Below are positions 1-64,000 of a stretch of 64,000 nt of DNA, in pieces. This stretch comes from Isosphaera pallida ATCC 43644 (lineage in GTDB: Bacteria > Planctomycetota > Planctomycetia > Isosphaerales > Isosphaeraceae), in assembly GCF_000186345.1 (NCBI RefSeq), contig NC_014962.1, positions 2,108,001 to 2,172,000 of the forward strand. The letters run 5' to 3'. The notes under the pieces are model-generated. The model was not told where the DNA came from. It saw nothing but the letters and a program-made list of their open reading frames with translations, and made no database searches. Each line of letters starts with the position of its first letter. Positions within the stretch are counted from its first letter, which is position 1. The position numbers and the translations under genes were made by a program.

Positions 1-1314
1 CAGACCAAGCACGGCGTCCATTCCCGAAAACCGGGTCAGGTGACCCAGCGCCAACATGGCGAGGATCGCCGCAGCAGCGGCTCGAAGACTCCAAAGGGTG
101 CGGCCGAGCAGGAAGACCAACCGGGCTGGGGCAACCCCCAAATAAAGACCGCTGAGAATCGCCGCCAGGAAGACGGCGGTCCCGGTGGCTCCCAGTGTGG
201 GCAGGACCACCAGACCTTCCAAAGCGTCGCGTTCGGGGTCAACTTGCTCCCGTCCGGTCAACTCCGGCCCTTTGGCGATCGCCAGATGAAGACCGGGCAT
301 GGGAACCGAAACGGTCGAGACCGCGTTCATCCATCGCTTGGGCTCCTCCAACCCCCAGATCAAAACCAGGGCCGCCAGAATGACGAATGGTGTCCACGCC
401 CGGCGAACCGAAGCGGCGTGAAGACGCCCCCGAGGCCCCCCCACAAACCCCGTGGCGTGGGTGTCAGAATCGAGATCGTGTTCAAAGCGGTACACGTGTC
501 GAGGTTGCCAAAACCGTAGGAAAATCGCGCCGACGGCCAACGAACAGGAAGAGGCGGCCAGATCGACCAAATCGACCCCCACGAAGTTGGCCCAAAGCCC
601 CTGGACGACCGCGAAGGTTCCGCCCAGCACCAGAATCGCCGGCGCGACCTCGCCCAGGCGTCGCCAAGGGGACATCATCGCCACCAACCAAAATGGCACA
701 ATGAGCGAAATTGGTGGTAGGATCCGGCCCGCCGTGGCGCTGAGCGACTCGACGTTCAGCTTGGTGACTTGACCGAGGGTCTGGATCGGGATGCCGAGAG
801 ATCCCCACGCCACCGGTGCGGTGTTGGCCACGAGGCAGAGGATCGCCGCCTGCAACGGTGGAAAGCCCAGACCCACCAGGAACGCCGCCGAGATGGCCAC
901 CGGCGCGCCGAAGCCAGCGATCCCTTCGATGAATGCGCCGAAGGCATAGGCGATCAGAACCGCTTGAATTCGACGATCTTGGGAAAGACCCGCGATCGAA
1001 GCTCGCATCACGGCAAACGAACCGGTCTCGACAACCACGTTGTACAAAAAGACCGCCGCGACGATCAACCAAACGATCCGGCTGAGGGCGAAGACCAAAC
1101 CAACCCCGACTCCTCCCCATGCGGCCTGCCAAGGCATCTTGAAAATGGTTAGGGCCACCAGCAAGGCCAGGGTGAGAGCCGAAACGGCCGCGACCCAGGC
1201 CCGAACCCGTCCCGTGGCTAGGGTCCCCAGCAACACCGCGACCGGCAACGCCGCGGCCAGGGTAGAACCAGGCCACCAACCCAGCGGATCATAGGTCTGG
1301 ACCCACATTGGCAT
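1..1314 (-). CDS. lldP: L-lactate permease (LldP/LctP family), C-terminus outside window
   Basis: The open frame runs from an ATG at 1314 (a second ATG lies at 1308) to the left edge without a stop, so 438 codons are visible and the C-terminus is missing. The N-terminal motif MWVQTYDPLG, the stretch AFGAFIEGIAGFGAPVAIS and the NTAPVAWGSLGIPI segment match the conserved core of LldP lactate/glycolate:proton symporters. Long hydrophobic segments are spread throughout, as expected for an inner-membrane carrier with 12 or more spans. The gene is transcribed away from egtD, leaving about 260 bp between the two starts. It probably imports L-lactate or glycolate; the substrate is inferred from the family. 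Confidence 0.93.
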   Translation of the reverse strand, partial: MPMWVQTYDPLGWWPGSTLAAALPVAVLLGTLATGRVRAWVAAVSALTLALLVALTIFKMPWQAAWGGVGVGLVFALSRIVWLIVAAVFLYNVVVETGSFAVMRASIAGLSQDRRIQAVLIAYAFGAFIEGIAGFGAPVAISAAFLVGLGFPPLQAAILCLVANTAPVAWGSLGIPIQTLGQVTKLNVESLSATAGRILPPISLIVPFWLVAMMSPWRRLGEVAPAILVLGGTFAVVQGLWANFVGVDLVDLAASSCSLAVGAIFLRFWQPRHVYRFEHDLDSDTHATGFVGGPRGRLHAASVRRAWTPFVILAALVLIWGLEEPKRWMNAVSTVSVPMPGLHLAIAKGPELTGREQVDPERDALEGLVVLPTLGATGTAVFLAAILSGLYLGVAPARLVFLLGRTLWSLRAAAAAILAMLALGHLTRFSGMDAVLGL

Positions 1315-1572
1315 ATCTCCCCAACTGTGTCGAATCGCGCCGTTGTTCCCATTCCAGGAGCAATTGGGGATCGCCCTCGCATGGGGTGGCCTGACGTCCT
1401 ACAACAACACTCGTTCGTCGGTCACGTCGAAACCGGCCGGAGGGTCGCCCATGTTCGTTCGATGGATCGAAGCGCAATGTCGGCGAGTTCGGAGGCGCGA
1501 CGCCGCGTCGGCCGAGCCAGCGACGTTGGCCGTCGTTGTTGTCCCCCCCGCTTCCGCATTCGAGGTTTTCGA

Positions 1573-2724
1573 GTGACCGTTTCGAACTCCGCCGAATCCT
1601 GCTCGCCTCACCCCTTCGCTACCCCGACGACCCCAGAGAATAGCCCACCCGAAGAGGGCCGCCCGCTCCCCGGCTCACCCGCCTTGGTCGCCTCTGGTCT
1701 TCAGGTTCGGCCCTGGTACGCGGTTCTCGACCTGACCGCCCAGACCCATGCCCGCGACTTCGCAACTTCGCTGCGCGAAGGATTGAGTCACCGTCCCCGA
1801 CGTTTGGAATGCCGCTTCCTCTACGACGCAGTGGGTTCCAAGCTCTTCGAGGCGATCTGTGAATTGCCCGAATATTATCTCACCCGCACGGAGGACGCCA
1901 TCCTGCGGCATCATGCCCACGCGATGCCGCCACCACAGTCCTCCCGCCTGCTCCCCGGGAATCGAGAGACCCTCGAGATCGTCGAACTCGGTGGCGGTAG
2001 CTCCTCCAAGATTCAGACCATCCTCCGCGCTGTTCTCGACTCGGGACGCTCCTGTTTGTACATTCCAATCGACGTCTCGCCCACCGCTTTGCAAGCCGCC
2101 GTGGCCGATTTAGCACGCCATCTGCCGCGAGTCGTAGTCAACGCCTTAGCCGCCGATTACGAAGTTGGCTTGGGTTGGTTGAAACGCCACCCCACCAACC
2201 ACCCTCGGATGATCGTCTTTCTCGGCTCCACGCTGGGCAACTTCGAGGATGATGAGGCCGTCTCGTTGCTTCGCGCTGTTCGCGCCGCCTTGAAACCCGG
2301 CGACGCTTTTCTGTTGGGCACCGATTTGGCTAAGCCGCCCGAGATCGTCCAGCCCGCCTATGACGATCATCAGGGACTCACCGAGCGGTTCATCCGCAAT
2401 GTGTTGGATCATGCTAACCGCGAACTCGACGCCGGATTTCGCCAGGAGGATTTCCTTTATCGGGTGACCTACCGGCCCGATCGAGGTCGGGTGGAAATGG
2501 CTTTGGAGGCTCGTCGCGCGTTGAGCATCCCGCTTGGTCGCGCTGCCAGCAAGCCCATCTCGAACATGAGTCTGGACGCGGGCGAAACCGTTTTGGTCGA
2601 AATCTCTCGTAAGTTCACCCTCGACGAACTCATGTGGTTGGCCAGAGAGGCTGGTTTTATCGAGGACGCCGCTTGGACCGATCCCAAGGGCTGGTTTCGT
2701 GTTCAACGTTGGCGTCCCTCCTGA
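1573..2724 (+). CDS. egtD: L-histidine N(alpha)-methyltransferase, EgtD family
   Basis: EgtD trimethylates histidine to hercynine with SAM, the first step of ergothioneine synthesis. Visible motifs are RFLYDAVGSKLFE (from about residue 81) followed by ELPEYYLTRTE, the SAM-binding ELGGGSSSK (about 138-146), FLGSTLGNF, and a C-terminal GETVLVEISRKF whose Glu and Ser match the histidine-binding pair of EgtD. From the GTG at 1573, preceded by GAGG seven bases upstream, the product is 383 residues against about 320 for the family. The frame is open further upstream to 1327, but that part has no family likeness. A GCS2 ligase follows in the same direction. No EgtB sulfoxide synthase is present in the window. 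Confidence 0.9.
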   Translation: MTVSNSAESCSPHPFATPTTPENSPPEEGRPLPGSPALVASGLQVRPWYAVLDLTAQTHARDFATSLREGLSHRPRRLECRFLYDAVGSKLFEAICELPEYYLTRTEDAILRHHAHAMPPPQSSRLLPGNRETLEIVELGGGSSSKIQTILRAVLDSGRSCLYIPIDVSPTALQAAVADLARHLPRVVVNALAADYEVGLGWLKRHPTNHPRMIVFLGSTLGNFEDDEAVSLLRAVRAALKPGDAFLLGTDLAKPPEIVQPAYDDHQGLTERFIRNVLDHANRELDAGFRQEDFLYRVTYRPDRGRVEMALEARRALSIPLGRAASKPISNMSLDAGETVLVEISRKFTLDELMWLAREAGFIEDAAWTDPKGWFRVQRWRPS

Positions 2725-3017
2725 TCGCCATTTCCTCGTTCGACCGACTCAACTCGCCTTCCCGTTCCGGGTTTCGGAGCCCTGCCATGACCTCTCGGAA
2801 GTCGTACAAGTCGCACGCGGTGGGGTTTGGCGGTGGGCGATGACTTCAACCGGGGCACGCGCGTTGGGTTTCGGCTCTTGAGTTCTGGACGCGCGCTGAT
2901 AACAATGGGGAGTTCGCTTGAGACGCCGCCGGTGCATGGAGCGGTGACCACGCGGGATCGGTCGCCTGGTTCCACACAACGGTGAGTCCTCTGGATCGCT
3001 ACGGAACGGAATACTCT
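2725..3017. other. Intergenic gap egtD to gcs2, nothing distinctive
   Basis: About 290 bp between the EgtD stop and the probable ligase start. I see no coding signal, T-tract terminator or convincing promoter. The ligase frame is open upstream to a GTG at 2982. Confidence 0.5.
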
Positions 3018-4436
3018 ATGACCGACCGTTCAGCTCCGGCGACGCTCGACCAACTCCGCGACCACTTGCGCCGCCAAGTCTTTCGACCCGGCGTGGACCG
3101 CCGGGGGCGAATCGCTGCCGAGGTGGAATTGACACCGCTGCGTCCTCTGGCCAACTCACCGGGCGGATGCGACTACGACAAAGTGCAGGTGGGCGTCGAT
3201 CAGTTTTGGGACGCGATGGGCGGCTCTGCCCGTCGTGGCCGAATCGACTGGCGGGGCGGAGCGCTGACGGCCGAGCCCGGCGGGCAAATCGAATACTCTG
3301 GCCAACCGTTCGAGACCGCGTGCCTGGCAGCGCGTGACTTGGAGGACGCGGTTGACCTCATGATCGAAACAGCGCGCGGGGTCGATGTTTCGTTCGACCT
3401 CATTGGGGTGGGTTTGCACCCTTGGGGCACACCGGAGGAGGTGGGTCTCCATCTCAGCTTTCCCCGCTATCCGGCCATGCAAGCCTACTTCGACCGCATC
3501 GGTGCGATGGGACGGCGGATGATGCGGTTGACCGGCTCGGTCCAGGTTTGCATCGACCATGCTCCCGCCGAGGAACTCGCCGCTCGCTGGGAATTGGCCC
3601 AACGCCTCGCTCCGGTTCTCACCGCCGCCTTTGCGAATGGTTCGATTCAAGAAGGCCAACCCAACGGCCTCGCCTCCGCTCGGGCGGACGCCTGGCTAAC
3701 GCTCGATCCCGCGCGGACCGGCTTCCCACCGGCGTGGCTCGACAACCCTCAGGGCGATCCCGTGGAACAGTATTGGGAATTCGCTCTGAACGCTCCGGTG
3801 ATGTTCCGAGTCGACGCCCAGGGGGTTCACCACACGCTCCCCCCCCACTTCACCTTTCGCGACTGGATCCACCAAGGTCTCGACCCGATCGAACCGGACG
3901 GTTCCGCTTATCCCAGCTTGGCCGACTGGGATCGTCACCTCTCCACCCTGTTTCCCGAAGTCCGACCAAGGGGCTACCTGGAACTCCGCAGCATCGACGC
4001 CCCCGGACTGGCCTGGCTGAGTATCCCCATTTTGGTGGTCGGCACGGTCCTGTCCCACGCCGACCTCTCCAACGCTTTGCTCGCCGACCTACGTAGTCTC
4101 AAGCAGGATTGGAACAACCTGCGGCGACGCGCCGCCCATCAAGGCCTGAGCGACCCCATCCTGGGCGACTTGGCCGAACACCTGTTCGACCTCACCCGAT
4201 CACGCCTCCGCGGCTGCGACGAAGCGATGGTTTCCGCCTACAGCGAACGCTACATTCGTCCTCGTCGTTCGCCGGGCCAGGAACGCCTCGATCGTCTGGT
4301 CCGACCCGGTTCACCACCAGATCCTTGGAGTTGGATCGCCTTGGAGGGGGAGCAGCTCAACGAAGTTCGAGCGTTGCGGGTCGCCGAGGAAGCCCACGTT
4401 CTGGCTGAATCTTGCTTGCCACCCGTCGACGGCTGA
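3018..4436 (+). CDS. Glutamate-cysteine ligase, GCS2/EgtA family
   Basis: This family joins glutamate to cysteine with ATP, giving gamma-glutamylcysteine, the precursor of glutathione and a sulfur donor for ergothioneine in actinobacteria. The sequence carries AEVELTPLRP near residue 34, the substrate-binding GVGLHPWGTPEEV and the HFTFRDWI segment. Length is 472 residues from the ATG at 3018, close to EgtA size; a GTG at 2982 would add 12 residues. Its place behind egtD suggests EgtA. The gshB gene 2.3 kb downstream makes a glutathione role equally possible, so I leave the symbol blank. Confidence 0.85.
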   Translation: MTDRSAPATLDQLRDHLRRQVFRPGVDRRGRIAAEVELTPLRPLANSPGGCDYDKVQVGVDQFWDAMGGSARRGRIDWRGGALTAEPGGQIEYSGQPFETACLAARDLEDAVDLMIETARGVDVSFDLIGVGLHPWGTPEEVGLHLSFPRYPAMQAYFDRIGAMGRRMMRLTGSVQVCIDHAPAEELAARWELAQRLAPVLTAAFANGSIQEGQPNGLASARADAWLTLDPARTGFPPAWLDNPQGDPVEQYWEFALNAPVMFRVDAQGVHHTLPPHFTFRDWIHQGLDPIEPDGSAYPSLADWDRHLSTLFPEVRPRGYLELRSIDAPGLAWLSIPILVVGTVLSHADLSNALLADLRSLKQDWNNLRRRAAHQGLSDPILGDLAEHLFDLTRSRLRGCDEAMVSAYSERYIRPRRSPGQERLDRLVRPGSPPDPWSWIALEGEQLNEVRALRVAEEAHVLAESCLPPVDG

Positions 4437-4807
4437 CACAAGCTTGGCGGTCTCGGACGACTCGAAATCAAAGGAAATCCGCAAGACTGGTCGGCGATCG
4501 CGTCGATCCTGTCAGGTGGTCGGATGAGGATCGTCGCGCGAGGTCGTTCAAGGAGGCTATCCGTACCCTCAATCGTCCTTCACCCGGTGTTCAAAGCGAA
4601 CCGACAACGAGTTCGACTTGAGCCACTCCGGGGGCCATGACGATGGTTGGCAGGTCAATGAGGTGAGAAGAGTTCGGCTTGCCGAATCGAACGTCCCGGC
4701 CTTCCACGGGTCACTTGCGCGAAGCCAAGAGGGTCGTGGGTTCGTCCCGGCAGCGAATTGGAACGAGTTGGGGTTCTTCATCCAAACCGAGCGAGGATCG
4801 TCTCATC
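4437..4807. other. Intergenic gap with a short inverted repeat
   Basis: No supported gene in 371 bp. The only structure noted is the perfect inverted repeat TTCGGCTTGCCGAA at 4673-4686, about 120 bp before the next start. It could be an operator or hairpin, but its size is within chance expectation. Confidence 0.4.
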
Positions 4808-5428
4808 ATGGCGAATCGAGGTCGAGTGGAGGAAGAGTGCGATTGGGCCGACGAACTGGTCCGTCTCACAGAGTTGACCCGCCGCGGCATCGCCCGCGCC
4901 GAAGCGCGCCGCGCGCGGCGTTCGGCCCGCGTCGTTCGCTTGACCACCCCCCTTCGCCGGCTTCGCGTGGTTGATTCGCTTGCGATGATACCACGACGCA
5001 AGCGAATCCGTCGTCGCATCACCAGCGAGTCCACCGCTCGTCAGATCGCCCCCTTGGCGCTTGAACGTTTGTTTCGCCAACGGCTGGCACGGATTCATGA
5101 CTGTCGCGTTCCCTTTGTGGTCCGGTTCTCTCACCGTCCCACCCTGCGCGCTCTTGGGCGCTACCACCGCGATCGTTGTCTGATTCGGATTTTCCCATAT
5201 GACGCGATCGAAGGAACCCGCTCGGTCGAGGATCTATTTGAGGTGTTCCTGCACGAACTGGCTCATCACTTGGAGTACACCGAGCCGGACCAGTTCGGCG
5301 GTCACGGTCCCGAACGCCACGCCGGTCTCGCCCACTCCCCGTTGTTTCACCGAATCCACGAAACGCTTTGGAGTCGCTGGCACGCTGTCCGCCAAGCTGT
5401 TCCCCAAACGGTCGGCTCCTCCGAGTGA
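4808..5428 (+). CDS. SprT-like zinc metalloprotease-fold protein
   Basis: A 206-residue protein starting at the ATG at 4808; the open frame extends upstream without family likeness. It has a very basic N-terminal half with Arg-rich runs, which may bind nucleic acid. The C-terminal half has the zinc motif HELAHH at residues 149-154, followed by two histidine-rich stretches, HGPERHAG and AHSPLFH, that could supply the third ligand. The layout resembles SprT/WLM-like minimal metalloproteases. The substrate is unknown. There is no signal peptide, so it is probably cytoplasmic. The metalloprotease fold is fairly sure; the family assignment is tentative. Confidence 0.7.
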   Translation: MANRGRVEEECDWADELVRLTELTRRGIARAEARRARRSARVVRLTTPLRRLRVVDSLAMIPRRKRIRRRITSESTARQIAPLALERLFRQRLARIHDCRVPFVVRFSHRPTLRALGRYHRDRCLIRIFPYDAIEGTRSVEDLFEVFLHELAHHLEYTEPDQFGGHGPERHAGLAHSPLFHRIHETLWSRWHAVRQAVPQTVGSSE

Positions 5429-5557
5429 TCTCTCTCCCCGAGAGCCACGCGCTCCGAGTCGAGCTGCGAAGGTTCGCCGTGATGTCGATTGGGGTTGAAA
5501 TCTCATCCCCTCACTCTTCCACCCCCGCGTTTCCCCTCCAAGCGAGACGCAATTGGT

Positions 5558-6691
5558 ATGAATACGTGGACTGGTCCAGTGAAAGTAGGAGGAGTGGTGT
5601 CGAGACTGTGCCCAGGGGGGGCCATTCTGATTGCCGCCTTGGTTGGTTTCGACTTCGGCTCACCTGTCAACGCTGCGCCTCCGTCTTGGTCTCGGCCTAT
5701 CGGCACCACGTTCGCGGTTGGAGCAAAGCCCAACGCGGCGATCTCTGCCGCGTCGCCCCATGTGCCGGCGGACGGCTGGGTACCCCGCTCGGAATGCTTC
5801 CCGATCGAACGCTTGAGTCCCGAACAACGCAATGAGGCGGAAGCTCTTCTGCTCAAGCTGTTGGATGGCGAAGGGTTGTATACGGTTGTCACAGGTCTCA
5901 AACCTGTCAGCAGCGGGTTTTGGGTTGGGCGGTTTCGGGTGGATCAGCCCGACCTAACCGAGTTGGAACGGATTCGAACTATTTTGAATGCGTTTCGCTG
6001 CGGCGAGGTTCTCATGGCGGACGTCCGGGTGTTTCAACGGGTGTACGAAGGTCAACGATCCGCTGAAGCTTACGTCGCGCATCGCCCAGCGCTCGCAGCC
6101 AAAATCATCGAATATCCTGACTTCTTCAAACCCCGTGGCGTCACCGCCAACTCCTCGCCCGTTGAGGTGATGACCTTGATCGAGCTGGCTGAGGAACCGG
6201 ATCGTTGGCGTGGTCAAGGATATGTGTACGGTTATCCCCGCGAGGCGGTGGAGTTCTTCGTCGCCGCCGGGCTCGCCGACCGTCAGGCGGGTCGCGGTTC
6301 GTTGACCCCCCGGCGCTTCGTCTCCATCCCCACCTTCGCCGCGGAAACGGGTCGTTTTGTTTACGCGGTCGATGTCAACGCCCCTGAAACCGACGAGGAC
6401 CGTCGTTTGCGAACCGAGGCCACGCTGATTCTGGCCGATTATCGCCGCCGCCGCGCCTTGTTGTCCCCAACTGATCGTACTGAGGATCGGGCTTCGCTCC
6501 CAACGGCTCGCCTGGGGGTCGTCGAGTTGCTGCGCGACTGGTTCGACGATGGCTGGGGACGCTGTCATCCCGATCACGCCCGCCGCAACCTCGGACGTCC
6601 GCCGCGACGGTTGGACGCAGCGCCGAGCGTGAAGACGTGGGCTTGGTCTGGCTCATTCGTCGCGCCAATCGCTCCCAGTCCTCAACGTTGA
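5558..6691 (+). CDS. Secreted protein of unknown function
   Basis: I do not recognise the family. From the ATG at 5558 the product has 377 residues. A hydrophobic stretch (GGAILIAALVGFDFG) ending before AAPPSW reads as a signal peptide, so export is likely. The mature part is soluble, with segments such as EALLLKLLDGEGLYTVVTGL and YGYPREAVEFFVAAGLADRQ, and no cysteine motifs or repeats. It converges on gshB with a 26-bp gap and no visible terminator. The C-terminal 60 residues are Arg/Pro-rich and may be disordered. Confidence 0.75.
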   Translation: MNTWTGPVKVGGVVSRLCPGGAILIAALVGFDFGSPVNAAPPSWSRPIGTTFAVGAKPNAAISAASPHVPADGWVPRSECFPIERLSPEQRNEAEALLLKLLDGEGLYTVVTGLKPVSSGFWVGRFRVDQPDLTELERIRTILNAFRCGEVLMADVRVFQRVYEGQRSAEAYVAHRPALAAKIIEYPDFFKPRGVTANSSPVEVMTLIELAEEPDRWRGQGYVYGYPREAVEFFVAAGLADRQAGRGSLTPRRFVSIPTFAAETGRFVYAVDVNAPETDEDRRLRTEATLILADYRRRRALLSPTDRTEDRASLPTARLGVVELLRDWFDDGWGRCHPDHARRNLGRPPRRLDAAPSVKTWAWSGSFVAPIAPSPQR

Positions 6692-6717
6692 ATCCCCGCT
6701 CTAGTCTCCACATCTGC

Positions 6718-7683
6718 TCATTGGTCGATGACGGGAGCCGGCGCGAATCGGTTGGCGCGTCGCTCGAGATGGTCAAGGACGAGACGTTCAACGTGAATCC
6801 CATCGAAGCGGTTGAGTTCCTGAGCACAGGTGGGGCTGGTGACGTTGATTTCGATGAGTTTGCCGCCCAGCAAGTCGATGCCGACGAAATCCAACCCCCG
6901 CTGGCGAAGCCAAGGGGCAATTCGCTCGACGATGCGACGATCCGACTCCTCCACTCGGGCGGGCAACGCGCGGCCGCCTGAAGCCAGATTATGGGTGAAG
7001 GCCCCGGTGTCGTTGCGTCGTAGAACCGCACCAAGAGGTTGGCCGTCCAAGACGAGGATTCGCTTGTCGCCCTGCGAGGTGTCCACCAGTTGTTGCGCAA
7101 CCACCTTGACGGTCCCACCCTGGGTGGCCATGCCAATCAAGGCGCGTCGGTTGGGATCGCCGTCCCGAATCAACAGCACCCCTTTGCCCGCAAATCCATC
7201 CAGGGGTTTCAACGCGATCGCCCCGCCAACGCGCTGACGGAATTCGTCGATCGCTTCGGGGTCCTGGCTGACCAACGTGGCCGGGGTTAGGTCGGGGAAA
7301 TGCAACGCAGCCAGTTTCTCGTTAGCGTCGCGCAGTCCCGAGGGTCGATTGAGAATCACGACCGAATCGGGCAAAAGGTCCAACAACAACGTGACGGCGA
7401 GGTAATCGGCGTCGAAGGGGGGATCGGTGCGGATCAGAACCACATCCAGGTCCGGTCCCTCGATCAGGCGGGGCGGTCCCAACCGTTCGGGTGCCTCGGG
7501 TGGACCGTCGAAGCTCACCGAACGACCAACAAAGACGACCCGCCAACTGTCCCAACGCACCTGCGAGGGCAACACGTGATCAACCTGATGACCCCGACGC
7601 ACCGCCTCCTGAAGAAATAGGTAAGAGGTATCGTGATCCCGTTGAATGCCCTCAAGGGGATCCATCACGAAAACCATTTTCAT
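6718..7683 (-). CDS. gshB: Glutathione synthetase, ATP-grasp
   Basis: GshB ligates glycine to gamma-glutamylcysteine. The 321-residue length and motif order fit prokaryotic GshB: N-terminal MKMVFVMDPLEGI, LNRPSGLRDANEKL, the ATP-grasp lysine in ALKPLDGFAGKGV, and the Mg-binding IEINVTSPT near the C-terminus. The ATG at 7683 is preferred over 7689 because an AAGGAG lies eight bases upstream of it but only two from the other. With the GCS2 ligase at 3018 the cell could make glutathione, which is not universal in planctomycetes. Confidence 0.93.
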   Translation of the reverse strand: MKMVFVMDPLEGIQRDHDTSYLFLQEAVRRGHQVDHVLPSQVRWDSWRVVFVGRSVSFDGPPEAPERLGPPRLIEGPDLDVVLIRTDPPFDADYLAVTLLLDLLPDSVVILNRPSGLRDANEKLAALHFPDLTPATLVSQDPEAIDEFRQRVGGAIALKPLDGFAGKGVLLIRDGDPNRRALIGMATQGGTVKVVAQQLVDTSQGDKRILVLDGQPLGAVLRRNDTGAFTHNLASGGRALPARVEESDRRIVERIAPWLRQRGLDFVGIDLLGGKLIEINVTSPTCAQELNRFDGIHVERLVLDHLERRANRFAPAPVIDQ

Positions 7684-7993
7684 CGACATCTCTCCTTAAG
7701 ACCGCATGATCCCTAGGGACGCGATTGCGTCGATCAACCCGATGGAATCGCCTTGTCGTGTTGCGACTATCACCCCGATGGAATCGGTCGCAGCGAATTG
7801 AACTTCCCGTCCAGGATTGCCGATCAGAGGTGAAGAAACGCCTGACAATCCGGCAACGTGGTTCCGGAGACATCGTCAGGGCGGGGTAAGGGACCGGGTC
7901 GATCCGCCCTTCGAATCCAGGGACGTTGGAACATCCAACGCCATTCCTCAAGCGGCGATCGGTTTCCATCGGACTTCCAGGAGGGACTCTCCC
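7684..7993. promoter_or_regulatory. Divergent regulatory region with a repeated CGATGGAATCG motif
   Basis: This 310-bp region separates gshB (minus) from a secreted-protein gene (plus). The 13-mer CCCGATGGAATCG occurs at 7738-7750 and again at 7774-7786, 36 bp apart. Each copy has palindromic CGAT/ATCG ends, as expected of a regulator site. The plus gene has a good ribosome site, CAGGAGGG, at about 7978-7985. Confidence 0.45.
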
Positions 7994-9748
7994 ATGTTCA
8001 GTCCCGCGCATGGCGTAGCGTGGCGGAAGCGATTGGTCGCGGCTGGACTGGCGGCGCTGGTCTTGATCGCGGGTCTTGTCCTTCGCTGGTGGGCGCAGCC
8101 GGGAGCAACCCTGGCTTCGACTTCGCATTCCCAAGGAGTTCCACCCTTTCTCGGCTCCTCCTTGACCAACGTGACGGAGTCCATGCAAACCACCTCGACC
8201 GAGTCCCAGACGTCCGCGGTGGCGGCTCCAGGCGAGTTGGACATGACCGACCTTGCGGCGCTTTTGGAACCGGTCGAAGCCGCCGACTCGCCCCGACTCA
8301 ACCCGAGCGGCAAGCCGGGTGCCGCGACGTTGTCGTTCGACCCGGAACTCACGCAAACCTCGGCGCGGCTGGACGAAGGGTCGGAACCCAGGTCGCTGGA
8401 AATGGTTCCGTTGCTGCCGGAAGCCCAAGAGTCGGGTTCGCCTCCGGTTCCGCCGGGCTTGAACCTTGGGGCGACGCCGCCGTTGCTTGAAACTCGCAAC
8501 CGTCTGGATCAAGCCGCGTGGCCCGCATCGGCGACAGTGTCGCCTGATCAGGGAGCCACGTCAACTCCGACACCCGCTCCTCGGGTCGCTCCAATGGAGC
8601 GCGATACCAACGACGCGGCGACCGGACTGGCTCCCCGCGCGGTGGCGCGATTCCAGGGGATCGCCTCGCCGGGTCTCAAGATCATGTTAGACGCCACCGG
8701 CTCGCAAGGACCTGACTTGCGGGTGCGTTGGCTGCAGACCCGGGGGCCCGCGGTCGATTTGGGCGACCCGCTTCAGCCCGTGCTGTCGATTATGGTTCCT
8801 GAGGCTTCCGGCGAGTTGGAGTTCACCTTGGTGGTGGGCAATGCCCACGGAATCGACTCCACGCGCCTGGTCGTGCCGATCGAAACCGGAGGTCGCAAAC
8901 TCACCGACCCCACCATCGTGGCCGACGCCGGCGACAATCAAATCGGCGTGGTCGGACGGCAAATCACCCTCAACGGCTTGCGCAGCGAACCACGAGGTCA
9001 GATCGGCTACCGCTGGATTCAACTGGGCGGTCCCCGAGTCGTGGCCAAGCTGGAGGATGGGTTCATCTATTCGTTCGTCCCCACCGAACCCGGAGTGTAC
9101 CGCTTCGCTTTGGTGGTTGCGCGAGGATCGGAAATCTCCGAGCCGGCGGAAGTGACCGTCACGGTGGGTCAACCCAAAGAGATGAGCGGCGGCCGTGCGG
9201 TCGAGCCAGCAACGGCGTCGCCCACCCGAGCGCCTGCTGCCTTCGATCCCCCTGGGTTGGTTCAAGCCCCTCCCCAACCGTTGCCAGCCCCTGTAGCCGC
9301 CGAACCCAACCGCCCTGCGTCGTTTGCGGCGGTTGAACCCGTCGGACTGACCGCCACCAACCCCGCCAACGGTTCAACCCGCATGGTCGCCCGCAACCTC
9401 CTGCTCAAAATCGAAGAAGGAACCCTCCGCGCCGCGGGCATGGCCATGGTCTTCAACGGGCTGGCCGACGACCTGGCGCGAGGCCGTTACAACGCCTACG
9501 AGAACCTGATGGGCGACATCGCCTCCGCACTTCAGGGCGTGGTACCGACCGACCCGCTGTTGCGTGAACGTTGGGTTCAACAGGTCTTCCAACCGCTTAC
9601 CGATCAGATGATTCGGGAAATGCTGCCCACCGGGCTCGACCTCAACGAACCCCAGGCTCGGAGCCGACCATTCACACCCACTCAGCGCGATCGTCTGGCC
9701 GGAGTCTTTCGTGAAATGGCTCAGGGCTTCCGCGACCTTTCCCGCTAA
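7994..9748 (+). CDS. Exported protein with two PKD/Ig-like domains
   Basis: The 584-residue product starts at the ATG at 7994, nine bases after an AGGAGGG. One N-terminal hydrophobic segment (LAALVLIAGLVLRWW) would act as a signal anchor. A low-complexity linker follows, then two beta-sandwich-like units. The first contains IMLDATGSQGPDLRVRWLQT and the second ITLNGLRSEPRGQIGYRWIQ. Both have the G-S-x-W pattern and closing beta strands of PKD domains. A Pro-rich linker leads to a helical C-terminal domain of about 120 residues. It is probably periplasmic and structural or adhesive; no enzyme motif is seen. Confidence 0.75.
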   Translation: MFSPAHGVAWRKRLVAAGLAALVLIAGLVLRWWAQPGATLASTSHSQGVPPFLGSSLTNVTESMQTTSTESQTSAVAAPGELDMTDLAALLEPVEAADSPRLNPSGKPGAATLSFDPELTQTSARLDEGSEPRSLEMVPLLPEAQESGSPPVPPGLNLGATPPLLETRNRLDQAAWPASATVSPDQGATSTPTPAPRVAPMERDTNDAATGLAPRAVARFQGIASPGLKIMLDATGSQGPDLRVRWLQTRGPAVDLGDPLQPVLSIMVPEASGELEFTLVVGNAHGIDSTRLVVPIETGGRKLTDPTIVADAGDNQIGVVGRQITLNGLRSEPRGQIGYRWIQLGGPRVVAKLEDGFIYSFVPTEPGVYRFALVVARGSEISEPAEVTVTVGQPKEMSGGRAVEPATASPTRAPAAFDPPGLVQAPPQPLPAPVAAEPNRPASFAAVEPVGLTATNPANGSTRMVARNLLLKIEEGTLRAAGMAMVFNGLADDLARGRYNAYENLMGDIASALQGVVPTDPLLRERWVQQVFQPLTDQMIREMLPTGLDLNEPQARSRPFTPTQRDRLAGVFREMAQGFRDLSR

Positions 9749-9773
9749 GCCGCCTTGGGTAAACCCGACCCGG

Positions 9774-9816
9774 AACCGATTGGGCCAGGACGCTTGGGGT
9801 CCTGTCCCGGTCGGTT
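9774..9816 (+). terminator. Strong hairpin after the PKD-domain gene
   Basis: Arms 9774-9791 and 9799-9816 form an 18-position stem with one mismatch and two G-T wobbles, closing a 7-base loop. It starts 26 bp after the stop codon. No T-run follows, so it may terminate through another mechanism or protect the mRNA 3' end. Confidence 0.6.
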
Positions 9817-10038
9817 CGACAAAAGAACGCATGTTGTTAACGACATGATGATCGACTCTGAATAGCCAACACGATTGTCACCCGCGGAGTCGTTTCGATC
9901 CCGACCCCTCAAGCTAGGCCGATCATGTCACGCAATCCAACGATTCTCAAAGGGGGTCTCCCCGCGCCGGACCCCCTGGCCTCGAATCGGTTCGCGTCCC
10001 GGACACGAAGCCCGCGAAGCGTTGACAAGGAGAAACCC

Positions 10039-11460
10039 ATGAATTCGTGGAGACTTGGAACGCGGGGGTCGGGATGGGCCGTCGCGTTGGGAACGGCTCT
10101 GTTGGCGGTTCTGCTGGGACCACGCGCCATCATCCGGTCCGAACCTCCGTTGATCGCGCCGGCCCCACCGAAAACCCCGCCCGTGCTGAATCCGACGCCG
10201 CCGCCCCCCGAACCCCAAACCGAGCCGGCTGCGACGCCCCAGAACCTCGCGGCCATTCCAACCACTCAAGCCCACGACGCGGCGGACAACAACCCGCCCG
10301 CTGATCTGAGCGACCTGCCGCTCATCCAACTGCCCGACGGCACGACCGTCTACGATTCCACTGCGCGTCAGACTCCCGTTGAATCAACCACCCCCTCTGC
10401 CGTGGTCAGTAACCCGCATCCCGCGTCCCAAATCTCCCAAATCTCCTCCTCATCACCAACGATCTCCCCCGCGCCTCCTTCCAAGGTGGAGGGCTGGGGG
10501 ATCGGGGATCACCACACGCTCGCTCGGTTTGCCACCCCTCACCTTGAACCACCGCCTCTCAATCCCACCCCCTCCCAGAGGCCGACTCCACAAACGTCCC
10601 GGCCTCTGCATGGTTCCAAGTCCGACCCGCCGCGCCATCCAAGCAAACCGACTCCCCAAGCGAATCTGTCTCCCCAGCCGCCGACCGCTTACCAGGCGTT
10701 AAGCCAAACCCGTGATCATGGGACTCCGACCATTTTGATTTGTTGGTCGGAGCGTCGGCCCCAAAGTCGGCAGGTCAAAGATGAACTGATCCGTCACCTT
10801 GACGACTTCCGGCAGCGCGGCTGTCATCTGGCCCAGCTGGAGGAGACCCGGCATACTGAGTTGCTCGACTCGTTGGGCGTGCGGGATTACCCGATTTTGA
10901 TCGCTTACCGTCGAGACGACACCACAGGGCAAATTGAACTGGCGGGCGTGCGTCGCTCTGGGTTTCAGACGCAGGAGCTTCTGAAATGGGCTGCGGACTT
11001 GGGAAACTCACGCGCGGCGACGGGATCTGGAGCGGACCGTCCCACGACGCCCACCATTGCGCAAGGGGATGGACCTCGCATCATCTCGACCCCGGAAGGC
11101 CAGGCGTTGCTGCTGCCGTCCCAAGCATCAACCCAATGGTTGCCACCGGCACCGGGACGTCGGTGGGCCGTGTTGGTGACCCTACCCGACTCGGCAGTCA
11201 ACGCTGATTCAGCCAAGGCCGATCCCTCCACTCAACCTGTCTCATTCGGAACTCCGCTCGCACTCGCCATCGATTCGAGCAGGCGAATGGGCGGAGGATA
11301 CGCCCCCAACCACCTAGTCACCCCCAACCCCAAACGACCGACCCCATCCACCCTCAACGCTTCGACCAAACGGAACGCAATCGACCCTTCCAATTGGATG
11401 CGGTCACTTCGACGAATGCTCACACCGTCCGACTCGCTCTTGGCATCGCCGCCGAGATGA
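10039..11460 (+). CDS. Exported Pro-rich protein with C-terminal thioredoxin-like domain
   Basis: The 473-residue product starts at ATG 10039, behind an AAGGAG. The N-terminus is one hydrophobic segment (ALGTALLAVLLGPRAII). Residues of about 45-215 are a Pro/Ser/Thr-rich disordered linker. The 95 residues beginning TILICWSERRPQSRQV have thioredoxin-fold character: a beta strand, a single Cys where CxxC would sit, a helix, LGVRDYPILIAYRR around the cis-proline position, and a closing helix. The missing second Cys argues against disulfide reductase activity. The last 110 residues are again low complexity. It follows the PKD-domain gene and may act with it in the envelope. Confidence 0.7.
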   Translation: MNSWRLGTRGSGWAVALGTALLAVLLGPRAIIRSEPPLIAPAPPKTPPVLNPTPPPPEPQTEPAATPQNLAAIPTTQAHDAADNNPPADLSDLPLIQLPDGTTVYDSTARQTPVESTTPSAVVSNPHPASQISQISSSSPTISPAPPSKVEGWGIGDHHTLARFATPHLEPPPLNPTPSQRPTPQTSRPLHGSKSDPPRHPSKPTPQANLSPQPPTAYQALSQTRDHGTPTILICWSERRPQSRQVKDELIRHLDDFRQRGCHLAQLEETRHTELLDSLGVRDYPILIAYRRDDTTGQIELAGVRRSGFQTQELLKWAADLGNSRAATGSGADRPTTPTIAQGDGPRIISTPEGQALLLPSQASTQWLPPAPGRRWAVLVTLPDSAVNADSAKADPSTQPVSFGTPLALAIDSSRRMGGGYAPNHLVTPNPKRPTPSTLNASTKRNAIDPSNWMRSLRRMLTPSDSLLASPPR

Positions 11461-11645
11461 CCAAGATGACAAACGAAGGTCTTTCAACGTCAGCGGCCTA
11501 GCCTGGATCGATCCCAACGACTTTCCCCCCTCTCTGGTTGACGAGAGATTGCTCTTGGGAAAGCCGTCGAAACTCGTTGTGGGCAAGGCGACCCGAGCAG
11601 ATCGATGTGGGCTGGACTGGTTGAAGTGGCCCTCCAAGGTGTGGG

Positions 11646-12332
11646 TCAAGATGATTCCTGGTGCGTTCCAACCACCTTTTCGAGTTGCTTGAGGTCGATG
11701 GAAGTGATCGGTTCCTCGGGGTCTTCAATCCGTTCCAAAGCTCCGACCGGCGCGGGTTCCAACTGGTCGCCGTTCTCGTTGGACTTGGAACGTCCCAATT
11801 TGGAGAAGAAGGTCAGAAGCGTCGCGCCGCTTTCCAACAAGCGCTTCAACGCGCTGTTGGAAAGCTGATCGATATGACCGTACCAAACGCTCAACAGCTT
11901 GAGGAATTCGAGCATCTTTTCCAGTTGCTCGATGGTGTAGCGTTCGTCGGGTCCGCCGAGTTTGGCGTCGTGGATACAATGTTCCAGGAGGGCTCGGGTG
12001 GGATCCATTTCCCGACGCTTGCGCTCGGCCATGATCACCCGAAACGTTTCCATGACATCCTTGATGGCCTCGAAGCGGTCGCGTCGGCCGCCGATTTGAT
12101 GGGTGCGTCGGACCACTCCCCAGGCGATGAGTTCGCGCAGGCTGGTCGAGACGTTGGACCGGCTCACATCTAGCAGATTGCTAATCTCCTCGGCGTCCAG
12201 CGGTTCGGGAGCGACATACAGGAGGGCGTGGACTTGGGCCATCGTGCGGTTGATGCCCCAAGCCTGGCCCATCTCGCCCCAATGCAAAATGAACTTTTTG
12301 GTCGCGGGCGTGAGAGTCACGGCTTGCCTCAC
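11646..12332 (-). CDS. GbsR/MarR-family transcriptional regulator
   Basis: The 228-residue protein has an N-terminal winged helix-turn-helix. The stretch WGINRTMAQVHALLYV is followed by LDAEEISNLLDVSRSNVSTS as the recognition-helix region, and RRDRFEA as the wing. This matches GbsR-type regulators, which in Bacillus control choline and glycine-betaine uptake. The C-terminal half is helical with an acidic tail and probably dimerises or senses a ligand. The start is a GTG at 12332 without a clear ribosome site. No osmolyte gene is adjacent, so the regulon is unknown. Confidence 0.88.
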   Translation of the reverse strand: MRQAVTLTPATKKFILHWGEMGQAWGINRTMAQVHALLYVAPEPLDAEEISNLLDVSRSNVSTSLRELIAWGVVRRTHQIGGRRDRFEAIKDVMETFRVIMAERKRREMDPTRALLEHCIHDAKLGGPDERYTIEQLEKMLEFLKLLSVWYGHIDQLSNSALKRLLESGATLLTFFSKLGRSKSNENGDQLEPAPVGALERIEDPEEPITSIDLKQLEKVVGTHQESS

Positions 12333-12688
12333 CCATAACTACGAATCGAGCCGGTTGGAATTAGGAACGCAGGATCAGAAGGCGGCGAACCAAACGACCA
12401 CCTCCAACCGCTCTGAGACGTGAGCCTCGGCGTGAAAACTCGGTCGTCGTGGCGCTTCGACCGTCACGCGAGTTCAGCGCGGTCTGTCATTTCAGTTGTT
12501 ACAGAAATCGTAGCTCAAAACAACCTGGGGTCAAGGCGTTTGTGCTGGGAACTGCTCCAGATGGGCGGACGAGAGGAATGCCACTGCCCGGCGAGTCGTC
12601 CCGCGGTGGGACGGACGGAACTGGTCTGGCTCCCGTTCGACGACACGACCGTTTCCATCTCCATCAGGGGCAATTCGGGCGGGGGGGG
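12333..12688. other. Intergenic gap before the GbsR-family gene
   Basis: 356 bp between the response regulator stop and the GbsR start, both genes being on the minus strand. I see no gene. The open frames crossing it are shadows of the response regulator. No convincing terminator or promoter was found. Confidence 0.4.
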
Positions 12689-13195
12689 TCAGGGTTCGGT
12701 CGAGGCGGGCGAACAAACGCGGCGATCTGCGTTGCGGTTGAGCCAATCGCGGAAGTCCTCCAGTGGAAAGGGTTTGGCCAAAAAGCCGGCCACTTCGCCG
12801 GACTTGACGGCGCGACGGACTCTGGGAGCGTCGGCGTCGAGCAAACCGCTGACGACCACGAAACGCAAGTCGGGACAAAGCGAGCGAAGGCGACGCACCA
12901 ACTCCCAACCGTCGAAGTCGGGCAGCATCAAATCGACGAAGGCCAAGAACGGTTCGAAGCCGAGCGATTGATGGCCCGCCGGAGACGAGCAGGAGGGGTC
13001 CAACAGCCTCAAGGCCGCGTCGCCCGAATTGGCACGGCGAACGGACCAACCCGCCTTCTCGGCGACCCGAGCCAGTATCCAGGACAGATCCTCTTCGTCG
13101 TCCACAATTAGAACCGAGGGCGCGACCGGATTGCCCTCTGCCATCACGCTCAACGAGGAGCGTTCCCCGATGATCGGGTCTGGGCCCGTCGCCAT
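12689..13195 (-). CDS. Single-domain response regulator
   Basis: A 168-residue CheY-like receiver without an output domain. It shows the acidic pair in VLIVDDEEDL, the phospho-acceptor Asp88 in FVDLMLPDFDG, and the conserved Lys in FLAKPF. Its ATG at 13195 lies 4 bp past the histidine kinase stop, and its GGAGGG ribosome site sits inside the kinase gene end, so translation is coupled. It is the likely phosphorylation target of that kinase and must signal by protein-protein contact or pass phosphate on. Confidence 0.93.
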   Translation of the reverse strand: MATGPDPIIGERSSLSVMAEGNPVAPSVLIVDDEEDLSWILARVAEKAGWSVRRANSGDAALRLLDPSCSSPAGHQSLGFEPFLAFVDLMLPDFDGWELVRRLRSLCPDLRFVVVSGLLDADAPRVRRAVKSGEVAGFLAKPFPLEDFRDWLNRNADRRVCSPASTEP

Positions 13196-13198
13196 GAG

Positions 13199-15004
13199 TC
13201 AATTCCCTCCACGAAGCGGTCGGGAGACCGAAAACACGCGTTCGGCAGCGAGGAAGGGTGAGGAGAACGGATCGTGCTGGGACTCTCGACCCGCGGCGTC
13301 GTCCAGACGGGGCAGGGTTACAATAGCGACCGTCCCCTGATTCGGTTCACTGGTCAACTCGATGAAGCCGCGATGTTCCCGGACAATCGCATGGGCAATC
13401 GTCAAACCCATCCCAGTGCCGCCCCCCACCGGACGGGTCGTGAAGAAGGGGTCAAACACATGTTGAAGATGTTCGGGACTAATCCCTGGCCCATTGTCAC
13501 GAACCTCGACAACAATCCAGCGGCAAGACGGCGCGTGGTCGGACGAATCGTCCCGCGGGAAGGCGACCAATTCCACCCGACCCACCGCTCCTACCTTGGA
13601 TGAGACATCCTCGGCCTCCTCCGACGAGCTGGGGTGGTGATCGTGTTCCTCGAAGGCGTGAATCGCGTTGAGCAGAAGATTCACCAGCAATTGTCGCAGA
13701 AGGTCAGCCACTCCCATCACTGGGAGGGGTTCCTCGCCCAGTTGGACCGACAGATCGACCCGACGTAAACGGGCTGGATGCCGGGTCAGTTCGACCGCCT
13801 CCGCCGCCACCGTCCGCAAGTCGAGCGGCGTGCTGCGCTCGCGCGCCCCGGTGCGGGCGAACCTCAAGAGATTCTCCACAATCGCGGCGACCCGCCGCAC
13901 CCCCTTGTCGATTTTCTCAGCGCATTGCCGACGCAATTCGGCGGCGGGATCGGCGAGGCGGGCGGCCTCCTCCGACTCCGCTTCCAAAAGCATTTGAGCC
14001 GCGCAGGAGACTACCGCCAAAGGGTTGCGAATCTCGTGCGCGATTCCGCCGGCCATCACCCCCAGCGCGGCGAGTTTCTCGGCGCGGAGAAGCTGATCGC
14101 GCCAGCGTCGCGGTTCGGTCAAGTCGCGTCCGAGCGCCACGAAGCCCCCGGACTCGTCGCGCATCGAGGAAACCACCCAGGCGATTGGGATCGCGCGACC
14201 ATCGGCGTGCTTAAGTTCGGCCTCAAACGAGATCGAGGGCTTCTGCTTCTGGGCGCTGAGTCCCTCCAGAGCAGCCCTTATGGTCGCCTGGTCGCATCCC
14301 TGGGCAAGCTCGACGAGCGGCAGACCGAAGACCGACGCCTCCGCACGTCCAGTGATTCGCTCCGCGGCCGTGTTCCAGGTCAAAATCCGACCGAACCGAT
14401 CCATCGACACGACAAGGTCGCTGGCGCTTTCCACCACGCTGGCCAGGTGGCGTTCCGCCCGCCGCGCTTCGCGGCCCAGACGGTCGATTTCGGTGACATC
14501 CTCCATGACCAACATGACCGACTCGACTCGACCGGCCCACTTGAACGGCACCAACCGATAGAAAAAGGTCCGCGACGGCGATCCAGGCGCGCGGTAGTTG
14601 ATCCGCTCGCCCCCTTGAGGCTCTCCGGTGGCGAAGGCGCGTCGCAACCGCGCGGTCAAGTTGAGGCATTCGGCGATGACTGAGGGAAAAACCGCCTCGA
14701 CGCGCTTGCCCACCACCTCCGATTCCCTGGTGCGGCTTTTGAGCAGAAAGTTGGCGTTGGCCGACACCACCTTATGCTGAGGGTCAATGATCAGAACCGA
14801 TGTTGGCGTCCCATCCAACACCATGCGATACAACCGCTCGTATCGTGCCTCTGCCCCGGCCTCTGCGCCATCGTTGCTCGTCTCGGCGGCGACCGACGGT
14901 TGCAGCTCCCCGACCGTTTCGGTGGCGGAGCCGACCAAGGGAATCGACTCGGAGTTGGCTTGAAACCCCGACGGTTCGTCGTGGGGGGTGGCGAACGCAT
15001 CCAT
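13199..15004 (-). CDS. PAS-domain sensor histidine kinase (soluble)
   Basis: 601 residues from ATG 15004. Two PAS domains come first, one containing SVLIIDPQHKVVSANANF and one with LVVSMDRFGRILTWNTAAE. A HisKA domain follows with phospho-acceptor His323 in GGIAHEIRNPLAV, then a HATPase with N-box LLVNLLLNAIHAF, G1 box VRDNGPGIS, F-box FDPFFTTRP and G2 box GGGTGMGLTIA. No membrane segment is visible, so it should sense a cytoplasmic cue through PAS. It overlaps functionally with the receiver gene 4 bp downstream. A GvpF/L-like gene lies upstream in the same direction. Confidence 0.94.
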   Translation of the reverse strand: MDAFATPHDEPSGFQANSESIPLVGSATETVGELQPSVAAETSNDGAEAGAEARYERLYRMVLDGTPTSVLIIDPQHKVVSANANFLLKSRTRESEVVGKRVEAVFPSVIAECLNLTARLRRAFATGEPQGGERINYRAPGSPSRTFFYRLVPFKWAGRVESVMLVMEDVTEIDRLGREARRAERHLASVVESASDLVVSMDRFGRILTWNTAAERITGRAEASVFGLPLVELAQGCDQATIRAALEGLSAQKQKPSISFEAELKHADGRAIPIAWVVSSMRDESGGFVALGRDLTEPRRWRDQLLRAEKLAALGVMAGGIAHEIRNPLAVVSCAAQMLLEAESEEAARLADPAAELRRQCAEKIDKGVRRVAAIVENLLRFARTGARERSTPLDLRTVAAEAVELTRHPARLRRVDLSVQLGEEPLPVMGVADLLRQLLVNLLLNAIHAFEEHDHHPSSSEEAEDVSSKVGAVGRVELVAFPRDDSSDHAPSCRWIVVEVRDNGPGISPEHLQHVFDPFFTTRPVGGGTGMGLTIAHAIVREHRGFIELTSEPNQGTVAIVTLPRLDDAAGRESQHDPFSSPFLAAERVFSVSRPLRGGN

Positions 15005-15165
15005 GAAAACAAACTCAAACTCGATGGTCGATGCGACGGAGAAATCCAACTCAACCAAATAGACCGCGAAAGTGTAGTGTGGAGCGGGGCGAAGTGAGCG
15101 GGAGTCGGCAAAGGGGCAGTGGAATCGCGTGTTGCGTCAAGCCTTGAATTCCCGACCGCCGAGAA

Positions 15166-16059
15166 TCAAGGCGCGCCAACTTCTTCCTCGGGTTCCCCCA
15201 CGAAGGAATAGGGCGCAAATGGTCCGGAGAGCAACCATCGCCCCTGGCAACCTGCGGTGGGTCGGCGAGCTTGCTCGGCCCAGGCGGAGAAACGGGTGAG
15301 GAACTCCGGAACCCGAAGCCGATCAATCAACAGAGCAACCGCCCCTTGGCTCTGATTTGACCCTGGTTGATACCGCCAAGAGACCACCAGATCACCTAAT
15401 TCCGACCGGAACCGCTCAACCTCGGATGGAGGCGCGTGACGGGCGCGGAGTCGCAGAAGGTGGGCGGTTCCAGGACCGATGACCGCCTGGTTCTGAACGG
15501 GGGAGGAGTGATCCGCCTCGACGTGATCCGTCGTCCTCGCCGTGTTGGCGGCATGGGTCCAGCGAATCCCGTATTCGTCCCGACCGGCTACCGCGTGGAG
15601 TCGTCGCTTCCAGTGGGACGCGAAGCGGGCAAGAAGGACTCCCAACGGCGCGGGATCACTCAGCTGAGTAAACCTCATCGGCAGCGTTGGCGTCCAACGG
15701 TGGAGTTCACTAACCGTCGCCGCCAAGCGGGAGGCCAACCGTGCCGCAGCTGCCACGGAGAGAGGCAGTTCGTCTGGTGAGCGAACGCGACGCAACGCCA
15801 AAATGACCAACTCCTCGGCGGGCGAGGGTTGCGAGTCAAACACGCTGGGAGCCTCGGGGATGATCCAGACCGGTTCCCACTGCGGCCCCACCTGACGAGC
15901 CGCGGCCTCCCAGGCGTCGCGTTGCGGACCCTCCGGCGCGCGGAGGATCGCCAAGGGAATCCAGACCGGACTTGCGGCCGGGGGAACCGTTCCGACCAAC
16001 CGAGGCTCCGATGAAGAGGGATCGGAATCGGAAGGAGTCGAATGATCGGAAGGAGTCAT
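15166..16059 (-). CDS. Gas vesicle protein GvpF/GvpL family, isolated copy
   Basis: A protein of about 297 residues from ATG 16059, chosen because GGAGG lies eight bases upstream; ATGs at 16065 and 16074 are alternatives. The C-terminal RWLLSGPFAPYSFV fits the GvpF/L hallmark SGPWPPYxF. Upstream segments around LPMRFTQLSDPAPL and a later helical VERFRSELGDLVVSW agree with the two-lobed GvpF fold. GvpF/L proteins associate with GvpA during gas vesicle assembly. No gvpA, gvpN, gvpK or other gvp gene is in this window, so either the cluster is split or the protein has another job. The N-terminal 50 residues are Ser/Pro-rich. Confidence 0.72.
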   Translation of the reverse strand: MTPSDHSTPSDSDPSSSEPRLVGTVPPAASPVWIPLAILRAPEGPQRDAWEAAARQVGPQWEPVWIIPEAPSVFDSQPSPAEELVILALRRVRSPDELPLSVAAAARLASRLAATVSELHRWTPTLPMRFTQLSDPAPLGVLLARFASHWKRRLHAVAGRDEYGIRWTHAANTARTTDHVEADHSSPVQNQAVIGPGTAHLLRLRARHAPPSEVERFRSELGDLVVSWRYQPGSNQSQGAVALLIDRLRVPEFLTRFSAWAEQARRPTAGCQGRWLLSGPFAPYSFVGEPEEEVGAP

Positions 16060-16303
16060 GGTCATGCCCTCCATACCGAGAACCAACGCGATTCGCCAAC
16101 TGGAACCCGCGGAGGTGACCCACGAGATTGGAACCGACGCGCCCAAGATCGCCTCGTTGGTCGATCCGATCACCTTCGGGAACCTCACGCGGAGACACGC
16201 GAAAGGTGAAAACCGGATGGAACACGATGCGGATCAACAAACGCATCAGTCACCAGGCTGGAGGGAACGGGATTCCTCCTCGACAACCGCTCCTCCCTCA
16301 AGG

Positions 16304-16735
16304 TCATTCCAACCCAACTTCCTTTTTGACCCTGTTGAACCAGTTGCTCAAGAATCCCTTTTTGATGGGAGCCTCGCCATCCTCGATCATTCGAGCCACG
16401 AGGCGCTTACAATAGATTTCATCCTGAAGATTCTTGCAGGCGGTCATAGCGACACGCACCGCCTGGATGAACTCCTCCTCGTCGATTTTGCCATCGTTGC
16501 TGAGCGACGCCTTGAGCGTCATATTAACCTTGGCTTTGATGTCCGTCTCCAGCAAATGCCCCTGTTCGTGGCAGACTTCACGAAGCACGGCTTGCGCGCT
16601 TTCCAGAGGGATTCCCTCGTTCACGCAATCGCGGAGGATGTCGGCTTCCTCGCGGCTATCAATGTACTTGTCGGAGCCGTAACCCCGGCGCTGAATGATC
16701 CGCTTGAACTGCGTTTTGTATTCCTCGACCGCCAT
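16304..16735 (-). CDS. Small acidic protein with an EF-hand/TerB-like loop
   Basis: A 143-residue soluble protein from ATG 16735, with GGAG nine bases upstream. I do not recognise a named family. It is mostly helical and contains SNDGKIDEEEFIQAV, which resembles one EF-hand loop or the acidic motif of TerB-like domains. The C-terminal tail (KKGFLSNWFNRVKKE) is basic and amphipathic, so membrane or nucleic-acid contact is possible. It lies 244 bp upstream of the GvpF/L-like gene in the same direction. Confidence 0.75.
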   Translation of the reverse strand: MAVEEYKTQFKRIIQRRGYGSDKYIDSREEADILRDCVNEGIPLESAQAVLREVCHEQGHLLETDIKAKVNMTLKASLSNDGKIDEEEFIQAVRVAMTACKNLQDEIYCKRLVARMIEDGEAPIKKGFLSNWFNRVKKEVGLE

Positions 16736-17314
16736 GAACGGTGTCTCCGTAACGGGGATTTTGGACTGGATTCACAGAACGGGCTTGGAAACGGGATAGG
16801 CCGGGGGAACGCGGGCATCAGGGAATGAACCAGACGGGCGAAGCCAAGGGTGGAGTTAGATCCCAAAGACGACCAGGGGCAAACGCCATTGGAACGGCAT
16901 CGTGGGGACGAATCCGCCGACCCGACCAACCGCTCTCCTTGATCGCAATGCGGCTCCAACCACGGCCCCAGCGCGAGGATACGAACCGGATGGACGTCGG
17001 ACTAGACCCAAGTGGCGGAGATGAGATGAGTTTCAACACCAGACGGGTTCGGGGAAAAAACTCGTCTCTTCGGAATGGCCCTTTTTTTTTAGAATGGGAC
17101 AACGCGGGCGCGTCGGAAACAGGGTGGGAAGCCCTGCCGCCACCGCGTCCCATGCCACAATGGATCGTCGAATCGCCGCATCGACCACGCACGCTCCGCC
17201 CCGCATCCTTTGCCGCCCCTCCGGCGGCGAGGTCCTCCACTGCGTTCGTCACGGGGAGAGCCTCTTTTGATGGAATGAAACGGCTTCGACTCCTCAGGGA
17301 GGTGACAGAATCCC
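16736..17314. other. Divergent intergenic region with a T9 tract
   Basis: 579 bp between a minus-strand gene and the plus-strand prolyl isomerase. Frames on both strands are open here but have no family likeness, so I call none. A run of nine T at 17082-17090 ends in TAGAAT (17090-17095), a near-consensus -10 box for the plus strand, though no good -35 lies at the right spacing. Confidence 0.4.
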
Positions 17315-18427
17315 ATGCTTGCTCTGCATTTCCGCCGCCTTAGTCGCTCCGCGCCTGTTTGGGTTCCGGCGCTGGTCGTGCTGCTGACCTTGCTCCCGGC
17401 CCGCTCGGGTTTTTCACCGTTCGGCGCGGCCGCCCATGCTCAACCCCCCGCTCCGCCCGCCGCGGCGGCTCAACCCCCCGCCGATCCCAAAGCTGACCAA
17501 CCCCTCGCCGTCGTCAACGCCACCCCAATCACCCGCCGCGATGTTCAACGGATCATGGCCCAAATCGAGTTGGCCCCCGGCGCGGAGATTCAAGACGCCT
17601 ACAACATGGCGGTCGAAATGCTGGTCAACACCGAACTGTTGTTCCAGTTCCTCAATAGGCAGGGGATCACCGTCACCAAAAAGGACCTTGACGACGAACT
17701 CGCCCGGCTCAGCGAGTCGCTCAAGGCCCAGAACCTCACCCTGGAACAAGCTCTCGCCGCCAACGGCGCGACCATGCAGGAACTTCAGAAGGATCTCACC
17801 CGCGCTAAGCTTTGGGAGAAATACGTCACCCGGGTTGCGACCGAGGAGCGTCTGAAAAAGTATGTCGCCGACAACCAAGACTTATTCAACGGCGTTAAGG
17901 TGACGGCGCGTCACATCCTGCTGAAAGTTCCCGAGGGGGCTTCCGAAGAGGTCAAGGCCTCGATCAAGGCTAAACTGTTGGCGATCAAAGCCGAGATCGA
18001 GTCAGGCAAGATCGAGTTCGCCGAAGCGGCTGATAAGTACTCCGAGGACGACGGCAACAAGCAGCAACCTTCTGGCGGTTTCCTAGGGGAATTTTATCGT
18101 CGCGGCCAACTGATCGAGGAGTTTGCCGAAGCCGCGTTCAAGTGTAAACCAGGGGTGATCTCCGACCCGGTTGAAACCGAGTTCGGCTACCATCTCATCC
18201 TGGTCACCAACCGAGACGAAGGCCAGCCGTTCGATTTTGAGAAGGGCCGCGACATCGCCTTTCAACAGTTCGAGAGCGAACTGCGCGAGGAAGTCATCCT
18301 CGCCGAGAAAGCCAAGGCCAAGATTGAAAAGCAGCCAATGCCAAGCGACCTTGTGCCCCCCGCGACCAGCCCCGAGACAGCTCCCTCCCCCACTCCCGCC
18401 TCGGCCACGCCGGCTTCCGGTTCATAA
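17315..18427 (+). CDS. Exported peptidyl-prolyl isomerase, SurA/PpiC type
   Basis: 370 residues from ATG 17315, with GGGAGGTG upstream. The signal peptide ends near AAAHAQ (about residue 43). A SurA-like N-terminal helical domain follows (VVNATPITRRDVQRI to about residue 185). The parvulin domain runs from ARHILLKVPEG through GGFLGEFYRRGQLIEEF to EFGYHLILV. A Pro/Ala-rich tail ends the protein. It should catalyse proline isomerisation or chaperone exported proteins in the periplasm. The same layout is seen in PrsA and SurA foldases. Confidence 0.92.
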   Translation: MLALHFRRLSRSAPVWVPALVVLLTLLPARSGFSPFGAAAHAQPPAPPAAAAQPPADPKADQPLAVVNATPITRRDVQRIMAQIELAPGAEIQDAYNMAVEMLVNTELLFQFLNRQGITVTKKDLDDELARLSESLKAQNLTLEQALAANGATMQELQKDLTRAKLWEKYVTRVATEERLKKYVADNQDLFNGVKVTARHILLKVPEGASEEVKASIKAKLLAIKAEIESGKIEFAEAADKYSEDDGNKQQPSGGFLGEFYRRGQLIEEFAEAAFKCKPGVISDPVETEFGYHLILVTNRDEGQPFDFEKGRDIAFQQFESELREEVILAEKAKAKIEKQPMPSDLVPPATSPETAPSPTPASATPASGS

Positions 18428-18624
18428 GTCGTTCCCACGGGCAGAGACCCGCTCGCGTCCACTCAGACGTTGACATTGAACGCGTTTCTCACGCCGTTGC
18501 TCTTCTCTTCTCACTCAAACTCCCTCGCGTTGTGAAGCCCGGGGTCTCCGAACATGGACCAGCTGGCGAAGCGAGGGAGCATTTTCCGCCACGCGGTCCG
18601 TTTCACCACCCCGATCCGTGGATC

Positions 18625-19377
18625 ATGCCCCTCGAACCCGCCGCCTCACCACCGCCTCAACGCGGGCCTTGGCCCGATCAGCCCCTTGACATTCTGGTGG
18701 TCGGCACCCATCCCGACGACGCCGAAATCGGTCTGGGGGGATCGATCGCCCGCTGGATCGCTCAACAATACCGGGTGGGCATCCTCGATCTCACCAGCGG
18801 CGAGCCGACCCCATTAGGTACCCCAGAACGCCGCCGCGCAGAAACTCAAAAGGCCAACCACGCCCTAGGAAACCCCTGGCGAATCAACCTCGGCCTCCCC
18901 AACCGCAACCTGGAACCCACGCTGATCCATCGTCGCGTTGTCGCCGAAGCCCTTCGACGCGCCCGCCCGCGAATCGTGTTCGCTCCCTTCGAGCGCGACG
19001 CCCACCCCGACCACGTCGCCGCCTCCCTGCTGGTCCAGGCGGCCCGTTTCTGGGCCAAGCTCACGAAGTCCGACCTCGACGGCGAGCCTCTGCCGCCACC
19101 CCGGCTGCTCTTCTACTTCTCCCTCCACCTCCGCGCTCCCGAACCAGCCCAGCTGGCCCTCGACATCTCGTCCCACCTCGACGTCAAACTCCAAGCCCTC
19201 CAAGCCTATCGCTCGCAATTGGTGGACAATCAACCCCACGGTCAACCCACCGTCATCGAACGAGTCCTCACCCGCGACCGCTACTGGGGACACCTTATCG
19301 GTGTCCACGCCGCCGAACCAATCGCCTCCGCCGAACTCCTCGGCCTCGCCTCGCTCCACGACTTGACCCTCTCCTAA
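18625..19377 (+). CDS. PIG-L-family deacetylase, BshB1-like
   Basis: 250 residues from ATG 18625; a GTG at 18532 is an alternative start. The zinc motif HPDD in VVGTHPDDAEIGLGGSI, the ITSGEPTPLG-like DLTSGEPTPLGTPERR, and HPDH in FERDAHPDHVAAS match the BshB1 branch, which deacetylates GlcNAc-malate in bacillithiol synthesis. LQAYRSQL near the C-terminus is also family-typical. BshA and BshC are not in this window, so a different GlcNAc-type substrate cannot be excluded. Confidence 0.85.
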   Translation: MPLEPAASPPPQRGPWPDQPLDILVVGTHPDDAEIGLGGSIARWIAQQYRVGILDLTSGEPTPLGTPERRRAETQKANHALGNPWRINLGLPNRNLEPTLIHRRVVAEALRRARPRIVFAPFERDAHPDHVAASLLVQAARFWAKLTKSDLDGEPLPPPRLLFYFSLHLRAPEPAQLALDISSHLDVKLQALQAYRSQLVDNQPHGQPTVIERVLTRDRYWGHLIGVHAAEPIASAELLGLASLHDLTLS

Positions 19378-19465
19378 ACCACCACCACAACTGGTTCTAA
19401 TCAATCGCAACTCATTCCCCGATGATGCTTAACGAAAAGCGTAACAGAAACCTGGAAAATTTTTC

Positions 19466-19494
19466 TTGACGAACCAGGTCAACTCACGCATAAT
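19466..19494 (+). promoter_or_regulatory. Sigma-70-like promoter
   Basis: TTGACG at 19466-19471 and CATAAT at 19489-19494 are separated by exactly 17 bp. This is one of the two best promoter matches noticed in the window. Transcription would begin near 19501, just ahead of the small ORF at 19527. Confidence 0.6.
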
Positions 19495-19526
19495 CCATAC
19501 GGAAATGCAAGGCGACACGACATTGG

Positions 19527-20005
19527 ATGGTTGCCTTGACATTGAGTGTCACCGTTGGTTTCCACGGCCTCTTCTCTGTTCCGGCCTCGGTGGTTTGGTC
19601 TTCGGGCCAAGCCATCGAGGTTTTTTTCGATCTGATGACAACCAGTCAGATCGTTTCAATCGTGGATCGCCAGTTGGAGAAAAGCAACACGCTCCTCATT
19701 GACCCCTTGGTCTCGACCGAGCCGGGTCGTATGGCTGACTCGATTGCCCGGGGCTTAGACCCTCGACTTGAAGGATTGCCCGGGGCTTAGACCCTCGACT
19801 TGAAGAGCGACTCCAGCGGGGTCGGGGAAACACGGGGAAGAGAGAAAACGAGTCACTTCCGCAAGAGCAATCCTTGCTGGAAATAACCCATTTGATTGTC
19901 GATCCAGCCGAGCCTGACCAAAACCCAACGGACCTTCCGCTAACTCACCACCACTGGTCGGTCACCACTGCGTCCAAACCCGACGCAAACGCCACCAGTG
20001 CGTAA
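19527..20005 (+). pseudogene. Small exported-protein ORF broken by a 32-bp tandem duplication
   Basis: From ATG 19527 the frame reads an N-terminal hydrophobic stretch (MVALTLSVTVGFHGLF) and stops after 87 codons inside the second copy of a 32-bp repeat. Because 32 is not a multiple of 3, removing one copy restores an open frame that runs a further 66 codons to a TAA at 20003-20005, giving about 148 residues. A good promoter lies directly upstream. I do not recognise the protein. The downstream frame could be open by chance (roughly one in ten at this base composition), so the call is tentative. Confidence 0.45.
19742..19805. repeat. Perfect 32-bp tandem duplication
   Basis: Positions 19742-19773 and 19774-19805 are identical. 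The repeat starts GATTGCCCGGGG and ends CGACTTGAAG. It shifts the reading frame of the ORF at 19527. Perfect identity suggests a recent slippage event, or a switch that can reverse. Confidence 0.95.
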
Positions 20006-20088
20006 ACGGGCCGAGCGAGGTAACAAACCACGCCTCCAGATTAGGATGAGGGAAGGAGAGATTGGTATATTGCAGATTGGAAACAAGT

Positions 20089-20922
20089 TCACTTATCGTC
20101 GATTTTGAGACCGGAGAGGAAATCCGCGACCGCGTCGTCCACATCGGTGCCTGAAGATTCGGGTTCGGCGGGAGTGGGCGGGGGTGGTGGTTGAGCTGCG
20201 GGGGATGCCTCATTCGAGGCGCGAGGAGAAGCGGGACGTTGTTCGGGGAGCGTGGTGGTTCGGGCGGTGTCGTTGATCTCGCCCAGCCCCAAATCCAGCA
20301 CGAACTCGTCCTCGTCGGCGGATTTCGCGGCGGCCGGGGGCGTGGGCGCGGCGGCTGGTTCGGGAATCAACTTCGACGGTCTTGAGGTGGTGGGAGCCGG
20401 CGCGGCTTGGGCTGGCGTTTTTTCAGCGGGCGTGTCGTCGAAAAGCATGTCGAAGGCATCGTCCTCGGCACTCTTGGCGGAGGCGGGGGCGGATTCGGGT
20501 GAGACGGCCGAAACGGGGACAGGAGCCGGCGCGGCTGGAGACGGGACGGGAGCGGCCATCCCAGGCGCGGTATCGCCCGGACCGGCCTTGGCCGGAGAAG
20601 CGGCCGGGGCGGCGGATGTCGAGGTGTCCGCCATCACGGCGACCTGAAACACTAAGGGCCCGATCACGAGCGTGTCGCCGGGACTCAGCATGGTTGGCGC
20701 TTGGATTCTGAGTCCATTGACAAAAGTTCCATTACTACTTTTCAAATCAATCACATAAAGATGACCGCCCTTGACGATCAATTGGCAATGTTGTCGGGAG
20801 ACTTCGGAAGAGACGATGCGGATCTGGCAATCCTCGCGACGGCCGATGAAGGTCACATCCTCTCGAATCGGCAGGGGGCGGGGGGCACCCGGTCCCTTGA
20901 TCATAATCAGTTTGAACGACAT
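20089..20922 (-). CDS. FHA-domain protein with Ala/Pro-rich tail
   Basis: 277 residues from ATG 20922. The N-terminal 100 residues form an FHA phosphothreonine-binding domain with the usual FIGRREDCQIRI, SSEVSRQHCQL and DLKSSNGTFVNGLRI motifs. The middle is a long Ala/Pro/Ser linker. A short acidic motif follows (DEDEFVLDLGLGEIND), and the C-terminal TDVDDAVADFLSGLKID may be a docking helix. It probably scaffolds Ser/Thr-kinase signalling, which is abundant in planctomycetes. No kinase gene is adjacent. Confidence 0.92.
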   Translation of the reverse strand: MSFKLIMIKGPGAPRPLPIREDVTFIGRREDCQIRIVSSEVSRQHCQLIVKGGHLYVIDLKSSNGTFVNGLRIQAPTMLSPGDTLVIGPLVFQVAVMADTSTSAAPAASPAKAGPGDTAPGMAAPVPSPAAPAPVPVSAVSPESAPASAKSAEDDAFDMLFDDTPAEKTPAQAAPAPTTSRPSKLIPEPAAAPTPPAAAKSADEDEFVLDLGLGEINDTARTTTLPEQRPASPRASNEASPAAQPPPPPTPAEPESSGTDVDDAVADFLSGLKIDDK

Positions 20923-21294
20923 GGTCTTCGCGTCCCTCGCCCTAGGTTGGTTCGCCTCGTCCGACCCCTCTGCGTCCCAACCACCTGCCCAACGAACCGA
21001 CAAGACAAGAGGAATCACAGGTCGGATCGCCTTATTCGACGGTCCGAAGAGACTCCGACCACCGTGAGGGAAGTCGCGGCGAACCCGACCGCACCCCAGT
21101 TGAAACTATCCGAGATGATCGTCGAATGCAACTCAGCGACCCCAATGAAACGTCTTGGGTGAAACGATCGCGCGGGGATTCCCGGACGCGCGCCTCGTCG
21201 TTGGAGGTTCAGGTGGTTACACTCAAGTCGCTCCGCTTTGACTCGTTGCCGCGCCAAGTCGGGCAGGATTTAGAATGAGGGAGACCCTGCGACA
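20923..21294. other. Divergent region between the FHA gene and queF
   Basis: 372 bp without a supported gene. I looked for a preQ1 riboswitch before queF and found no convincing pseudoknot signature by eye. Confidence 0.4.
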
Positions 21295-21648
21295 ATGTCC
21301 GCTTCACTTTTGGAAACCTTTCCCAACCAGTTCCCCAACCGCGAGTACGAGGTCGAAATTACCTGCCCGGAGTTCACGGCGGTTTGTCCCAAAACCGGTC
21401 AGCCCGACTTTGGCACCATCATCATCCGCTATGTCCCCGGCGATAAGGTTCTGGAACTGAAAAGTCTCAAGCTTTACCTGTTCTCCTACCGTGATCGGGG
21501 GATTTTCTACGAACATTCAATCAACACGATCCTGGACGATCTGGTTCGGGTGGTTCAGCCACGTCGTATGACCGTTGTGGGCGATTTCCGCCCTCGCGGG
21601 GGCATCACCTCCAAAATCACCGCCCAGCACCAGGCTCAGGCTGGTTGA
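21295..21648 (+). CDS. queF: NADPH-dependent 7-cyano-7-deazaguanine reductase
   Basis: QueF reduces preQ0 to preQ1 in queuosine biosynthesis. The 117-residue length is that of the single-domain (type I) enzyme. The catalytic cysteine lies in ITCPEFTAVCPKTGQPDF, the substrate and NADPH segment LELKSLKLYLFSYRDRG follows, and FYEHSINTI completes the family signature. A GAGGGAG lies eleven bases before the ATG. The other preQ0 genes are not nearby. Confidence 0.96.
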   Translation: MSASLLETFPNQFPNREYEVEITCPEFTAVCPKTGQPDFGTIIIRYVPGDKVLELKSLKLYLFSYRDRGIFYEHSINTILDDLVRVVQPRRMTVVGDFRPRGGITSKITAQHQAQAG

Positions 21649-21766
21649 TCGTCGTGGGCGCTTCGCCGCTGCTGGCCGGCCCCAACCCCCTAGAAGGCTA
21701 CGGCGTCACGCCGCTCCACTTTGCTTTTGTGTTGTCCCCCAAAACAAACCTGGAATCGAATCCGCC

Positions 21767-22648
21767 ATGCGCTTCGATGCTGCCAACCCACTTCCACCAC
21801 CGGACTTGGTGACCCTGACCACTGACTTCGGCCTGGTCGGTTCGTATGTTGGCGAACTCAAAGGGGCGATCCTCAGTCGGTCGCGGCGGGCGGTGCTGGT
21901 GGATGTCTGTCACACGGTGGATCCCCAGGACATTCGCCAAGGGGCGTGGATTCTCGAGTCAGCGGCCCGCGCCTTTGGTTCCGGCGTGGTTCATCTGGCG
22001 GTGGTGGATCCCGGCGTGGGCACCACGCGCAAGGTCGTGGCCCTTCGCCCACGCAGCCGCTCGGTCTGGTTGGTGGGTCCCGACAATGGCCTGCTCATTC
22101 CCGCCCTCGATGCCCTCGGTGGCTGTGCCGAGGCCTGGACCGTTGAACCTCACGCCCCCGCGATTCGCGCCGGCTCGGTCGATCCAACCTTCCACGGCCG
22201 CGATCTCATGGCCCCGGCGGTGGCCCACCTCGTGGAAGGCGGCCCCGCCGAAGCCCTGGGACCCCGCCACGACCCCGACCAACTGGTCAGGGCCGATCAT
22301 TGGGAAGCCCAGTTCGTCGAACATCCCCGTCCCAGCTTCCGTGCGGAAATCGCCGTCATCGATCGCTTCGGCAACCTCACCCTCAACCTTCGCGCCGCCC
22401 GCCTTGTCGAACGTCTCGGACCACGCTACCACCCCCGCGCCGTTCGCGTCGTCCTGGACGCGCCGGCTTGCGGCGGACCAGTCGAGGTTGTCGGTCTCAA
22501 CCGCACCTACGGCGATCACGCTCCCGACGCGCTGATCGCGCTGACCGGCTCGTCCGGCCGTCTGGAACTGGCCGTCGTCAACGGCTCGGCGGCCCGACGT
22601 CTGGGGGTCCAGGTCGGTCATCCTGTTCAAGTCGATTTGGTTGAGTAG
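21767..22648 (+). CDS. SAM hydrolase / SAM hydroxide adenosyltransferase (DUF62)
   Basis: The 293-residue protein from ATG 21767 hydrolyses S-adenosylmethionine to adenosine and methionine in characterised homologues. Motifs in order are TLTTDFGLVGSYVGELKG, VVDPGVGT, GPDNGLL, TFHGRDLMAP and IDRFGNLTLN, the last lying in the C-terminal beta-barrel. It follows queF by about 120 bp and may share its transcript. Its physiological role is unclear in most bacteria. Confidence 0.93.
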   Translation: MRFDAANPLPPPDLVTLTTDFGLVGSYVGELKGAILSRSRRAVLVDVCHTVDPQDIRQGAWILESAARAFGSGVVHLAVVDPGVGTTRKVVALRPRSRSVWLVGPDNGLLIPALDALGGCAEAWTVEPHAPAIRAGSVDPTFHGRDLMAPAVAHLVEGGPAEALGPRHDPDQLVRADHWEAQFVEHPRPSFRAEIAVIDRFGNLTLNLRAARLVERLGPRYHPRAVRVVLDAPACGGPVEVVGLNRTYGDHAPDALIALTGSSGRLELAVVNGSAARRLGVQVGHPVQVDLVE

Positions 22649-22734
22649 CTCAGGGGGTTGGGTTGGTCCCCGCGTTGGGTTCAACCGCGCGAACCGTTCG
22701 TCCGGTCGCACGCTCTTTCCGGTCAGGCGGACGC

Positions 22735-22762
22735 TTGACAGTCGCCCCCCTCGACTGATAAA
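22735..22762 (+). promoter_or_regulatory. Promoter for tRNA-Phe
   Basis: TTGACA at 22735-22740 and GATAAA at 22757-22762 are separated by 16 bp. The -35 box is a perfect consensus. The tRNA begins 24 bp after the -10 box. Confidence 0.6.
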
Positions 22763-22785
22763 GTTCGTTCATTGACCACACGTCA

Positions 22786-22858
22786 GGGCAGATAGCTCAG
22801 CTGGTAGAGCACAGGACTGAAAATCCTGGTGTCGCCGGTTCGATCCCGGCTCTGCCCA
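22786..22858 (+). tRNA. tRNA-Phe (anticodon GAA)
   Basis: A 73-nt cloverleaf. The acceptor arm GGGCAGA pairs with TCTGCCC, the D arm is GCTC/GAGC, and the anticodon stem CAGGA/TCCTG holds loop CTGAAAA with GAA at its centre. The T arm is GCCGG/CCGGC with loop TTCGATC. The discriminator base is A and the CCA end is not encoded. Confidence 0.97.
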
Positions 22859-22910
22859 CTTGTCAAAAGTCTCGACTCTCCGCCCCGCTGGAGACCTCGT
22901 CTCTCATGCA

Positions 22911-22970
22911 TGGCGGACAGCTCAGCTGGGAAAGCGTCGGCTGTTGCCAATTCGATCCCAGCTCCACCCA
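22911..22970 (+). pseudogene. Truncated tRNA-like relic
   Basis: 52 bp after tRNA-Phe, the sequence again shows a D-arm-like GCTCAGCTGGGAAAGC, a T-loop-like TTCGATCCCAGC and a 3' end CCACCCA. The anticodon arm is missing or collapsed and the acceptor arms do not pair. It is only about 60 nt long, so it should not make a working tRNA. Confidence 0.6.
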
Positions 22971-23304
22971 CTGATCAGCATTCCTTTTGGAACACAGATC
23001 AACGTCAGTGGGTCGCGCTTCTCCGAATGATCAAGGTGAGGCAACACGAGCTCTTGGTTCTCTCCGCAGATCGCGTTCTCGATTCTTAGAACCTCGCCGC
23101 GATCTCACCCAACTGTATCCTATCATGATTAGAATCGATCAAATTGTCAGCGTAGGATGGCGGACCAAGCGGTAACGATCTCAAGAGGTCGCAACTCGAT
23201 TCACCTTGACCACCCGGAATGCGGATTTCCCGCCGCGACTCGCCGGAGGCGACGAGTCGGGCGGGGTGGTGAGAGCCGAGATGAACCAGGGGTCTAGAAA
23301 TGGA
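22971..23304. other. Intergenic gap after the tRNA relic
   Basis: 334 bp with no supported gene, terminator or repeat. Base composition is locally less GC-rich around 23020-23170. Confidence 0.4.
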
Positions 23305-23961
23305 TCAATAGGGGTTCTGAACCGGTGCGTTCAAGGTATTCTCGACCGGCGGGCGGGTCACGTTCTCGGGACCGGCGACGCGACGTAGGAAGTCCTTATC
23401 GATGTAGATCACTTCAACCTTGTGATCAACGTGGTTGAAGGGGATCGGATAGTCCGACCAGTACAGGGCGTCGTAGTAGACGGTACACTTGTAGTGGCAG
23501 GAAACCTTCTGGCAGGGACCGGCCAGAGGATAAATCTTGGGGGGATCGATCTGCTCGCCGATCTTTTCGATCAGGATGCGGACGTTGTTGTATTGGACCT
23601 CGTAGAGTCCCGAGATACCGTGGCGAATCTTGGGAACGCGATCCCACACCTCTTTCTCGCTGGGAGGATCGAGGCAAAGCGGCGCGGTGGAGTTGGGCGG
23701 GATCGGGTCGAGGATCGGCACCCGATCGTCGAACTCCTCGCGTTGAATATCGTCTTCGAGTTGCTGTTGCACCGAGGCGAAGATCGGGTAGGGGAAGCCC
23801 CAGCCCGAGGGGTGCAGCGGCGAGATGCTTCGGCCCCAATACGGCAGGGCACAGCCCGTGGTCCCCATCGAGAAGACCGCGAGCAATCCGACGGCCGCCA
23901 GGGCGTGGACCCAGCGCTTGGGCGAAGCGAACGGGCCCCGGTCGAGCGCGGTTCGAGACAT
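23305..23961 (-). CDS. Probable envelope lipoprotein of unknown function
   Basis: 218 residues from ATG 23961, preceded by a strong AGGAGGGG. The N-terminal hydrophobic stretch ALAAVGLLAVFSMGTTGC ends in a possible lipobox (TTGC). The mature part has a conserved-looking CHYKCTVYYDALYWSDYPIPF segment of about 21 residues (cysteines four apart) and no enzyme motif. It is likely a planctomycete-restricted envelope protein; the function is unknown. Confidence 0.75.
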   Translation of the reverse strand: MSRTALDRGPFASPKRWVHALAAVGLLAVFSMGTTGCALPYWGRSISPLHPSGWGFPYPIFASVQQQLEDDIQREEFDDRVPILDPIPPNSTAPLCLDPPSEKEVWDRVPKIRHGISGLYEVQYNNVRILIEKIGEQIDPPKIYPLAGPCQKVSCHYKCTVYYDALYWSDYPIPFNHVDHKVEVIYIDKDFLRRVAGPENVTRPPVENTLNAPVQNPY

Positions 23962-24412
23962 GGATACTCCCCTCCTGGGAAAAACGCCGGTCGGACGGCG
24001 CGCGGATCCTGACGAAATGACCGGGGTTGGAGATTGAGGAGTTCGACGCAGCGTCGGCCTGATCGAAGCGACCCGCCACCACGCAACTCCACCCACCCGC
24101 CCGGTCTCGCGGACGCGGGGACCGGTTCCAACTCGGTTCGCTCGGTTCGACCGTCCCACGGGCCGGCGAACCTGTCCTTGCTGGTCGAGGTCGTGGACCG
24201 ACCCACCCACCGAGTCGCTCGCGGGCGTCGAATCCGATGACTCACCGCCGCGGCTCCGCGGCCGTGTCGCCCGATTCCATCGGGCGAGGGGTTCGACTAA
24301 ACGACCCGATTGGGTTTGTTGCTTTTGGTATCGAACCGAAGCGGGCGGAAACTGAGGAATTTCCCCAACGAGCGGTCTTGACGGAGTTCCTCGGGTTACT
24401 CATCTCACGGAT
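23962..24412. other. Intergenic gap holding two strong inverted repeats
   Basis: 451 bp between the glycosyltransferase stop and the lipoprotein start (both minus strand). No gene is supported. Two perfect inverted repeats lie at 24247-24262 and 24267-24287, listed separately. Confidence 0.45.
24247..24287 (-). promoter_or_regulatory. Twin inverted repeats, terminator or operator
   Basis: GCCGCGGCTCCGCGGC (24247-24262) has 7-bp arms. The second repeat (24267-24287) has perfect 9-bp arms around TCC and contains CGATTCCATCG, the reverse complement of the motif repeated before 7994. The pair lies about 125 bp past the glycosyltransferase stop, so it could be its terminator or an operator for the lipoprotein gene. 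Confidence 0.45.
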
Positions 24413-25672
24413 TCAACCCCTCCAACCCACCAAGGTCCGTCGCTTCGATCGACCGGAAGCCAGCTGGTCCATCAGCCGAAATTCCGCCTCCACCGCCTCG
24501 ACCGTCGCATGGGGAGAACACCGCGTTTCGAGCAGACGACGGCCAGCTCGGGCCCGCGAGGCGGCGAGGGTCGGGTCGTCCAAAAGCTCCACAATCCGAT
24601 CGACCAACGCCGCGTCATCATCGTTTTCTGCCAACCCAACCTCCACCCCGTCCGAAGCTCCCAACCCTTCGATCCCCTCGGAGTTGGTGACAACCGGAAT
24701 CCCCATCGCCAACGCCTCCTGAATCTTGACCTTCATGCCGGTCCCGACCGGTGGGGCGTACACCAGCACGTCGAGCCGGGCGAATTCGGGACGGGGATCC
24801 GGCACATTCTCGACAATCTCCAACCCCGGACGATCCACCAGGTCGCTCAGCACCGAACGCGCTGACCAACCGACGATCCGTACCACTGTGCCTGGACGAC
24901 GCGCCTGCACCAACGGCCCCAACCGGGTCGCCAACCGCAACGCGGCGGCTCGGCTGGGCCACCAAAACAACGAGCCGATCATCCCAATCGTGGCGGGACG
25001 GTCCAACGAACGCCGACGATCCCCCTGCCACTCGTAACGACCCGGATCGATTCCCAAAGGAACCGTCGTAACCCGGGCCCCGGGATTGACGCGGCCCACC
25101 ACCTCCGCGAGACGGTCGCTGCAAACCCTCAGCCATCGGAACCGCTTCACCAGATTCTGTTCACTCCGCAGAATAGAACGTCTGATCAAGCGATCCTTCC
25201 AGGAACCCAACGGCGCGTTCTTCAGGTCGAGCCCATTCCAGGACAGGATTGAAAGAACCGTCCGCGCGGGGTTCCATCCCTCTAACCACCCCGTCCAGGT
25301 CGCTTCCAGATCGACAATGTCGGGTGGCTCGGTCATCAGATCGGCGAACTCGGCTCGCAACGCCGATCCAAAGCGATAGGCAACCGGACGCCGCCAGGTT
25401 CGCCAACGTGCGGCCAACCCGCGCCGCCGATCCGGCTCGAAGCACCGCAAATCCAGCCCAGATCCAGCGAACTCCGCTTGGGCTCGCTCGACCGTCGTTG
25501 GATCGCCGCCAGCAGCGAGCACCGTCAAACGATGGCCCCGCTCCACCAAACCCCGACACAACACCGAATACCATCGTGAAGCCGCGGACCCTAACGAAAA
25601 TGGCGGATCGTCCAGCACCATCACAATCCGCAACGACCTGCCCGCGTTCGGCATTTCCCCCCCCGTCCTCAT
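24413..25672 (-). CDS. Glycosyltransferase family 4 (GT-B fold)
   Basis: About 419 residues from ATG 25672; ATG 25654 is equally possible. It opens with LRIVMVLDDPPFSLGSAASRW, as in many GT4 enzymes, and has VTTVPLGIDPGRYE in the middle and the nucleotide-sugar binding region VYAPPVGTGMKVKIQEALAMG followed by VVTNSEGIEGL. It has the size and order of retaining GT-B enzymes that transfer a sugar from a nucleotide donor. The acceptor is unknown. It has no adjacent polysaccharide operon. Confidence 0.9.
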   Translation of the reverse strand: MRTGGEMPNAGRSLRIVMVLDDPPFSLGSAASRWYSVLCRGLVERGHRLTVLAAGGDPTTVERAQAEFAGSGLDLRCFEPDRRRGLAARWRTWRRPVAYRFGSALRAEFADLMTEPPDIVDLEATWTGWLEGWNPARTVLSILSWNGLDLKNAPLGSWKDRLIRRSILRSEQNLVKRFRWLRVCSDRLAEVVGRVNPGARVTTVPLGIDPGRYEWQGDRRRSLDRPATIGMIGSLFWWPSRAAALRLATRLGPLVQARRPGTVVRIVGWSARSVLSDLVDRPGLEIVENVPDPRPEFARLDVLVYAPPVGTGMKVKIQEALAMGIPVVTNSEGIEGLGASDGVEVGLAENDDDAALVDRIVELLDDPTLAASRARAGRRLLETRCSPHATVEAVEAEFRLMDQLASGRSKRRTLVGWRG

Positions 25673-26029
25673 GCTGAACAACCGCAGCGAACCCCCGCCC
25701 CCGGCAGGCACCCCGGGTTCAGTCACGTTCAACGGCAGGTCGCACGCCGCGGCCTGGAACCAATTTCCAACCCGCTGGTCAGAACCCTAGCCTCATCGTA
25801 TCATCAAATCTCCCGCGCGGCGGTGGCGACCTCTCGCTCCACCATCCTCCCCGCTGTTGTTCCAAGCCCCCGGGCCCATCGTGGAACCCCTTGAAAGCTC
25901 ATGCGTTGGGCCGTCTTGTTTCAACGTCAACCCAACAGGCTCGGAGTGGTTGGAATCGCCTGCCCCCGCCGTTGATTTGAAGAACTGATTCATTACCCCA
26001 TCACCCAAGAACCGCACGGAGTCCCACCT

Positions 26030-26692
26030 ATGTTCAACCTCGTTCATCCTGCGACGCGCCCGGCGGCTTATCGACTCTCCGCTGCGCTCACTGGCCTCAC
26101 CACCCTGACGATCGTTTTAGCCGCTCCGGCTTGCGGACGGGCTCAGAGCGAGCGTGGCGAATGGGTCGCCCTGTTCGACGGTCAAACCCTTCAAGGCTGG
26201 GAGTCGTGGGACGCCAAAGGCAAAGCCGATCCCGCCAAGAACTGGAAGGTCGAGGAGGGCGCGATCCACGGCTTCGGCGAGGTCGCCCACCTCTTCAGCG
26301 AGCGGGGCGACTACGAGAACTTCCACCTCCGCGCGGAAATCAAGATCGCCGATAAGGGCAATTCCGGCATGTATTTTCGGACTCAGAAAGGTCCAGGCTT
26401 CCCCGAGGGCTACGAGGCCCAAATTAACTCCACCGGACGCGACCCGGTTAAAACCGGCTCGCTCTACAATCGTGTGCTGATCAAAGAGATCCTGGTGCCG
26501 GCCGACGAGTGGTTCACGTATGAAGTCATCGCTAAAGGGAACCACTTCACTGTGATCCTCAACGGCAAGACCCTTTATGAATACGTTGACCGAGCCAATC
26601 AATACCCGAAAGGCCACATCGCCTTCCAGCAGCACGACCCCGGTAGCCATGTTTGGATTCGTAAGGTGGAAATCATGGAGTTTCCTCAGTAA
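26030..26692 (+). CDS. Exported DUF1080 (3-keto-disaccharide hydrolase-like) protein
   Basis: 220 residues from ATG 26030, GGAG eight bases upstream. The signal peptide ends near ACGRAQ. The single DUF1080 domain carries WVALFDGQTLQGWE, the GNSGMYFRTQ core, and EWFTYEVIAKGNHFTVILNGK, ending in GHIAFQQHDPGSHVWIRKVEI. The fold is a lectin/glucanase-like jelly roll, greatly expanded in planctomycetes and linked to glycan breakdown. It is probably periplasmic. Confidence 0.93.
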   Translation: MFNLVHPATRPAAYRLSAALTGLTTLTIVLAAPACGRAQSERGEWVALFDGQTLQGWESWDAKGKADPAKNWKVEEGAIHGFGEVAHLFSERGDYENFHLRAEIKIADKGNSGMYFRTQKGPGFPEGYEAQINSTGRDPVKTGSLYNRVLIKEILVPADEWFTYEVIAKGNHFTVILNGKTLYEYVDRANQYPKGHIAFQQHDPGSHVWIRKVEIMEFPQ

Positions 26693-26865
26693 CACCCCGT
26701 CTTCCCCACCCGTTTCTCACCCTCCTATCGAACCAACGACCTTGACACGCGACGGACGCAAACCTCCGCGGGCGTCTGCCGCAATTGAGCGCGAGGCGGC
26801 TCAACCGAATTCAGCCTCGTTCGACCGCCCCTGTGAACCCGCCTAACAAGGACGCTTGAACCATT

Positions 26866-28608
26866 ATGAACGAACTCCGCCCGATTGAAACCCTCAGAGA
26901 GCCTTCCGCCTCTCCGACGATCCCCCGCAACTTCTGGTTGCGCAAACCGATGAGGGTTCTTGTGGCCGAAGCCAACGCCGATCAAGGCGAACACGCGATG
27001 AAGCGCTCGCTTACGGCGTTCAATCTAACCATGTTGGGCGTCGGCGCGATCATCGGTGCGGGGATCTTCGTGTTGATCGGCCAGGCCGCCGCCGTCCACG
27101 CCGGGCCGGCGGTGACCCTTTCGTTCGTACTGGGCGGCATGGCCTGCGCCTTTGCCGGGATGTGCTACGCCGAAATGGCCTCCACCGTGCCAATCTCCGG
27201 CTCGGCCTACACCTATTCCTACGCCACGATGGGCGAACTGGTCGCCTGGCTCATCGGCTGGAACCTCATTCTGGAATACTCCCTCGGCGCGACCGCTGTG
27301 TCGATCGGCTGGTCGGGCTATCTGGTGAGCATTCTCTATGACTTTGGCATCAACATCCCCCCGGAAATCATCGCCTCACCCGGCACCGCGTTGGCCCAGG
27401 TCGGGCCCGAACTCTCTGAACAACTCGGGATGAGAACCGGTTGGCACAACTTCGAGGCCGTGGCCTCGCGGATCGAGCAAGCCAAACTCTCGATCGACCC
27501 GGCCTCCCTACCCCAGGCGACCGCCTGGATCAACGTCCCAGCGATGTTCATCGTCGGATTCTCTAGCCTGCTGCTGATTCTGGGAATCGAGGAGTCGGCC
27601 AAGGTCAATAACGTCATCGTTGTTCTCAAGGTGTCCGTGATTCTGCTGTTCATCTTCGCGGGGATCGGCTACTTCTCCACCGCCAACTGGGGTCCCCGGG
27701 GCGTCCAAGACTTCCTCCCGCCCAATACCGGTGTCTTCGGTGAGTTCGGCTGGTCGGGGGTCTGGAGAGCCGCCGGTCTGGTCTTCTTCGCCTACATCGG
27801 CTTCGACGCCGTTTCTACCGCTGCCCAGGAAACCAAGAATCCGCAGCGTGATTTACCCATCGGCATTCTTGGCTCTCTCTTCATCTGTACCCTCCTTTAT
27901 GTTGCATTGGCGTTCGTGCTAACCGGCGTGGTCAACTACAAAGCGCTGGCGGTGCCCGATCCGATCGCCGTGGGGATCGACGCCATCGGCCTGCCTTGGC
28001 TCAAGCCGTTGGTGAAACTCGGCGCGTTGGCAGGAATCAGTTCGGTGGTGCTGGTGATGCTCATGGCTCAAAGCCGCATCTTTATGACCATGTCACGCGA
28101 CGGCCTGCTGCCCCGCTGGGTCGGCCGCCTGCATCCGCGATACCGCACACCCCACCTCTCCACCATGGCGATCGGGGCGCTGGTGATGGCCGGCGCAGGG
28201 GTGTTGACCATTTCCGACGCCGGCGAACTCGTCTCGATTGGCACCTTGTTCGCGTTCGCTCTGGTTTGTGTCGGCGTGTTGATTCTGAGGGTCAATCACC
28301 CCGAACTGCCCCGGGGCTTCCGGGTTCCCTTCGTTTGGTTGTTCGCTCCGCTTGGGACGCTCATGTGCGTGGGACTCATGGCGGGACTACCCTACGCGAC
28401 TTGGGTTCGTCTGAGCCTCTGGACCAATCTTGGTCTGCTCATTTATGCGTCCTATGGCTCGCGCAATAGCAAAGTGGTCCAATCCTGGTGGAGCGGCAAG
28501 CTTGGCAACGACCCTGAACGGATCGACCCGCCACCCCATTTGGACAGTCTCCCCACCACCGACGGCCAATCAAAATCCCCGCCGGAGGCGGACCGCTTCC
28601 CGTCCTGA
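26866..28608 (+). CDS. APC-family amino acid permease
   Basis: 580 residues with about 12-13 hydrophobic spans. The core begins MKRSLTAFNLTMLGVGAIIG, the APC signature with the unwound GAGIF in helix 1, and later has YIGFDAVSTAAQETKNPQRD, typical of cationic amino acid transporters. A hydrophilic insert (about 165-215) separates spans 4 and 5. Substrate is probably a cationic or neutral amino acid; this is inferred from the family. An in-frame ATG at 26950 would shorten the N-terminus by 28 residues. Confidence 0.93.
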   Translation: MNELRPIETLREPSASPTIPRNFWLRKPMRVLVAEANADQGEHAMKRSLTAFNLTMLGVGAIIGAGIFVLIGQAAAVHAGPAVTLSFVLGGMACAFAGMCYAEMASTVPISGSAYTYSYATMGELVAWLIGWNLILEYSLGATAVSIGWSGYLVSILYDFGINIPPEIIASPGTALAQVGPELSEQLGMRTGWHNFEAVASRIEQAKLSIDPASLPQATAWINVPAMFIVGFSSLLLILGIEESAKVNNVIVVLKVSVILLFIFAGIGYFSTANWGPRGVQDFLPPNTGVFGEFGWSGVWRAAGLVFFAYIGFDAVSTAAQETKNPQRDLPIGILGSLFICTLLYVALAFVLTGVVNYKALAVPDPIAVGIDAIGLPWLKPLVKLGALAGISSVVLVMLMAQSRIFMTMSRDGLLPRWVGRLHPRYRTPHLSTMAIGALVMAGAGVLTISDAGELVSIGTLFAFALVCVGVLILRVNHPELPRGFRVPFVWLFAPLGTLMCVGLMAGLPYATWVRLSLWTNLGLLIYASYGSRNSKVVQSWWSGKLGNDPERIDPPPHLDSLPTTDGQSKSPPEADRFPS

Positions 28609-28684
28609 ACCTGAGTCTGAGCCTGAACCCACCACGAATGTCTCAACCCCCGCCCGTTCGGCGCTAGGATCGAGGAGTCTCGGT

Positions 28685-30766
28685 ATGAAAAGGAAAGAGA
28701 CCGAGCGCTCGGCCCCAACCCAACGCCGGGCCGGACCGCTCGATGGCGACATCGACGCGGCCCTAGGGCCGGGGGGGCCAATCCAACGGGCGATGGGCCA
28801 GTACGAAGCCCGCTCTCAACAACTCGAAATGGCCCGCGCCGTGGCTCGGGCCATCCGCGACCGCCGCCACCTCCTCGTCGAAGCCGGAACCGGCGTCGGC
28901 AAGAGCTTTGCCTATCTGGTCCCTTCGATCCTGGCCGCCGTGGAACGTGGGCTCAAAGTGGTCGTCTCGACCCACACCATCGCACTTCAGGAACAACTGA
29001 TCCACAAGGATCTTCCCTTCCTGCGCGACGCTTTAGGACGCGACTTCTCCGCTGCGCTGGTCAAGGGACGCTCCAACTACCTGAGTTTACGCCGTCTTCA
29101 GGTCGCCCGCGCCAGAAGCTTTGGGATGCTGACCCGTCCTGACGAGTTCACCGCGTTGCGTTCGCTGGAGGAATGGGTGAAGCGGACCCCGGAAGGCAGC
29201 CGCTCCGACCTGGATTTTCCCATGCCACCTTCGGTTTGGGACGAGGTTCAATCGGAGGACGGCAACTGTCTGGGCCGCCGCTGCCCGACTCACGCCGACT
29301 GTTTTTTCTTCGCGGCCCGCAAGGCGATGTTCTCGGCTCAACTTCTCATCGTCAATCACGCCCTCTACATCATCGACTTAAGCTTGCGGTCTCAGGGACT
29401 TTCGTTTCTACCCGATCACCAGGTCGTCGTCTTCGACGAAGCGCATACCTTGGAGTCGGTGGCCTCAGACCACCTGGGGCCCCGAGTCTCCTCGACAGCC
29501 GTTGATCGTCTGCTCACCCGTTTGTTCAACGAGCGCACTGGCAAGGGACTGCTTCCCGCCTACGCCCGCGAGCACCCCGACCTGCTCGACGCGGTCTTCG
29601 TGACTCGTCGCGCAGCGCATCAATTCTTCGACTTCGTCCGCGACGCCTCCCAGGACCCGCGTGGCCCCATTGCTCCCAACGGTCGAGTCCGCCGCGCGAC
29701 GGGTTGGCGTGACACCCTGGGCGAGGAACTCCGCAAACTGGCCACTCAGATCCACCTAGCCGCGCAACGCATCGACCGCGAGGAGGAACGGGTGGAACTC
29801 GAAGCGGCCCGCGACCGCTGCGAGTCTTTGGCCGCCTCCCTTCACGCCTGGCTCGAACTCGGACCCGACCGCGGGGATTGGGTGGACTGGGTCGAGATCG
29901 AGGCCGGTCCTCGACCACGAGTCACCTTGGCCTCCTCCCCTTTGGAAATCGGTCCCATCCTGCGCGATCAACTCTTCCGCCGCGTTCCCACCGTGATCCT
30001 CGCCTCGGCAACTCTGGCCGTGGGCAAGCCTCCATCGTTTCGCTTTGCCAGCACCCGTTTGGGTCTGGACGACTCCACGCCCTTCGACACTTGCTTGTTG
30101 GGAAGCCCCTTCGATTATCGCAACCAAGCCCGCGTCTTGATCGTCAAAGACTTGCCGGACCCATCCACAGCCCCTGGCGACTTCGAACAACGCGCCATCG
30201 CGGTTTTGCCATCGTTGATCGAACTCACCCAAGGCAAAGCGTTCGTTCTGTTCACGTCGCTGGCAATGCTCGAACGCGCCGCACGCCAGCTGCGTCCTTG
30301 GTTCGACCAACGAGGACTCCGCCTGCTGGCTCAAAACGATGGCCTCTCACGAACAAGGATGCTGGAACTTTTCCGCGCAGATATTCACAGTGTCCTTTTC
30401 GGCGCGGAGAGTTTCTGGCAGGGGGTGGACGTGCCGGGCGAAACCCTCTCCCAGGTTATTGTGGTGCGTTTGCCGTTCAGCGTCCCCGACCGCCCTTTGC
30501 TCGAAGCTCGTTTAGAGGCGATCAAGACGCGGGGCGGCAATCCGTTCCTGGAGTTCCAGGTTCCCGAAGCCGCGATTAAACTCAAACAAGGGTTTGGTCG
30601 GCTGATCCGCTCCCGATCTGACCAAGGGATTGTTTCGCTGCTCGATCCCCGCATCCTCACCAAACCCTACGGTCGAATCCTACTCGACTCCCTGCCGAAC
30701 TGTCCCCGTGAGCAAATCGCGCCAACCTCGTTGTTGGGCGGTTCCGAAACATCCATGTCCTCCTAA
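28685..30766 (+). CDS. DinG-family ATP-dependent DNA helicase
   Basis: 693 residues from ATG 28685; the frame also overlaps the APC gene but has no likeness there. Walker A EAGTGVGKS is at 66-74, DEAH at 251-254, and helicase motifs IV-VI follow (ESFWQGVDVPGE, QGFGRLIRSRSDQGI). The Fe-S domain keeps Cys195, Cys200 and Cys206, but the position of the first ligand in KGRSNYLS is Ser134 rather than Cys. DinG unwinds DNA 5' to 3' in repair. It converges on the deacetylase gene with a 12-bp gap. Confidence 0.92.
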   Translation: MKRKETERSAPTQRRAGPLDGDIDAALGPGGPIQRAMGQYEARSQQLEMARAVARAIRDRRHLLVEAGTGVGKSFAYLVPSILAAVERGLKVVVSTHTIALQEQLIHKDLPFLRDALGRDFSAALVKGRSNYLSLRRLQVARARSFGMLTRPDEFTALRSLEEWVKRTPEGSRSDLDFPMPPSVWDEVQSEDGNCLGRRCPTHADCFFFAARKAMFSAQLLIVNHALYIIDLSLRSQGLSFLPDHQVVVFDEAHTLESVASDHLGPRVSSTAVDRLLTRLFNERTGKGLLPAYAREHPDLLDAVFVTRRAAHQFFDFVRDASQDPRGPIAPNGRVRRATGWRDTLGEELRKLATQIHLAAQRIDREEERVELEAARDRCESLAASLHAWLELGPDRGDWVDWVEIEAGPRPRVTLASSPLEIGPILRDQLFRRVPTVILASATLAVGKPPSFRFASTRLGLDDSTPFDTCLLGSPFDYRNQARVLIVKDLPDPSTAPGDFEQRAIAVLPSLIELTQGKAFVLFTSLAMLERAARQLRPWFDQRGLRLLAQNDGLSRTRMLELFRADIHSVLFGAESFWQGVDVPGETLSQVIVVRLPFSVPDRPLLEARLEAIKTRGGNPFLEFQVPEAAIKLKQGFGRLIRSRSDQGIVSLLDPRILTKPYGRILLDSLPNCPREQIAPTSLLGGSETSMSS

Positions 30767-30778
30767 AAACGAGTTACT

Positions 30779-31819
30779 CTAAACAACGGTGCGACCAAAC
30801 GCGAGCAACGACGCCAATCGTCCCCGAATCATCGAGGTGGTGTCAGCGTGACCCACGCCGAAACGACGAATTGCCCAACGGTCAAGCGTTTGGGGTCGAT
30901 TCACTCCTCCCTCGAACGCAAACGCCGCCTGATAGCCGCACGCCCTCGCCATTGCTTTGGTTGGTTCGTCCACCGCGTCAGAGGTTCCAAACGGATATGC
31001 CAAGGTAGGAATCGGCGTGCCGAGGACACGGGCCAACCATCGTTGGGACTCGATCAATTCCCAGTGTCGTTGCTGGGGTTCCAGGTCGGTCAGGCGTGGG
31101 TGATGATAGGTGTGTGAGCCGACGGCAAGGCCCGCGTCTACCCACCCGCGCAGATGATCTACCCTCATGAACAAGCGTTCGACAATCGCGCTGGGTTGAG
31201 GATCGACTTGAGTTTGTCGCTCCAGCTCGTCGTTGAGGCGGTCCTCATCGAAGGGGCGGGCGGCCAACAACCGGGCGATCCAGGTGGGGATCGCCGCCTC
31301 GTATCCGCACGCAGGATCGGCCTGGAACCTAATCGCAACCGGGTAGGTAAACTCTAGTCGATCTTTTCGTGTGTGACGAAGACACCATGACACCGCGTCC
31401 CACCAAGGCAAACGAGGACGTTCCAGGAAGCCGGTGGGAACGAAGAGGATGGCCGGAATGCCTAACCGCCGCAACACCGGCGCAGCGTGTTCGAATTGAT
31501 CGAAATAGGCGTCGTCGAAGGTGATCAGAATCCGAGGTCGCTTAACCCGAACTCCCCCCACCACCATGTCAACAAGTTCGTCGTGACCAATGATCTCAAA
31601 CTGCGCTTTGAGGAGGATCATCTGGGCTTCGAACTCTTGGGGGGTGGCGGAAATGATTGGGCGATACAACGGGTCGGTCGCGGGATGGGCGATGCGATGA
31701 TAATTGAGTACGGCCAAACCGGGCCGCGCGGCGCAATGCTCCAAAAAACGCCAGCCGCCCAGCTTCTCAATCGCGGCGGCTAGCCTTGCGCGTTTGCCCA
31801 GCCCACTAACAGACGACAT
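30779..31819 (-). CDS. Polysaccharide deacetylase (NodB/CE4)
   Basis: 346 residues. The CE4 motifs are present: ILITFDDAYFDQFEHAAPVL with the metal-binding Asp, VGSHTYHHPRLT with the two His ligands, and TLAYPFGTSDAV. The enzyme removes N-acetyl groups from a surface or peptidoglycan glycan. No classical signal peptide is seen. Its ATG lies inside the end of the upstream gene (14-bp overlap), so the two are translationally coupled. Confidence 0.92.
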   Translation of the reverse strand: MSSVSGLGKRARLAAAIEKLGGWRFLEHCAARPGLAVLNYHRIAHPATDPLYRPIISATPQEFEAQMILLKAQFEIIGHDELVDMVVGGVRVKRPRILITFDDAYFDQFEHAAPVLRRLGIPAILFVPTGFLERPRLPWWDAVSWCLRHTRKDRLEFTYPVAIRFQADPACGYEAAIPTWIARLLAARPFDEDRLNDELERQTQVDPQPSAIVERLFMRVDHLRGWVDAGLAVGSHTYHHPRLTDLEPQQRHWELIESQRWLARVLGTPIPTLAYPFGTSDAVDEPTKAMARACGYQAAFAFEGGVNRPQTLDRWAIRRFGVGHADTTSMIRGRLASLLAFGRTVV

Positions 31820-32987
31820 AGTCGGCCTCCAACGGACTGAGATGAAGACGGTTGAAGCTGGGCAGCAGACCGGCGGGGTCGCGGAGATGCAAATCTAGCT
31901 CGCTGACCCGATGGAATCCCAAACGTCCCAACGCCGCGTCCAACCAAGGGAGCCCTCCAATGGCGTCAATTCGAGACACCTCATCATGCTTGAGAACTTC
32001 AACCGCCGCCGCGACCGCCTCGCACCAAAGGACTAGGTCGGGACGATCGGCCAGCACCTCCACAATCCGCCCATGAATCGTCGGCCAAGCCGAACTGGTG
32101 GTTCGTCGAATCCGGGTTGCGGTCATCACCACCGCGCGAAGGCCGGTTTCATCGCACAACCTCAAAGCACGAACCCGCGCGCCGACATGAGGACAAGCTA
32201 ACACATAATTGAACCGATTGGCGCTTCGCATGGTCGTGAGGATTGGAGGCCGATCGGGACCAAGGTCGCACCAGGGGGACCCCTGCCAATCCAACGTCTC
32301 GATCCAAGCGTCGAGCTCATCGCCAAACCGATTGACCGGCTCGACGCATAGACCGCCGTGTGACTGGAATCTGGAACCCAGGGCGGCTCTCGCCCATCGC
32401 AGGCCATCGCGTGCCCATCGCAACCCTTGGCGTGCGCGTTCGCGGTGGGACGAGGTTGGCGGCGACACCCAGGGCTTGACCACCCGCACCCACAACGGAG
32501 CGGTGCCCACCAAGCGATAACCAGTGCGCACACTCACTCGGCGGGCCGCCTCAGTCCCACCTAGACCGTACTGCGTGGCGGCCAACCGATGGATCCGCCG
32601 CATCAAACTGACGCCAATCGACCGCCACGGCGACGCCGGATCACGCAGCCAATCTAACATGTGGAGCGTCGTTGGAAGTGTGTACTCGTCCCGCGCGTCG
32701 CGCGGCAGACCCAGGATTTGCCAGCGGCTGAGAGAGACTCCCAGATGAGCCACGATCCGGCGGGACTCATCTGCCCGACGCGCCAGAAGACTTCGAGGCG
32801 TGGTGGAGAACCCCGTCTGCTCGGCCGGTTCCAGAAATTTCCAGGCTAGCACCTCGGGATGAGCAAACGGGGCGTCGGGTTCGACACCGAAGCCCCGCGT
32901 CAAAAAAACGCTGAGGTCGTTGAGGTCGGCGAAGGTGGTGGGTTCAATCACCACATCCCCCACGCCGTCTGGTTGAGACGGATTCAC
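31806..32987 (-). CDS. GNAT-like acyltransferase of unknown target
   Basis: 393 residues from GTG 32987. The N-terminal half resembles an acyltransferase: ADLNDLSVFLTRGFGVEPDAPF, a central beta region with IVAHLGVSLSRWQILGL, and SIGVSLMRRIHRLAATQYGLGG as the CoA-binding-like turn. The C-terminal half has no clear family. Such proteins accompany exopolysaccharide genes, and it overlaps the deacetylase start, which supports a role in glycan modification. The exact family is uncertain. Confidence 0.65.
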   Translation of the reverse strand: MNPSQPDGVGDVVIEPTTFADLNDLSVFLTRGFGVEPDAPFAHPEVLAWKFLEPAEQTGFSTTPRSLLARRADESRRIVAHLGVSLSRWQILGLPRDARDEYTLPTTLHMLDWLRDPASPWRSIGVSLMRRIHRLAATQYGLGGTEAARRVSVRTGYRLVGTAPLWVRVVKPWVSPPTSSHRERARQGLRWARDGLRWARAALGSRFQSHGGLCVEPVNRFGDELDAWIETLDWQGSPWCDLGPDRPPILTTMRSANRFNYVLACPHVGARVRALRLCDETGLRAVVMTATRIRRTTSSAWPTIHGRIVEVLADRPDLVLWCEAVAAAVEVLKHDEVSRIDAIGGLPWLDAALGRLGFHRVSELDLHLRDPAGLLPSFNRLHLSPLEADYVVC

Positions 32988-33017
32988 ATTGAGACCGTTT
33001 CGCGTCGGAGAGAGAGG

Positions 33018-34265
33018 TCAGGACAACTTAGCGTCGGCTTCCTTGACCAGCCGCGCCACGGGCAGGCCGTGGGGACAGGCAGCCTCGGCGGCCAGCAGGT
33101 CGGCCTCCACCAGTTGCCGGGAGATCGGGGGAAGGGCTTGGTAGAGCGCGCGGGCCTGATTGCGCTTGCCATAGGCTTGGTAGTAGCGGTAATAACGCAA
33201 CACGGTCGCCACCGGAACCCCGTTGGCAGCGGTTTCGCATAGATGGCCACATCCATGACAGAAAAGATGAGCGGTTGCTTTGCGATGCTCCTCCAAAAGC
33301 CGGGCCTCCTTGGGGGTGAGGGGTTCACGGCTGGCGGCGATGTTTTCGCGGAGGTCGCTGCGGGTGGTCATTTCGGAGACCACCACATGCATTCGGTCGT
33401 CGGCCCAGACCGCCTTGATCGCAGCCACTTCCTTCTTGATGCCTTGTTCCGTGAACCGAGCCACCTTGTCGGCAAAGCTCTCGGCTCCTTTCTGGGTCTT
33501 CATCGCCACCAGACCGAGGTTGGCCTTGGCCGCCTTGTCGATGGCGCGCTGAAGCGCGTTTCCATCGACGACCCGGAAGTTGTATTGGATCATGATTTGA
33601 TCGATCCAACCAACCTCCGCGGCCTCTTCGACGATTTCGACCAGTCGCGCATCGTGGCAGGAAAGGCCGGCGAACCGGATTTTCCCTTTGCGTTTGAGTT
33701 CCTCAAACGCTTGTTTAACCCCGGAATCGCGCAACATGCCAATCTGATCACCGCTTATGCCGTGGATGTAATAGGCGTCCACGTAGTCAGTGCGCAGCCG
33801 CTCTAGGCTGCGGTCGAGCCGGTCCTCGAAGACCCTAGTGGCGTTGGAACCCTGAGCCTGACGATAACTGGCGTTTTTGGAGACCAGAAACACCTTGTCG
33901 CGCATCTTGGTGCGTTCAATGACGTCGCCCAGATATTTCTCGGATTGCCCATTCTCATAGCTTTCCGATGTGTCGATATAACGCACGCCGGACACCAAGG
34001 CCAGTTGAACAAAGCTAGGACTCATGGCCCAGCTTGTCCCCATGCCCAGTTTGGTGACGGCTTGCCCGGTTTTGCCCAGAATCACCTTGGGCACCGTGTC
34101 GTCACCGGGCGGGATCGGTTCGATTGCGTCGTGGGCCGCGGCCGTTGTGCCAGTGGCGCTTAGGGCGGCCGCCCCCAAACCGATCCCCGCGGTCTGCCGA
34201 AGGAACCGGCGACGAGTCGCGTCGAACCCGCGTCCTTCGTCCTGACGTCCGCATTCATGAGCCAT
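33018..34265 (-). CDS. Aldo/keto reductase with Tat signal and C-terminal cysteine motif
   Basis: 415 residues from ATG 34265, AAGGAG upstream. A twin-arginine-type leader (RRRFLRQTAGIGLGAAALS) indicates export as a folded protein. The AKR barrel has KLGMGTSWAM, YIDTSESYENG with the catalytic Asp/Tyr, the Lys in VFLVSKNAS and the His in AYYIHGISG. The tail has CHGCGHLCE and ACPHG, a ferredoxin-like four-cysteine set also seen in predicted oxidoreductases of this family. Substrate unknown. Confidence 0.9.
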   Translation of the reverse strand: MAHECGRQDEGRGFDATRRRFLRQTAGIGLGAAALSATGTTAAAHDAIEPIPPGDDTVPKVILGKTGQAVTKLGMGTSWAMSPSFVQLALVSGVRYIDTSESYENGQSEKYLGDVIERTKMRDKVFLVSKNASYRQAQGSNATRVFEDRLDRSLERLRTDYVDAYYIHGISGDQIGMLRDSGVKQAFEELKRKGKIRFAGLSCHDARLVEIVEEAAEVGWIDQIMIQYNFRVVDGNALQRAIDKAAKANLGLVAMKTQKGAESFADKVARFTEQGIKKEVAAIKAVWADDRMHVVVSEMTTRSDLRENIAASREPLTPKEARLLEEHRKATAHLFCHGCGHLCETAANGVPVATVLRYYRYYQAYGKRNQARALYQALPPISRQLVEADLLAAEAACPHGLPVARLVKEADAKLS

Positions 34266-34365
34266 TGCAAATGCTCCTTTCCAGACGGGTGGGATCGGGC
34301 GTGGGGAGTGAGGAGGGGGCAGGGCGAGGTTTTTTATCCGGGCCGTTCACCTGGATCGCGCCGGT

Positions 34366-35421
34366 TCAATTCTCATCCATTGGGCGCGTTCTCGTCAACC
34401 CGCTTGCTTGGTTGGGAACCCGTCCGGTCAAACCCAGCGCGAGGCGTCCCAACAATCGAGGTTGGGCAGCGACTTTGAGAGGCGTGGCGGGATCGAGCCG
34501 CGTCGCCTGAGCCAAGGCACGACGGGTCAAATCGGGACGACCCGCACAGGCCGCGTCGTAAGCTCGATTAAGATACGAAGACGCCAGATCACGACGCGCC
34601 CGCGCCGCGATTTGCCGACGCTCCGAGGAGGTCCAATTTTTGCCATCCTCTTCGAGAATCTGCCTTGTAATCATGGCCACCTCTTCGAGATCGGCCAAGC
34701 CGGTTTTGAAACTCCAGGTGGCGCTGCGGCGATGCCAACGCACTGCCACCGTCGCTTCGGGACGCCAACGCACCGGATAACGACGCGACAGCCGTGCCCA
34801 ACACTCCCAGTCCACTGCGTATCTGAGACGTTCGTCGAAGCCACCGATTTCCAGCATCGCCATACGCTTCAAGGTGACGCTCGAACATCGCACGGGATTC
34901 TCCACCGCAAGAATGTGGTTGAACTCACCGGCCTCAAATCGCTTGGAAAGGGCTCCCAGATCGGGAGGAGCCAACGTGGTGGGAGGAATCGGTTGACTCG
35001 CCTCGTCGATCAGCTCCACCGAAGAGAAGGTCATGGCCAGCGAGGGATCGTCCCGATGATGTCGATCTGCTCCGAACACGTATCCGGGTCGTGGGAGATC
35101 GTCCTGGTGAAGGATTGTCAGCAAGGGCGTTCGCGCTCGAGCCAAGCAACGATTCCAGTTGCCCGCCAGCCCCAGGGGCCGCTCATGAATTTCCCAGTGG
35201 ATCGTCAAACCGGAATCGGCTAGCCTTCTCCGAGCTAGCAAGACCGTATCATCAGTGGAACCGTCATCGCAAATGACCAGCTCGAAAGCCGGTCCTTGCC
35301 GACATTGTTTCAACACTCCGTCAAGCGTCTCGTTGAGGTGCCGCGCACCGTTGAAAGTGGGTAGCGCGATGGTCCAACGAGGCGGATCCTCAGAGGTGTC
35401 GGCAGGATCGTCGTTCCTCAT
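34366..35421 (-). CDS. Glycosyltransferase family 2
   Basis: 351 residues with a GT-A fold: WTIALPTFNGARHLNETLDG, the UDP-sugar motif VICDDGSTDDT, LLTILHQDDLPRP as the DxD-like metal site, and YAVDWECWARLSRRYPV in the acceptor half. A C-terminal helical region of about 100 residues may dimerise. It belongs with the acyltransferase and deacetylase genes downstream in a probable surface-glycan group. No transmembrane segment. Confidence 0.92.
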   Translation of the reverse strand: MRNDDPADTSEDPPRWTIALPTFNGARHLNETLDGVLKQCRQGPAFELVICDDGSTDDTVLLARRRLADSGLTIHWEIHERPLGLAGNWNRCLARARTPLLTILHQDDLPRPGYVFGADRHHRDDPSLAMTFSSVELIDEASQPIPPTTLAPPDLGALSKRFEAGEFNHILAVENPVRCSSVTLKRMAMLEIGGFDERLRYAVDWECWARLSRRYPVRWRPEATVAVRWHRRSATWSFKTGLADLEEVAMITRQILEEDGKNWTSSERRQIAARARRDLASSYLNRAYDAACAGRPDLTRRALAQATRLDPATPLKVAAQPRLLGRLALGLTGRVPNQASGLTRTRPMDEN

Positions 35422-35468
35422 AGCCTATGCCCCTCTGCGTTTGGCGAGCGACGGCGGAGTTCGCCGGC

Positions 35469-35807
35469 TCACGGACCACCATCCCACTGTTTCGCTTCCC
35501 GGCCTAGAGAACGTAACCGGTCCCAGGTGAACAGACCGGTCGAGTGGCCATCGCTCCACACGAGCTTGACGGCGTAGCTTCCCACCGGGGCCATGCCCTC
35601 GGGTCTCACGTCGGGGTCGATTGCCTCGGGACCGACCACCCGCTCGCCAGTGATTTCGTTGACGCAGGACGCGCAGGGACACCGTCCCCTCAAGAAGCGG
35701 TAAGGCAGGCGATCGGTGACGCCGTCCTCCCAGACCAATTCCAAAACCCTCTCAGACTGCAAAGCCCGGATGTTGGTAGGTGGATCGATCATTTTATGCT
35801 CGGACAT
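35469..35807 (-). CDS. DUF971 protein (gamma-butyrobetaine hydroxylase N-domain-like)
   Basis: 112 residues. The domain has VLELVWEDGVTDRLPYRFLR, CPCASCVNEITGER with three cysteines, and a C-terminal YAVKLVWSDGHSTGLFTWDRL. This is the small zinc/Fe-S-linked DUF971 domain found alone in bacteria and fused at the N-terminus of eukaryotic gamma-butyrobetaine hydroxylase. Its role in bacteria is unsettled; iron-sulfur protein maturation has been suggested. Start ATG 35807. Confidence 0.92.
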   Translation of the reverse strand: MSEHKMIDPPTNIRALQSERVLELVWEDGVTDRLPYRFLRGRCPCASCVNEITGERVVGPEAIDPDVRPEGMAPVGSYAVKLVWSDGHSTGLFTWDRLRSLGREAKQWDGGP

Positions 35808-36032
35808 GAGTTACCTCACTTTTGGGTTCGATCACCACATCCGCGACCCTCCCGGTCAAGTCAGATCGGCGGGCAGGGACTGGAAAGGTTCCAGCCTCAT
35901 TGGTCGCGCTTGAGAACGAAGGTATTATGAGTTTGGGGAAGGACCGAGGCGAGGTTCAGCCGACAGCGCTTGGTTCGCCACCTTTGCCAGATCTTCCCGA
36001 CCCAAAACCATGCCGACGGGGGAGGTTCCAGC

Positions 36033-36263
36033 ATGAAAAAGGCCCGGTTCTTGGTTCGCGCCGAGAGCGTCAACGCCGTCAAGCGGGCGCTGAGGAACGT
36101 GCCTGGCGGGGTCGAGGTGATCGGTCGTTACGACCGCGACACCATCGAATGCGCGCACACGATGGCCGGTCCCAGCTTCATTCGGAACTGGCCGATCGTG
36201 CGGGGGCGGCTGGCGCGGGCTGGTCTGGGCGTGGTGGGTGAAGTCGGTCCCATCGCGGGCTAG
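36033..36263 (+). CDS. Small basic protein of unknown function
   Basis: 76 residues from ATG 36033, which has a strong GGGGGAGG site ten bases upstream. Sequence features include KARFLVRAESVNAVKRALRN, GRYDRDTIECAH and FIRNWPIVRGRLARAGL. It is compact and mixed alpha/beta with no low complexity, so it is likely a genuine gene. I do not recognise the family; a ferredoxin-like or RRM-like small fold is possible. Confidence 0.6.
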   Translation: MKKARFLVRAESVNAVKRALRNVPGGVEVIGRYDRDTIECAHTMAGPSFIRNWPIVRGRLARAGLGVVGEVGPIAG

Positions 36264-36379
36264 CCAACGACCCGACACGGTGCGGGCAGGGTCATCGAAT
36301 CAAACGGACCTGATCCTGAACCTCCTCGAACGTTGGCTCGCTCCACCTTATCTCCTTATGTTCATTCCTCTTGGTCATC

Positions 36380-39300
36380 TCATCGACTGGCCTTGAGAAA
36401 GGCGATGAGGTCGAGCAGGTCGCGTTCGTCGAGTTGGTTCTCCAACCCGGCGGGCATCAAGGAAACTCCTCCAGGATGGACCGCCTCGACGCGCGAGCGT
36501 GACACTCGTTCCTCCTGGGTCGCGGAAAGACGCAAGGTGAAGGTGTCGCCCGACTCCTCCTTGACGATGCCGGAGAGGATCCGTCCATCGTCGAGTTCGA
36601 CCACGATCGGCTCATAACCGCGAACGAAGCTGGCGCTGGGCTCAAGAATCGCCTCCAGCAAGTCGCGCTCGGAACGAATCGCGCCGATTCGGGTCAAATC
36701 GGGCCCCACTTTGCCGCCGACGTAGCCCATCGCGTGGCATTCGACGCACGCGGCCTTCGCCGAGTTGAACACGTCCCGCCCCCGGCGTGGGTCGCTCGGT
36801 TCCGCGTCGAGGCGAGCCAAAAGGCGGTTGATCCGCTCGACGCGCGCGGCGTTCGCGGCGTCGAGACGCTCAGCCAGTCGTCGCACCTCGGCGATCACCC
36901 GGGGTGACTGCTTGGCGAAGCGATCGCGCAGTTCCTCGGGTCGAACGCGCCAACGATCCCTGTGAGTCTCGATTTGTTCCAACGCCCGCAAGGCCGCCGT
37001 CTCGTCGAGATGCGTCTCGAACAATGCTAAGAGCTTCGACACCTCGATGGGACCAAGATCGGGCAATCGTTCCACCAGTTCACGCCATTGCGCGGCGGTC
37101 AGACGCGCGTTGACCAACAAATCGGCCGCCCGCGAGCGGGTGGCGAACGAAGCATCGTCGGCCAGACACGCCTTGAGCAGGGCGAAGGCGGTTTGGGAAG
37201 GGGGCTTCAAACCGTTTTCCCCCAACGCGGCAAGAGCGTCGAGACGACGTGGGAGATCGAGTTGGGTTTGACCCACCCAAGCTTCCAAAAAGGGGGTAAA
37301 ACGCCGTCGCGCCTGATCGTACCGGCTCCATGTCCGCGCCACCGCCAAAGCCAGCGCGAGTTGGTCGGGATCGAAAGGGGGTCCGTGGTCCAAAAAACCG
37401 GCCGTCGCCTCGATCCAAGCATCGGGCGGAGCCTGATCGGTTCGATTGGTCCTCGCCAGGACGCGCAGCAACGAAGCGACAAGGACCGGCGGAGCATCCC
37501 GATCAGTCAAACGCGACGCCACCAAGCGGTCGAAGTCGTGGCGGGGCGTGGCGAGCATGCGGGCCAGGGCCGCTTCCAGAGTCTCGCGGCGCGACGGCTC
37601 GAGATCCCTTTCGGTCAAAAGGTCGAGCAACGCAGGGGCCAAGGCTAGGGTGAGTCGAGCGTGACGGATCGCCAACCATTCGAGCGTTGGCCTCAAACCA
37701 GGCCGCGCGCGATGCACCTCGGCAAACCGGACAGGATCGAGCACCGCACCGGGCGACTCCGCCAAGGCAATCATCAACCCCTCAAGACAACGATCGGAGC
37801 CGTCGGCAAAGTTCCGAGCCAGCCGATCGGACAGCGTCGCCGTTTGTTCGGATTCAATGAGTGCAAAAATGATTGAGTGTTTTAATGTTTGGTCGTCGCA
37901 TCGTTCCAGTGCGTTGAGCAAAGGGTCGATCGCCTTGGCCATTCTCAAGCGTCCCAGGGCTTCGGCGACGGCGCGGCGGAGGCTGTCGGGTTGGTCGGCG
38001 TTTAGAGCGTCGCGGAGCGTCTCCAGTGCCTCTTGGTCGCGGTGAAGGCCGATCAAATGAGCGGCGGCTTGGCGGGTTTCGGGGTCGGGATCGTGTCGCA
38101 GGGTCCGCCGGATGGCCGCCCGAGCCTCGGGGGTTTCGATTCGTCCCAATACCCAGACCGCTTCACGACGCGCTGCGGCTGAAGCGATCATTTTGGGATC
38201 GGACGCCCGTTTCAGCGCGGCGACGACCACGGCGGTACGGGAGTGGTCGGCCAGTTGTCGGGCGGCGCGACGCCTCACTGCTGGACGCGGATCGGCCAAG
38301 CGCGCGGTCAGATCGGCAATTGATGCTTGGGACGACCAGTCCAAACGCCGGCCCCAGGGATCGTCGCGGCGCACGCCTTGGAGAGGCTTGAGGCGGTAAA
38401 TCGCCCCGAGAACCTGGGGATCGACGAGTTGCGAGGTAGGGCAGCAGAGTTTGTACCAGGCTCCGGTGTCCAGAATCAGCACCGACCCATCGGCGTCCTC
38501 TAGAACATCGGTGGGGTGGAAATCGGCATGGTTCGATTCGACGAGAACGCGATCCTCCGTGCGGTAAGTCGCCCCCTGGGGAATCAAGCGGTGGGCGGAA
38601 ACTCGTCGCAGATTGAATTGAGCGGTCAGCAACAACGCGCCGGAAGCGTTGGGTTCGAGGGTGTCGGTTTCGACCAGTTCCAGACCGCTGGGGGCTGCCG
38701 GCCCCAGATGAACCAGAGGCGGCAAAGGTTCAGGACGGGTGTGCGGATGCGGGTCCGTGACACCGTGAATTTTGCCGTAAACCGCCCCGTAAACCGCATG
38801 GATAAGGCCGTCGCGCAGGCCGCCGCCGGGGTGCTGAAGGAAGGTGGTGGTGAAGATGCGTTCGCCCGAGGGAGTCGCAACCAAATCCACCGGGTTATCC
38901 ATGCCGCCGGTCATGACCGTTTCGCGTTGGGAGCCGTCGGGACGCGCCCGGAAGATGTGGGCGGCGCGACTGGTAGCTGGACCGGGGTAGGGACCGGGCC
39001 AGGGTTGTTCGGCGAAGGCTCCTTTGGTCCAGTAGATCCAACCATCCCGGCCCAGGTAGGGACCATGCAGATCGTTGGCGCAACCGGTCAAGGTGCCGCC
39101 GTCGTACCAGACCTCGCGGCGCTCGGCCACGCCATCGTCATCAGCGTCGGTCAGCTTCCAGATCTGGGGCGGCGCGGCGACGTAAAGTGATCCGTCGTGC
39201 CACAGGGTGCCTTCGGGAAACATGATCCGTTCGGCGAACACCGAGGCGCGGTCGAACACGCCATCGCCCGTAGTGTCCTCCAAACGCACGACGCGGTGGG

Positions 39301-39625
39301 ATGGATCGCGTAGCTGCTCCTGGACCGGCGCATTGACACCAGAGGAGTCGGCCACATACAACCGTCCCTGTTCGTCGAACGCGGCGGTAATGGGTCGTTG
39401 CACCAGTTCAGGCGAGGCAGCCCGCTCCAAGCTGAACCCCTGGGGAATGGTGAAAGTCTGACCGTTCAAGATCACGTCAACACGTTGAGAACCATCGTGA
39501 TCTTGAGCCTTCGCCGGGATGGTTGAACCACCCTGGACCAGCAACACGCCCAAGCCTAGCAGACTGCCAAGAACCAACCTCGACACGCGATTGTCAGGTT
39601 CCATCGAGAACGGGGCGCAGATCAT
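36380..39625 (-). CDS. PVC-type membrane-bound dehydrogenase with HEAT repeats and cytochrome c
   Basis: 1081 residues; ATG 39604 is an alternative start closer to the signal peptide (LGSLLGLGVLLVQGG). Residues of about 45-430 form a PQQ/sorbosone-dehydrogenase-like beta-propeller (FDEQGRLYVADSSG, GMDNPVDLVATPSGERIF). About 440-900 is built of HEAT-like helical repeats (AAARREAVWVLGRIE, RRAVAEALGRLRMAKA). The C-terminal domain binds haem c through CVECH at 960-964, with MPAGL as a possible distal Met. Such proteins are abundant in planctomycetes and presumably oxidise sugars or aldoses in the periplasm. Confidence 0.93.
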   Translation of the reverse strand: MICAPFSMEPDNRVSRLVLGSLLGLGVLLVQGGSTIPAKAQDHDGSQRVDVILNGQTFTIPQGFSLERAASPELVQRPITAAFDEQGRLYVADSSGVNAPVQEQLRDPSHRVVRLEDTTGDGVFDRASVFAERIMFPEGTLWHDGSLYVAAPPQIWKLTDADDDGVAERREVWYDGGTLTGCANDLHGPYLGRDGWIYWTKGAFAEQPWPGPYPGPATSRAAHIFRARPDGSQRETVMTGGMDNPVDLVATPSGERIFTTTFLQHPGGGLRDGLIHAVYGAVYGKIHGVTDPHPHTRPEPLPPLVHLGPAAPSGLELVETDTLEPNASGALLLTAQFNLRRVSAHRLIPQGATYRTEDRVLVESNHADFHPTDVLEDADGSVLILDTGAWYKLCCPTSQLVDPQVLGAIYRLKPLQGVRRDDPWGRRLDWSSQASIADLTARLADPRPAVRRRAARQLADHSRTAVVVAALKRASDPKMIASAAARREAVWVLGRIETPEARAAIRRTLRHDPDPETRQAAAHLIGLHRDQEALETLRDALNADQPDSLRRAVAEALGRLRMAKAIDPLLNALERCDDQTLKHSIIFALIESEQTATLSDRLARNFADGSDRCLEGLMIALAESPGAVLDPVRFAEVHRARPGLRPTLEWLAIRHARLTLALAPALLDLLTERDLEPSRRETLEAALARMLATPRHDFDRLVASRLTDRDAPPVLVASLLRVLARTNRTDQAPPDAWIEATAGFLDHGPPFDPDQLALALAVARTWSRYDQARRRFTPFLEAWVGQTQLDLPRRLDALAALGENGLKPPSQTAFALLKACLADDASFATRSRAADLLVNARLTAAQWRELVERLPDLGPIEVSKLLALFETHLDETAALRALEQIETHRDRWRVRPEELRDRFAKQSPRVIAEVRRLAERLDAANAARVERINRLLARLDAEPSDPRRGRDVFNSAKAACVECHAMGYVGGKVGPDLTRIGAIRSERDLLEAILEPSASFVRGYEPIVVELDDGRILSGIVKEESGDTFTLRLSATQEERVSRSRVEAVHPGGVSLMPAGLENQLDERDLLDLIAFLKASR

Positions 39626-39788
39626 GGCGAAGCTCTCGGGGGGTCGTTAGGATGGAGACTGTTGGACTACAATCGAGCCGCGCGGACCGGAAAAACCAAC
39701 TGGGTCGGCGGGGTGAATCCGCGTGGAGAATCCCTCGCGGCGGCTCTTGACGCATGGTGATTGTCCCCGACGAAAGGAGTGGTTCGCA

Positions 39789-41003
39789 ATGAGGATGGCC
39801 AAAGGCGCGATGGTCACCGCGGCGTTGTGGTTGTGCGTCGTGGGCGCAACGAACGCGCGAACAAATGCCTGGGGACGGCACGTCGGCGACTTGAACGAGA
39901 ACCAAACCATGACCATGTTGGTGGGGACTTACACCACACCCGAAAAGAGTCAAGGGATTTACACGCTGACCTTCGACCCCGCCACCGGCACGCTCTCTGA
40001 ACCGACGCTGGCCGTCGAAACCCGCAACCCTACCTTCCTGGCGCTTCATCCGACCAAACGGGTGGTGTACGCGGTGGGGGAAATCGGCGAATACGAGGGC
40101 AAACCGGCGGGGATGATCTCAGCCTTCGCTATCGAACCCGACGGGAAGCGTCTTCGGTTGCTCAATCGCCAATCGACCCGAGGCAGCGGCCCCTGTCACG
40201 TCTGTGTGGACCGGGAAGGACGAGTGGTTTTAGCGGCCAACTACGGCGGCGGTTCGACGGTGATTTTGGGACTCAATTCGGATGGCTCGCTCAAGCCCTC
40301 GAATGAACATGGATTCATTCAGCATCGAGGCAAGAGCGTCAACCCACGTCGTCAGGAAGGGCCCCACGCTCACTCGGTGAACCTCGACGAGGCCAACCGG
40401 TTCGCCATCGTGGCCGACCTCGGCCTGGACAAGCTGCTGGTGTACAAGGTGGACACGCGCGAGGCCACGATCACCCCCAACGACCCGCCAGCGATCGACT
40501 TGCCGCCCGGGTCAGGGCCGCGTCATTTCACCTTCCACCCCACCCGACCCTTGGCCTATTCGGTCAACGAACTCGATTCGACCGTCACCACGTTGGCTTG
40601 GGACGCCTCGACCGGGCGCCTCACCATCCTGGGCCACGCCTCGACCCTCCCCGAAGGCTTCGACGCTGCCTCAGTCAACAATACGACCGCCGAGATTGTG
40701 GTCCATCCCTCGGGTCGATTTCTGTACGCCTCCAATCGTGGTCACAACAGCATCGCTGTGTTCAGTCTCGACCCTGAATCCGGCTTGCCGACGTTGCGGG
40801 GTCATGGCCGCGAGGGGGTGGAAACCCCGCGCAACTTCGTGATCGACCCGACGGGCCGTTACTTGCTGGTGGGAAGTCAGACTGCCGACCGGATCGTGAC
40901 CTTCGCCATTGATCCCCAGACCGGCGACCTCACGCCACATGGGCAGCCTGTTTCGGTCTTCGCCCCGGTTTGTCTGCGGTTTGTCACCCACAAGGCCGAA
41001 TGA
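39789..41003 (+). CDS. Exported beta-propeller lactonase (6-phosphogluconolactonase-like)
   Basis: 404 residues from ATG 39789, AAAGGAG upstream. Signal peptide about 1-25 (ALWLCVVGATNA). The seven-bladed lactonase fold is shown by MLVGTYTTPEKSQGIYTL, NPTFLALHPTKRVVYAVGE, GPCHVCVDREGRVVLAANY, GPRHFTFHPTRPLAYSVNE and a repeated FLYASNRGHNSIAVF blade. It is divergent from the sugar dehydrogenase with a 163-bp gap. It could hydrolyse the lactone that dehydrogenase makes. True 6-phosphogluconolactonase activity is less likely for an exported copy. Confidence 0.9.
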   Translation: MRMAKGAMVTAALWLCVVGATNARTNAWGRHVGDLNENQTMTMLVGTYTTPEKSQGIYTLTFDPATGTLSEPTLAVETRNPTFLALHPTKRVVYAVGEIGEYEGKPAGMISAFAIEPDGKRLRLLNRQSTRGSGPCHVCVDREGRVVLAANYGGGSTVILGLNSDGSLKPSNEHGFIQHRGKSVNPRRQEGPHAHSVNLDEANRFAIVADLGLDKLLVYKVDTREATITPNDPPAIDLPPGSGPRHFTFHPTRPLAYSVNELDSTVTTLAWDASTGRLTILGHASTLPEGFDAASVNNTTAEIVVHPSGRFLYASNRGHNSIAVFSLDPESGLPTLRGHGREGVETPRNFVIDPTGRYLLVGSQTADRIVTFAIDPQTGDLTPHGQPVSVFAPVCLRFVTHKAE

Positions 41004-41062
41004 GGCCTGTTCAACATCAAAAAACCTAACCTAACGTGATCCTGGTGAGTCCCTCCGCCGAG

Positions 41063-41097
41063 CCGACGCATCCCTTCCGCAAGCTCGGGAGCGTCGG
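41063..41097. terminator. Hairpin between convergent genes
   Basis: CCGACGC-A-TCCC at 41063-41074 pairs with GGGAGCGTCGG at 41087-41097, giving 11 bp with one bulged A and a 12-base loop. It lies between the lactonase and sulfatase stops, so it could serve both directions. No T-run. Confidence 0.5.
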
Positions 41098-41154
41098 TCG
41101 CGGCGTGGGGGCGTCGCTCGACTCGCAACCACGAGGGCGACACCCACTCATGGC

Positions 41155-42585
41155 TCACGGCATCGGAACAACTTCGGGCGGGACGCGGATCGCTTCGATT
41201 CGCCGTTGGAGCCGGGCCACGTCATCGGGACGTTCGGCGGCTAGGTTGCGGGTTTCCGCCGGATCGGTCGCTAAGTCGAAGAGTTCGACGTGGGGAGGAT
41301 TGAACGGCTGGTTGAGCCCGCCGTGAGTGACAACCAGCTTGAGGCGATCCGAAGTCTGGATCGCTTGCTGACGAACGCCCTGGGCGAGTTCCCAGTAACA
41401 CTCCGAACGCCGGGTTTGGGCGTCGCAACGCCCTTCCAAGGTGGGACGGATTGAAACCCCGGTGAGGTCGGCCGGCCAAACAGCGGCAGGAACGCCGGCA
41501 AAGTCGCACAAGGTCGGCAAAAGGTCGTCGAAGGCGCAGAGGAGATCGCTGGTTGTCCCCGGCTTGATCCGGCCAGGAGCCCAGGCGATCAAAGGGGTGG
41601 CGATTCCTCCCTCGTAGAGCAATCCCTTGTGGCCTCGAAGTCCCCGCGCCCCCTCGAAGAACGCGGTGTCGGCCCCACCAAGGTCAAACGTCGGGCCATT
41701 GTCGCTGGTGAACAGAACGATCGTGCGATGCTCGATGCCAAGCTCTTGGATCAGGTCGAGCAACCGCCCCAGATCGCGGTCCAGGCGACTGACCATCGCG
41801 GCGTAGGCCGCACGAGGGGTGGGGTGGGCACGATAGCCTTTGGAACCGTCGTAGGGAAGTTCGGCAAACGCACCTTGGTATTCGGCCAACGAGTCCTCGG
41901 GAACTTGAAGCGGTAAGTGGGGAATGGCGTAGGCCAATTCCAAAAAGAATGGTCCCTCGCGGTGAGCGCGAACCCACTCCAACGCCTCCTTGGTCATCAG
42001 ATCATGCGAGTGGACCTTCTCAGCGCCGTCGCGGTTAGCCGGGATCGGCTCGCGTTGGGTGTTGCGGTAAAGGAAATCGACGTAGTGGTTATGAGCATGA
42101 CGCTGGCAGTTGTACCCATAGAAAAAGTCGAACCCTTGCGCTAGCGGATCGCCTTGGGAACCAACCGGTCCCAATCCCCATTTGCCCACGAAGCCAGTAG
42201 CGTAGCCGCGGGTTTTGAGGAGTTCGGCGAGGGTCACCTCGGCCGCGGGCAGAGGATGTTGCCCTTCGGGCTGGACTTCCCAATTGGCCCGGATGGCTGC
42301 CCGGCCGGCGTGCTTACCGGTCAAAAGCACGCAACGGGACGGCGCGCAAACCGCGTTGCCGGCATAGGCGCGGGTGAACCGCATTCCCTCCACCGCCATT
42401 CGATCCATCGAAGGGGTGCGGATCTTGGTTTGACCATAACAGCCGACTTCGCCCCGTCCCAGGTCGTCGGCCAGCACCACAATCAGGTTGGGCGGCGGTT
42501 CCACGGCCAACGCAAGGACCGGGGCAAACCAAACCAACATGGCTCCAAGCAGCCAGAGGGGCCAAACGTCGCAGCGCAAACTCAT
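41155..42585 (-). CDS. Exported formylglycine sulfatase
   Basis: 476 residues from ATG 42585 (a TTG five codons upstream has no advantage). Signal peptide ALAVEPPP region. NLIVVLADDLG supplies metal-binding Asps. Cys80 in NAVCAPSRCVLLTGK is the CxPSR site converted to formylglycine. ATGFVGKWGLG and LFTSDNGPTFDLGG complete the arylsulfatase signature. Planctomycetes carry many of these enzymes for sulfated algal polysaccharides. Substrate not predictable here. Confidence 0.94.
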   Translation of the reverse strand: MSLRCDVWPLWLLGAMLVWFAPVLALAVEPPPNLIVVLADDLGRGEVGCYGQTKIRTPSMDRMAVEGMRFTRAYAGNAVCAPSRCVLLTGKHAGRAAIRANWEVQPEGQHPLPAAEVTLAELLKTRGYATGFVGKWGLGPVGSQGDPLAQGFDFFYGYNCQRHAHNHYVDFLYRNTQREPIPANRDGAEKVHSHDLMTKEALEWVRAHREGPFFLELAYAIPHLPLQVPEDSLAEYQGAFAELPYDGSKGYRAHPTPRAAYAAMVSRLDRDLGRLLDLIQELGIEHRTIVLFTSDNGPTFDLGGADTAFFEGARGLRGHKGLLYEGGIATPLIAWAPGRIKPGTTSDLLCAFDDLLPTLCDFAGVPAAVWPADLTGVSIRPTLEGRCDAQTRRSECYWELAQGVRQQAIQTSDRLKLVVTHGGLNQPFNPPHVELFDLATDPAETRNLAAERPDDVARLQRRIEAIRVPPEVVPMP

Positions 42586-42653
42586 GGGAGGGGTTTCCAA
42601 AAGCGGGAACCAAGCTGACGAGGTTCGGAGTCTGATTGGTCGTCCAATGTCGT

Positions 42654-43820
42654 TTAGGCGTCGTTTGAAACCTTTGAATCACCCGACGTGACTTCATCCT
42701 GCGAGTCCAAAGGATGCAGCGAATCGAACCGTGGCAAAGGCAGAATGTCCATCGCCCAGGTGGAGGGTCCGCCCGGGCGATCCAGAGTCAAAACAACCGT
42801 ACTGCCCGGCGGAGCCTGCTTAATCCGCACCATCCCCAGCCCCAGAACACCCGAGCCATCCACTAGACGGGCCACGCTGGTCAGGGTGCCCACTGGACGG
42901 TCATCCTTCATCAACGTCGTGCCGGAGGGGGGCAGGGGGGCGTTGACCGAATGGAACTTGAGATGACGCAACATCTTGTTTACATGCCCCAGCGCGTCGA
43001 GACGAGCCACAGTCTCCTGTCCCAAATAGCACCCTTTGGTGAAGTTGATGGCGCGGGCGTCGCGGTCGAACTCTTGGGGGAGGTGATCGGCGGTCAGATC
43101 GACGCCGAAGCGGGGTAGACCAATTTCGATCCGAAGGGCTTCGAGCTTAGCTGGGGGCATCGGAGCGCATTCGGCCCGCTCGGCCAGGCGGGAACGGATC
43201 GTCACCGCCTCGCGCAAGCCGGTGAGAATCGTAACCCCATGATGCGCTCCGAAACGCTCGCGGATCAAACGCGGCGGCAAGCTCAACGCGGGGTCGGCCA
43301 CTTCGGCTAGACCTTCCAACGTCGCGTTGCGAATCGCGCCTTCGGGCGACGCCATCAACTCCGCCCAAGAGCCTCCCGCGGTGGAACGCAACCCGACCCG
43401 CTCCAGAATTTCCTCGGCCCGTGGTCCCAGGATCAGGAACTCGGTGGTCGAGGCGGAATGATCGGTCCAGGTGGTCTCGTCGAGGGCGCAGTATTTGGAG
43501 AAATGCGAACTCACCGATCCGGCCACACCGGCGTCGCTACGGACCCAGAGAATCGGGTCGCGCTCATCGACATGAACCGTCACCAGCGCCAGGGTCTTGC
43601 CCTGAGGAGTGGTGACGAACCCTTCGGCTCCCTGACCAGGTTTGAGAGCGGTGATGTTTTGAGTCGTGAGATTATGCAGCGATTTGGCGCGATCGGCTCC
43701 GGTGAAGGCGATTCGGGTGCGATCGGTCCGTTCGATCCAGACCGCGTCGTGGAGCAGCGCCTGGAGGAACAAGTCGGGACGGGGGGCGTCGTCGTCGCGG
43801 GGATCGTCGTCGAAGCTCAT
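42654..43820 (-). CDS. ygfZ: YgfZ/GcvT-like folate-binding protein
   Basis: 388 residues from ATG 43820. The fold resembles GcvT; the diagnostic KGCYLGQETVARLDALG is the YgfZ signature, with the key Cys. The N-terminal half has FTGADRAKSLHNLTTQNI. YgfZ helps repair or assemble Fe-S enzymes with tetrahydrofolate. The C-terminal 40 residues are extra. The gene lies 109 bp after the purine phosphorylase on the same strand. Confidence 0.9.
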   Translation of the reverse strand: MSFDDDPRDDDAPRPDLFLQALLHDAVWIERTDRTRIAFTGADRAKSLHNLTTQNITALKPGQGAEGFVTTPQGKTLALVTVHVDERDPILWVRSDAGVAGSVSSHFSKYCALDETTWTDHSASTTEFLILGPRAEEILERVGLRSTAGGSWAELMASPEGAIRNATLEGLAEVADPALSLPPRLIRERFGAHHGVTILTGLREAVTIRSRLAERAECAPMPPAKLEALRIEIGLPRFGVDLTADHLPQEFDRDARAINFTKGCYLGQETVARLDALGHVNKMLRHLKFHSVNAPLPPSGTTLMKDDRPVGTLTSVARLVDGSGVLGLGMVRIKQAPPGSTVVLTLDRPGGPSTWAMDILPLPRFDSLHPLDSQDEVTSGDSKVSNDA

Positions 43821-43929
43821 GGCAGGGCGCTCCGAAACGCGGGAGGGTGCGAGGCGTGGGCGAGGCAATCCCAGAAGGATGCGACCATCGCACGCTCGGG
43901 GTGGAGGGACAGGGGGGATCGTGGGGGGA

Positions 43930-44808
43930 TCAAGCGGGGTTGTCGGGCGGCGAGGCCAGCCTGGGCAGAGAGTGGATCAGCAACCGTCCCAGGTGAGCGA
44001 CGGCCTTGCGACTTTCTTCGAGGACGTCGTCATGGTTCAATGGCTCTCCTAGTCCCGCAGCGGCGTTCGTGACGACCGCGATGGCGAGAACGTCGAGACC
44101 CGCGTGACCGGCCACAATCGCCTCGGGGACGGTGGACATTCCCACCACGTCGGCCCCCAGGGCGCGGGCCATTCGGACCTCGGCGGGCGTCTCGTAACTG
44201 GGACCAGGAAAGCAGGCATAAACTCCTTCTGTAACCGTCAGACCCAACTCGTCGGCGGACGCGCGGACCAGCTGGCGTAGACGGGCGGAATAGACGGCGC
44301 TTAGGTCAGGAAAACGGGGGCCGTGACGCTCATCATTAGGACCGCGTAACGGGTTTTCCCCCAAGAGATTGAGATGATCGTGGAGTAACACCAACGCGCC
44401 TGGTCTCAGGTCGTCGCGGATGCCGCCCACGGCGGCGGTGAGGATTAGGGTGGGAATCTCCAGACAGCGCACGATGCGAACGGGCAACGTCACCGTCGCC
44501 AGATCGTGACCTTCATAGTAGTGGAAGCGTCCTTGAAAGATCAGGGTGTCCACACCTGCCAGGACGCCACGCCAGAGGGTGCCGGCGTGTCCGGCTACCC
44601 CAGGGCGGGGCAGGTAGGGGATTTCACTGTAAGCCACTTTCAGCGGATCGCCCAGGAGCGCCGTCAGGTCGCCTAGTCCCGAACCTAAAATCATCGCCAC
44701 TTGGGGAGCGCGGTGTCCCAAACGTTCGCACAGCCAATCGGCTGCGACGCGGGCTTGGTCGTAGGACTGGCTCATGGTGAGCGACAAGGAAGGCGACGCG
44801 GCAGACAT
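43930..44808 (-). CDS. Purine nucleoside phosphorylase
   Basis: 292 residues from ATG 44808; an in-frame ATG at 44775 would remove 11. It has the trimeric PNP signature: VAMILGSGLGDLTALL (phosphate), LPRPGVAGHAGTLWRG, RFHYYEGHDLATVTLPVR, and VGMSTVPEAIVAGHAGLDVL followed by TNAAAG with the base-binding Asn. It cleaves inosine and guanosine with phosphate. It lies 156 bp after a nucleoside transporter, so import and salvage are linked. Confidence 0.95.
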   Translation of the reverse strand: MSAASPSLSLTMSQSYDQARVAADWLCERLGHRAPQVAMILGSGLGDLTALLGDPLKVAYSEIPYLPRPGVAGHAGTLWRGVLAGVDTLIFQGRFHYYEGHDLATVTLPVRIVRCLEIPTLILTAAVGGIRDDLRPGALVLLHDHLNLLGENPLRGPNDERHGPRFPDLSAVYSARLRQLVRASADELGLTVTEGVYACFPGPSYETPAEVRMARALGADVVGMSTVPEAIVAGHAGLDVLAIAVVTNAAAGLGEPLNHDDVLEESRKAVAHLGRLLIHSLPRLASPPDNPA

Positions 44809-44964
44809 AGCGAGCAACTCCCGACGGGCGGGGAAACAGGGCGGCCCTCCGAGAAGGGGCGCGAAGCGTTGGGCCGAGGCGAAGCGGGGGACGGCGAACC
44901 AGACGGCGGGTTCGTGTCGTGGATCGGCCACACGGTTTCAAGAGCGCGTTGACAGACGACGGAT

Positions 44965-46170
44965 TTAGACCAGGATGCCCGCCACGCACCCCGTGGCCAG
45001 GTTGGCGAGGGTGGCGGCCAACAAGGCTCGCGGACCCAAGCGGGCCAGATCGGCGCGACGGTCGGGAACCAAACTACCCACCACGCCGATTTGAATGCCG
45101 ATCGAACTGAGGTTGGCAAAGCCGCAAAGCGCGAAGGTGGCGATGGCGTCGGAGCGGGGGTCGAGGATCTCGCGGGCACGTTGCAAGGCTTCGTAGGCGA
45201 CGATCTCGTTGGTCACCAGACGCAAGCCCAGCAACCCACCGACCGAGCCAGCATCGTTCCAAGAGACGCCGAGCATCCAGGCCACCGGCGCGAAGCCTCG
45301 ACCTAGCAGCCATTCCAACGACAGCCCCACTTGGGCCAGACCAAGATTCACCAGAGCAATCAGGCTCAGAAACGCGATCAGCATCGAACCCAGCGCTAGG
45401 GCGATGGTGAGACCTTCACGGGTTCCTCGAGCGGCCGCATCGATGAGATTGGCATCGTGGCGGACTTCGGCGATCCGCACCACGCCGAGGGTCTCCGGAG
45501 TCTCGGTCTCGGGAATAAATAGCTTAGAAAAAAGGATCGAGGCGGGGATGGCCATGGTCGCGGCGGTCAAGACGTGTTCGGGTTTGGCTCCCGTTCCAAA
45601 GTAGGCCACCAGCACGGAACCAGCGACCGCTGCCATGCCCGAAGTCATCATGGTCATCAGTTCCGAACGGGTCAACTTGTCAAGATAAGGACGGATGGTG
45701 AGCGGCGACTCGGTTTGGCCCATCATGGCGGCGGCCACAGCGTTAAGCGATTCGGCCCCGGAGGTTCCCATCAGACGCGCCATGGCCCAGGCTATCCCGC
45801 GCACGATCAGGGGCATGATTCTCAGATGATACAGCACGGCGAACAGAGCCGCGACGAAGATCACCGTGGGCAGCACCTTGAAGGCGAAGATGAAGCCGAA
45901 GGTGTCCAAATCGTCGATCAACTTGGAGCCAAACAGGAACCGCGCCCCCACCTGCGCTTGGTCGAGGACGATGACGACCAACCGACTCACCCTTTCGACG
46001 GCCTCACGGCCGAAGGGGGTGGTTAGCACGACCAGACCAAGCCCCCAGTGCAGGCCGATTCCCCAACCCACAACCCGCCACGAAATCGCCCGGCGGTTGG
46101 TGGAGCAGAAGGCGGCGACCCCCAACAAGGCCACGTAACCGATCAACGCGCGGAGGGGATCCAGAGTCAT
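44965..46170 (-). CDS. Concentrative nucleoside transporter (NupC/CNT)
   Basis: 401 residues from ATG 46170, about 10 hydrophobic spans. CNT motifs are present: the GTSGAESLNAVAAAMMGQTESP region with the nucleoside and Na+ binding residues, LTRSELMTMMTSGMAAVAGS, and the C-terminal FALCGFANLSSIGIQIG. It imports nucleosides with a Na+ or proton gradient. The purine phosphorylase gene follows, forming a salvage pair. Confidence 0.94.
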   Translation of the reverse strand: MTLDPLRALIGYVALLGVAAFCSTNRRAISWRVVGWGIGLHWGLGLVVLTTPFGREAVERVSRLVVIVLDQAQVGARFLFGSKLIDDLDTFGFIFAFKVLPTVIFVAALFAVLYHLRIMPLIVRGIAWAMARLMGTSGAESLNAVAAAMMGQTESPLTIRPYLDKLTRSELMTMMTSGMAAVAGSVLVAYFGTGAKPEHVLTAATMAIPASILFSKLFIPETETPETLGVVRIAEVRHDANLIDAAARGTREGLTIALALGSMLIAFLSLIALVNLGLAQVGLSLEWLLGRGFAPVAWMLGVSWNDAGSVGGLLGLRLVTNEIVAYEALQRAREILDPRSDAIATFALCGFANLSSIGIQIGVVGSLVPDRRADLARLGPRALLAATLANLATGCVAGILV

Positions 46171-46316
46171 GCTGGGGGCTTTCGTCTCAAGAGGGGGTGT
46201 GAGGGGTGGGCAACAACGAGTCCCGAGCAAAACCGCTGGGCGTTGGGAGCGGGTGTCGTATGGTGTCCCACGGTTTCCTCCAGCGGCGGTTCGACTGAAG
46301 TTGCGTCTTCATCATT

Positions 46317-46916
46317 TTATGGATTGAGGAAACGTTGCACCACTGGCTGCAACAGCGGCCAAAAGAGCCGCAGGACCACGGCGACCACACCCAGAAATAA
46401 CACCATGCGGGCCACTAGCGCCATGGGACGGAAGGCGTCGTCAAGGCTGCGAAGTCCCTGGATCAGGTAGGACACATCCTCGTCGCGTCGGGCGACAATC
46501 TCATGGAATGAACGGGCGGCTCGCCCTAGGCGAAGTCCGACGATCCAGACGGCTGCTCCCAGGAGCGCGAGACCGGCGGGGATCTGCCAGTCGTTGAGGG
46601 TGGATGTTCGATAGAGTTCGCCGAACACCAGGAGACTCGCGGCGGCCAGCGCGACGACCGCGGCCATCTTGTGCAGCCAGGCGGCCCATCCGATGGAAGA
46701 GGAGAGGCCGTCGATGATGCGGTTCTCGTTTTCGTTGAACTCGTATTGACGAATCGAACGGACGATCCCAGCGAGTTGAGGTAGAGGCAGGTCCTCGGTT
46801 CGCGGAGGATCCACGCCCACGACAAACTCGGCCTTGCCCTGGTCGAGGGGGGCAGCCACGGTGTCATCCTCGCTGCTGGATGGTGGGGAGATGGAGGAAT
46901 CGGGGGCGTTGGACAT
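46317..46916 (-). CDS. Membrane protein of unknown function
   Basis: 199 residues from ATG 46916. The N-terminal 65 residues are soluble and acidic. Three hydrophobic segments follow: MAAVVALAAASLLVFGEL, AGLALLGAAVWIVGL and ALVARMVLFLGVVAVVLRL. No family is recognised. It lies upstream of the nucleoside transporter on the same strand, 146 bp away. Confidence 0.7.
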   Translation of the reverse strand: MSNAPDSSISPPSSSEDDTVAAPLDQGKAEFVVGVDPPRTEDLPLPQLAGIVRSIRQYEFNENENRIIDGLSSSIGWAAWLHKMAAVVALAAASLLVFGELYRTSTLNDWQIPAGLALLGAAVWIVGLRLGRAARSFHEIVARRDEDVSYLIQGLRSLDDAFRPMALVARMVLFLGVVAVVLRLFWPLLQPVVQRFLNP

Positions 46917-47104
46917 GGCGGGCGATTCCCTCTTGGGCGAGCGTTGGGGGTGCGAGTCGAGGCGAGAGATGAACAACCCCGACGAGATGGGAGCGAGAAG
47001 CGCTGAAGGGAACTCAATTGGGTCAAAGGATCATCACCGCGCGGGCCGAACCCTTCCCACAGCCCGCGATCTCCAACCGCCCATGCAACCTCCAAGGAAC
47101 CGTC

Positions 47105-48403
47105 TCAGGTGGTCGGACGTTGGTAACGGATCGCCCCCTCCACCAGAACGGTTTCGACCCGTCCAATCACCTCCCAACCGTGGAACGGACAGTTGCGGCT
47201 GCGGGACTGAAACGTGTTGACGTCGATGGTCCAAACCGTCTCCGGATCGAACAGGGTTACGTCGGCGTCAGCTCCGACCCCGAAGTGCCCTTTGTCGGTC
47301 AGATTGAGCAGGCGGGCCGGTTGTTCGGTCAGTTTGCCGAGCAGTTGCGGCCAGGTCAACCGCTCGGTCTTCACCAACGCCGTGGCCGAAACCGGCAACA
47401 GCGTCTCTAGACCAATCACCCCGAACGGGGCCACGTCGATCGCCTGCGACTTCTTCTCCTGGGAATGAGGCGCATGGTCGGTGGCCAACAGGTCAATCGT
47501 GCCGTCAATCAGACCCTCGATGACCGCCTCGACATCCTCGGCGGTCCGCAACGGTGGGTTCATCTTGTAAACCGTATCAAACGTGCGTAATTTTTCATCG
47601 GTCAAGGTGAAGTGATGCGGACAGGCTTCGGCGGTGACGCGCACCCCGCGGCGTTTGCCCTCGCGCACGAGTTCGACAGCGCGGGCCGTCGAGATGTGTT
47701 GGATGTGCAGGCGTCCGCCGGTGATCTCGGCCAGGCGGATGTCGCGGGCCACCATGATGTCCTCTGCAGCCGGGGGCATCCCGCGCAGACCGAGACGGGC
47801 CGACTCGAACCCTTCGTTCATGACCGCGCCTTCGGTCAATTCCATGACCTGACAGTGCTGCATGATCGCCAGATCGAAGAGATTGGCGTATTCCAACGCC
47901 CGACGCATCAGTTCGGCGCTCGAAACGGGCGAGCCGTCGTCGGTGAAGGCCACTGCGCCTCCTTCGACTAGGCGTCCCAGTTCGGCGAGTTCGCGGCCCT
48001 CGCGGCCCTTCGAGACCGCTCCGACCGGCAAGACGTGGGCGCGGGCGGCACGCCTGCCCTGCAAGACCACGAACTCGGCGGCTCCCTGCGAGTCGATGGG
48101 GGGGGTGGTGTTGGGCATCGCGGCGATCGTGGTTACGCCGCCGGCCAGAGCCGACGCTGCGCCGCTGGCGATCGTCTCGCTGGCCTCGTCCCCCGGCTCC
48201 CGCAAATGCACATGTACGTCGATCAAGCCGGGACAGACGATCAAGCCCGTTGCGTCAAGCTCCACATCGGCGCGCTCCGGGGCACCCGGGGGTCGCGGCC
48301 CGACGCCGAGAATCCGGCGGTCTTGAATCCAAAGGTCGTCGATCCGGTCCACCTGATGAGCTGGGTCGATGATTCGTCCGCCATGAATCCGAGTGAAGGT
48401 CAC
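47105..48403 (-). CDS. pyrC: Dihydroorotase, class I
   Basis: 432 residues from GTG 48403 with GGAGG eleven bases upstream. PyrC closes carbamoyl-aspartate to dihydroorotate. The metal site starts with DVHVHLREPGDE, GGVTTIAAMPNTTPP follows, and the catalytic Asp is in ATDHAPHSQEKK. Class I enzymes often form a complex with ATCase, and pyrB is directly upstream (63-bp gap), which fits. The metal-ligand histidines HIQHIST and CPHHFTL are intact. Confidence 0.96.
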   Translation of the reverse strand: MTFTRIHGGRIIDPAHQVDRIDDLWIQDRRILGVGPRPPGAPERADVELDATGLIVCPGLIDVHVHLREPGDEASETIASGAASALAGGVTTIAAMPNTTPPIDSQGAAEFVVLQGRRAARAHVLPVGAVSKGREGRELAELGRLVEGGAVAFTDDGSPVSSAELMRRALEYANLFDLAIMQHCQVMELTEGAVMNEGFESARLGLRGMPPAAEDIMVARDIRLAEITGGRLHIQHISTARAVELVREGKRRGVRVTAEACPHHFTLTDEKLRTFDTVYKMNPPLRTAEDVEAVIEGLIDGTIDLLATDHAPHSQEKKSQAIDVAPFGVIGLETLLPVSATALVKTERLTWPQLLGKLTEQPARLLNLTDKGHFGVGADADVTLFDPETVWTIDVNTFQSRSRNCPFHGWEVIGRVETVLVEGAIRYQRPTT

Positions 48404-48466
48404 GTCGGTCTGATCCTCCGTCTGGATGGTGCCGGTGAGGGAATAGACGGCCCGACCCGCCGGGGG

Positions 48467-49540
48467 TCATCCCAAGGAGACCGCCGGCGCGTCCGGGGAA
48501 GACGGTGAGCCACCGCCAACCTGGGCGGCCGGGGCGGTTTTGCCGCTGATGAGGTACAGGACCGCCATGCGAACCGCCAAACCGTGGGCAACTTGGTCGA
48601 GGATCGCCGATTGGGGACCATCGGCCACCTGGCTTTCCAGTTCGACGCCGCGATTGATCGGACCGGGAGCCAGAATGAGCAGGTCCGGCTTGGCCAGCGC
48701 CAGGCGGCGGCTGGTCATGCCGTAGAAGTGGGAGTACTCGGCCAATGAGGGGAATAACCCGCGCTGCTGACGCTCGAATTGAATCCGCAGGACGTTGATC
48801 ACGTCGCAGCGGGGCAAAACCCGGTCGAGATGATGATCAACCTCGCAGCCGAAACGCTCGAACCAGCGGGGGACCAGGCTGGGCGGACCACACAAAATGA
48901 CCTTGGCCCCCAACTTAAGCAGACCGTGGAGGTTGGAGCGGGCCACCCGCGAATGCAGAATGTCGCCCAGCAAACCGACCGTCAGACCCTCCAACCGCCC
49001 CTTGGCCTTGCGGATGGTCATCAGGTCGAGCAAGCCCTGAGTTGGATGTTCGTGCGCGCCATCGCCCGCGTTGATGATGGAAGCCTGACATGAGCGCGCC
49101 AACAAATGAGCCGCGCCGGGAGTCGGGTGCCGCACCACCAGAACGTCTGCCCCCATCGCCTCCAGGTTCCAAGCGGTGTCCAGCAGTGACTCTCCCTTGG
49201 AGAGGCTGGAGACCGAGGCGTTGAAATCCTGAACATCGGCGGATAGACGCTTGGCGGCGATCGAAAACGAGGTGCGGGTGCGGGTCGAGTTCTCGAAGAA
49301 CAGGTTGAACACCACTTTGCCCACTAATGCGGGCACCTTTTTCCGCGAGCGCTGGCCAACCTCAAGAAACGACTCGGCAGTGTCAAGGATCGCCAGAATG
49401 TCGTTGGCTCCCAACTCCTCCAAACTCAGAAGGTGTTTGCGGGTCCAAACCGGGGTCTCCCGGCGCTCACCCGTCAAGGGTGGGGAAGGTGACGACCCGC
49501 GGAGGGCGTCGGCGGTTTTGCCGAGGGTTCCCGGAAACAT
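48467..49540 (-). CDS. pyrB: Aspartate carbamoyltransferase catalytic chain
   Basis: 357 residues from ATG 49540; the frame runs upstream to 49774 without likeness. It carries FFENSTRTRTSFSIAAKRL for carbamoyl phosphate, GDGAHEHPTQGLLDLMTI, and LAPGPINRGVELES for aspartate. A 35-residue N-terminal extension is unusual and poorly conserved. No pyrI regulatory chain is present. It catalyses the first committed step of pyrimidine synthesis. Confidence 0.96.
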   Translation of the reverse strand: MFPGTLGKTADALRGSSPSPPLTGERRETPVWTRKHLLSLEELGANDILAILDTAESFLEVGQRSRKKVPALVGKVVFNLFFENSTRTRTSFSIAAKRLSADVQDFNASVSSLSKGESLLDTAWNLEAMGADVLVVRHPTPGAAHLLARSCQASIINAGDGAHEHPTQGLLDLMTIRKAKGRLEGLTVGLLGDILHSRVARSNLHGLLKLGAKVILCGPPSLVPRWFERFGCEVDHHLDRVLPRCDVINVLRIQFERQQRGLFPSLAEYSHFYGMTSRRLALAKPDLLILAPGPINRGVELESQVADGPQSAILDQVAHGLAVRMAVLYLISGKTAPAAQVGGGSPSSPDAPAVSLG

Positions 49541-49718
49541 GACGATCACTCCCTTGAGCCAAGCCAAGACACGAACCACACCCGACCAGACTCGCCAAGC
49601 CACCAACTCGGTCCGACCCGTGGCAAACCTCGGCGGCGACGGCGTGGAGCAGGCAACGGGTTGGCAAGTCGAACACTGAGAACGAAACGAGAAGAACCCA
49701 AAACCAGCCGGGTTACTC

Positions 49719-50423
<705 letters not shown>

Positions 50424-50521
50424 TCAGGATCCCCCCCAGTTCCTCAGCATGGCCTGGTCTGCCAACCATGAATTTTTGGCGAACGCTTGACCGATGGCCT
50501 ACAAGAAGAACGTCCGCTCGA

Positions 50522-50546
50522 TCGCGTTGACCCCCTGGCAACGCGA
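50522..50546 (+). promoter_or_regulatory. 8-bp inverted repeat before the fasciclin gene
   Basis: TCGCGTTG at 50522-50529 and CAACGCGA at 50539-50546 form a perfect stem with a 9-base loop, 40 bp before the ATG. It may be an operator or a 5' mRNA hairpin. Confidence 0.4.
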
Positions 50547-50586
50547 GCTTCATGTTCCGTGACCACTTTGAAAAGGCTCACGTCCA

Positions 50587-50997
50587 ATGGCTAACATTGT
50601 TGAAACCGCCGTCTCGGCAGGTTCGTTCAATACGCTGGTCGCCGCGGTCAAGGCCGCCGATCTGGTGGAAACCCTCTCGGGACCCGGCCCCTTCACGGTT
50701 TTCGCCCCCACCGATGAGGCTTTCGCCAAACTCCCGGCTGGTACGGTCGAAGAGTTGGTCAAGCCTGAGAATAAGGCCAAGCTGACTGCGATCCTGACCT
50801 ATCACGTCGTCAGTGGCAAGCATATGGCCTCCGACGTGGTAGGAATGACCGAAGTTCCCACTGTTCAGGGAGCCAAGGCCAAGATCAGCACCGAAGGCGG
50901 ACCCAAGATCGACTCAGCCAACATCGTCAAGACCGACATCGTGTGCGACAATGGCGTGATTCACGTCATCGACGCGGTCATCATGCCGCCTCAGTAA
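50587..50997 (+). CDS. Fasciclin (FAS1) domain protein
   Basis: 136 residues, a single FAS1 domain. It has the H1 box [17 protein letters not shown], the YHVVSGKH motif and the H2 box [13 protein letters not shown]. No signal peptide is present at this start ([14 protein letters not shown]), so it may be cytoplasmic; most FAS1 proteins are secreted adhesins. Function unknown beyond adhesion-type folds. Confidence 0.95.
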
Positions 50998-51048
50998 GCG
51001 AATTGGCACACCAACGGGGTCAACCATCTTCGCTCACTCACCCACTTG

Positions 51049-51096
51049 TTAGCGGTCACTGACCCCAATTGCTTAGCGGTCACTGACCCCAATTGC
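51049..51096. repeat. Perfect 24-bp tandem duplication
   Basis: Positions 51049-51072 and 51073-51096 are identical. The unit starts TTAGCGGTCACTGAC and ends CCCAATTGC. Two copies only, so not a CRISPR. Confidence 0.95.
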
Positions 51097-51112
51097 GATG
51101 ATGACATCCTTT

Positions 51113-51162
51113 CCCAATCATCCCCCAAGCGGCCATGCCGGACGTCTGGTGGGATGATTGGG
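51113..51162. terminator. 12-bp perfect inverted repeat, possible terminator
   Basis: CCCAATCATCCC (51113-51124) and GGGATGATTGGG (51151-51162) form a 12-bp stem with a 26-base loop. It is downstream of the fasciclin gene and follows the 24-bp tandem repeats. Only a weak T-rich stretch (TTATTGATTG) follows. Confidence 0.45.
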
Positions 51163-51455
51163 TTATTGATTGTCAGGGCGACGGCAAAGCGGGATCTTCC
51201 AAGACACAACGTATTTCTTCCTGTCATGGCGTCTGGCGTTGAGGGTCGCTCCTGTGGACTCTCAAACGATTCGGAGCTACCCTGGGAACGTCGCGCGGAA
51301 TGACTCCGACCAGAAAACCTTGGTAAGTCTCGACGGTGACTGTCGTCCGCTCGACCATCACGCTCCCCTCTTACACTCCACCAGATTGTCACTGGGGCCA
51401 CCTGCAGGGCCGAGGCGAGCGAGGATGCTATATCTTCGACACGCGAGGTTGGACG

Positions 51456-52661
51456 ATGCGCTGCGTTGCGACGCTGGTGGAAGGCGACCCATCAAGTCCC
51501 GAGACGATCTCGGATCGGATTCTCAAGGAGTGGGACTCGTTTCAAGGCGACTTGGCCTTCCTCGCCGCCACCCCACCTCTGACTGCGGCGCTCGGCGACC
51601 TGACCCGCCGCTTGCTGAATCGCGGCGTGGTGCGCAATGTCATTGGCGTCACCGCCGAATCAGTTGCCGGAGTGGCCCGCGAGGTCGAGGGCCTGCCCGC
51701 GTTGACCGCCTGGGCGATCCAGCTTCCCGAAGGCTCGCGGTGTGACACCTTTCGTCTGACGTCCTCGGAAGCTCCCTTGGGCGACTGGGTCGATTCCGTT
51801 CGAATTGACCCTGCGCCAGTGAGTCGCGTTTCGCTGACCGAAAAAGACAAGAACAAATTGGTGATTTTACTGGCCGACCCCTTCAGCTTCGCCGCCGACG
51901 AGTGGTTTTCTCGTTTAGAAGAGGAAAAGATTGGACTGAGGGTCATCGGCGGCATGGCCAGCGGAGCCAACCGCCCCGGAGGCAATCGCCTGGTGATCGA
52001 CGGCGCGGTGGTTCAGCAAGGAGCCGTCGGCGTGGCCCTTTCTGGTCCGTTCGTAGCAGAAACCGTCGTCAGCCAAGGATGCCGACCGATCGGACGCCAC
52101 TTTGTGGTTACCAAAGTTGATCGCAACATCCTCCACGAGCTGGGACGTCGTCCCGTCATCGAGGTGCTGCGTGAACAACTCGAAACCCTGTCCGACGCAG
52201 AAACCGCCAAGCTCCGCAACGGCGGTCTCCACATTGGCCGTGTCATTAATGAGTACCAAGAACGGTTTGAACGCGGCGACTTCTTGATTCGCAACGTCAT
52301 TGGTATCGCTGAGGAACAATCTCTGGCGATCTCCGACCTGCCTCGGGTCGGTCAAACGGTTCAATTCCAACTACGCGACGCCCAAACCGCCGACGAGGAT
52401 CTCACCGACCTTCTGGGACGCCCCGAATTGAAAGGAACCAAGGGCGCATTGATGTTCACCTGCAACGGTCGGGGAACTCGTCTGTTTGACCAACCACACC
52501 ACGACGCACAGGCCTTGGCCAACGCGGTTGGGCCGATTCCTGCGGCCGGTTTCTTTGCGATGGGCGAGTTCGGTCCAGTGGGCGGTCGGAACTTCATTCA
52601 CGGCTTCACCGCCAGTTTTGCCCTGTTCAAGTCTGCCCCCCACCCCGCTGGCGCAAGCTGA
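51456..52661 (+). CDS. FIST-domain sensory protein
   Basis: 401 residues from ATG 51456. The FIST N-terminal domain includes DLAFLAATPPLTAALGDL and VIGVTAESVAGVAREVEG. The C-terminal domain shows VIGGMASGANRPGGNRL and GCRPIGRHFVVTKVDRN, and ends in GALMFTCNGRGTRLF and GFFAMGEFGPVGGRNFIHGF, all typical of FIST/FIST_C. FIST domains sense small ligands (probably amino acids) and are usually tied to signalling proteins. Here it stands alone. Confidence 0.93.
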   Translation: MRCVATLVEGDPSSPETISDRILKEWDSFQGDLAFLAATPPLTAALGDLTRRLLNRGVVRNVIGVTAESVAGVAREVEGLPALTAWAIQLPEGSRCDTFRLTSSEAPLGDWVDSVRIDPAPVSRVSLTEKDKNKLVILLADPFSFAADEWFSRLEEEKIGLRVIGGMASGANRPGGNRLVIDGAVVQQGAVGVALSGPFVAETVVSQGCRPIGRHFVVTKVDRNILHELGRRPVIEVLREQLETLSDAETAKLRNGGLHIGRVINEYQERFERGDFLIRNVIGIAEEQSLAISDLPRVGQTVQFQLRDAQTADEDLTDLLGRPELKGTKGALMFTCNGRGTRLFDQPHHDAQALANAVGPIPAAGFFAMGEFGPVGGRNFIHGFTASFALFKSAPHPAGAS

Positions 52662-53034
52662 TCCACCCGCCCCGCCCCCTTGATGGTTTGGCGGAGTCCG
52701 TCGTTGGTTCTTGGACCGTGGAGTCAAATGGCGATGCGACGTGCCAAGTTGGAGGAATAACACGACTCGTTCTCGTCACAGGAGAGACTGACGAGGCAAG
52801 ACAACACCAACGGGATTCCTCGTTCCGCTGACGGCATCGTTGGAGGATTCCGAAACGTGGCGAAATTACCACGTTGAAAGGCGTGATTGGGCCGCTTATG
52901 CTCGACTTCAACCAGTTGTTTTGTCAACTTGAGCGGCCTGAATCTCACGCCTCCGGCTCGTTGAAGATTGAATACGCCCGCTCGATTGACTCCTTCCTTC
53001 TTTAACCGTGCCGGACGCCCACGAGTTAGCCGCC
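52662..53034. promoter_or_regulatory. Upstream region of the nuclease-ATPase operon, two inverted repeats
   Basis: 373 bp without a supported gene. CTCGTCA/TGACGAG (52772-52795, 10-base loop) and AACGTGG/CCACGTT (52854-52875, 8-base loop) are both perfect 7-bp inverted repeats. They lie 160-260 bp before the first gene of the operon and may be operators or hairpins. Open frames on the minus strand here are shadows. Confidence 0.45.
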
Positions 53035-54036
53035 ATGTCCGCCGACGATCGCTCCTTGTTGGATTCGGCTCCGGAACCAACCGGCACGTCCACGCAAGCT
53101 CCCGCGAAACCTTCCAACACGCGGCGACGTTCCGGCTCCAAACCATCTCCCGAGCAGCGAAAAGCAGCGCGGGACGCCCAGGCCGTCGAATTGGCAGAGC
53201 GTCTGATTGCCACGCTTCACTCGCACCGAAGCTCAGGCGGCAACGCCCAGCCAATGCGGGAGACCGACCTGGCTAAAGCCTGTTCCGTCGGCGTCAAACA
53301 AGCGGTGTATCGGGCCGCCATTCACACCAAGCAATTCACGTCTCAAGTCGCGTTGCTCAAGTTCCGAAAGCCGAGAGGCTCCAACCAACCCAGTCCCCCA
53401 ACGTGGGTGGCCTTCAAAGACGACCTGGCCAACCCAGATGTGGTCAAACGACTGGTGGCATCCGTGATCCAGGCGTTGCGGGTTCCCTCCAGGCAAATTT
53501 ACGCCCTGAATTCGCTCAATCTTCGTCCCGATTGTTCCAAAGAAGCCCGGGCGACGCTGTCCAAAACCCTCGCCCGGATCGCCGCCGAGTCCCCCTTAGA
53601 CCCGCCGCCAAAAATCGGCTTCCTCCGGAGCAACGCAACGGTTTACGCCTTTCTGCTGGAGGATGTGATCGGCGCAGTCAACGAGAAGACGACGTCGAAC
53701 GCCCCCCCTCCAGCCGTCCCCCAACCCTCTCCCCCACTTGCCTCCGCATCCCCTTCAATTTCGATCCCCACCGACTTCGCCGAGGCATTTCGCCAAGCGT
53801 TCACACGGTTGGATCGACGCAACGGAGGCACCAACTTTGTGCGATTGCTCGAATTGAGGCAAGCTCTGCCGCAATTCGATCGCGCGACGTTCGACGCGGG
53901 ATTAAACCAACTTCGACGCCAATGGGAATTCTCTTTAGAAGCCCATGAGGGTCTTCATGTACAGATCTCTCCTGAAGAGCGCGAATCCGGCATACCGGAA
54001 ATGGGGACGTTGTTGATTTACGTCTCCCGGAGATAA
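53035..54036 (+). CDS. Operon protein A: unknown protein, possible winged helix
   Basis: 333 residues from ATG 53035; GTG 53008 would add nine. The family is not recognised. Residues of about 1-50 are Ser/Pro/Arg-rich and likely disordered. The region about 55-220 is mainly helical with MRETDLAKACSVGVKQAVYR, a possible helix-turn-helix. A Pro-rich linker leads to the C-terminal module (FVRLLELRQALPQFDRATFD), which could be a winged helix. The basic character suggests DNA binding. It is 5 bp before the ATPase gene, so it is part of the same operon and could target the complex or regulate it. Confidence 0.75.
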   Translation: MSADDRSLLDSAPEPTGTSTQAPAKPSNTRRRSGSKPSPEQRKAARDAQAVELAERLIATLHSHRSSGGNAQPMRETDLAKACSVGVKQAVYRAAIHTKQFTSQVALLKFRKPRGSNQPSPPTWVAFKDDLANPDVVKRLVASVIQALRVPSRQIYALNSLNLRPDCSKEARATLSKTLARIAAESPLDPPPKIGFLRSNATVYAFLLEDVIGAVNEKTTSNAPPPAVPQPSPPLASASPSISIPTDFAEAFRQAFTRLDRRNGGTNFVRLLELRQALPQFDRATFDAGLNQLRRQWEFSLEAHEGLHVQISPEERESGIPEMGTLLIYVSRR

Positions 54037-54041
54037 ACCCA

Positions 54042-56447
54042 ATGGCCTCTCGACCAACAACCCAGAGCAATGGCCAAGCCGTGGGTCCAGACCAGTTCCT
54101 GGCCGCCATGCGGACCAACCCCTTCCTGGCTAGCAGAGCCGACGAACCTAGCGACTTCGAAACGTCGATGCCTATTCCCGACGTGGAGTCGATCCATGAA
54201 TACGAGTTTTTTCAACTCCAAAACGCATTCCACCACGTCAAGACTCAACCCAAGTCGATGGGCGTCATGGTCACTGGTGGAGCTGGAGTTGGCAAAAGCC
54301 ATTTGCTCAACCGGTTTTATCATTGGTTGAAACAGCGGGAGCCCCATTCCAAATCTCCGCGCGCCTGTAGCGTCTACCTGCACAACATCCTGTCGGCACC
54401 CGAATATCTTCCACGCTACATGCTGAAATGTATTTTCAATCGATTGACTGAAGGAAACGCGACCCCCTGGAACCACACGCCGCTGGCTCGCCTCAGCAAC
54501 GCCCTCCTTCATTCAATTGGGGAGCAAGCCAAGCGTCAAAACCTGACCAAGGTCCACGTTGCTCAAGCGGTTTCCATGCTCCAGAGTCGAGCCGATTGGC
54601 GCGGCCTGGAATCTGACGTCGTTCACGCGCTGCTGATGTTGGCCAACTTCACGGCGGTGCCGAAATCGGAATCCGAACTGCAACCTGATCAAAAGGAAAA
54701 ACGTCGCGCCGCCCTCACTTGGCTCTCAGGCGATCCCATCGACCTCACCCAGGCCAACCATCTCGGCATCAGCACCACCAACGCCGATCAGGATGAACAA
54801 ACCGTCTCAATGCGCGACGATGCGGTGATCGAATCGACGCTTCGGGGTTTGGCAGCGATGGCGGCTCTGGGCGGACAGCCCTTTGTCATCATCATTGATC
54901 AAATTGACAATTTGAGTTCTGCACAGCTTCTCGCACTCTCTCGGTTCCTCCATGTCATTATTGACCATGCGTCCAACACGTTGGTGATCAGCTCGGGAGT
55001 GACCCAGTCGCTGGAAGCGTTCCGGTCCTCGGGAAGCTTGGGAGTCACCCAGGAGGCGATTCCGCAAGCCGCTTGGGATCGCTTGGCCAGTTACTCGGTC
55101 CAGGTTCGACCGATTCGTCAGGAAGAAGCCCTCCAGATTCTGGAAAGCCGCCTCAAACTCAAGCTGGATCTTTTCAGAATGGTTCCCCCTATCGCTCAAC
55201 TCATCCGCCGCGATTCCCTCTTTCCTCTGGGCCGAACCTGGTTCGACGCGACATTCGGCACTCTGGCGGAAATTCGGCCGCGGGCGCTTTTGAATGCCGC
55301 CCGCGAGCGGTGGGATCAACTCTGTCTTCAATTGATCAAGCAGGGATTTGACTCTTGGATTCGTTCCTGGTCCCAAGCCCAAACCGATGCGCCGGTTCAA
55401 CCGTCCTGCCCAGCCAAACCAAGCTGTTCGATTGAAGAACTCATCGATCAGGAGATCGACCTTCGCATTCAAGAGCGTATTCGTCAACTCACACTCGAGC
55501 CTAGCGAATTAGCTATCGACGCCCAGAACTTCCAGGAAATTCTCGCCAACCTTCTCACCCATTGCCGCAACCAACCTGATCGCTACACTCTGGTGGACTT
55601 CACCGTTTACGATGGTTCGAAGAGCCCCAAACCCCCCTTCCAACTGACCGTTGAGGAACGACGCGCACCCAACCAAGACACGGTCACCAGTGGGGTGACG
55701 ATTGTCACTGCCGGAGGGAACGCCGCCAGCCACGCGCTTCATCGACTCCTTCACTGTCGGAACAGCCCTGGCCCGCGCTACCATCCTCCCAACCATCGCT
55801 ATCTTTTCATAGCCAAAACCGAGAATGTCCTTCTTGGGTCAACCGCGATCCAGCATCTCAACGATCTCAACAAACTCGGAAAGCCTCACTTTGAACAGAT
55901 CGAGATCACGCGTGAAGGCTATGCAAGTTTGAGTGCGCTGCTCGACGTGGTGCGTCAAGCCAGAAGCAACGACCTCGAAGTCGAAGATGCCGGCAAGATC
56001 TACCGGATTCGGGAAGAGGAGGTGATTGCCTCACACCACCGTCGGGGCCGCTACCTGGCGCATCCTTACCTTCGTCCGTTTTTGACCGAGGAACCGTCCC
56101 CTGCAGTTGACTCCGCCCCCTCCGTGACGACCAACTTCCCGGTGATTGGGCGGGAAGAAGCCCGGCACTTCCTGCTGGACCGGCTTTCCTACATGATCGG
56201 CTACCAAGTCAAGGAACTCACCTACTCCTACCTGGCGACCCTGGGCGACACCACCACGTCCGTTTCCGCCGACGTCGAGGCTGCTTACCATAAACGCTTC
56301 CAGGAAGCTGCCCAGGAGTTGCACCGCGAGGGCCGGTTGGTGGCCCACGCGATCAACGACGACCTGTTCGTCACTCACAAACCTCCCCAAGCAAATGAGG
56401 CCGACGAGTCGCCCCCGCCAAATTCGATCGAGGATGGCCTGGCATGA
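54042..56447 (+). CDS. Operon protein B: large P-loop ATPase
   Basis: 801 residues. The AAA+/STAND-type domain has Walker A GGAGVGKSHLLNRF starting at residue 79, a Walker B-like FVIIIDQIDN at 281-290 (Asp-Gln in place of Asp-Glu), and a sensor-1-like TLVISSGVT at 313-321. RAALTWLSGDPIDLTQANHL (about 222-241) resembles the WL-x-G segment of BrxC/BrxD-type P-loop ATPases of BREX systems; this is a weak impression. The C-terminal 350 residues (QELTVEE-type region and IEITREGYASLSALLDVVRQ) match nothing I know. Its stop overlaps the next start by ATGA. Confidence 0.85.
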   Translation: MASRPTTQSNGQAVGPDQFLAAMRTNPFLASRADEPSDFETSMPIPDVESIHEYEFFQLQNAFHHVKTQPKSMGVMVTGGAGVGKSHLLNRFYHWLKQREPHSKSPRACSVYLHNILSAPEYLPRYMLKCIFNRLTEGNATPWNHTPLARLSNALLHSIGEQAKRQNLTKVHVAQAVSMLQSRADWRGLESDVVHALLMLANFTAVPKSESELQPDQKEKRRAALTWLSGDPIDLTQANHLGISTTNADQDEQTVSMRDDAVIESTLRGLAAMAALGGQPFVIIIDQIDNLSSAQLLALSRFLHVIIDHASNTLVISSGVTQSLEAFRSSGSLGVTQEAIPQAAWDRLASYSVQVRPIRQEEALQILESRLKLKLDLFRMVPPIAQLIRRDSLFPLGRTWFDATFGTLAEIRPRALLNAARERWDQLCLQLIKQGFDSWIRSWSQAQTDAPVQPSCPAKPSCSIEELIDQEIDLRIQERIRQLTLEPSELAIDAQNFQEILANLLTHCRNQPDRYTLVDFTVYDGSKSPKPPFQLTVEERRAPNQDTVTSGVTIVTAGGNAASHALHRLLHCRNSPGPRYHPPNHRYLFIAKTENVLLGSTAIQHLNDLNKLGKPHFEQIEITREGYASLSALLDVVRQARSNDLEVEDAGKIYRIREEEVIASHHRRGRYLAHPYLRPFLTEEPSPAVDSAPSVTTNFPVIGREEARHFLLDRLSYMIGYQVKELTYSYLATLGDTTTSVSADVEAAYHKRFQEAAQELHREGRLVAHAINDDLFVTHKPPQANEADESPPPNSIEDGLA

Positions 56448-59044
56448 ACCAGTTCGACCCGATTCCTCCCACCTTCAGCGTCTCCCAAGTCCGCTCGGCG
56501 GCGACATGTCCACGTCTGTTTTATTTCGACACCGTCAAGTCGCGTGTCGAGGGACTCGGCCGAACCTACGTCACTCGGGTTTGGAAAAGCAGCGACCGGA
56601 TCACTGCCTGTGGATCCCTGTTCCACAACGCCGTCGCTCAGTTTCAGAAACACGCTTCGAGCAATCCGGAACTCTGCGACGCCACGGAATTCACCTATCA
56701 CAATCCCACCACCTCCCCCCCAACTCAGGATCACCCGGTTTTTCGCGCTGCCTCCAAACTGCTTTCTAATCACTGCATCAACCTAAGTGTGTTCCACACG
56801 CGATCGCCGGATCAAAAAGCCGCCTTCACTCAGGCCGTCAACCACTACCTGCGGGAGTTGGTCGAGATCATCCGACACGCCGCCAACGACCCAACCCGAC
56901 CTAGCCCAGAACAACTCCTGCTCGAACTCTTCGGCGACACCCGCCGCGCCGTCAACGTCACTTTCCAAGTCGGCAAGCAAAACGAACAAATCAATGTGCG
57001 TGGGATTCTCGACTACATCTTCTACGATCGTCGCAGAGCCGGCCATTGGATCATTGACTATAAGCTGACCCCCGCGCATCATCCCAACAATGACCTATTT
57101 CAAGTGTCGCTCTACAGCCTCATGCATGATATCCAACATGACACTCAACCAGGCGTCGCCGTCACTTACCTTCACCCCCAACCTCAACGGTTCGAGCTAA
57201 GCTGGGACCAAGTCAAAGCCAACGCACCAATCGTCCACAACCTGCTGGCTTCAATGCGGGAATGGAGCCGTTACGACGAAACCACCCAAACCGGGCTCAA
57301 ACCGCCGGGCGAACCCTCTATCTGCCCATCTTGCCGCTGGCGTCATGAATGTGTCGCGCGTCTGGGTCATCGACTCGACGGAGCGCGGGTCGAACCTTCT
57401 GAAGTCAACGTCAACTCGTCGTCCCTTACGGTCGTCAAGGTCGATCCCCAACCCCAACCTTACGAACCCATCGAACCCCTTGAATCCGACGACGATGTTG
57501 AACCCAACGGTACCCTGGTCAGCCCACCGCCTGGGATGGTTGCCCCCGCCGACTTCTCCGACCACGTGGCGACTGCATCGACCCCAACCACTCCACCATC
57601 GTCAGCCACCGCGACCACAACCTCGCCCGCGCGTTCCACCCCGCGTTTGCGAGGCGCGACGTCCAAACCGTACGTCGATCCGCTCTGGATTGGTACCTTG
57701 AAACAGGGTCGAGAAGTTCGTCTGCCTCTTGACGCTTTGCCCACCCACACCGCCGTTGTCGGCGCGGCGGGCAGCGGCAAGACCTGGATGGCTAAGGTGT
57801 TGACGGAGGAAGCCCTCCTCAACGGCATTCCCGTCATCGCCATTGATCCCCAAGGGGACTTGGTCCAGTTCCTTCACGGCGCGCCGGCGTCGCGTCTGGA
57901 CGCGATGCCCCCCGAACATCGGGCCCGCCATGACGAACTCCGGCGACGTATCCGAGTCCGAATTTGGACCCCGGGCAGTTCCCACGCCCGACGGTTTCGG
58001 CTCGATCCCCTCCATCTTCCCACCCGTGACCAATTCGAACACGCCGTCAAGGGCACCGATCAGGACGAACTGCAAGGGCTGATCAGCCTGACGGCCTCTC
58101 GGGTGGTGGCTCTGGCCGCGGCCGGCGGTTCGATCTCACAACAAGAGACGTTCATTCTCAAAACCCTTCAAAACCTCATTCAACAGGGGCAAACCAGCAT
58201 CACCTGGTCCGAACTGGCGTCGATCGTGATGAATCCCTCGCAGGGCGGATTCCAGGAAGGCGAAGCCGACCTGCTGGTGAAACGATCGGAACGGGAGAAG
58301 CTGGCGCGGCAACTCAACACCCTCCAACATGGCACGTCAGCAAACCTGTTCAACCACGGCGAACCGCTGAGCATCCGTCGAATGGTCGAACTTGAGCCGT
58401 GGGAGGAGGGGCCCGGCGCGGTGCCTCTGAACGTGGTGTACCTCAACGCGCTGATCGACAGCGAACAAAAACGGTTTGTCGTCGCGGCGATGGCCGAGGA
58501 AATCTCTCGTTGGATGATGAACGCCGGCGGCTCGCCCAATCACCCCTGGCCTCTGGTCTATCTTGACGAGGCGTTCGACTTTCTGCCGGCCGGTACAGTC
58601 AAACCCGTATCTAAGCCTCCTCTGATTCGCTTGTTCGCGCAAGGACGCAAATATGGCGTGTGCGGCCTCATTTGCACTCAATCGCCGCGTTCGGTCGATC
58701 AGAATCTTTTCAGTAACTGTTCCACGAAAATCATTGGGCGCTTGGAGTCTGCCGCTGACATTGATCGGGTCCGTGAATGGTTCCAGCAAGGTGGATCGCC
58801 GAGCTGGCTCAACAGCCGTCTTGGTTGCGCCGCGGGCAGCTTCATGGGACGTTGGCCCAATATGATGGAGATGTTCGAGGGTCAACCGTTTCAAACGCGC
58901 CCGCTGTATTCGCTGCATGAAGGAGCGTGGAGTCCGGAGCGAGTGGAGCAAGAATGGTCCCGTTGGGTCGAGATTCAACGGAGCACGTCGCGGTTGGACG
59001 CCCGACAGGGTGGGGTTGACTCCGCGGTGGTCCCGTTCAGATAA
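56444..59044 (+). CDS. Operon protein C: Cas4/AddB-like Fe-S nuclease fused to HerA-like ATPase
   Basis: 866 residues. Residues of about 10-310 are a PD-(D/E)XK nuclease of the Cas4/AddB class: His61, Asp190 in [11 protein letters not shown] at 205-207 and Gln220. Cys22 with Cys294, Cys297 and Cys303 ([10 protein letters not shown]) would bind a 4Fe-4S cluster. A Pro/Thr-rich linker (about 320-405) joins a HerA/VirB4-type motor: Walker A GAAGSGKT at 440-447, [10 protein letters not shown], Walker [10 protein letters not shown] with Asp708-Glu709, and [14 protein letters not shown] with sensor Gln745. HerA motors form hexamers that pump DNA, usually into a separate NurA nuclease. Here nuclease and motor are one chain. 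The stop overlaps the convergent cysA stop by 8 bp. Confidence 0.9.
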
Positions 59045-60197
59045 CGTAGTCGGGGACGTGGGCGGGGGCCGATTCGTAGAAGACCTTAAGGTTGCGTGGC
59101 GTCACCAATACGTCCTCGCCGGGGGCCAAGCGCAATTCGGCCTGGCGTTCCCGAGGGGTTTGGACATGGATCCAAGTGCCGTCGGCTAGAACAAGCTCCA
59201 CGCGGACGTGCGACCCCATGGGCACCAATTTCAGCACCCGCGCCCGCCAGCCTTCGTTTAGGGTGACATTTCCCAGGCCGTCGGCGTATCCAAAGCGGTT
59301 GATTTCGAGGTCGTGGGGACGAACATAAACTTTGAACGGGCCAATCGCGTCGCTGGGGACAAGGGGGTCGGAGGCAGGCGTGGGGACCCCTTGAACCATC
59401 ACACGACCATTGCGGATCGCCTCGCCCCGAAGCAAATTGACCGCGCCAAGGAACTCGGTGACAAACGGGGTCGCCGGACGCTCATAAAGTTCCTGGGGAG
59501 GCCCGATCTGCTCAACCCGACCCTGGTGAAGGATGACGACCTGATCGGCCACTTCAAAGGCTTCCTGCTGGTCGTGGGTGACAAACAGGCTGGTGACATG
59601 GACCTCGTCATGCAGCTTGCGCAACCAAGCGCGGAGTTCCTCACGCACCTTGGCATCTAGCGCGCCGAAGGGTTCGTCAAGCAACAGCACGCGGGGACGC
59701 GGAGCCAACGCGCGGGCCAGGGCAACCCGTTGCCGCTGACCGCCAGAAAGTTGCGACGGGTAACGCTCGGCGTGCGGAGTCAGTTGCACCAGGTCGAGCA
59801 GTTCATCAACCCGTTTCTTGATCTCGGTACGGGGACATTTCTTGACCTCTAGGCCAAAGGCGATATTCTGACGCACCGTCATGTGTCGAAAAAGCGCGTA
59901 ATGCTGAAAGACAAAGCCGACCCCGCGCTGACGGGTAGGCAAGGTGGTAGCGTCCTCGCCGGTGAGTTCCACGGTGCCGAAGTCAGGGGCCTCTAGTCCG
60001 GCGATGATCCGCAAGACAGTCGATTTGCCAGAGCCGGAAGGTCCCAACAAACCGACGAGTTGGCCGTCGGGTACCTCGAAGGAAACGTCGTCGAGCGCGA
60101 CGTAGTCGCCGAACCGTTTCCGAAGGTGACGCACCACAATCCCCACGTCGTCTACTCCCGCGCCCACCCGCTCCGTTGCGGCGATCGGACCCCGCAT
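59037..60197 (-). CDS. cysA: Sulfate/thiosulfate ABC transporter ATP-binding protein
   Basis: 386 residues from ATG 60197; the frame is open to 60524 without likeness. It has Walker [16 protein letters not shown], the Q-loop in [12 protein letters not shown], the signature [15 protein letters not shown], Walker [13 protein letters not shown] and the H-loop [13 protein letters not shown]. The C-terminal TOBE-like domain starts near [10 protein letters not shown]. It powers the sulfate importer with CysT and CysW. Downstream it overlaps the nuclease-HerA gene stop. Confidence 0.96.
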
Positions 60198-60550
60198 GGA
60201 GACCGGCGTTCCAATCGAACCAACCAGGGGGGAGTCGGGTGGATCTTGTCTCCAGAACCGTCCGACCGCGTCGCGGCCCCATTCAACCCGCGGAGATGGA
60301 GCGGGGAACAACGTGGAGCCTTTCCGGTTGAATCTCGTTTCAGCATCAGCAACGATCGAACGACAACCAAGACGGCCCTTCAAGGTCCGTTGCCACCACA
60401 TGGTCATGACACCGTGCCCTCCCTGGCCGCGGAGTCCCTGTTCTTCCCTGGTTGGTCGGGTGATTCTATCAGGAACCCGACCGTTTGACGATCCGACTGG
60501 CCACGGCGTTCTCGTTACAACCAAGCCGCCCTCAACGCATCTTCGTCAAG

Positions 60551-61534
60551 TCAAGAGCGCGGCTCCCTCCCATTGGTCGCGGTGGTTGACGACTCGCCTT
60601 TCGTCGCCGCGGTGGTCGCCGCATGGCATTCACGACGTTCCACCCGCTCGCGGAGGGCTTCCAGAGTCAAGAGCAACCCCACCGACACTCCGCCGAGGAC
60701 TAAACTGGCAGCGGCGGCTCCTTGAGGGTTGAACGTCTCCACCGCGTCGTGGATGTATAACGTGGTCGTCTGGGTTCGTCCCAAAATGTTGCCCGAGACC
60801 ACCAACACCGCGCCGAATTCTCCCAAACCCCGGGCGATCGTCAACAACACCCCATAAGCCAGTCCCCAACGGATCGACGGCAGAGTGATCCGCCGAAAGG
60901 TGGTCCATCGTCCCGCGCCTAGGGTGTGCGCCACTTCCTCCTGGTCGATGCCAAACTCACGCAACACCGGCACGACCTCGCGGGCTACAAAGGGCAAGGT
61001 GACGAACGCGGTGGCGATCACCAGCCCTAGAGGATGATAAATCACGCCGATCCCCAGACCATCCAGCCAGCCTCCCACGGGAGTCATGGGACCGTAAAGC
61101 AGAATCAGCAGCAACCCGGCGATCACTGGAGAGACCGCAAACGGTAAATCGAGCAAGGCGTCGGCCAGTCCACGCCCCACGAAGCTCTGACGCGCCAGGG
61201 TCAAGGCGATCATCAGGCCGAAGACGGTGTTCAACGCGGTGGCCGCCAGAGTCGCTACCAAGGTCAGACGAAATGAGGCCAGCACGTCGGGATGAGTCAG
61301 CGACTTGTAAAGACGCGCCGGTCCTTCGCCCAGCGCCTCGAACACCAACGAAACGGTGGGGAGGATCACCAGAAGACCAACCCAGACCAGCACCAGAGCC
61401 GTCAGCAGTTGGGCTTTCCACGAACCGCCCCCCAACCATCCTTGGGGAGGGGCGACGGATTCCATTGGTCTCTCATCGAAGACCGGCAAGGCCGCGCGAG
61501 ACTCCGGCTCCCGCGTGGTTGACGAGAGGTTCAT
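60551..61534 (-). CDS. cysW: Sulfate ABC transporter permease CysW
   Basis: 327 residues from ATG 61534, which overlaps the cysT stop as ATGA. About six hydrophobic spans. The EAA loop is in QEEVAHTLGAGRWTTFRRIT, and LPFVAREVVPVLREFG precedes it, as usual for CysW. The C-terminal 30 residues are polar and Thr-rich. It pairs with CysT to form the channel. Confidence 0.94.
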   Translation of the reverse strand: MNLSSTTREPESRAALPVFDERPMESVAPPQGWLGGGSWKAQLLTALVLVWVGLLVILPTVSLVFEALGEGPARLYKSLTHPDVLASFRLTLVATLAATALNTVFGLMIALTLARQSFVGRGLADALLDLPFAVSPVIAGLLLILLYGPMTPVGGWLDGLGIGVIYHPLGLVIATAFVTLPFVAREVVPVLREFGIDQEEVAHTLGAGRWTTFRRITLPSIRWGLAYGVLLTIARGLGEFGAVLVVSGNILGRTQTTTLYIHDAVETFNPQGAAAASLVLGGVSVGLLLTLEALRERVERRECHAATTAATKGESSTTATNGREPRS

Positions 61535-62397
61535 GAGCCCGTTTTCCCGGTTTGGACGACGTTGAACACCAACATGAGACCTAATGAACCGGCTAGAAGC
61601 GCTAGGGAGACCGCCAGCGCGCCGGTTCGATCGCCGCTTTCCAACGCCCCGTAGATGTACAAAGGCGCGGTGGTGGTTTCGAGAGGACGGTTGCCTGAGA
61701 CCAGCACGACGCTGCCGAACTCCCCCAGAGCGCGGGCGAACGATTGAGCTGCCCCCGAGAAGATCGCTGGGGCCAACGTGGGCAACACCACCCGTCGGAA
61801 GGTTAACCACGGTCCCGCCCCCAACGTGGCAGCCGCCTCCTCCTCGACCGGGTCCAACTCCAAGAGCACCGGCTGCACACTCCGTACCACAAACGGGAAG
61901 GTGACGAACACAAGGGCCAGAATGATTCCTGGTTGTTGATAAATGATCGAACCGCCTAGCACCGTGCCCAGCACGCTGGCCGGACCATAAAGCGTCACCA
62001 ACATCAGACCCGTGACCACCGTAGGGATTGCCAACGGCAGATCAATGAACGCGTTGACCCAACGTTTGCCCACGAACTCCCGGCGCGCTATCACCCAAGC
62101 GGTGAGGGTGCCCATCACCGCATTGATCACGGTCATGACGGCAGCGGTGGTCAACGTCAAAACCAGGGCGTGCCGCGCAAAGGGGTCGAGCAACGCGCTG
62201 AGCAACGCCGAGGGACCCGAGCGGATCGCTTCCACCCCCAACGCACCCAGGGGCAACACGATCATGACCGCAAGGTAGCCAATCGCTAACCCCCGTAGAA
62301 TCAGACCGCCGACCGAAGGTGGTCGTCCTCGATCGGTCCCCAGCACCACGTTTCGCCACCAACGCCCCATCCAGGTGGCGTCCTTCGTTGCCGTCAT
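61531..62397 (-). CDS. cysT: Sulfate ABC transporter permease CysT
   Basis: 288 residues from ATG 62397. Six spans, EAA loop in EEEAAATLGAGPWLTFRRVV, and the N-terminal YLAVMIVLPLGALGVEAI. It keeps SFARALGEFGSVVLVSGN, conserved in CysT/CysU. The stop codon overlaps the cysW start, showing translational coupling. Confidence 0.94.
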   Translation of the reverse strand: MTATKDATWMGRWWRNVVLGTDRGRPPSVGGLILRGLAIGYLAVMIVLPLGALGVEAIRSGPSALLSALLDPFARHALVLTLTTAAVMTVINAVMGTLTAWVIARREFVGKRWVNAFIDLPLAIPTVVTGLMLVTLYGPASVLGTVLGGSIIYQQPGIILALVFVTFPFVVRSVQPVLLELDPVEEEAAATLGAGPWLTFRRVVLPTLAPAIFSGAAQSFARALGEFGSVVLVSGNRPLETTTAPLYIYGALESGDRTGALAVSLALLAGSLGLMLVFNVVQTGKTGS

Positions 62398-62507
62398 GGT
62401 TCGCCGTGCCCTCCTCCTGGTGGCTCCGCTTGGTTCGATTTGGTCGTGGGAGTGATCCACAACCGATCGTGTCAGAATAAGAACTGGTTCATTTGGAATA
62501 AGGTTTT

Positions 62508-63605
62508 TTACGCTCGTAAGTTCAACAAAGCACGGGTCCAAACGCCTTCGGGTCCATACAAACGTTGGGCGACCTCCTCCCAGCCACCCAACTCGTCGAT
62601 GGTCCAGGCGTCGGGGGGACGATCGACCCGCAACCGCCGGAAGCCGAACTCCGCCAAGGCGTCCTGTCCGGGATCGCTCCGGAGGAACTCTAGGAACGAA
62701 CGGGCGAGATCCCGCGTCCCGTGTCGCTCCACTGAACGCTCCAGGATTGCGGCGGGCGTCTCGACGATCAGCGTATGGAGCGGCGTAAAGTAGGGCAGGG
62801 GGGTACGGTTCCGCTCGCGGGCGCGGCGATGTTGGAGCAAGACTTCATTCTCATAGGTCAATGCTGCGTCGCCCAGACCATCCTCGAAGACCATCAAGCT
62901 GTGACGGGCTGAGGCGTCCAGGGTGACCACGTTACGTCGGAGGCCCTGAAAAAGGTGGTCGATGTCGCTGGGAGACCACCCTTCCCGAAGCGCTGCGCCA
63001 TAGACGGCGTTGAGGTTCCAACGCGCCCCGCCGGAAGTTTTGGGGTCGGGGAAGACCAGTTGAAGTCCGGGACGGGCGAGGTCGGTGAACCGTTCCAGCC
63101 GCCAGGGGTTGCCGGGACGGTGAACGATCACGACCCGGCTTTCGGCCACCACGCCGCCGGGGGGGGAGTCCCAGTCTTGGGCGACCAAGCCGGCGCGAAC
63201 CAGAGGCCGAACGTCCCCCACATGCGAAAGCAACGCCACATCAGCGTCCAGACCGGATGCCAAGGCGCGGGATTGCGCGCCGCTGGGTCCATAGGATTCC
63301 TCGAACCGGACGGGGCGTCCGGTTTGGTGCCGAAACCACGCTTGGAAACGAGGAAGAACTGCCTCGCGCATCGCCTCGCGGATGACGGAATAAGCGGCGA
63401 GGGTCAACGTGTCGGCATGATCGTCCGAGGGTCCACACCCGGTGACGGAACCACCCAAAGACAGACCACCAGCGACCCATCCAACGGCGGATCGGCACCA
63501 GCGTCGGCGGGTCCAGACCAACGCGAGCCCGACGGAGGCGTCATCCTCCCGCCACGCGATTTGCGACGTGTCGCATGCGGTACGATCTCCCTCCAACCCG
63601 CTCAT
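62508..63605 (-). CDS. cysP: Sulfate-binding lipoprotein
   Basis: About 365 residues from ATG 63605 (GGAG ten to twelve bases upstream); earlier in-frame starts exist to 63689. A lipobox-like SVTGC follows a hydrophobic stretch, so the mature protein is membrane-anchored. The sulfate-binding fold is shown by YGPSGAQSRALASGLDADVA, VFPDPKTSGGARWNLNAVYG and LTYENEVLL, all typical of CysP/Sbp. The leader of about 60 residues before the lipobox is unusually long, so a later non-ATG start is possible. Confidence 0.92.
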   Translation of the reverse strand: MSGLEGDRTACDTSQIAWREDDASVGLALVWTRRRWCRSAVGWVAGGLSLGGSVTGCGPSDDHADTLTLAAYSVIREAMREAVLPRFQAWFRHQTGRPVRFEESYGPSGAQSRALASGLDADVALLSHVGDVRPLVRAGLVAQDWDSPPGGVVAESRVVIVHRPGNPWRLERFTDLARPGLQLVFPDPKTSGGARWNLNAVYGAALREGWSPSDIDHLFQGLRRNVVTLDASARHSLMVFEDGLGDAALTYENEVLLQHRRARERNRTPLPYFTPLHTLIVETPAAILERSVERHGTRDLARSFLEFLRSDPGQDALAEFGFRRLRVDRPPDAWTIDELGGWEEVAQRLYGPEGVWTRALLNLRA

Positions 63606-63838
63606 CAACCGCCATCTCCATCGAGCCGTCTTTCCCACATCCTTCCCGGGCATGGTGGCGCGTTGGGGACGATTGGTCAAGTCGATCAAGTCGGCTTGTC
63701 AAATCGGCGCACATTGGGCCCAATGGCTCGGGTACTTCGCTTTTTGTGTGCAAGGATGTCCTGTTCCGTTTCTCCCGCCCCCTCGCCCATGCGACTCGGA
63801 ACAGCTTACCGTCTCCAGGGAAAGGACGCGGTTCCTCC
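63606..63838. promoter_or_regulatory. Divergent region between cysP and a GT39-like gene
   Basis: About 230 bp. It contains the perfect 14-bp palindrome CATTGGGCCCAATG at 63712-63725, a candidate regulator site for the sulfate operon or the glycosyltransferase. A TTGACA on the minus strand (63702-63697) has no good -10 partner. Confidence 0.45.
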
Positions 63839-64000
63839 ATGACTCCGCTCGACCGACCACGCGACTCCGTAGCGACCGACTCGGTTTCGAGGTTGGCCCG
63901 CATGGTCTCCATGTGGACAACCCCCGCCGCGTTGGGGCTGCTGAGCCTGTCCCTGGCGTTCCTGGGCAACGCTTCGACTCCACTTTGGGACCGCGACGAA
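63839..64000 (+). CDS. GT39/ArnT-like membrane glycosyltransferase, 5' part only
   Basis: 54 codons are visible from ATG 63839 to the right edge. A first hydrophobic segment (AALGLLSLSLAFLGN) is followed by TPLWDRDE, the typical start of the periplasmic catalytic loop in dolichyl-phosphate-mannose and ArnT-type transferases. An AAAGGA lies upstream of the start. The family call rests on this short piece only. Confidence 0.6.
   Translation, partial: MTPLDRPRDSVATDSVSRLARMVSMWTTPAALGLLSLSLAFLGNASTPLWDRDE

Follow-up and report, generated by a model that had tools for sequence, protein, structure and literature searches.

Why does a gene for a gas vesicle protein stand apart from gvpA in Isosphaera pallida? 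In the 64,000-nucleotide stretch that we analysed (the window) from the chromosome of this buoyant bacterium of hot springs, a gene that resembles those of the GvpF/L family is followed by genes for a kinase and a receiver. An earlier note, made from the letters of the window, had offered two explanations: a split gas vesicle gene cluster, or a GvpF/L relative with a signalling role. Our analysis indicates that the window very probably contains one end, gvpF3-gvrB-gvrC, of a set of gas-vesicle genes that in I. pallida is broken into four blocks. We favour this reading because profile and predicted fold both place the protein in GvpF/L, the kinase is kin to kinases of gvp clusters, GvpF/L, kinase, receiver and gvpA genes recur in this order in other genomes, and three further blocks lie on the same chromosome (Table 1).

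Table 1. Features of the window trio (window positions) and of the four gvp blocks (contig C2, in kb).
Feature	Position	Strand	Basis and remarks
gvpF3-type GvpF/L protein	15166..16059	minus	297 aa, ATG at 16059; PF06386 and predicted fold
gvrB-type histidine kinase, PAS-PAS-HisKA-HATPase	13199..15058	minus	Pfam; possible true start ATG at 15004
gvrC-type stand-alone receiver, 168 aa	12689..13195	minus	PF00072, 50 bits; starts 3 bp after kinase stop codon
gvrA-gvpH-gvpZ types	C2:608.7-613.6 kb (609-614 kb)	minus	NtrC, Hsp20-like and CDC48 genes
gvpA to gvpJ main cluster (locus L007)	C2:1,074-1,080 kb	minus	PF00741, PF06386, gene content
gvpF2-type gene	C2 1,877 kb	minus	PF06386, 115.6 bits; alone, adjoins rhomboid gene
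gvpF3-gvrB-gvrC types (window)	C2 2,121-2,124 kb	minus	PF06386, kinase and receiver profiles

The GvpF/L protein of the window

The gene is an intact open reading frame (ORF) with a ribosome-binding GGAGGG seven bases 5' of its ATG; the longer GTG-started ORF that reaches 16188 is a mechanical call. Residues 98-287 of its product match Pfam PF06386 (GvpL_GvpF) at E 1e-14 (55.6 bits against a cut-off of 23.6; 54.7 bits in the search of the whole genome), and about 30 additional residues precede the conserved domain. The protein ends in SGPFAPYSFV, as the earlier note had read, and thus carries the C-terminal motif GPWPPYxF of GvpL/GvpF in the form GPFAPYSF, with W changed to F and one P to A relative to the A2/A3 consensus. 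An AlphaFold2 model built with 43 relatives (pLDDT 82.4, pTM 0.74) had GvpF crystal structures as its top Foldseek matches (E 8.9e-10 to 8e-9). Structural alignment gave Z 16.3 (rmsd 4.8, 215 aligned residues) with 6l5d_A and Z 15.5 (rmsd 5.2, 229 aligned residues) with 4qsg, and the next structural match after the GvpF crystals stood at Z 8.7; the Foldseek and VIA-align rows below GvpF were common ferredoxin-like matches, to which we gave no meaning. The predicted model shares the two-domain fold of the Microcystis and Anabaena GvpF proteins (4qsg, 6l5d) along almost its entire length. From these the window protein differs in sequence (about 15% identity), in additional N-terminal residues and in its genomic setting. 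Profile search and predicted fold thus confirm that the gene encodes a GvpF/L-family protein, as the earlier note had called it. GvpF is reported to bind GvpA before shell entry and is thought to be a chaperone, and GvpL to be a platform for other Gvp proteins, in the parts of PMC9501494 and PMC11445434 drawn on here.

The protein is strongly divergent, scoring 54.7 bits versus 212.7 for the clustered copy of its own genome. A phmmer search with the window ORF recovered no GvpF/L at E 1e-2 in nine gvp-related loci, and no close ortholog appeared in the named-genome contig collection, which was searched with the protein alone. In 45 genomes of the order we found no ortholog but the protein itself (E 0.01), the single weak match being in G032 (44% over 41 residues), and no NCBIfam model matched at 0.001.

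Four gvp blocks on one chromosome

The earlier note had suggested looking for gvpA elsewhere in the genome. PF00741 (the gvpA family) has three matches in I. pallida, all in the main cluster, 1.04 Mb from the window trio on the same chromosome, and the same search found no gvpA/J/S-type gene within the window. The main cluster contains gvpA, a coiled-coil gene, gvpN, a gvpO-like gene, gvpF, gvpG, a gvpS-type gene, gvpK, a DnaJ-like gene and a gvpJ-type gene ('gvpO-like', 'coil', 'X', 'L2' and 'L3' are labels coined in the present analysis), and the 19-kb stretch round it showed no NtrC, Hsp20, CDC48, F2, F3 or gvp-type kinase gene. The genome has three GvpF/L genes, that of the main cluster, that at 1,877 kb (115.6 bits) and that of the window. 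In the block at 609-614 kb, whose ORFs overlap by 4 bp with their neighbours, the CDC48-type gene (C2:608.7-611.0 kb) is 70% identical to its counterpart in G010, the draft genome of a family member with a contiguous cluster, over residues 180-696 and 44% over residues 10-181, the NtrC gene (C2:612.1-613.6 kb) is the 51% counterpart of the G010 NtrC (best of 11), and the Hsp20-like gene between them scores 39 bits with the cluster profile. The X gene, which begins the regulatory half of some gvp clusters (see below), was not found in the I. pallida genome in a search that had no positive control.

The successive blocks, all of them encoded on the contig's minus strand, are spaced by about 460, 796 and 243 kb, and their genes are uninterrupted ORFs. 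Instead of one contiguous cluster with gvpA, gvpN and accessory genes in about 20 kb, the I. pallida gvp set is in four unlinked blocks. To place this dispersal we compared 37 GvpF/L-positive genomes, taken as samples: 23 others had at least two matches on one contig, with a span that never exceeded 9.9 kb, seven were drafts with matches on different contigs and so not judgeable, and six had one match, which leaves I. pallida as the only one shown to be split. Cells of I. pallida IS1B contain gas vesicles (PMC3072084, in the part consulted), in line with the statement in the earlier note that some Isosphaera strains make them. The split cluster proposed there was borne out by the distant gvpA cluster and by relatives that hold the window block inside contiguous gvp clusters. 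In described examples of gvp systems nearly all genes stand together, whether as a single cluster or as two neighbouring operons, and here and there a lone gene lies elsewhere. Partial separation is known from Microcystis, described as having one cluster plus V plus W (PMC9501494). The components of the I. pallida set are known and the new element is the unusual degree of dispersal; the literature that we searched gave no description of a split gvp set in this species.

Kinship of the kinase and receiver

The three genes of the window follow one another on one strand in the order GvpF/L, kinase, receiver, from 16059 to 12689, with 311 bp between the end of the GvpF/L match and the kinase match. 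The kinase retains the H-box, N, G1, F and G2 motifs in alignment, and the receiver, which is 28-38% identical to 12 receivers adjoining gvp-type kinases, retains the phospho-acceptor and other key residues. Third-position GC is 0.668 in the GvpF/L gene versus 0.739 in the kinase gene and 0.751 in the receiver gene. The flanking genes at 16304-16735 (143 aa) and 11646-12332 (MarR/TrmB-like) had no matches in the gvp loci searched; the 143-aa protein, encoded upstream of the GvpF/L gene, gave an EF-hand match only, below threshold. Rfam returned nothing at gathering threshold within 12000-17000, neither of the sigma-70 promoter-like sites found by the promoter scan stands before any of the three genes, and the count of terminator-like sites was below the shuffled mean.

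GvpF/L occurred in eight of the 45 family-search genomes, I. pallida included, and each of the seven relatives has two or three copies in a set that lies within 7.3 kb on one contig. When the window kinase was used as query in these 45 genomes (at most 28 candidates scored per genome), its best relatives were in G010 (52% identity, 394.6 bits) and G033 (47%, 320.6 bits), with the next at 149 bits or less, and both of these kinases were inside gvp clusters, directly 3' of a GvpF/L gene. A profile of ten gvp-type kinases was run over 392 genomes of the phylum, with the three best first-look candidates scored per genome; it gave nine matches of 705-810 bits, the window kinase at 705, and the next at 312. 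Upstream of all nine kinases a GvpF/L match ends 171-477 bp away on the same strand, and all nine genomes figure among the GvpF/L-positive genomes of the phylum (five of the nine had supplied training sequences for the profile; G732, G555, G704 and G638 had not). Among the best 80 of 472 named GvpF/L loci, eight had a gvp-type kinase (scores 525-654), in each case between the GvpF/L gene and a receiver: those of a Brocadiaceae genome (L113), Jettenia ecosi (L114), a Planctomycetota MAG (L125), four Deltaproteobacteria MAGs (L146, L155, L177, L191) and a Syntrophaceae MAG (L153), two of the eight being duplicates of loci already in the set (L113 is the same contig as L105, and L125 the same as L088). 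Many of the other 72 loci had kinases that scored 36-177 with the profile, or none. In a kinase tree of the 60 among 78 candidates that passed a length and score filter, the window kinase fell within the gvp-type clade (SH-aLRT 100), with the kinases of G010 and G296 (SH-aLRT 98), and outside this clade lay kinases from various gvp loci, acidobacterial and gemmatimonad ones among them. GvpF/L had been the criterion for collecting the loci in the tree, which on its own is therefore no proof of association with gvp; the family query and the 392-genome profile search are free of that bias.

Because the best relatives of the kinase sit in gvp clusters between gvpF/L and gvpA, the kinase and receiver beside the window gene are, judged from their sequences, gvp genes too. 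The earlier note had correctly seen a PAS kinase and a receiver, here a two-PAS histidine kinase and a lone receiver 3' of the GvpF/L gene on the same strand. Its view that the gene had no gvp neighbours stands for gvpA and gvpN, which are not beside it, but not for the kinase and receiver, whose types belong to the gvp clusters of relatives. A kinase of the window type is not needed in every gvp system, since five of the seven gvp-bearing family relatives, each with only two GvpF/L genes, are without it and many outside loci have a kinase of another clade or none. Candidatus Brocadiaceae, Jettenia ecosi included, carry the F/L-kinase-receiver block (L114, L113/L105); L093 is assigned to Brocadiaceae solely by its family code, f64.

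Annotation of 33 loci with home-made profiles revealed a recurring layout, complete in few of them, of X, NtrC, Hsp20, CDC48-type AAA, F2, F3, kinase, receiver, gvpA, gvpN, gvpF, gvpG, gvpS, gvpK and gvpJ, and seven of the 33 had a kinase above 250 bits with the gvp-kinase profile (L024, L025, L054, L087, L088, L093, L105). The cluster of G010 (L025) resembles the I. pallida set in having NtrC, Hsp20/GvpH, CDC48-type AAA, F2, F3, kinase, gvpA, gvpN, gvpF, gvpG, gvpK and gvpJ types in one row, its Hsp20 gene passing the Pfam GvpH cut-off (28.5 vs 22 bits); it differs in being contiguous within 16 kb and in that the F3 (7331-8068) and kinase (8065-9558) genes overlap by 4 bp at stop and start, which suggests translational coupling. 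Between its kinase and gvpA genes, G010 showed no receiver. The kinase gene directly follows an F3-type gene in G010 and an F2-type gene in G033 and G296. A plasmid of Methylocella tundrae (NZ_LR536451.1), which was annotated independently, likewise has a sigma-54 regulator, GvpL/GvpF, a kinase (annotated as ATP-binding protein), a response regulator, gvpA and gvpN in order, with an HTH gene and a hypothetical gene between; this locus differs from that of I. pallida in being contiguous and in having, in the stretch shown, one GvpF/L before the kinase, which groups with L2 and not L3 rows in the tree. The X protein, of about 210 aa, begins the regulatory half of the gvp clusters in 14 of the 33 loci (L025 286-924 and equivalents); that of G010 has no Pfam match, and shares 41-51% identity and many invariant residues with six others.

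The window gene is provisionally placed in the F3 type, mainly by gene order and also because the genome has its F1 and F2 types elsewhere; its placement in the tree is weak. As the earlier note had proposed, we compared it with clustered GvpF/L proteins in a phylogeny, in which the window protein fell on the L3 side (97/87) with an end branch of 3.18 changes per column. L3 is a label by cluster position, and the rows so defined are not one clade: a topology test rejected a clade of all position-defined L3 rows plus the window protein (p-AU 0.022), and grouping of the window protein with F was not rejected (p 0.122). This tree omits six rows that an earlier one had already omitted (one each of L101, L102, L103 and L056, and two fragments of L094), and in addition clusters L090, L091, L092, L095, L098 and L100.

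We take GvrB of Serratia ATCC 39006 to be a sensor kinase and GvrC to be a receiver. The Serratia operon has, in the same succession as the planctomycete layout, a sigma-54 NtrC-like regulator, gvpH, one more gene, two GvpF genes and two regulatory genes (PMC4982088; the order is also given in PMC9501494). This likeness is one of gene order, with GvrB, GvrC and GvpZ matched by place; the CDC48-type AAA gene of planctomycetes is in the place of gvpZ and is equated with it by place only. In Serratia the operon is unbroken and lies next to the gvpA1 operon (PMC4982088), whereas its counterpart in I. pallida is cut into gvrA-gvpH-gvpZ, gvpF2 and gvpF3-gvrB-gvrC types in three places far from gvpA. 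In the parts of PMC4982088 consulted, GvrA is a sigma-54 NtrC-like activator of gvpA1, GvrB and GvrC are called regulatory, and each of the three is needed for full gvpA1 expression; gvpF1, gvpF2, gvpF3, gvrA and gvrB are required for vesicles and a gvrC mutant makes very few; GvpZ is described as a protein of unknown function and the reason for three GvpF proteins as unresolved.

Proposed regulation in trans and competing readings

With the mechanism drawn from work on gas vesicles of Serratia ATCC 39006, Bacillus and haloarchaea, the kinase (GvrB) and receiver (GvrC) of the window would relay a cytoplasmic signal to the sigma-54 activator GvrA at 612 kb, which in turn would switch on a sigma-54-type promoter before gvpA at 1,080 kb. 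GvpF3 would, with two other GvpF/L assembly factors, attend to GvpA-type subunits as the vesicle is built, and the set would work in trans, with at least four transcription units under a single pathway. This reading suggests what the kinase and receiver probably do, beyond what annotation of their sequences offers, and it adds planctomycetes, Brocadiaceae among them, to the bacteria in which regulators of the GvrB-GvrC type are seen. A strong sigma-54-like site with 12 of 13 positions starts 147 bp before the gvpA ORF of I. pallida; none of 2000 random 430-bp control pieces reached 12, and 15 reached 11. Such a site before gvpA is not general among gvp loci, because only seven of 29 gvpA upstream stretches reached 11 (two of the seven being one contig counted twice), and no site of at least 11 of 13 was found before the window trio (9000-24000 scanned). 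By a post hoc comparison, the score before gvpA was 12 in both I. pallida and G033 (L024), genomes with NtrC and kinase genes, and 7 or less in L026-L030, which are without the kinase; L026-L029 have no NtrC gene between X and Hsp20, and L030 ends before this place.

A further reading, tentative and rather doubtful, is that GvpF3 is a sensory partner of GvrB, which by binding unassembled GvpA-type subunits would report the progress of assembly and adjust gvpA transcription. Such a partnership would account for the F/L-kinase unit having stayed together when the set scattered, for the gene overlap in G010 and for the position of all nine kinases after GvpF/L; however, the F2-type gene before the kinase in G033 and G296 argues against its being tied to F3 alone.

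It is improbable that the window GvpF/L protein no longer takes part in assembly and that, with its old gvp fold, it now works in signalling alone, as the kinase's partner or ligand sensor. Its divergence from the clustered copy and its distance from gvpA agree with this, as do G634 and G474 (drafts, 80% and 90% complete, with no PF00741 match), in which orphan GvpF/L genes lie close to hybrid kinases and receivers. However, the F/L-kinase-receiver block lies directly before gvpA in other genomes, I. pallida cells make gas vesicles, gvpF3 is required for vesicles in Serratia (PMC4982088), and the kinases of G634 and G474 are outside the gvp-kinase clade. The signalling role suggested in the earlier note is not needed, as the kinase and receiver are themselves conserved genes of gvp clusters. 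The GvpF/L genes of these two drafts of one family, without a PF00741 match, are better candidates for a role in signalling only than the window gene: that of G634 (L101, 3913-4713) encodes a GvpF/L-domain protein of 41.5 bits near a hybrid histidine kinase, with 1145-3088 and 3054-3713, in a locus that additionally carries a receiver fused to an HTH, and that of G474 (L103, 10370-11131) one of 35 bits near a hybrid histidine kinase, with 7860-10031.

We consider it very unlikely that the trio is a remnant in decay, in a cell that makes its vesicles with no GvpF but the clustered one and is losing the scattered pieces. The five family relatives that keep gvp clusters with two GvpF/L genes and no such kinase would be in keeping with this, as would the lower third-position GC of the window GvpF/L gene and the example of G296, which keeps parts of the regulatory half, several of them in broken frames, in a genome without a PF00741 match. 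The pieces in I. pallida are, however, uninterrupted ORFs, the conserved residues of kinase and receiver are intact, and the GvpF fold is predicted with good confidence. In G296, the regulatory half of a gvp set survives without gvpA in a 9.9-Mb genome (L054, 5061-12242), as NtrC, Hsp20, CDC48, F2-type, kinase and receiver genes.

Chance adjacency of an unrelated NtrB-like kinase and a stray gvpF/L gene has next to no probability and was rejected: such kinases are common (as many as 151 first-look candidates in a single genome), yet the window kinase has 52% identity to that of the G010 gvp cluster, and the 392-genome survey set it among nine kinases, all of them after a gvpF/L gene, that are separated from the next candidate by the gap between 705 and 312 bits.
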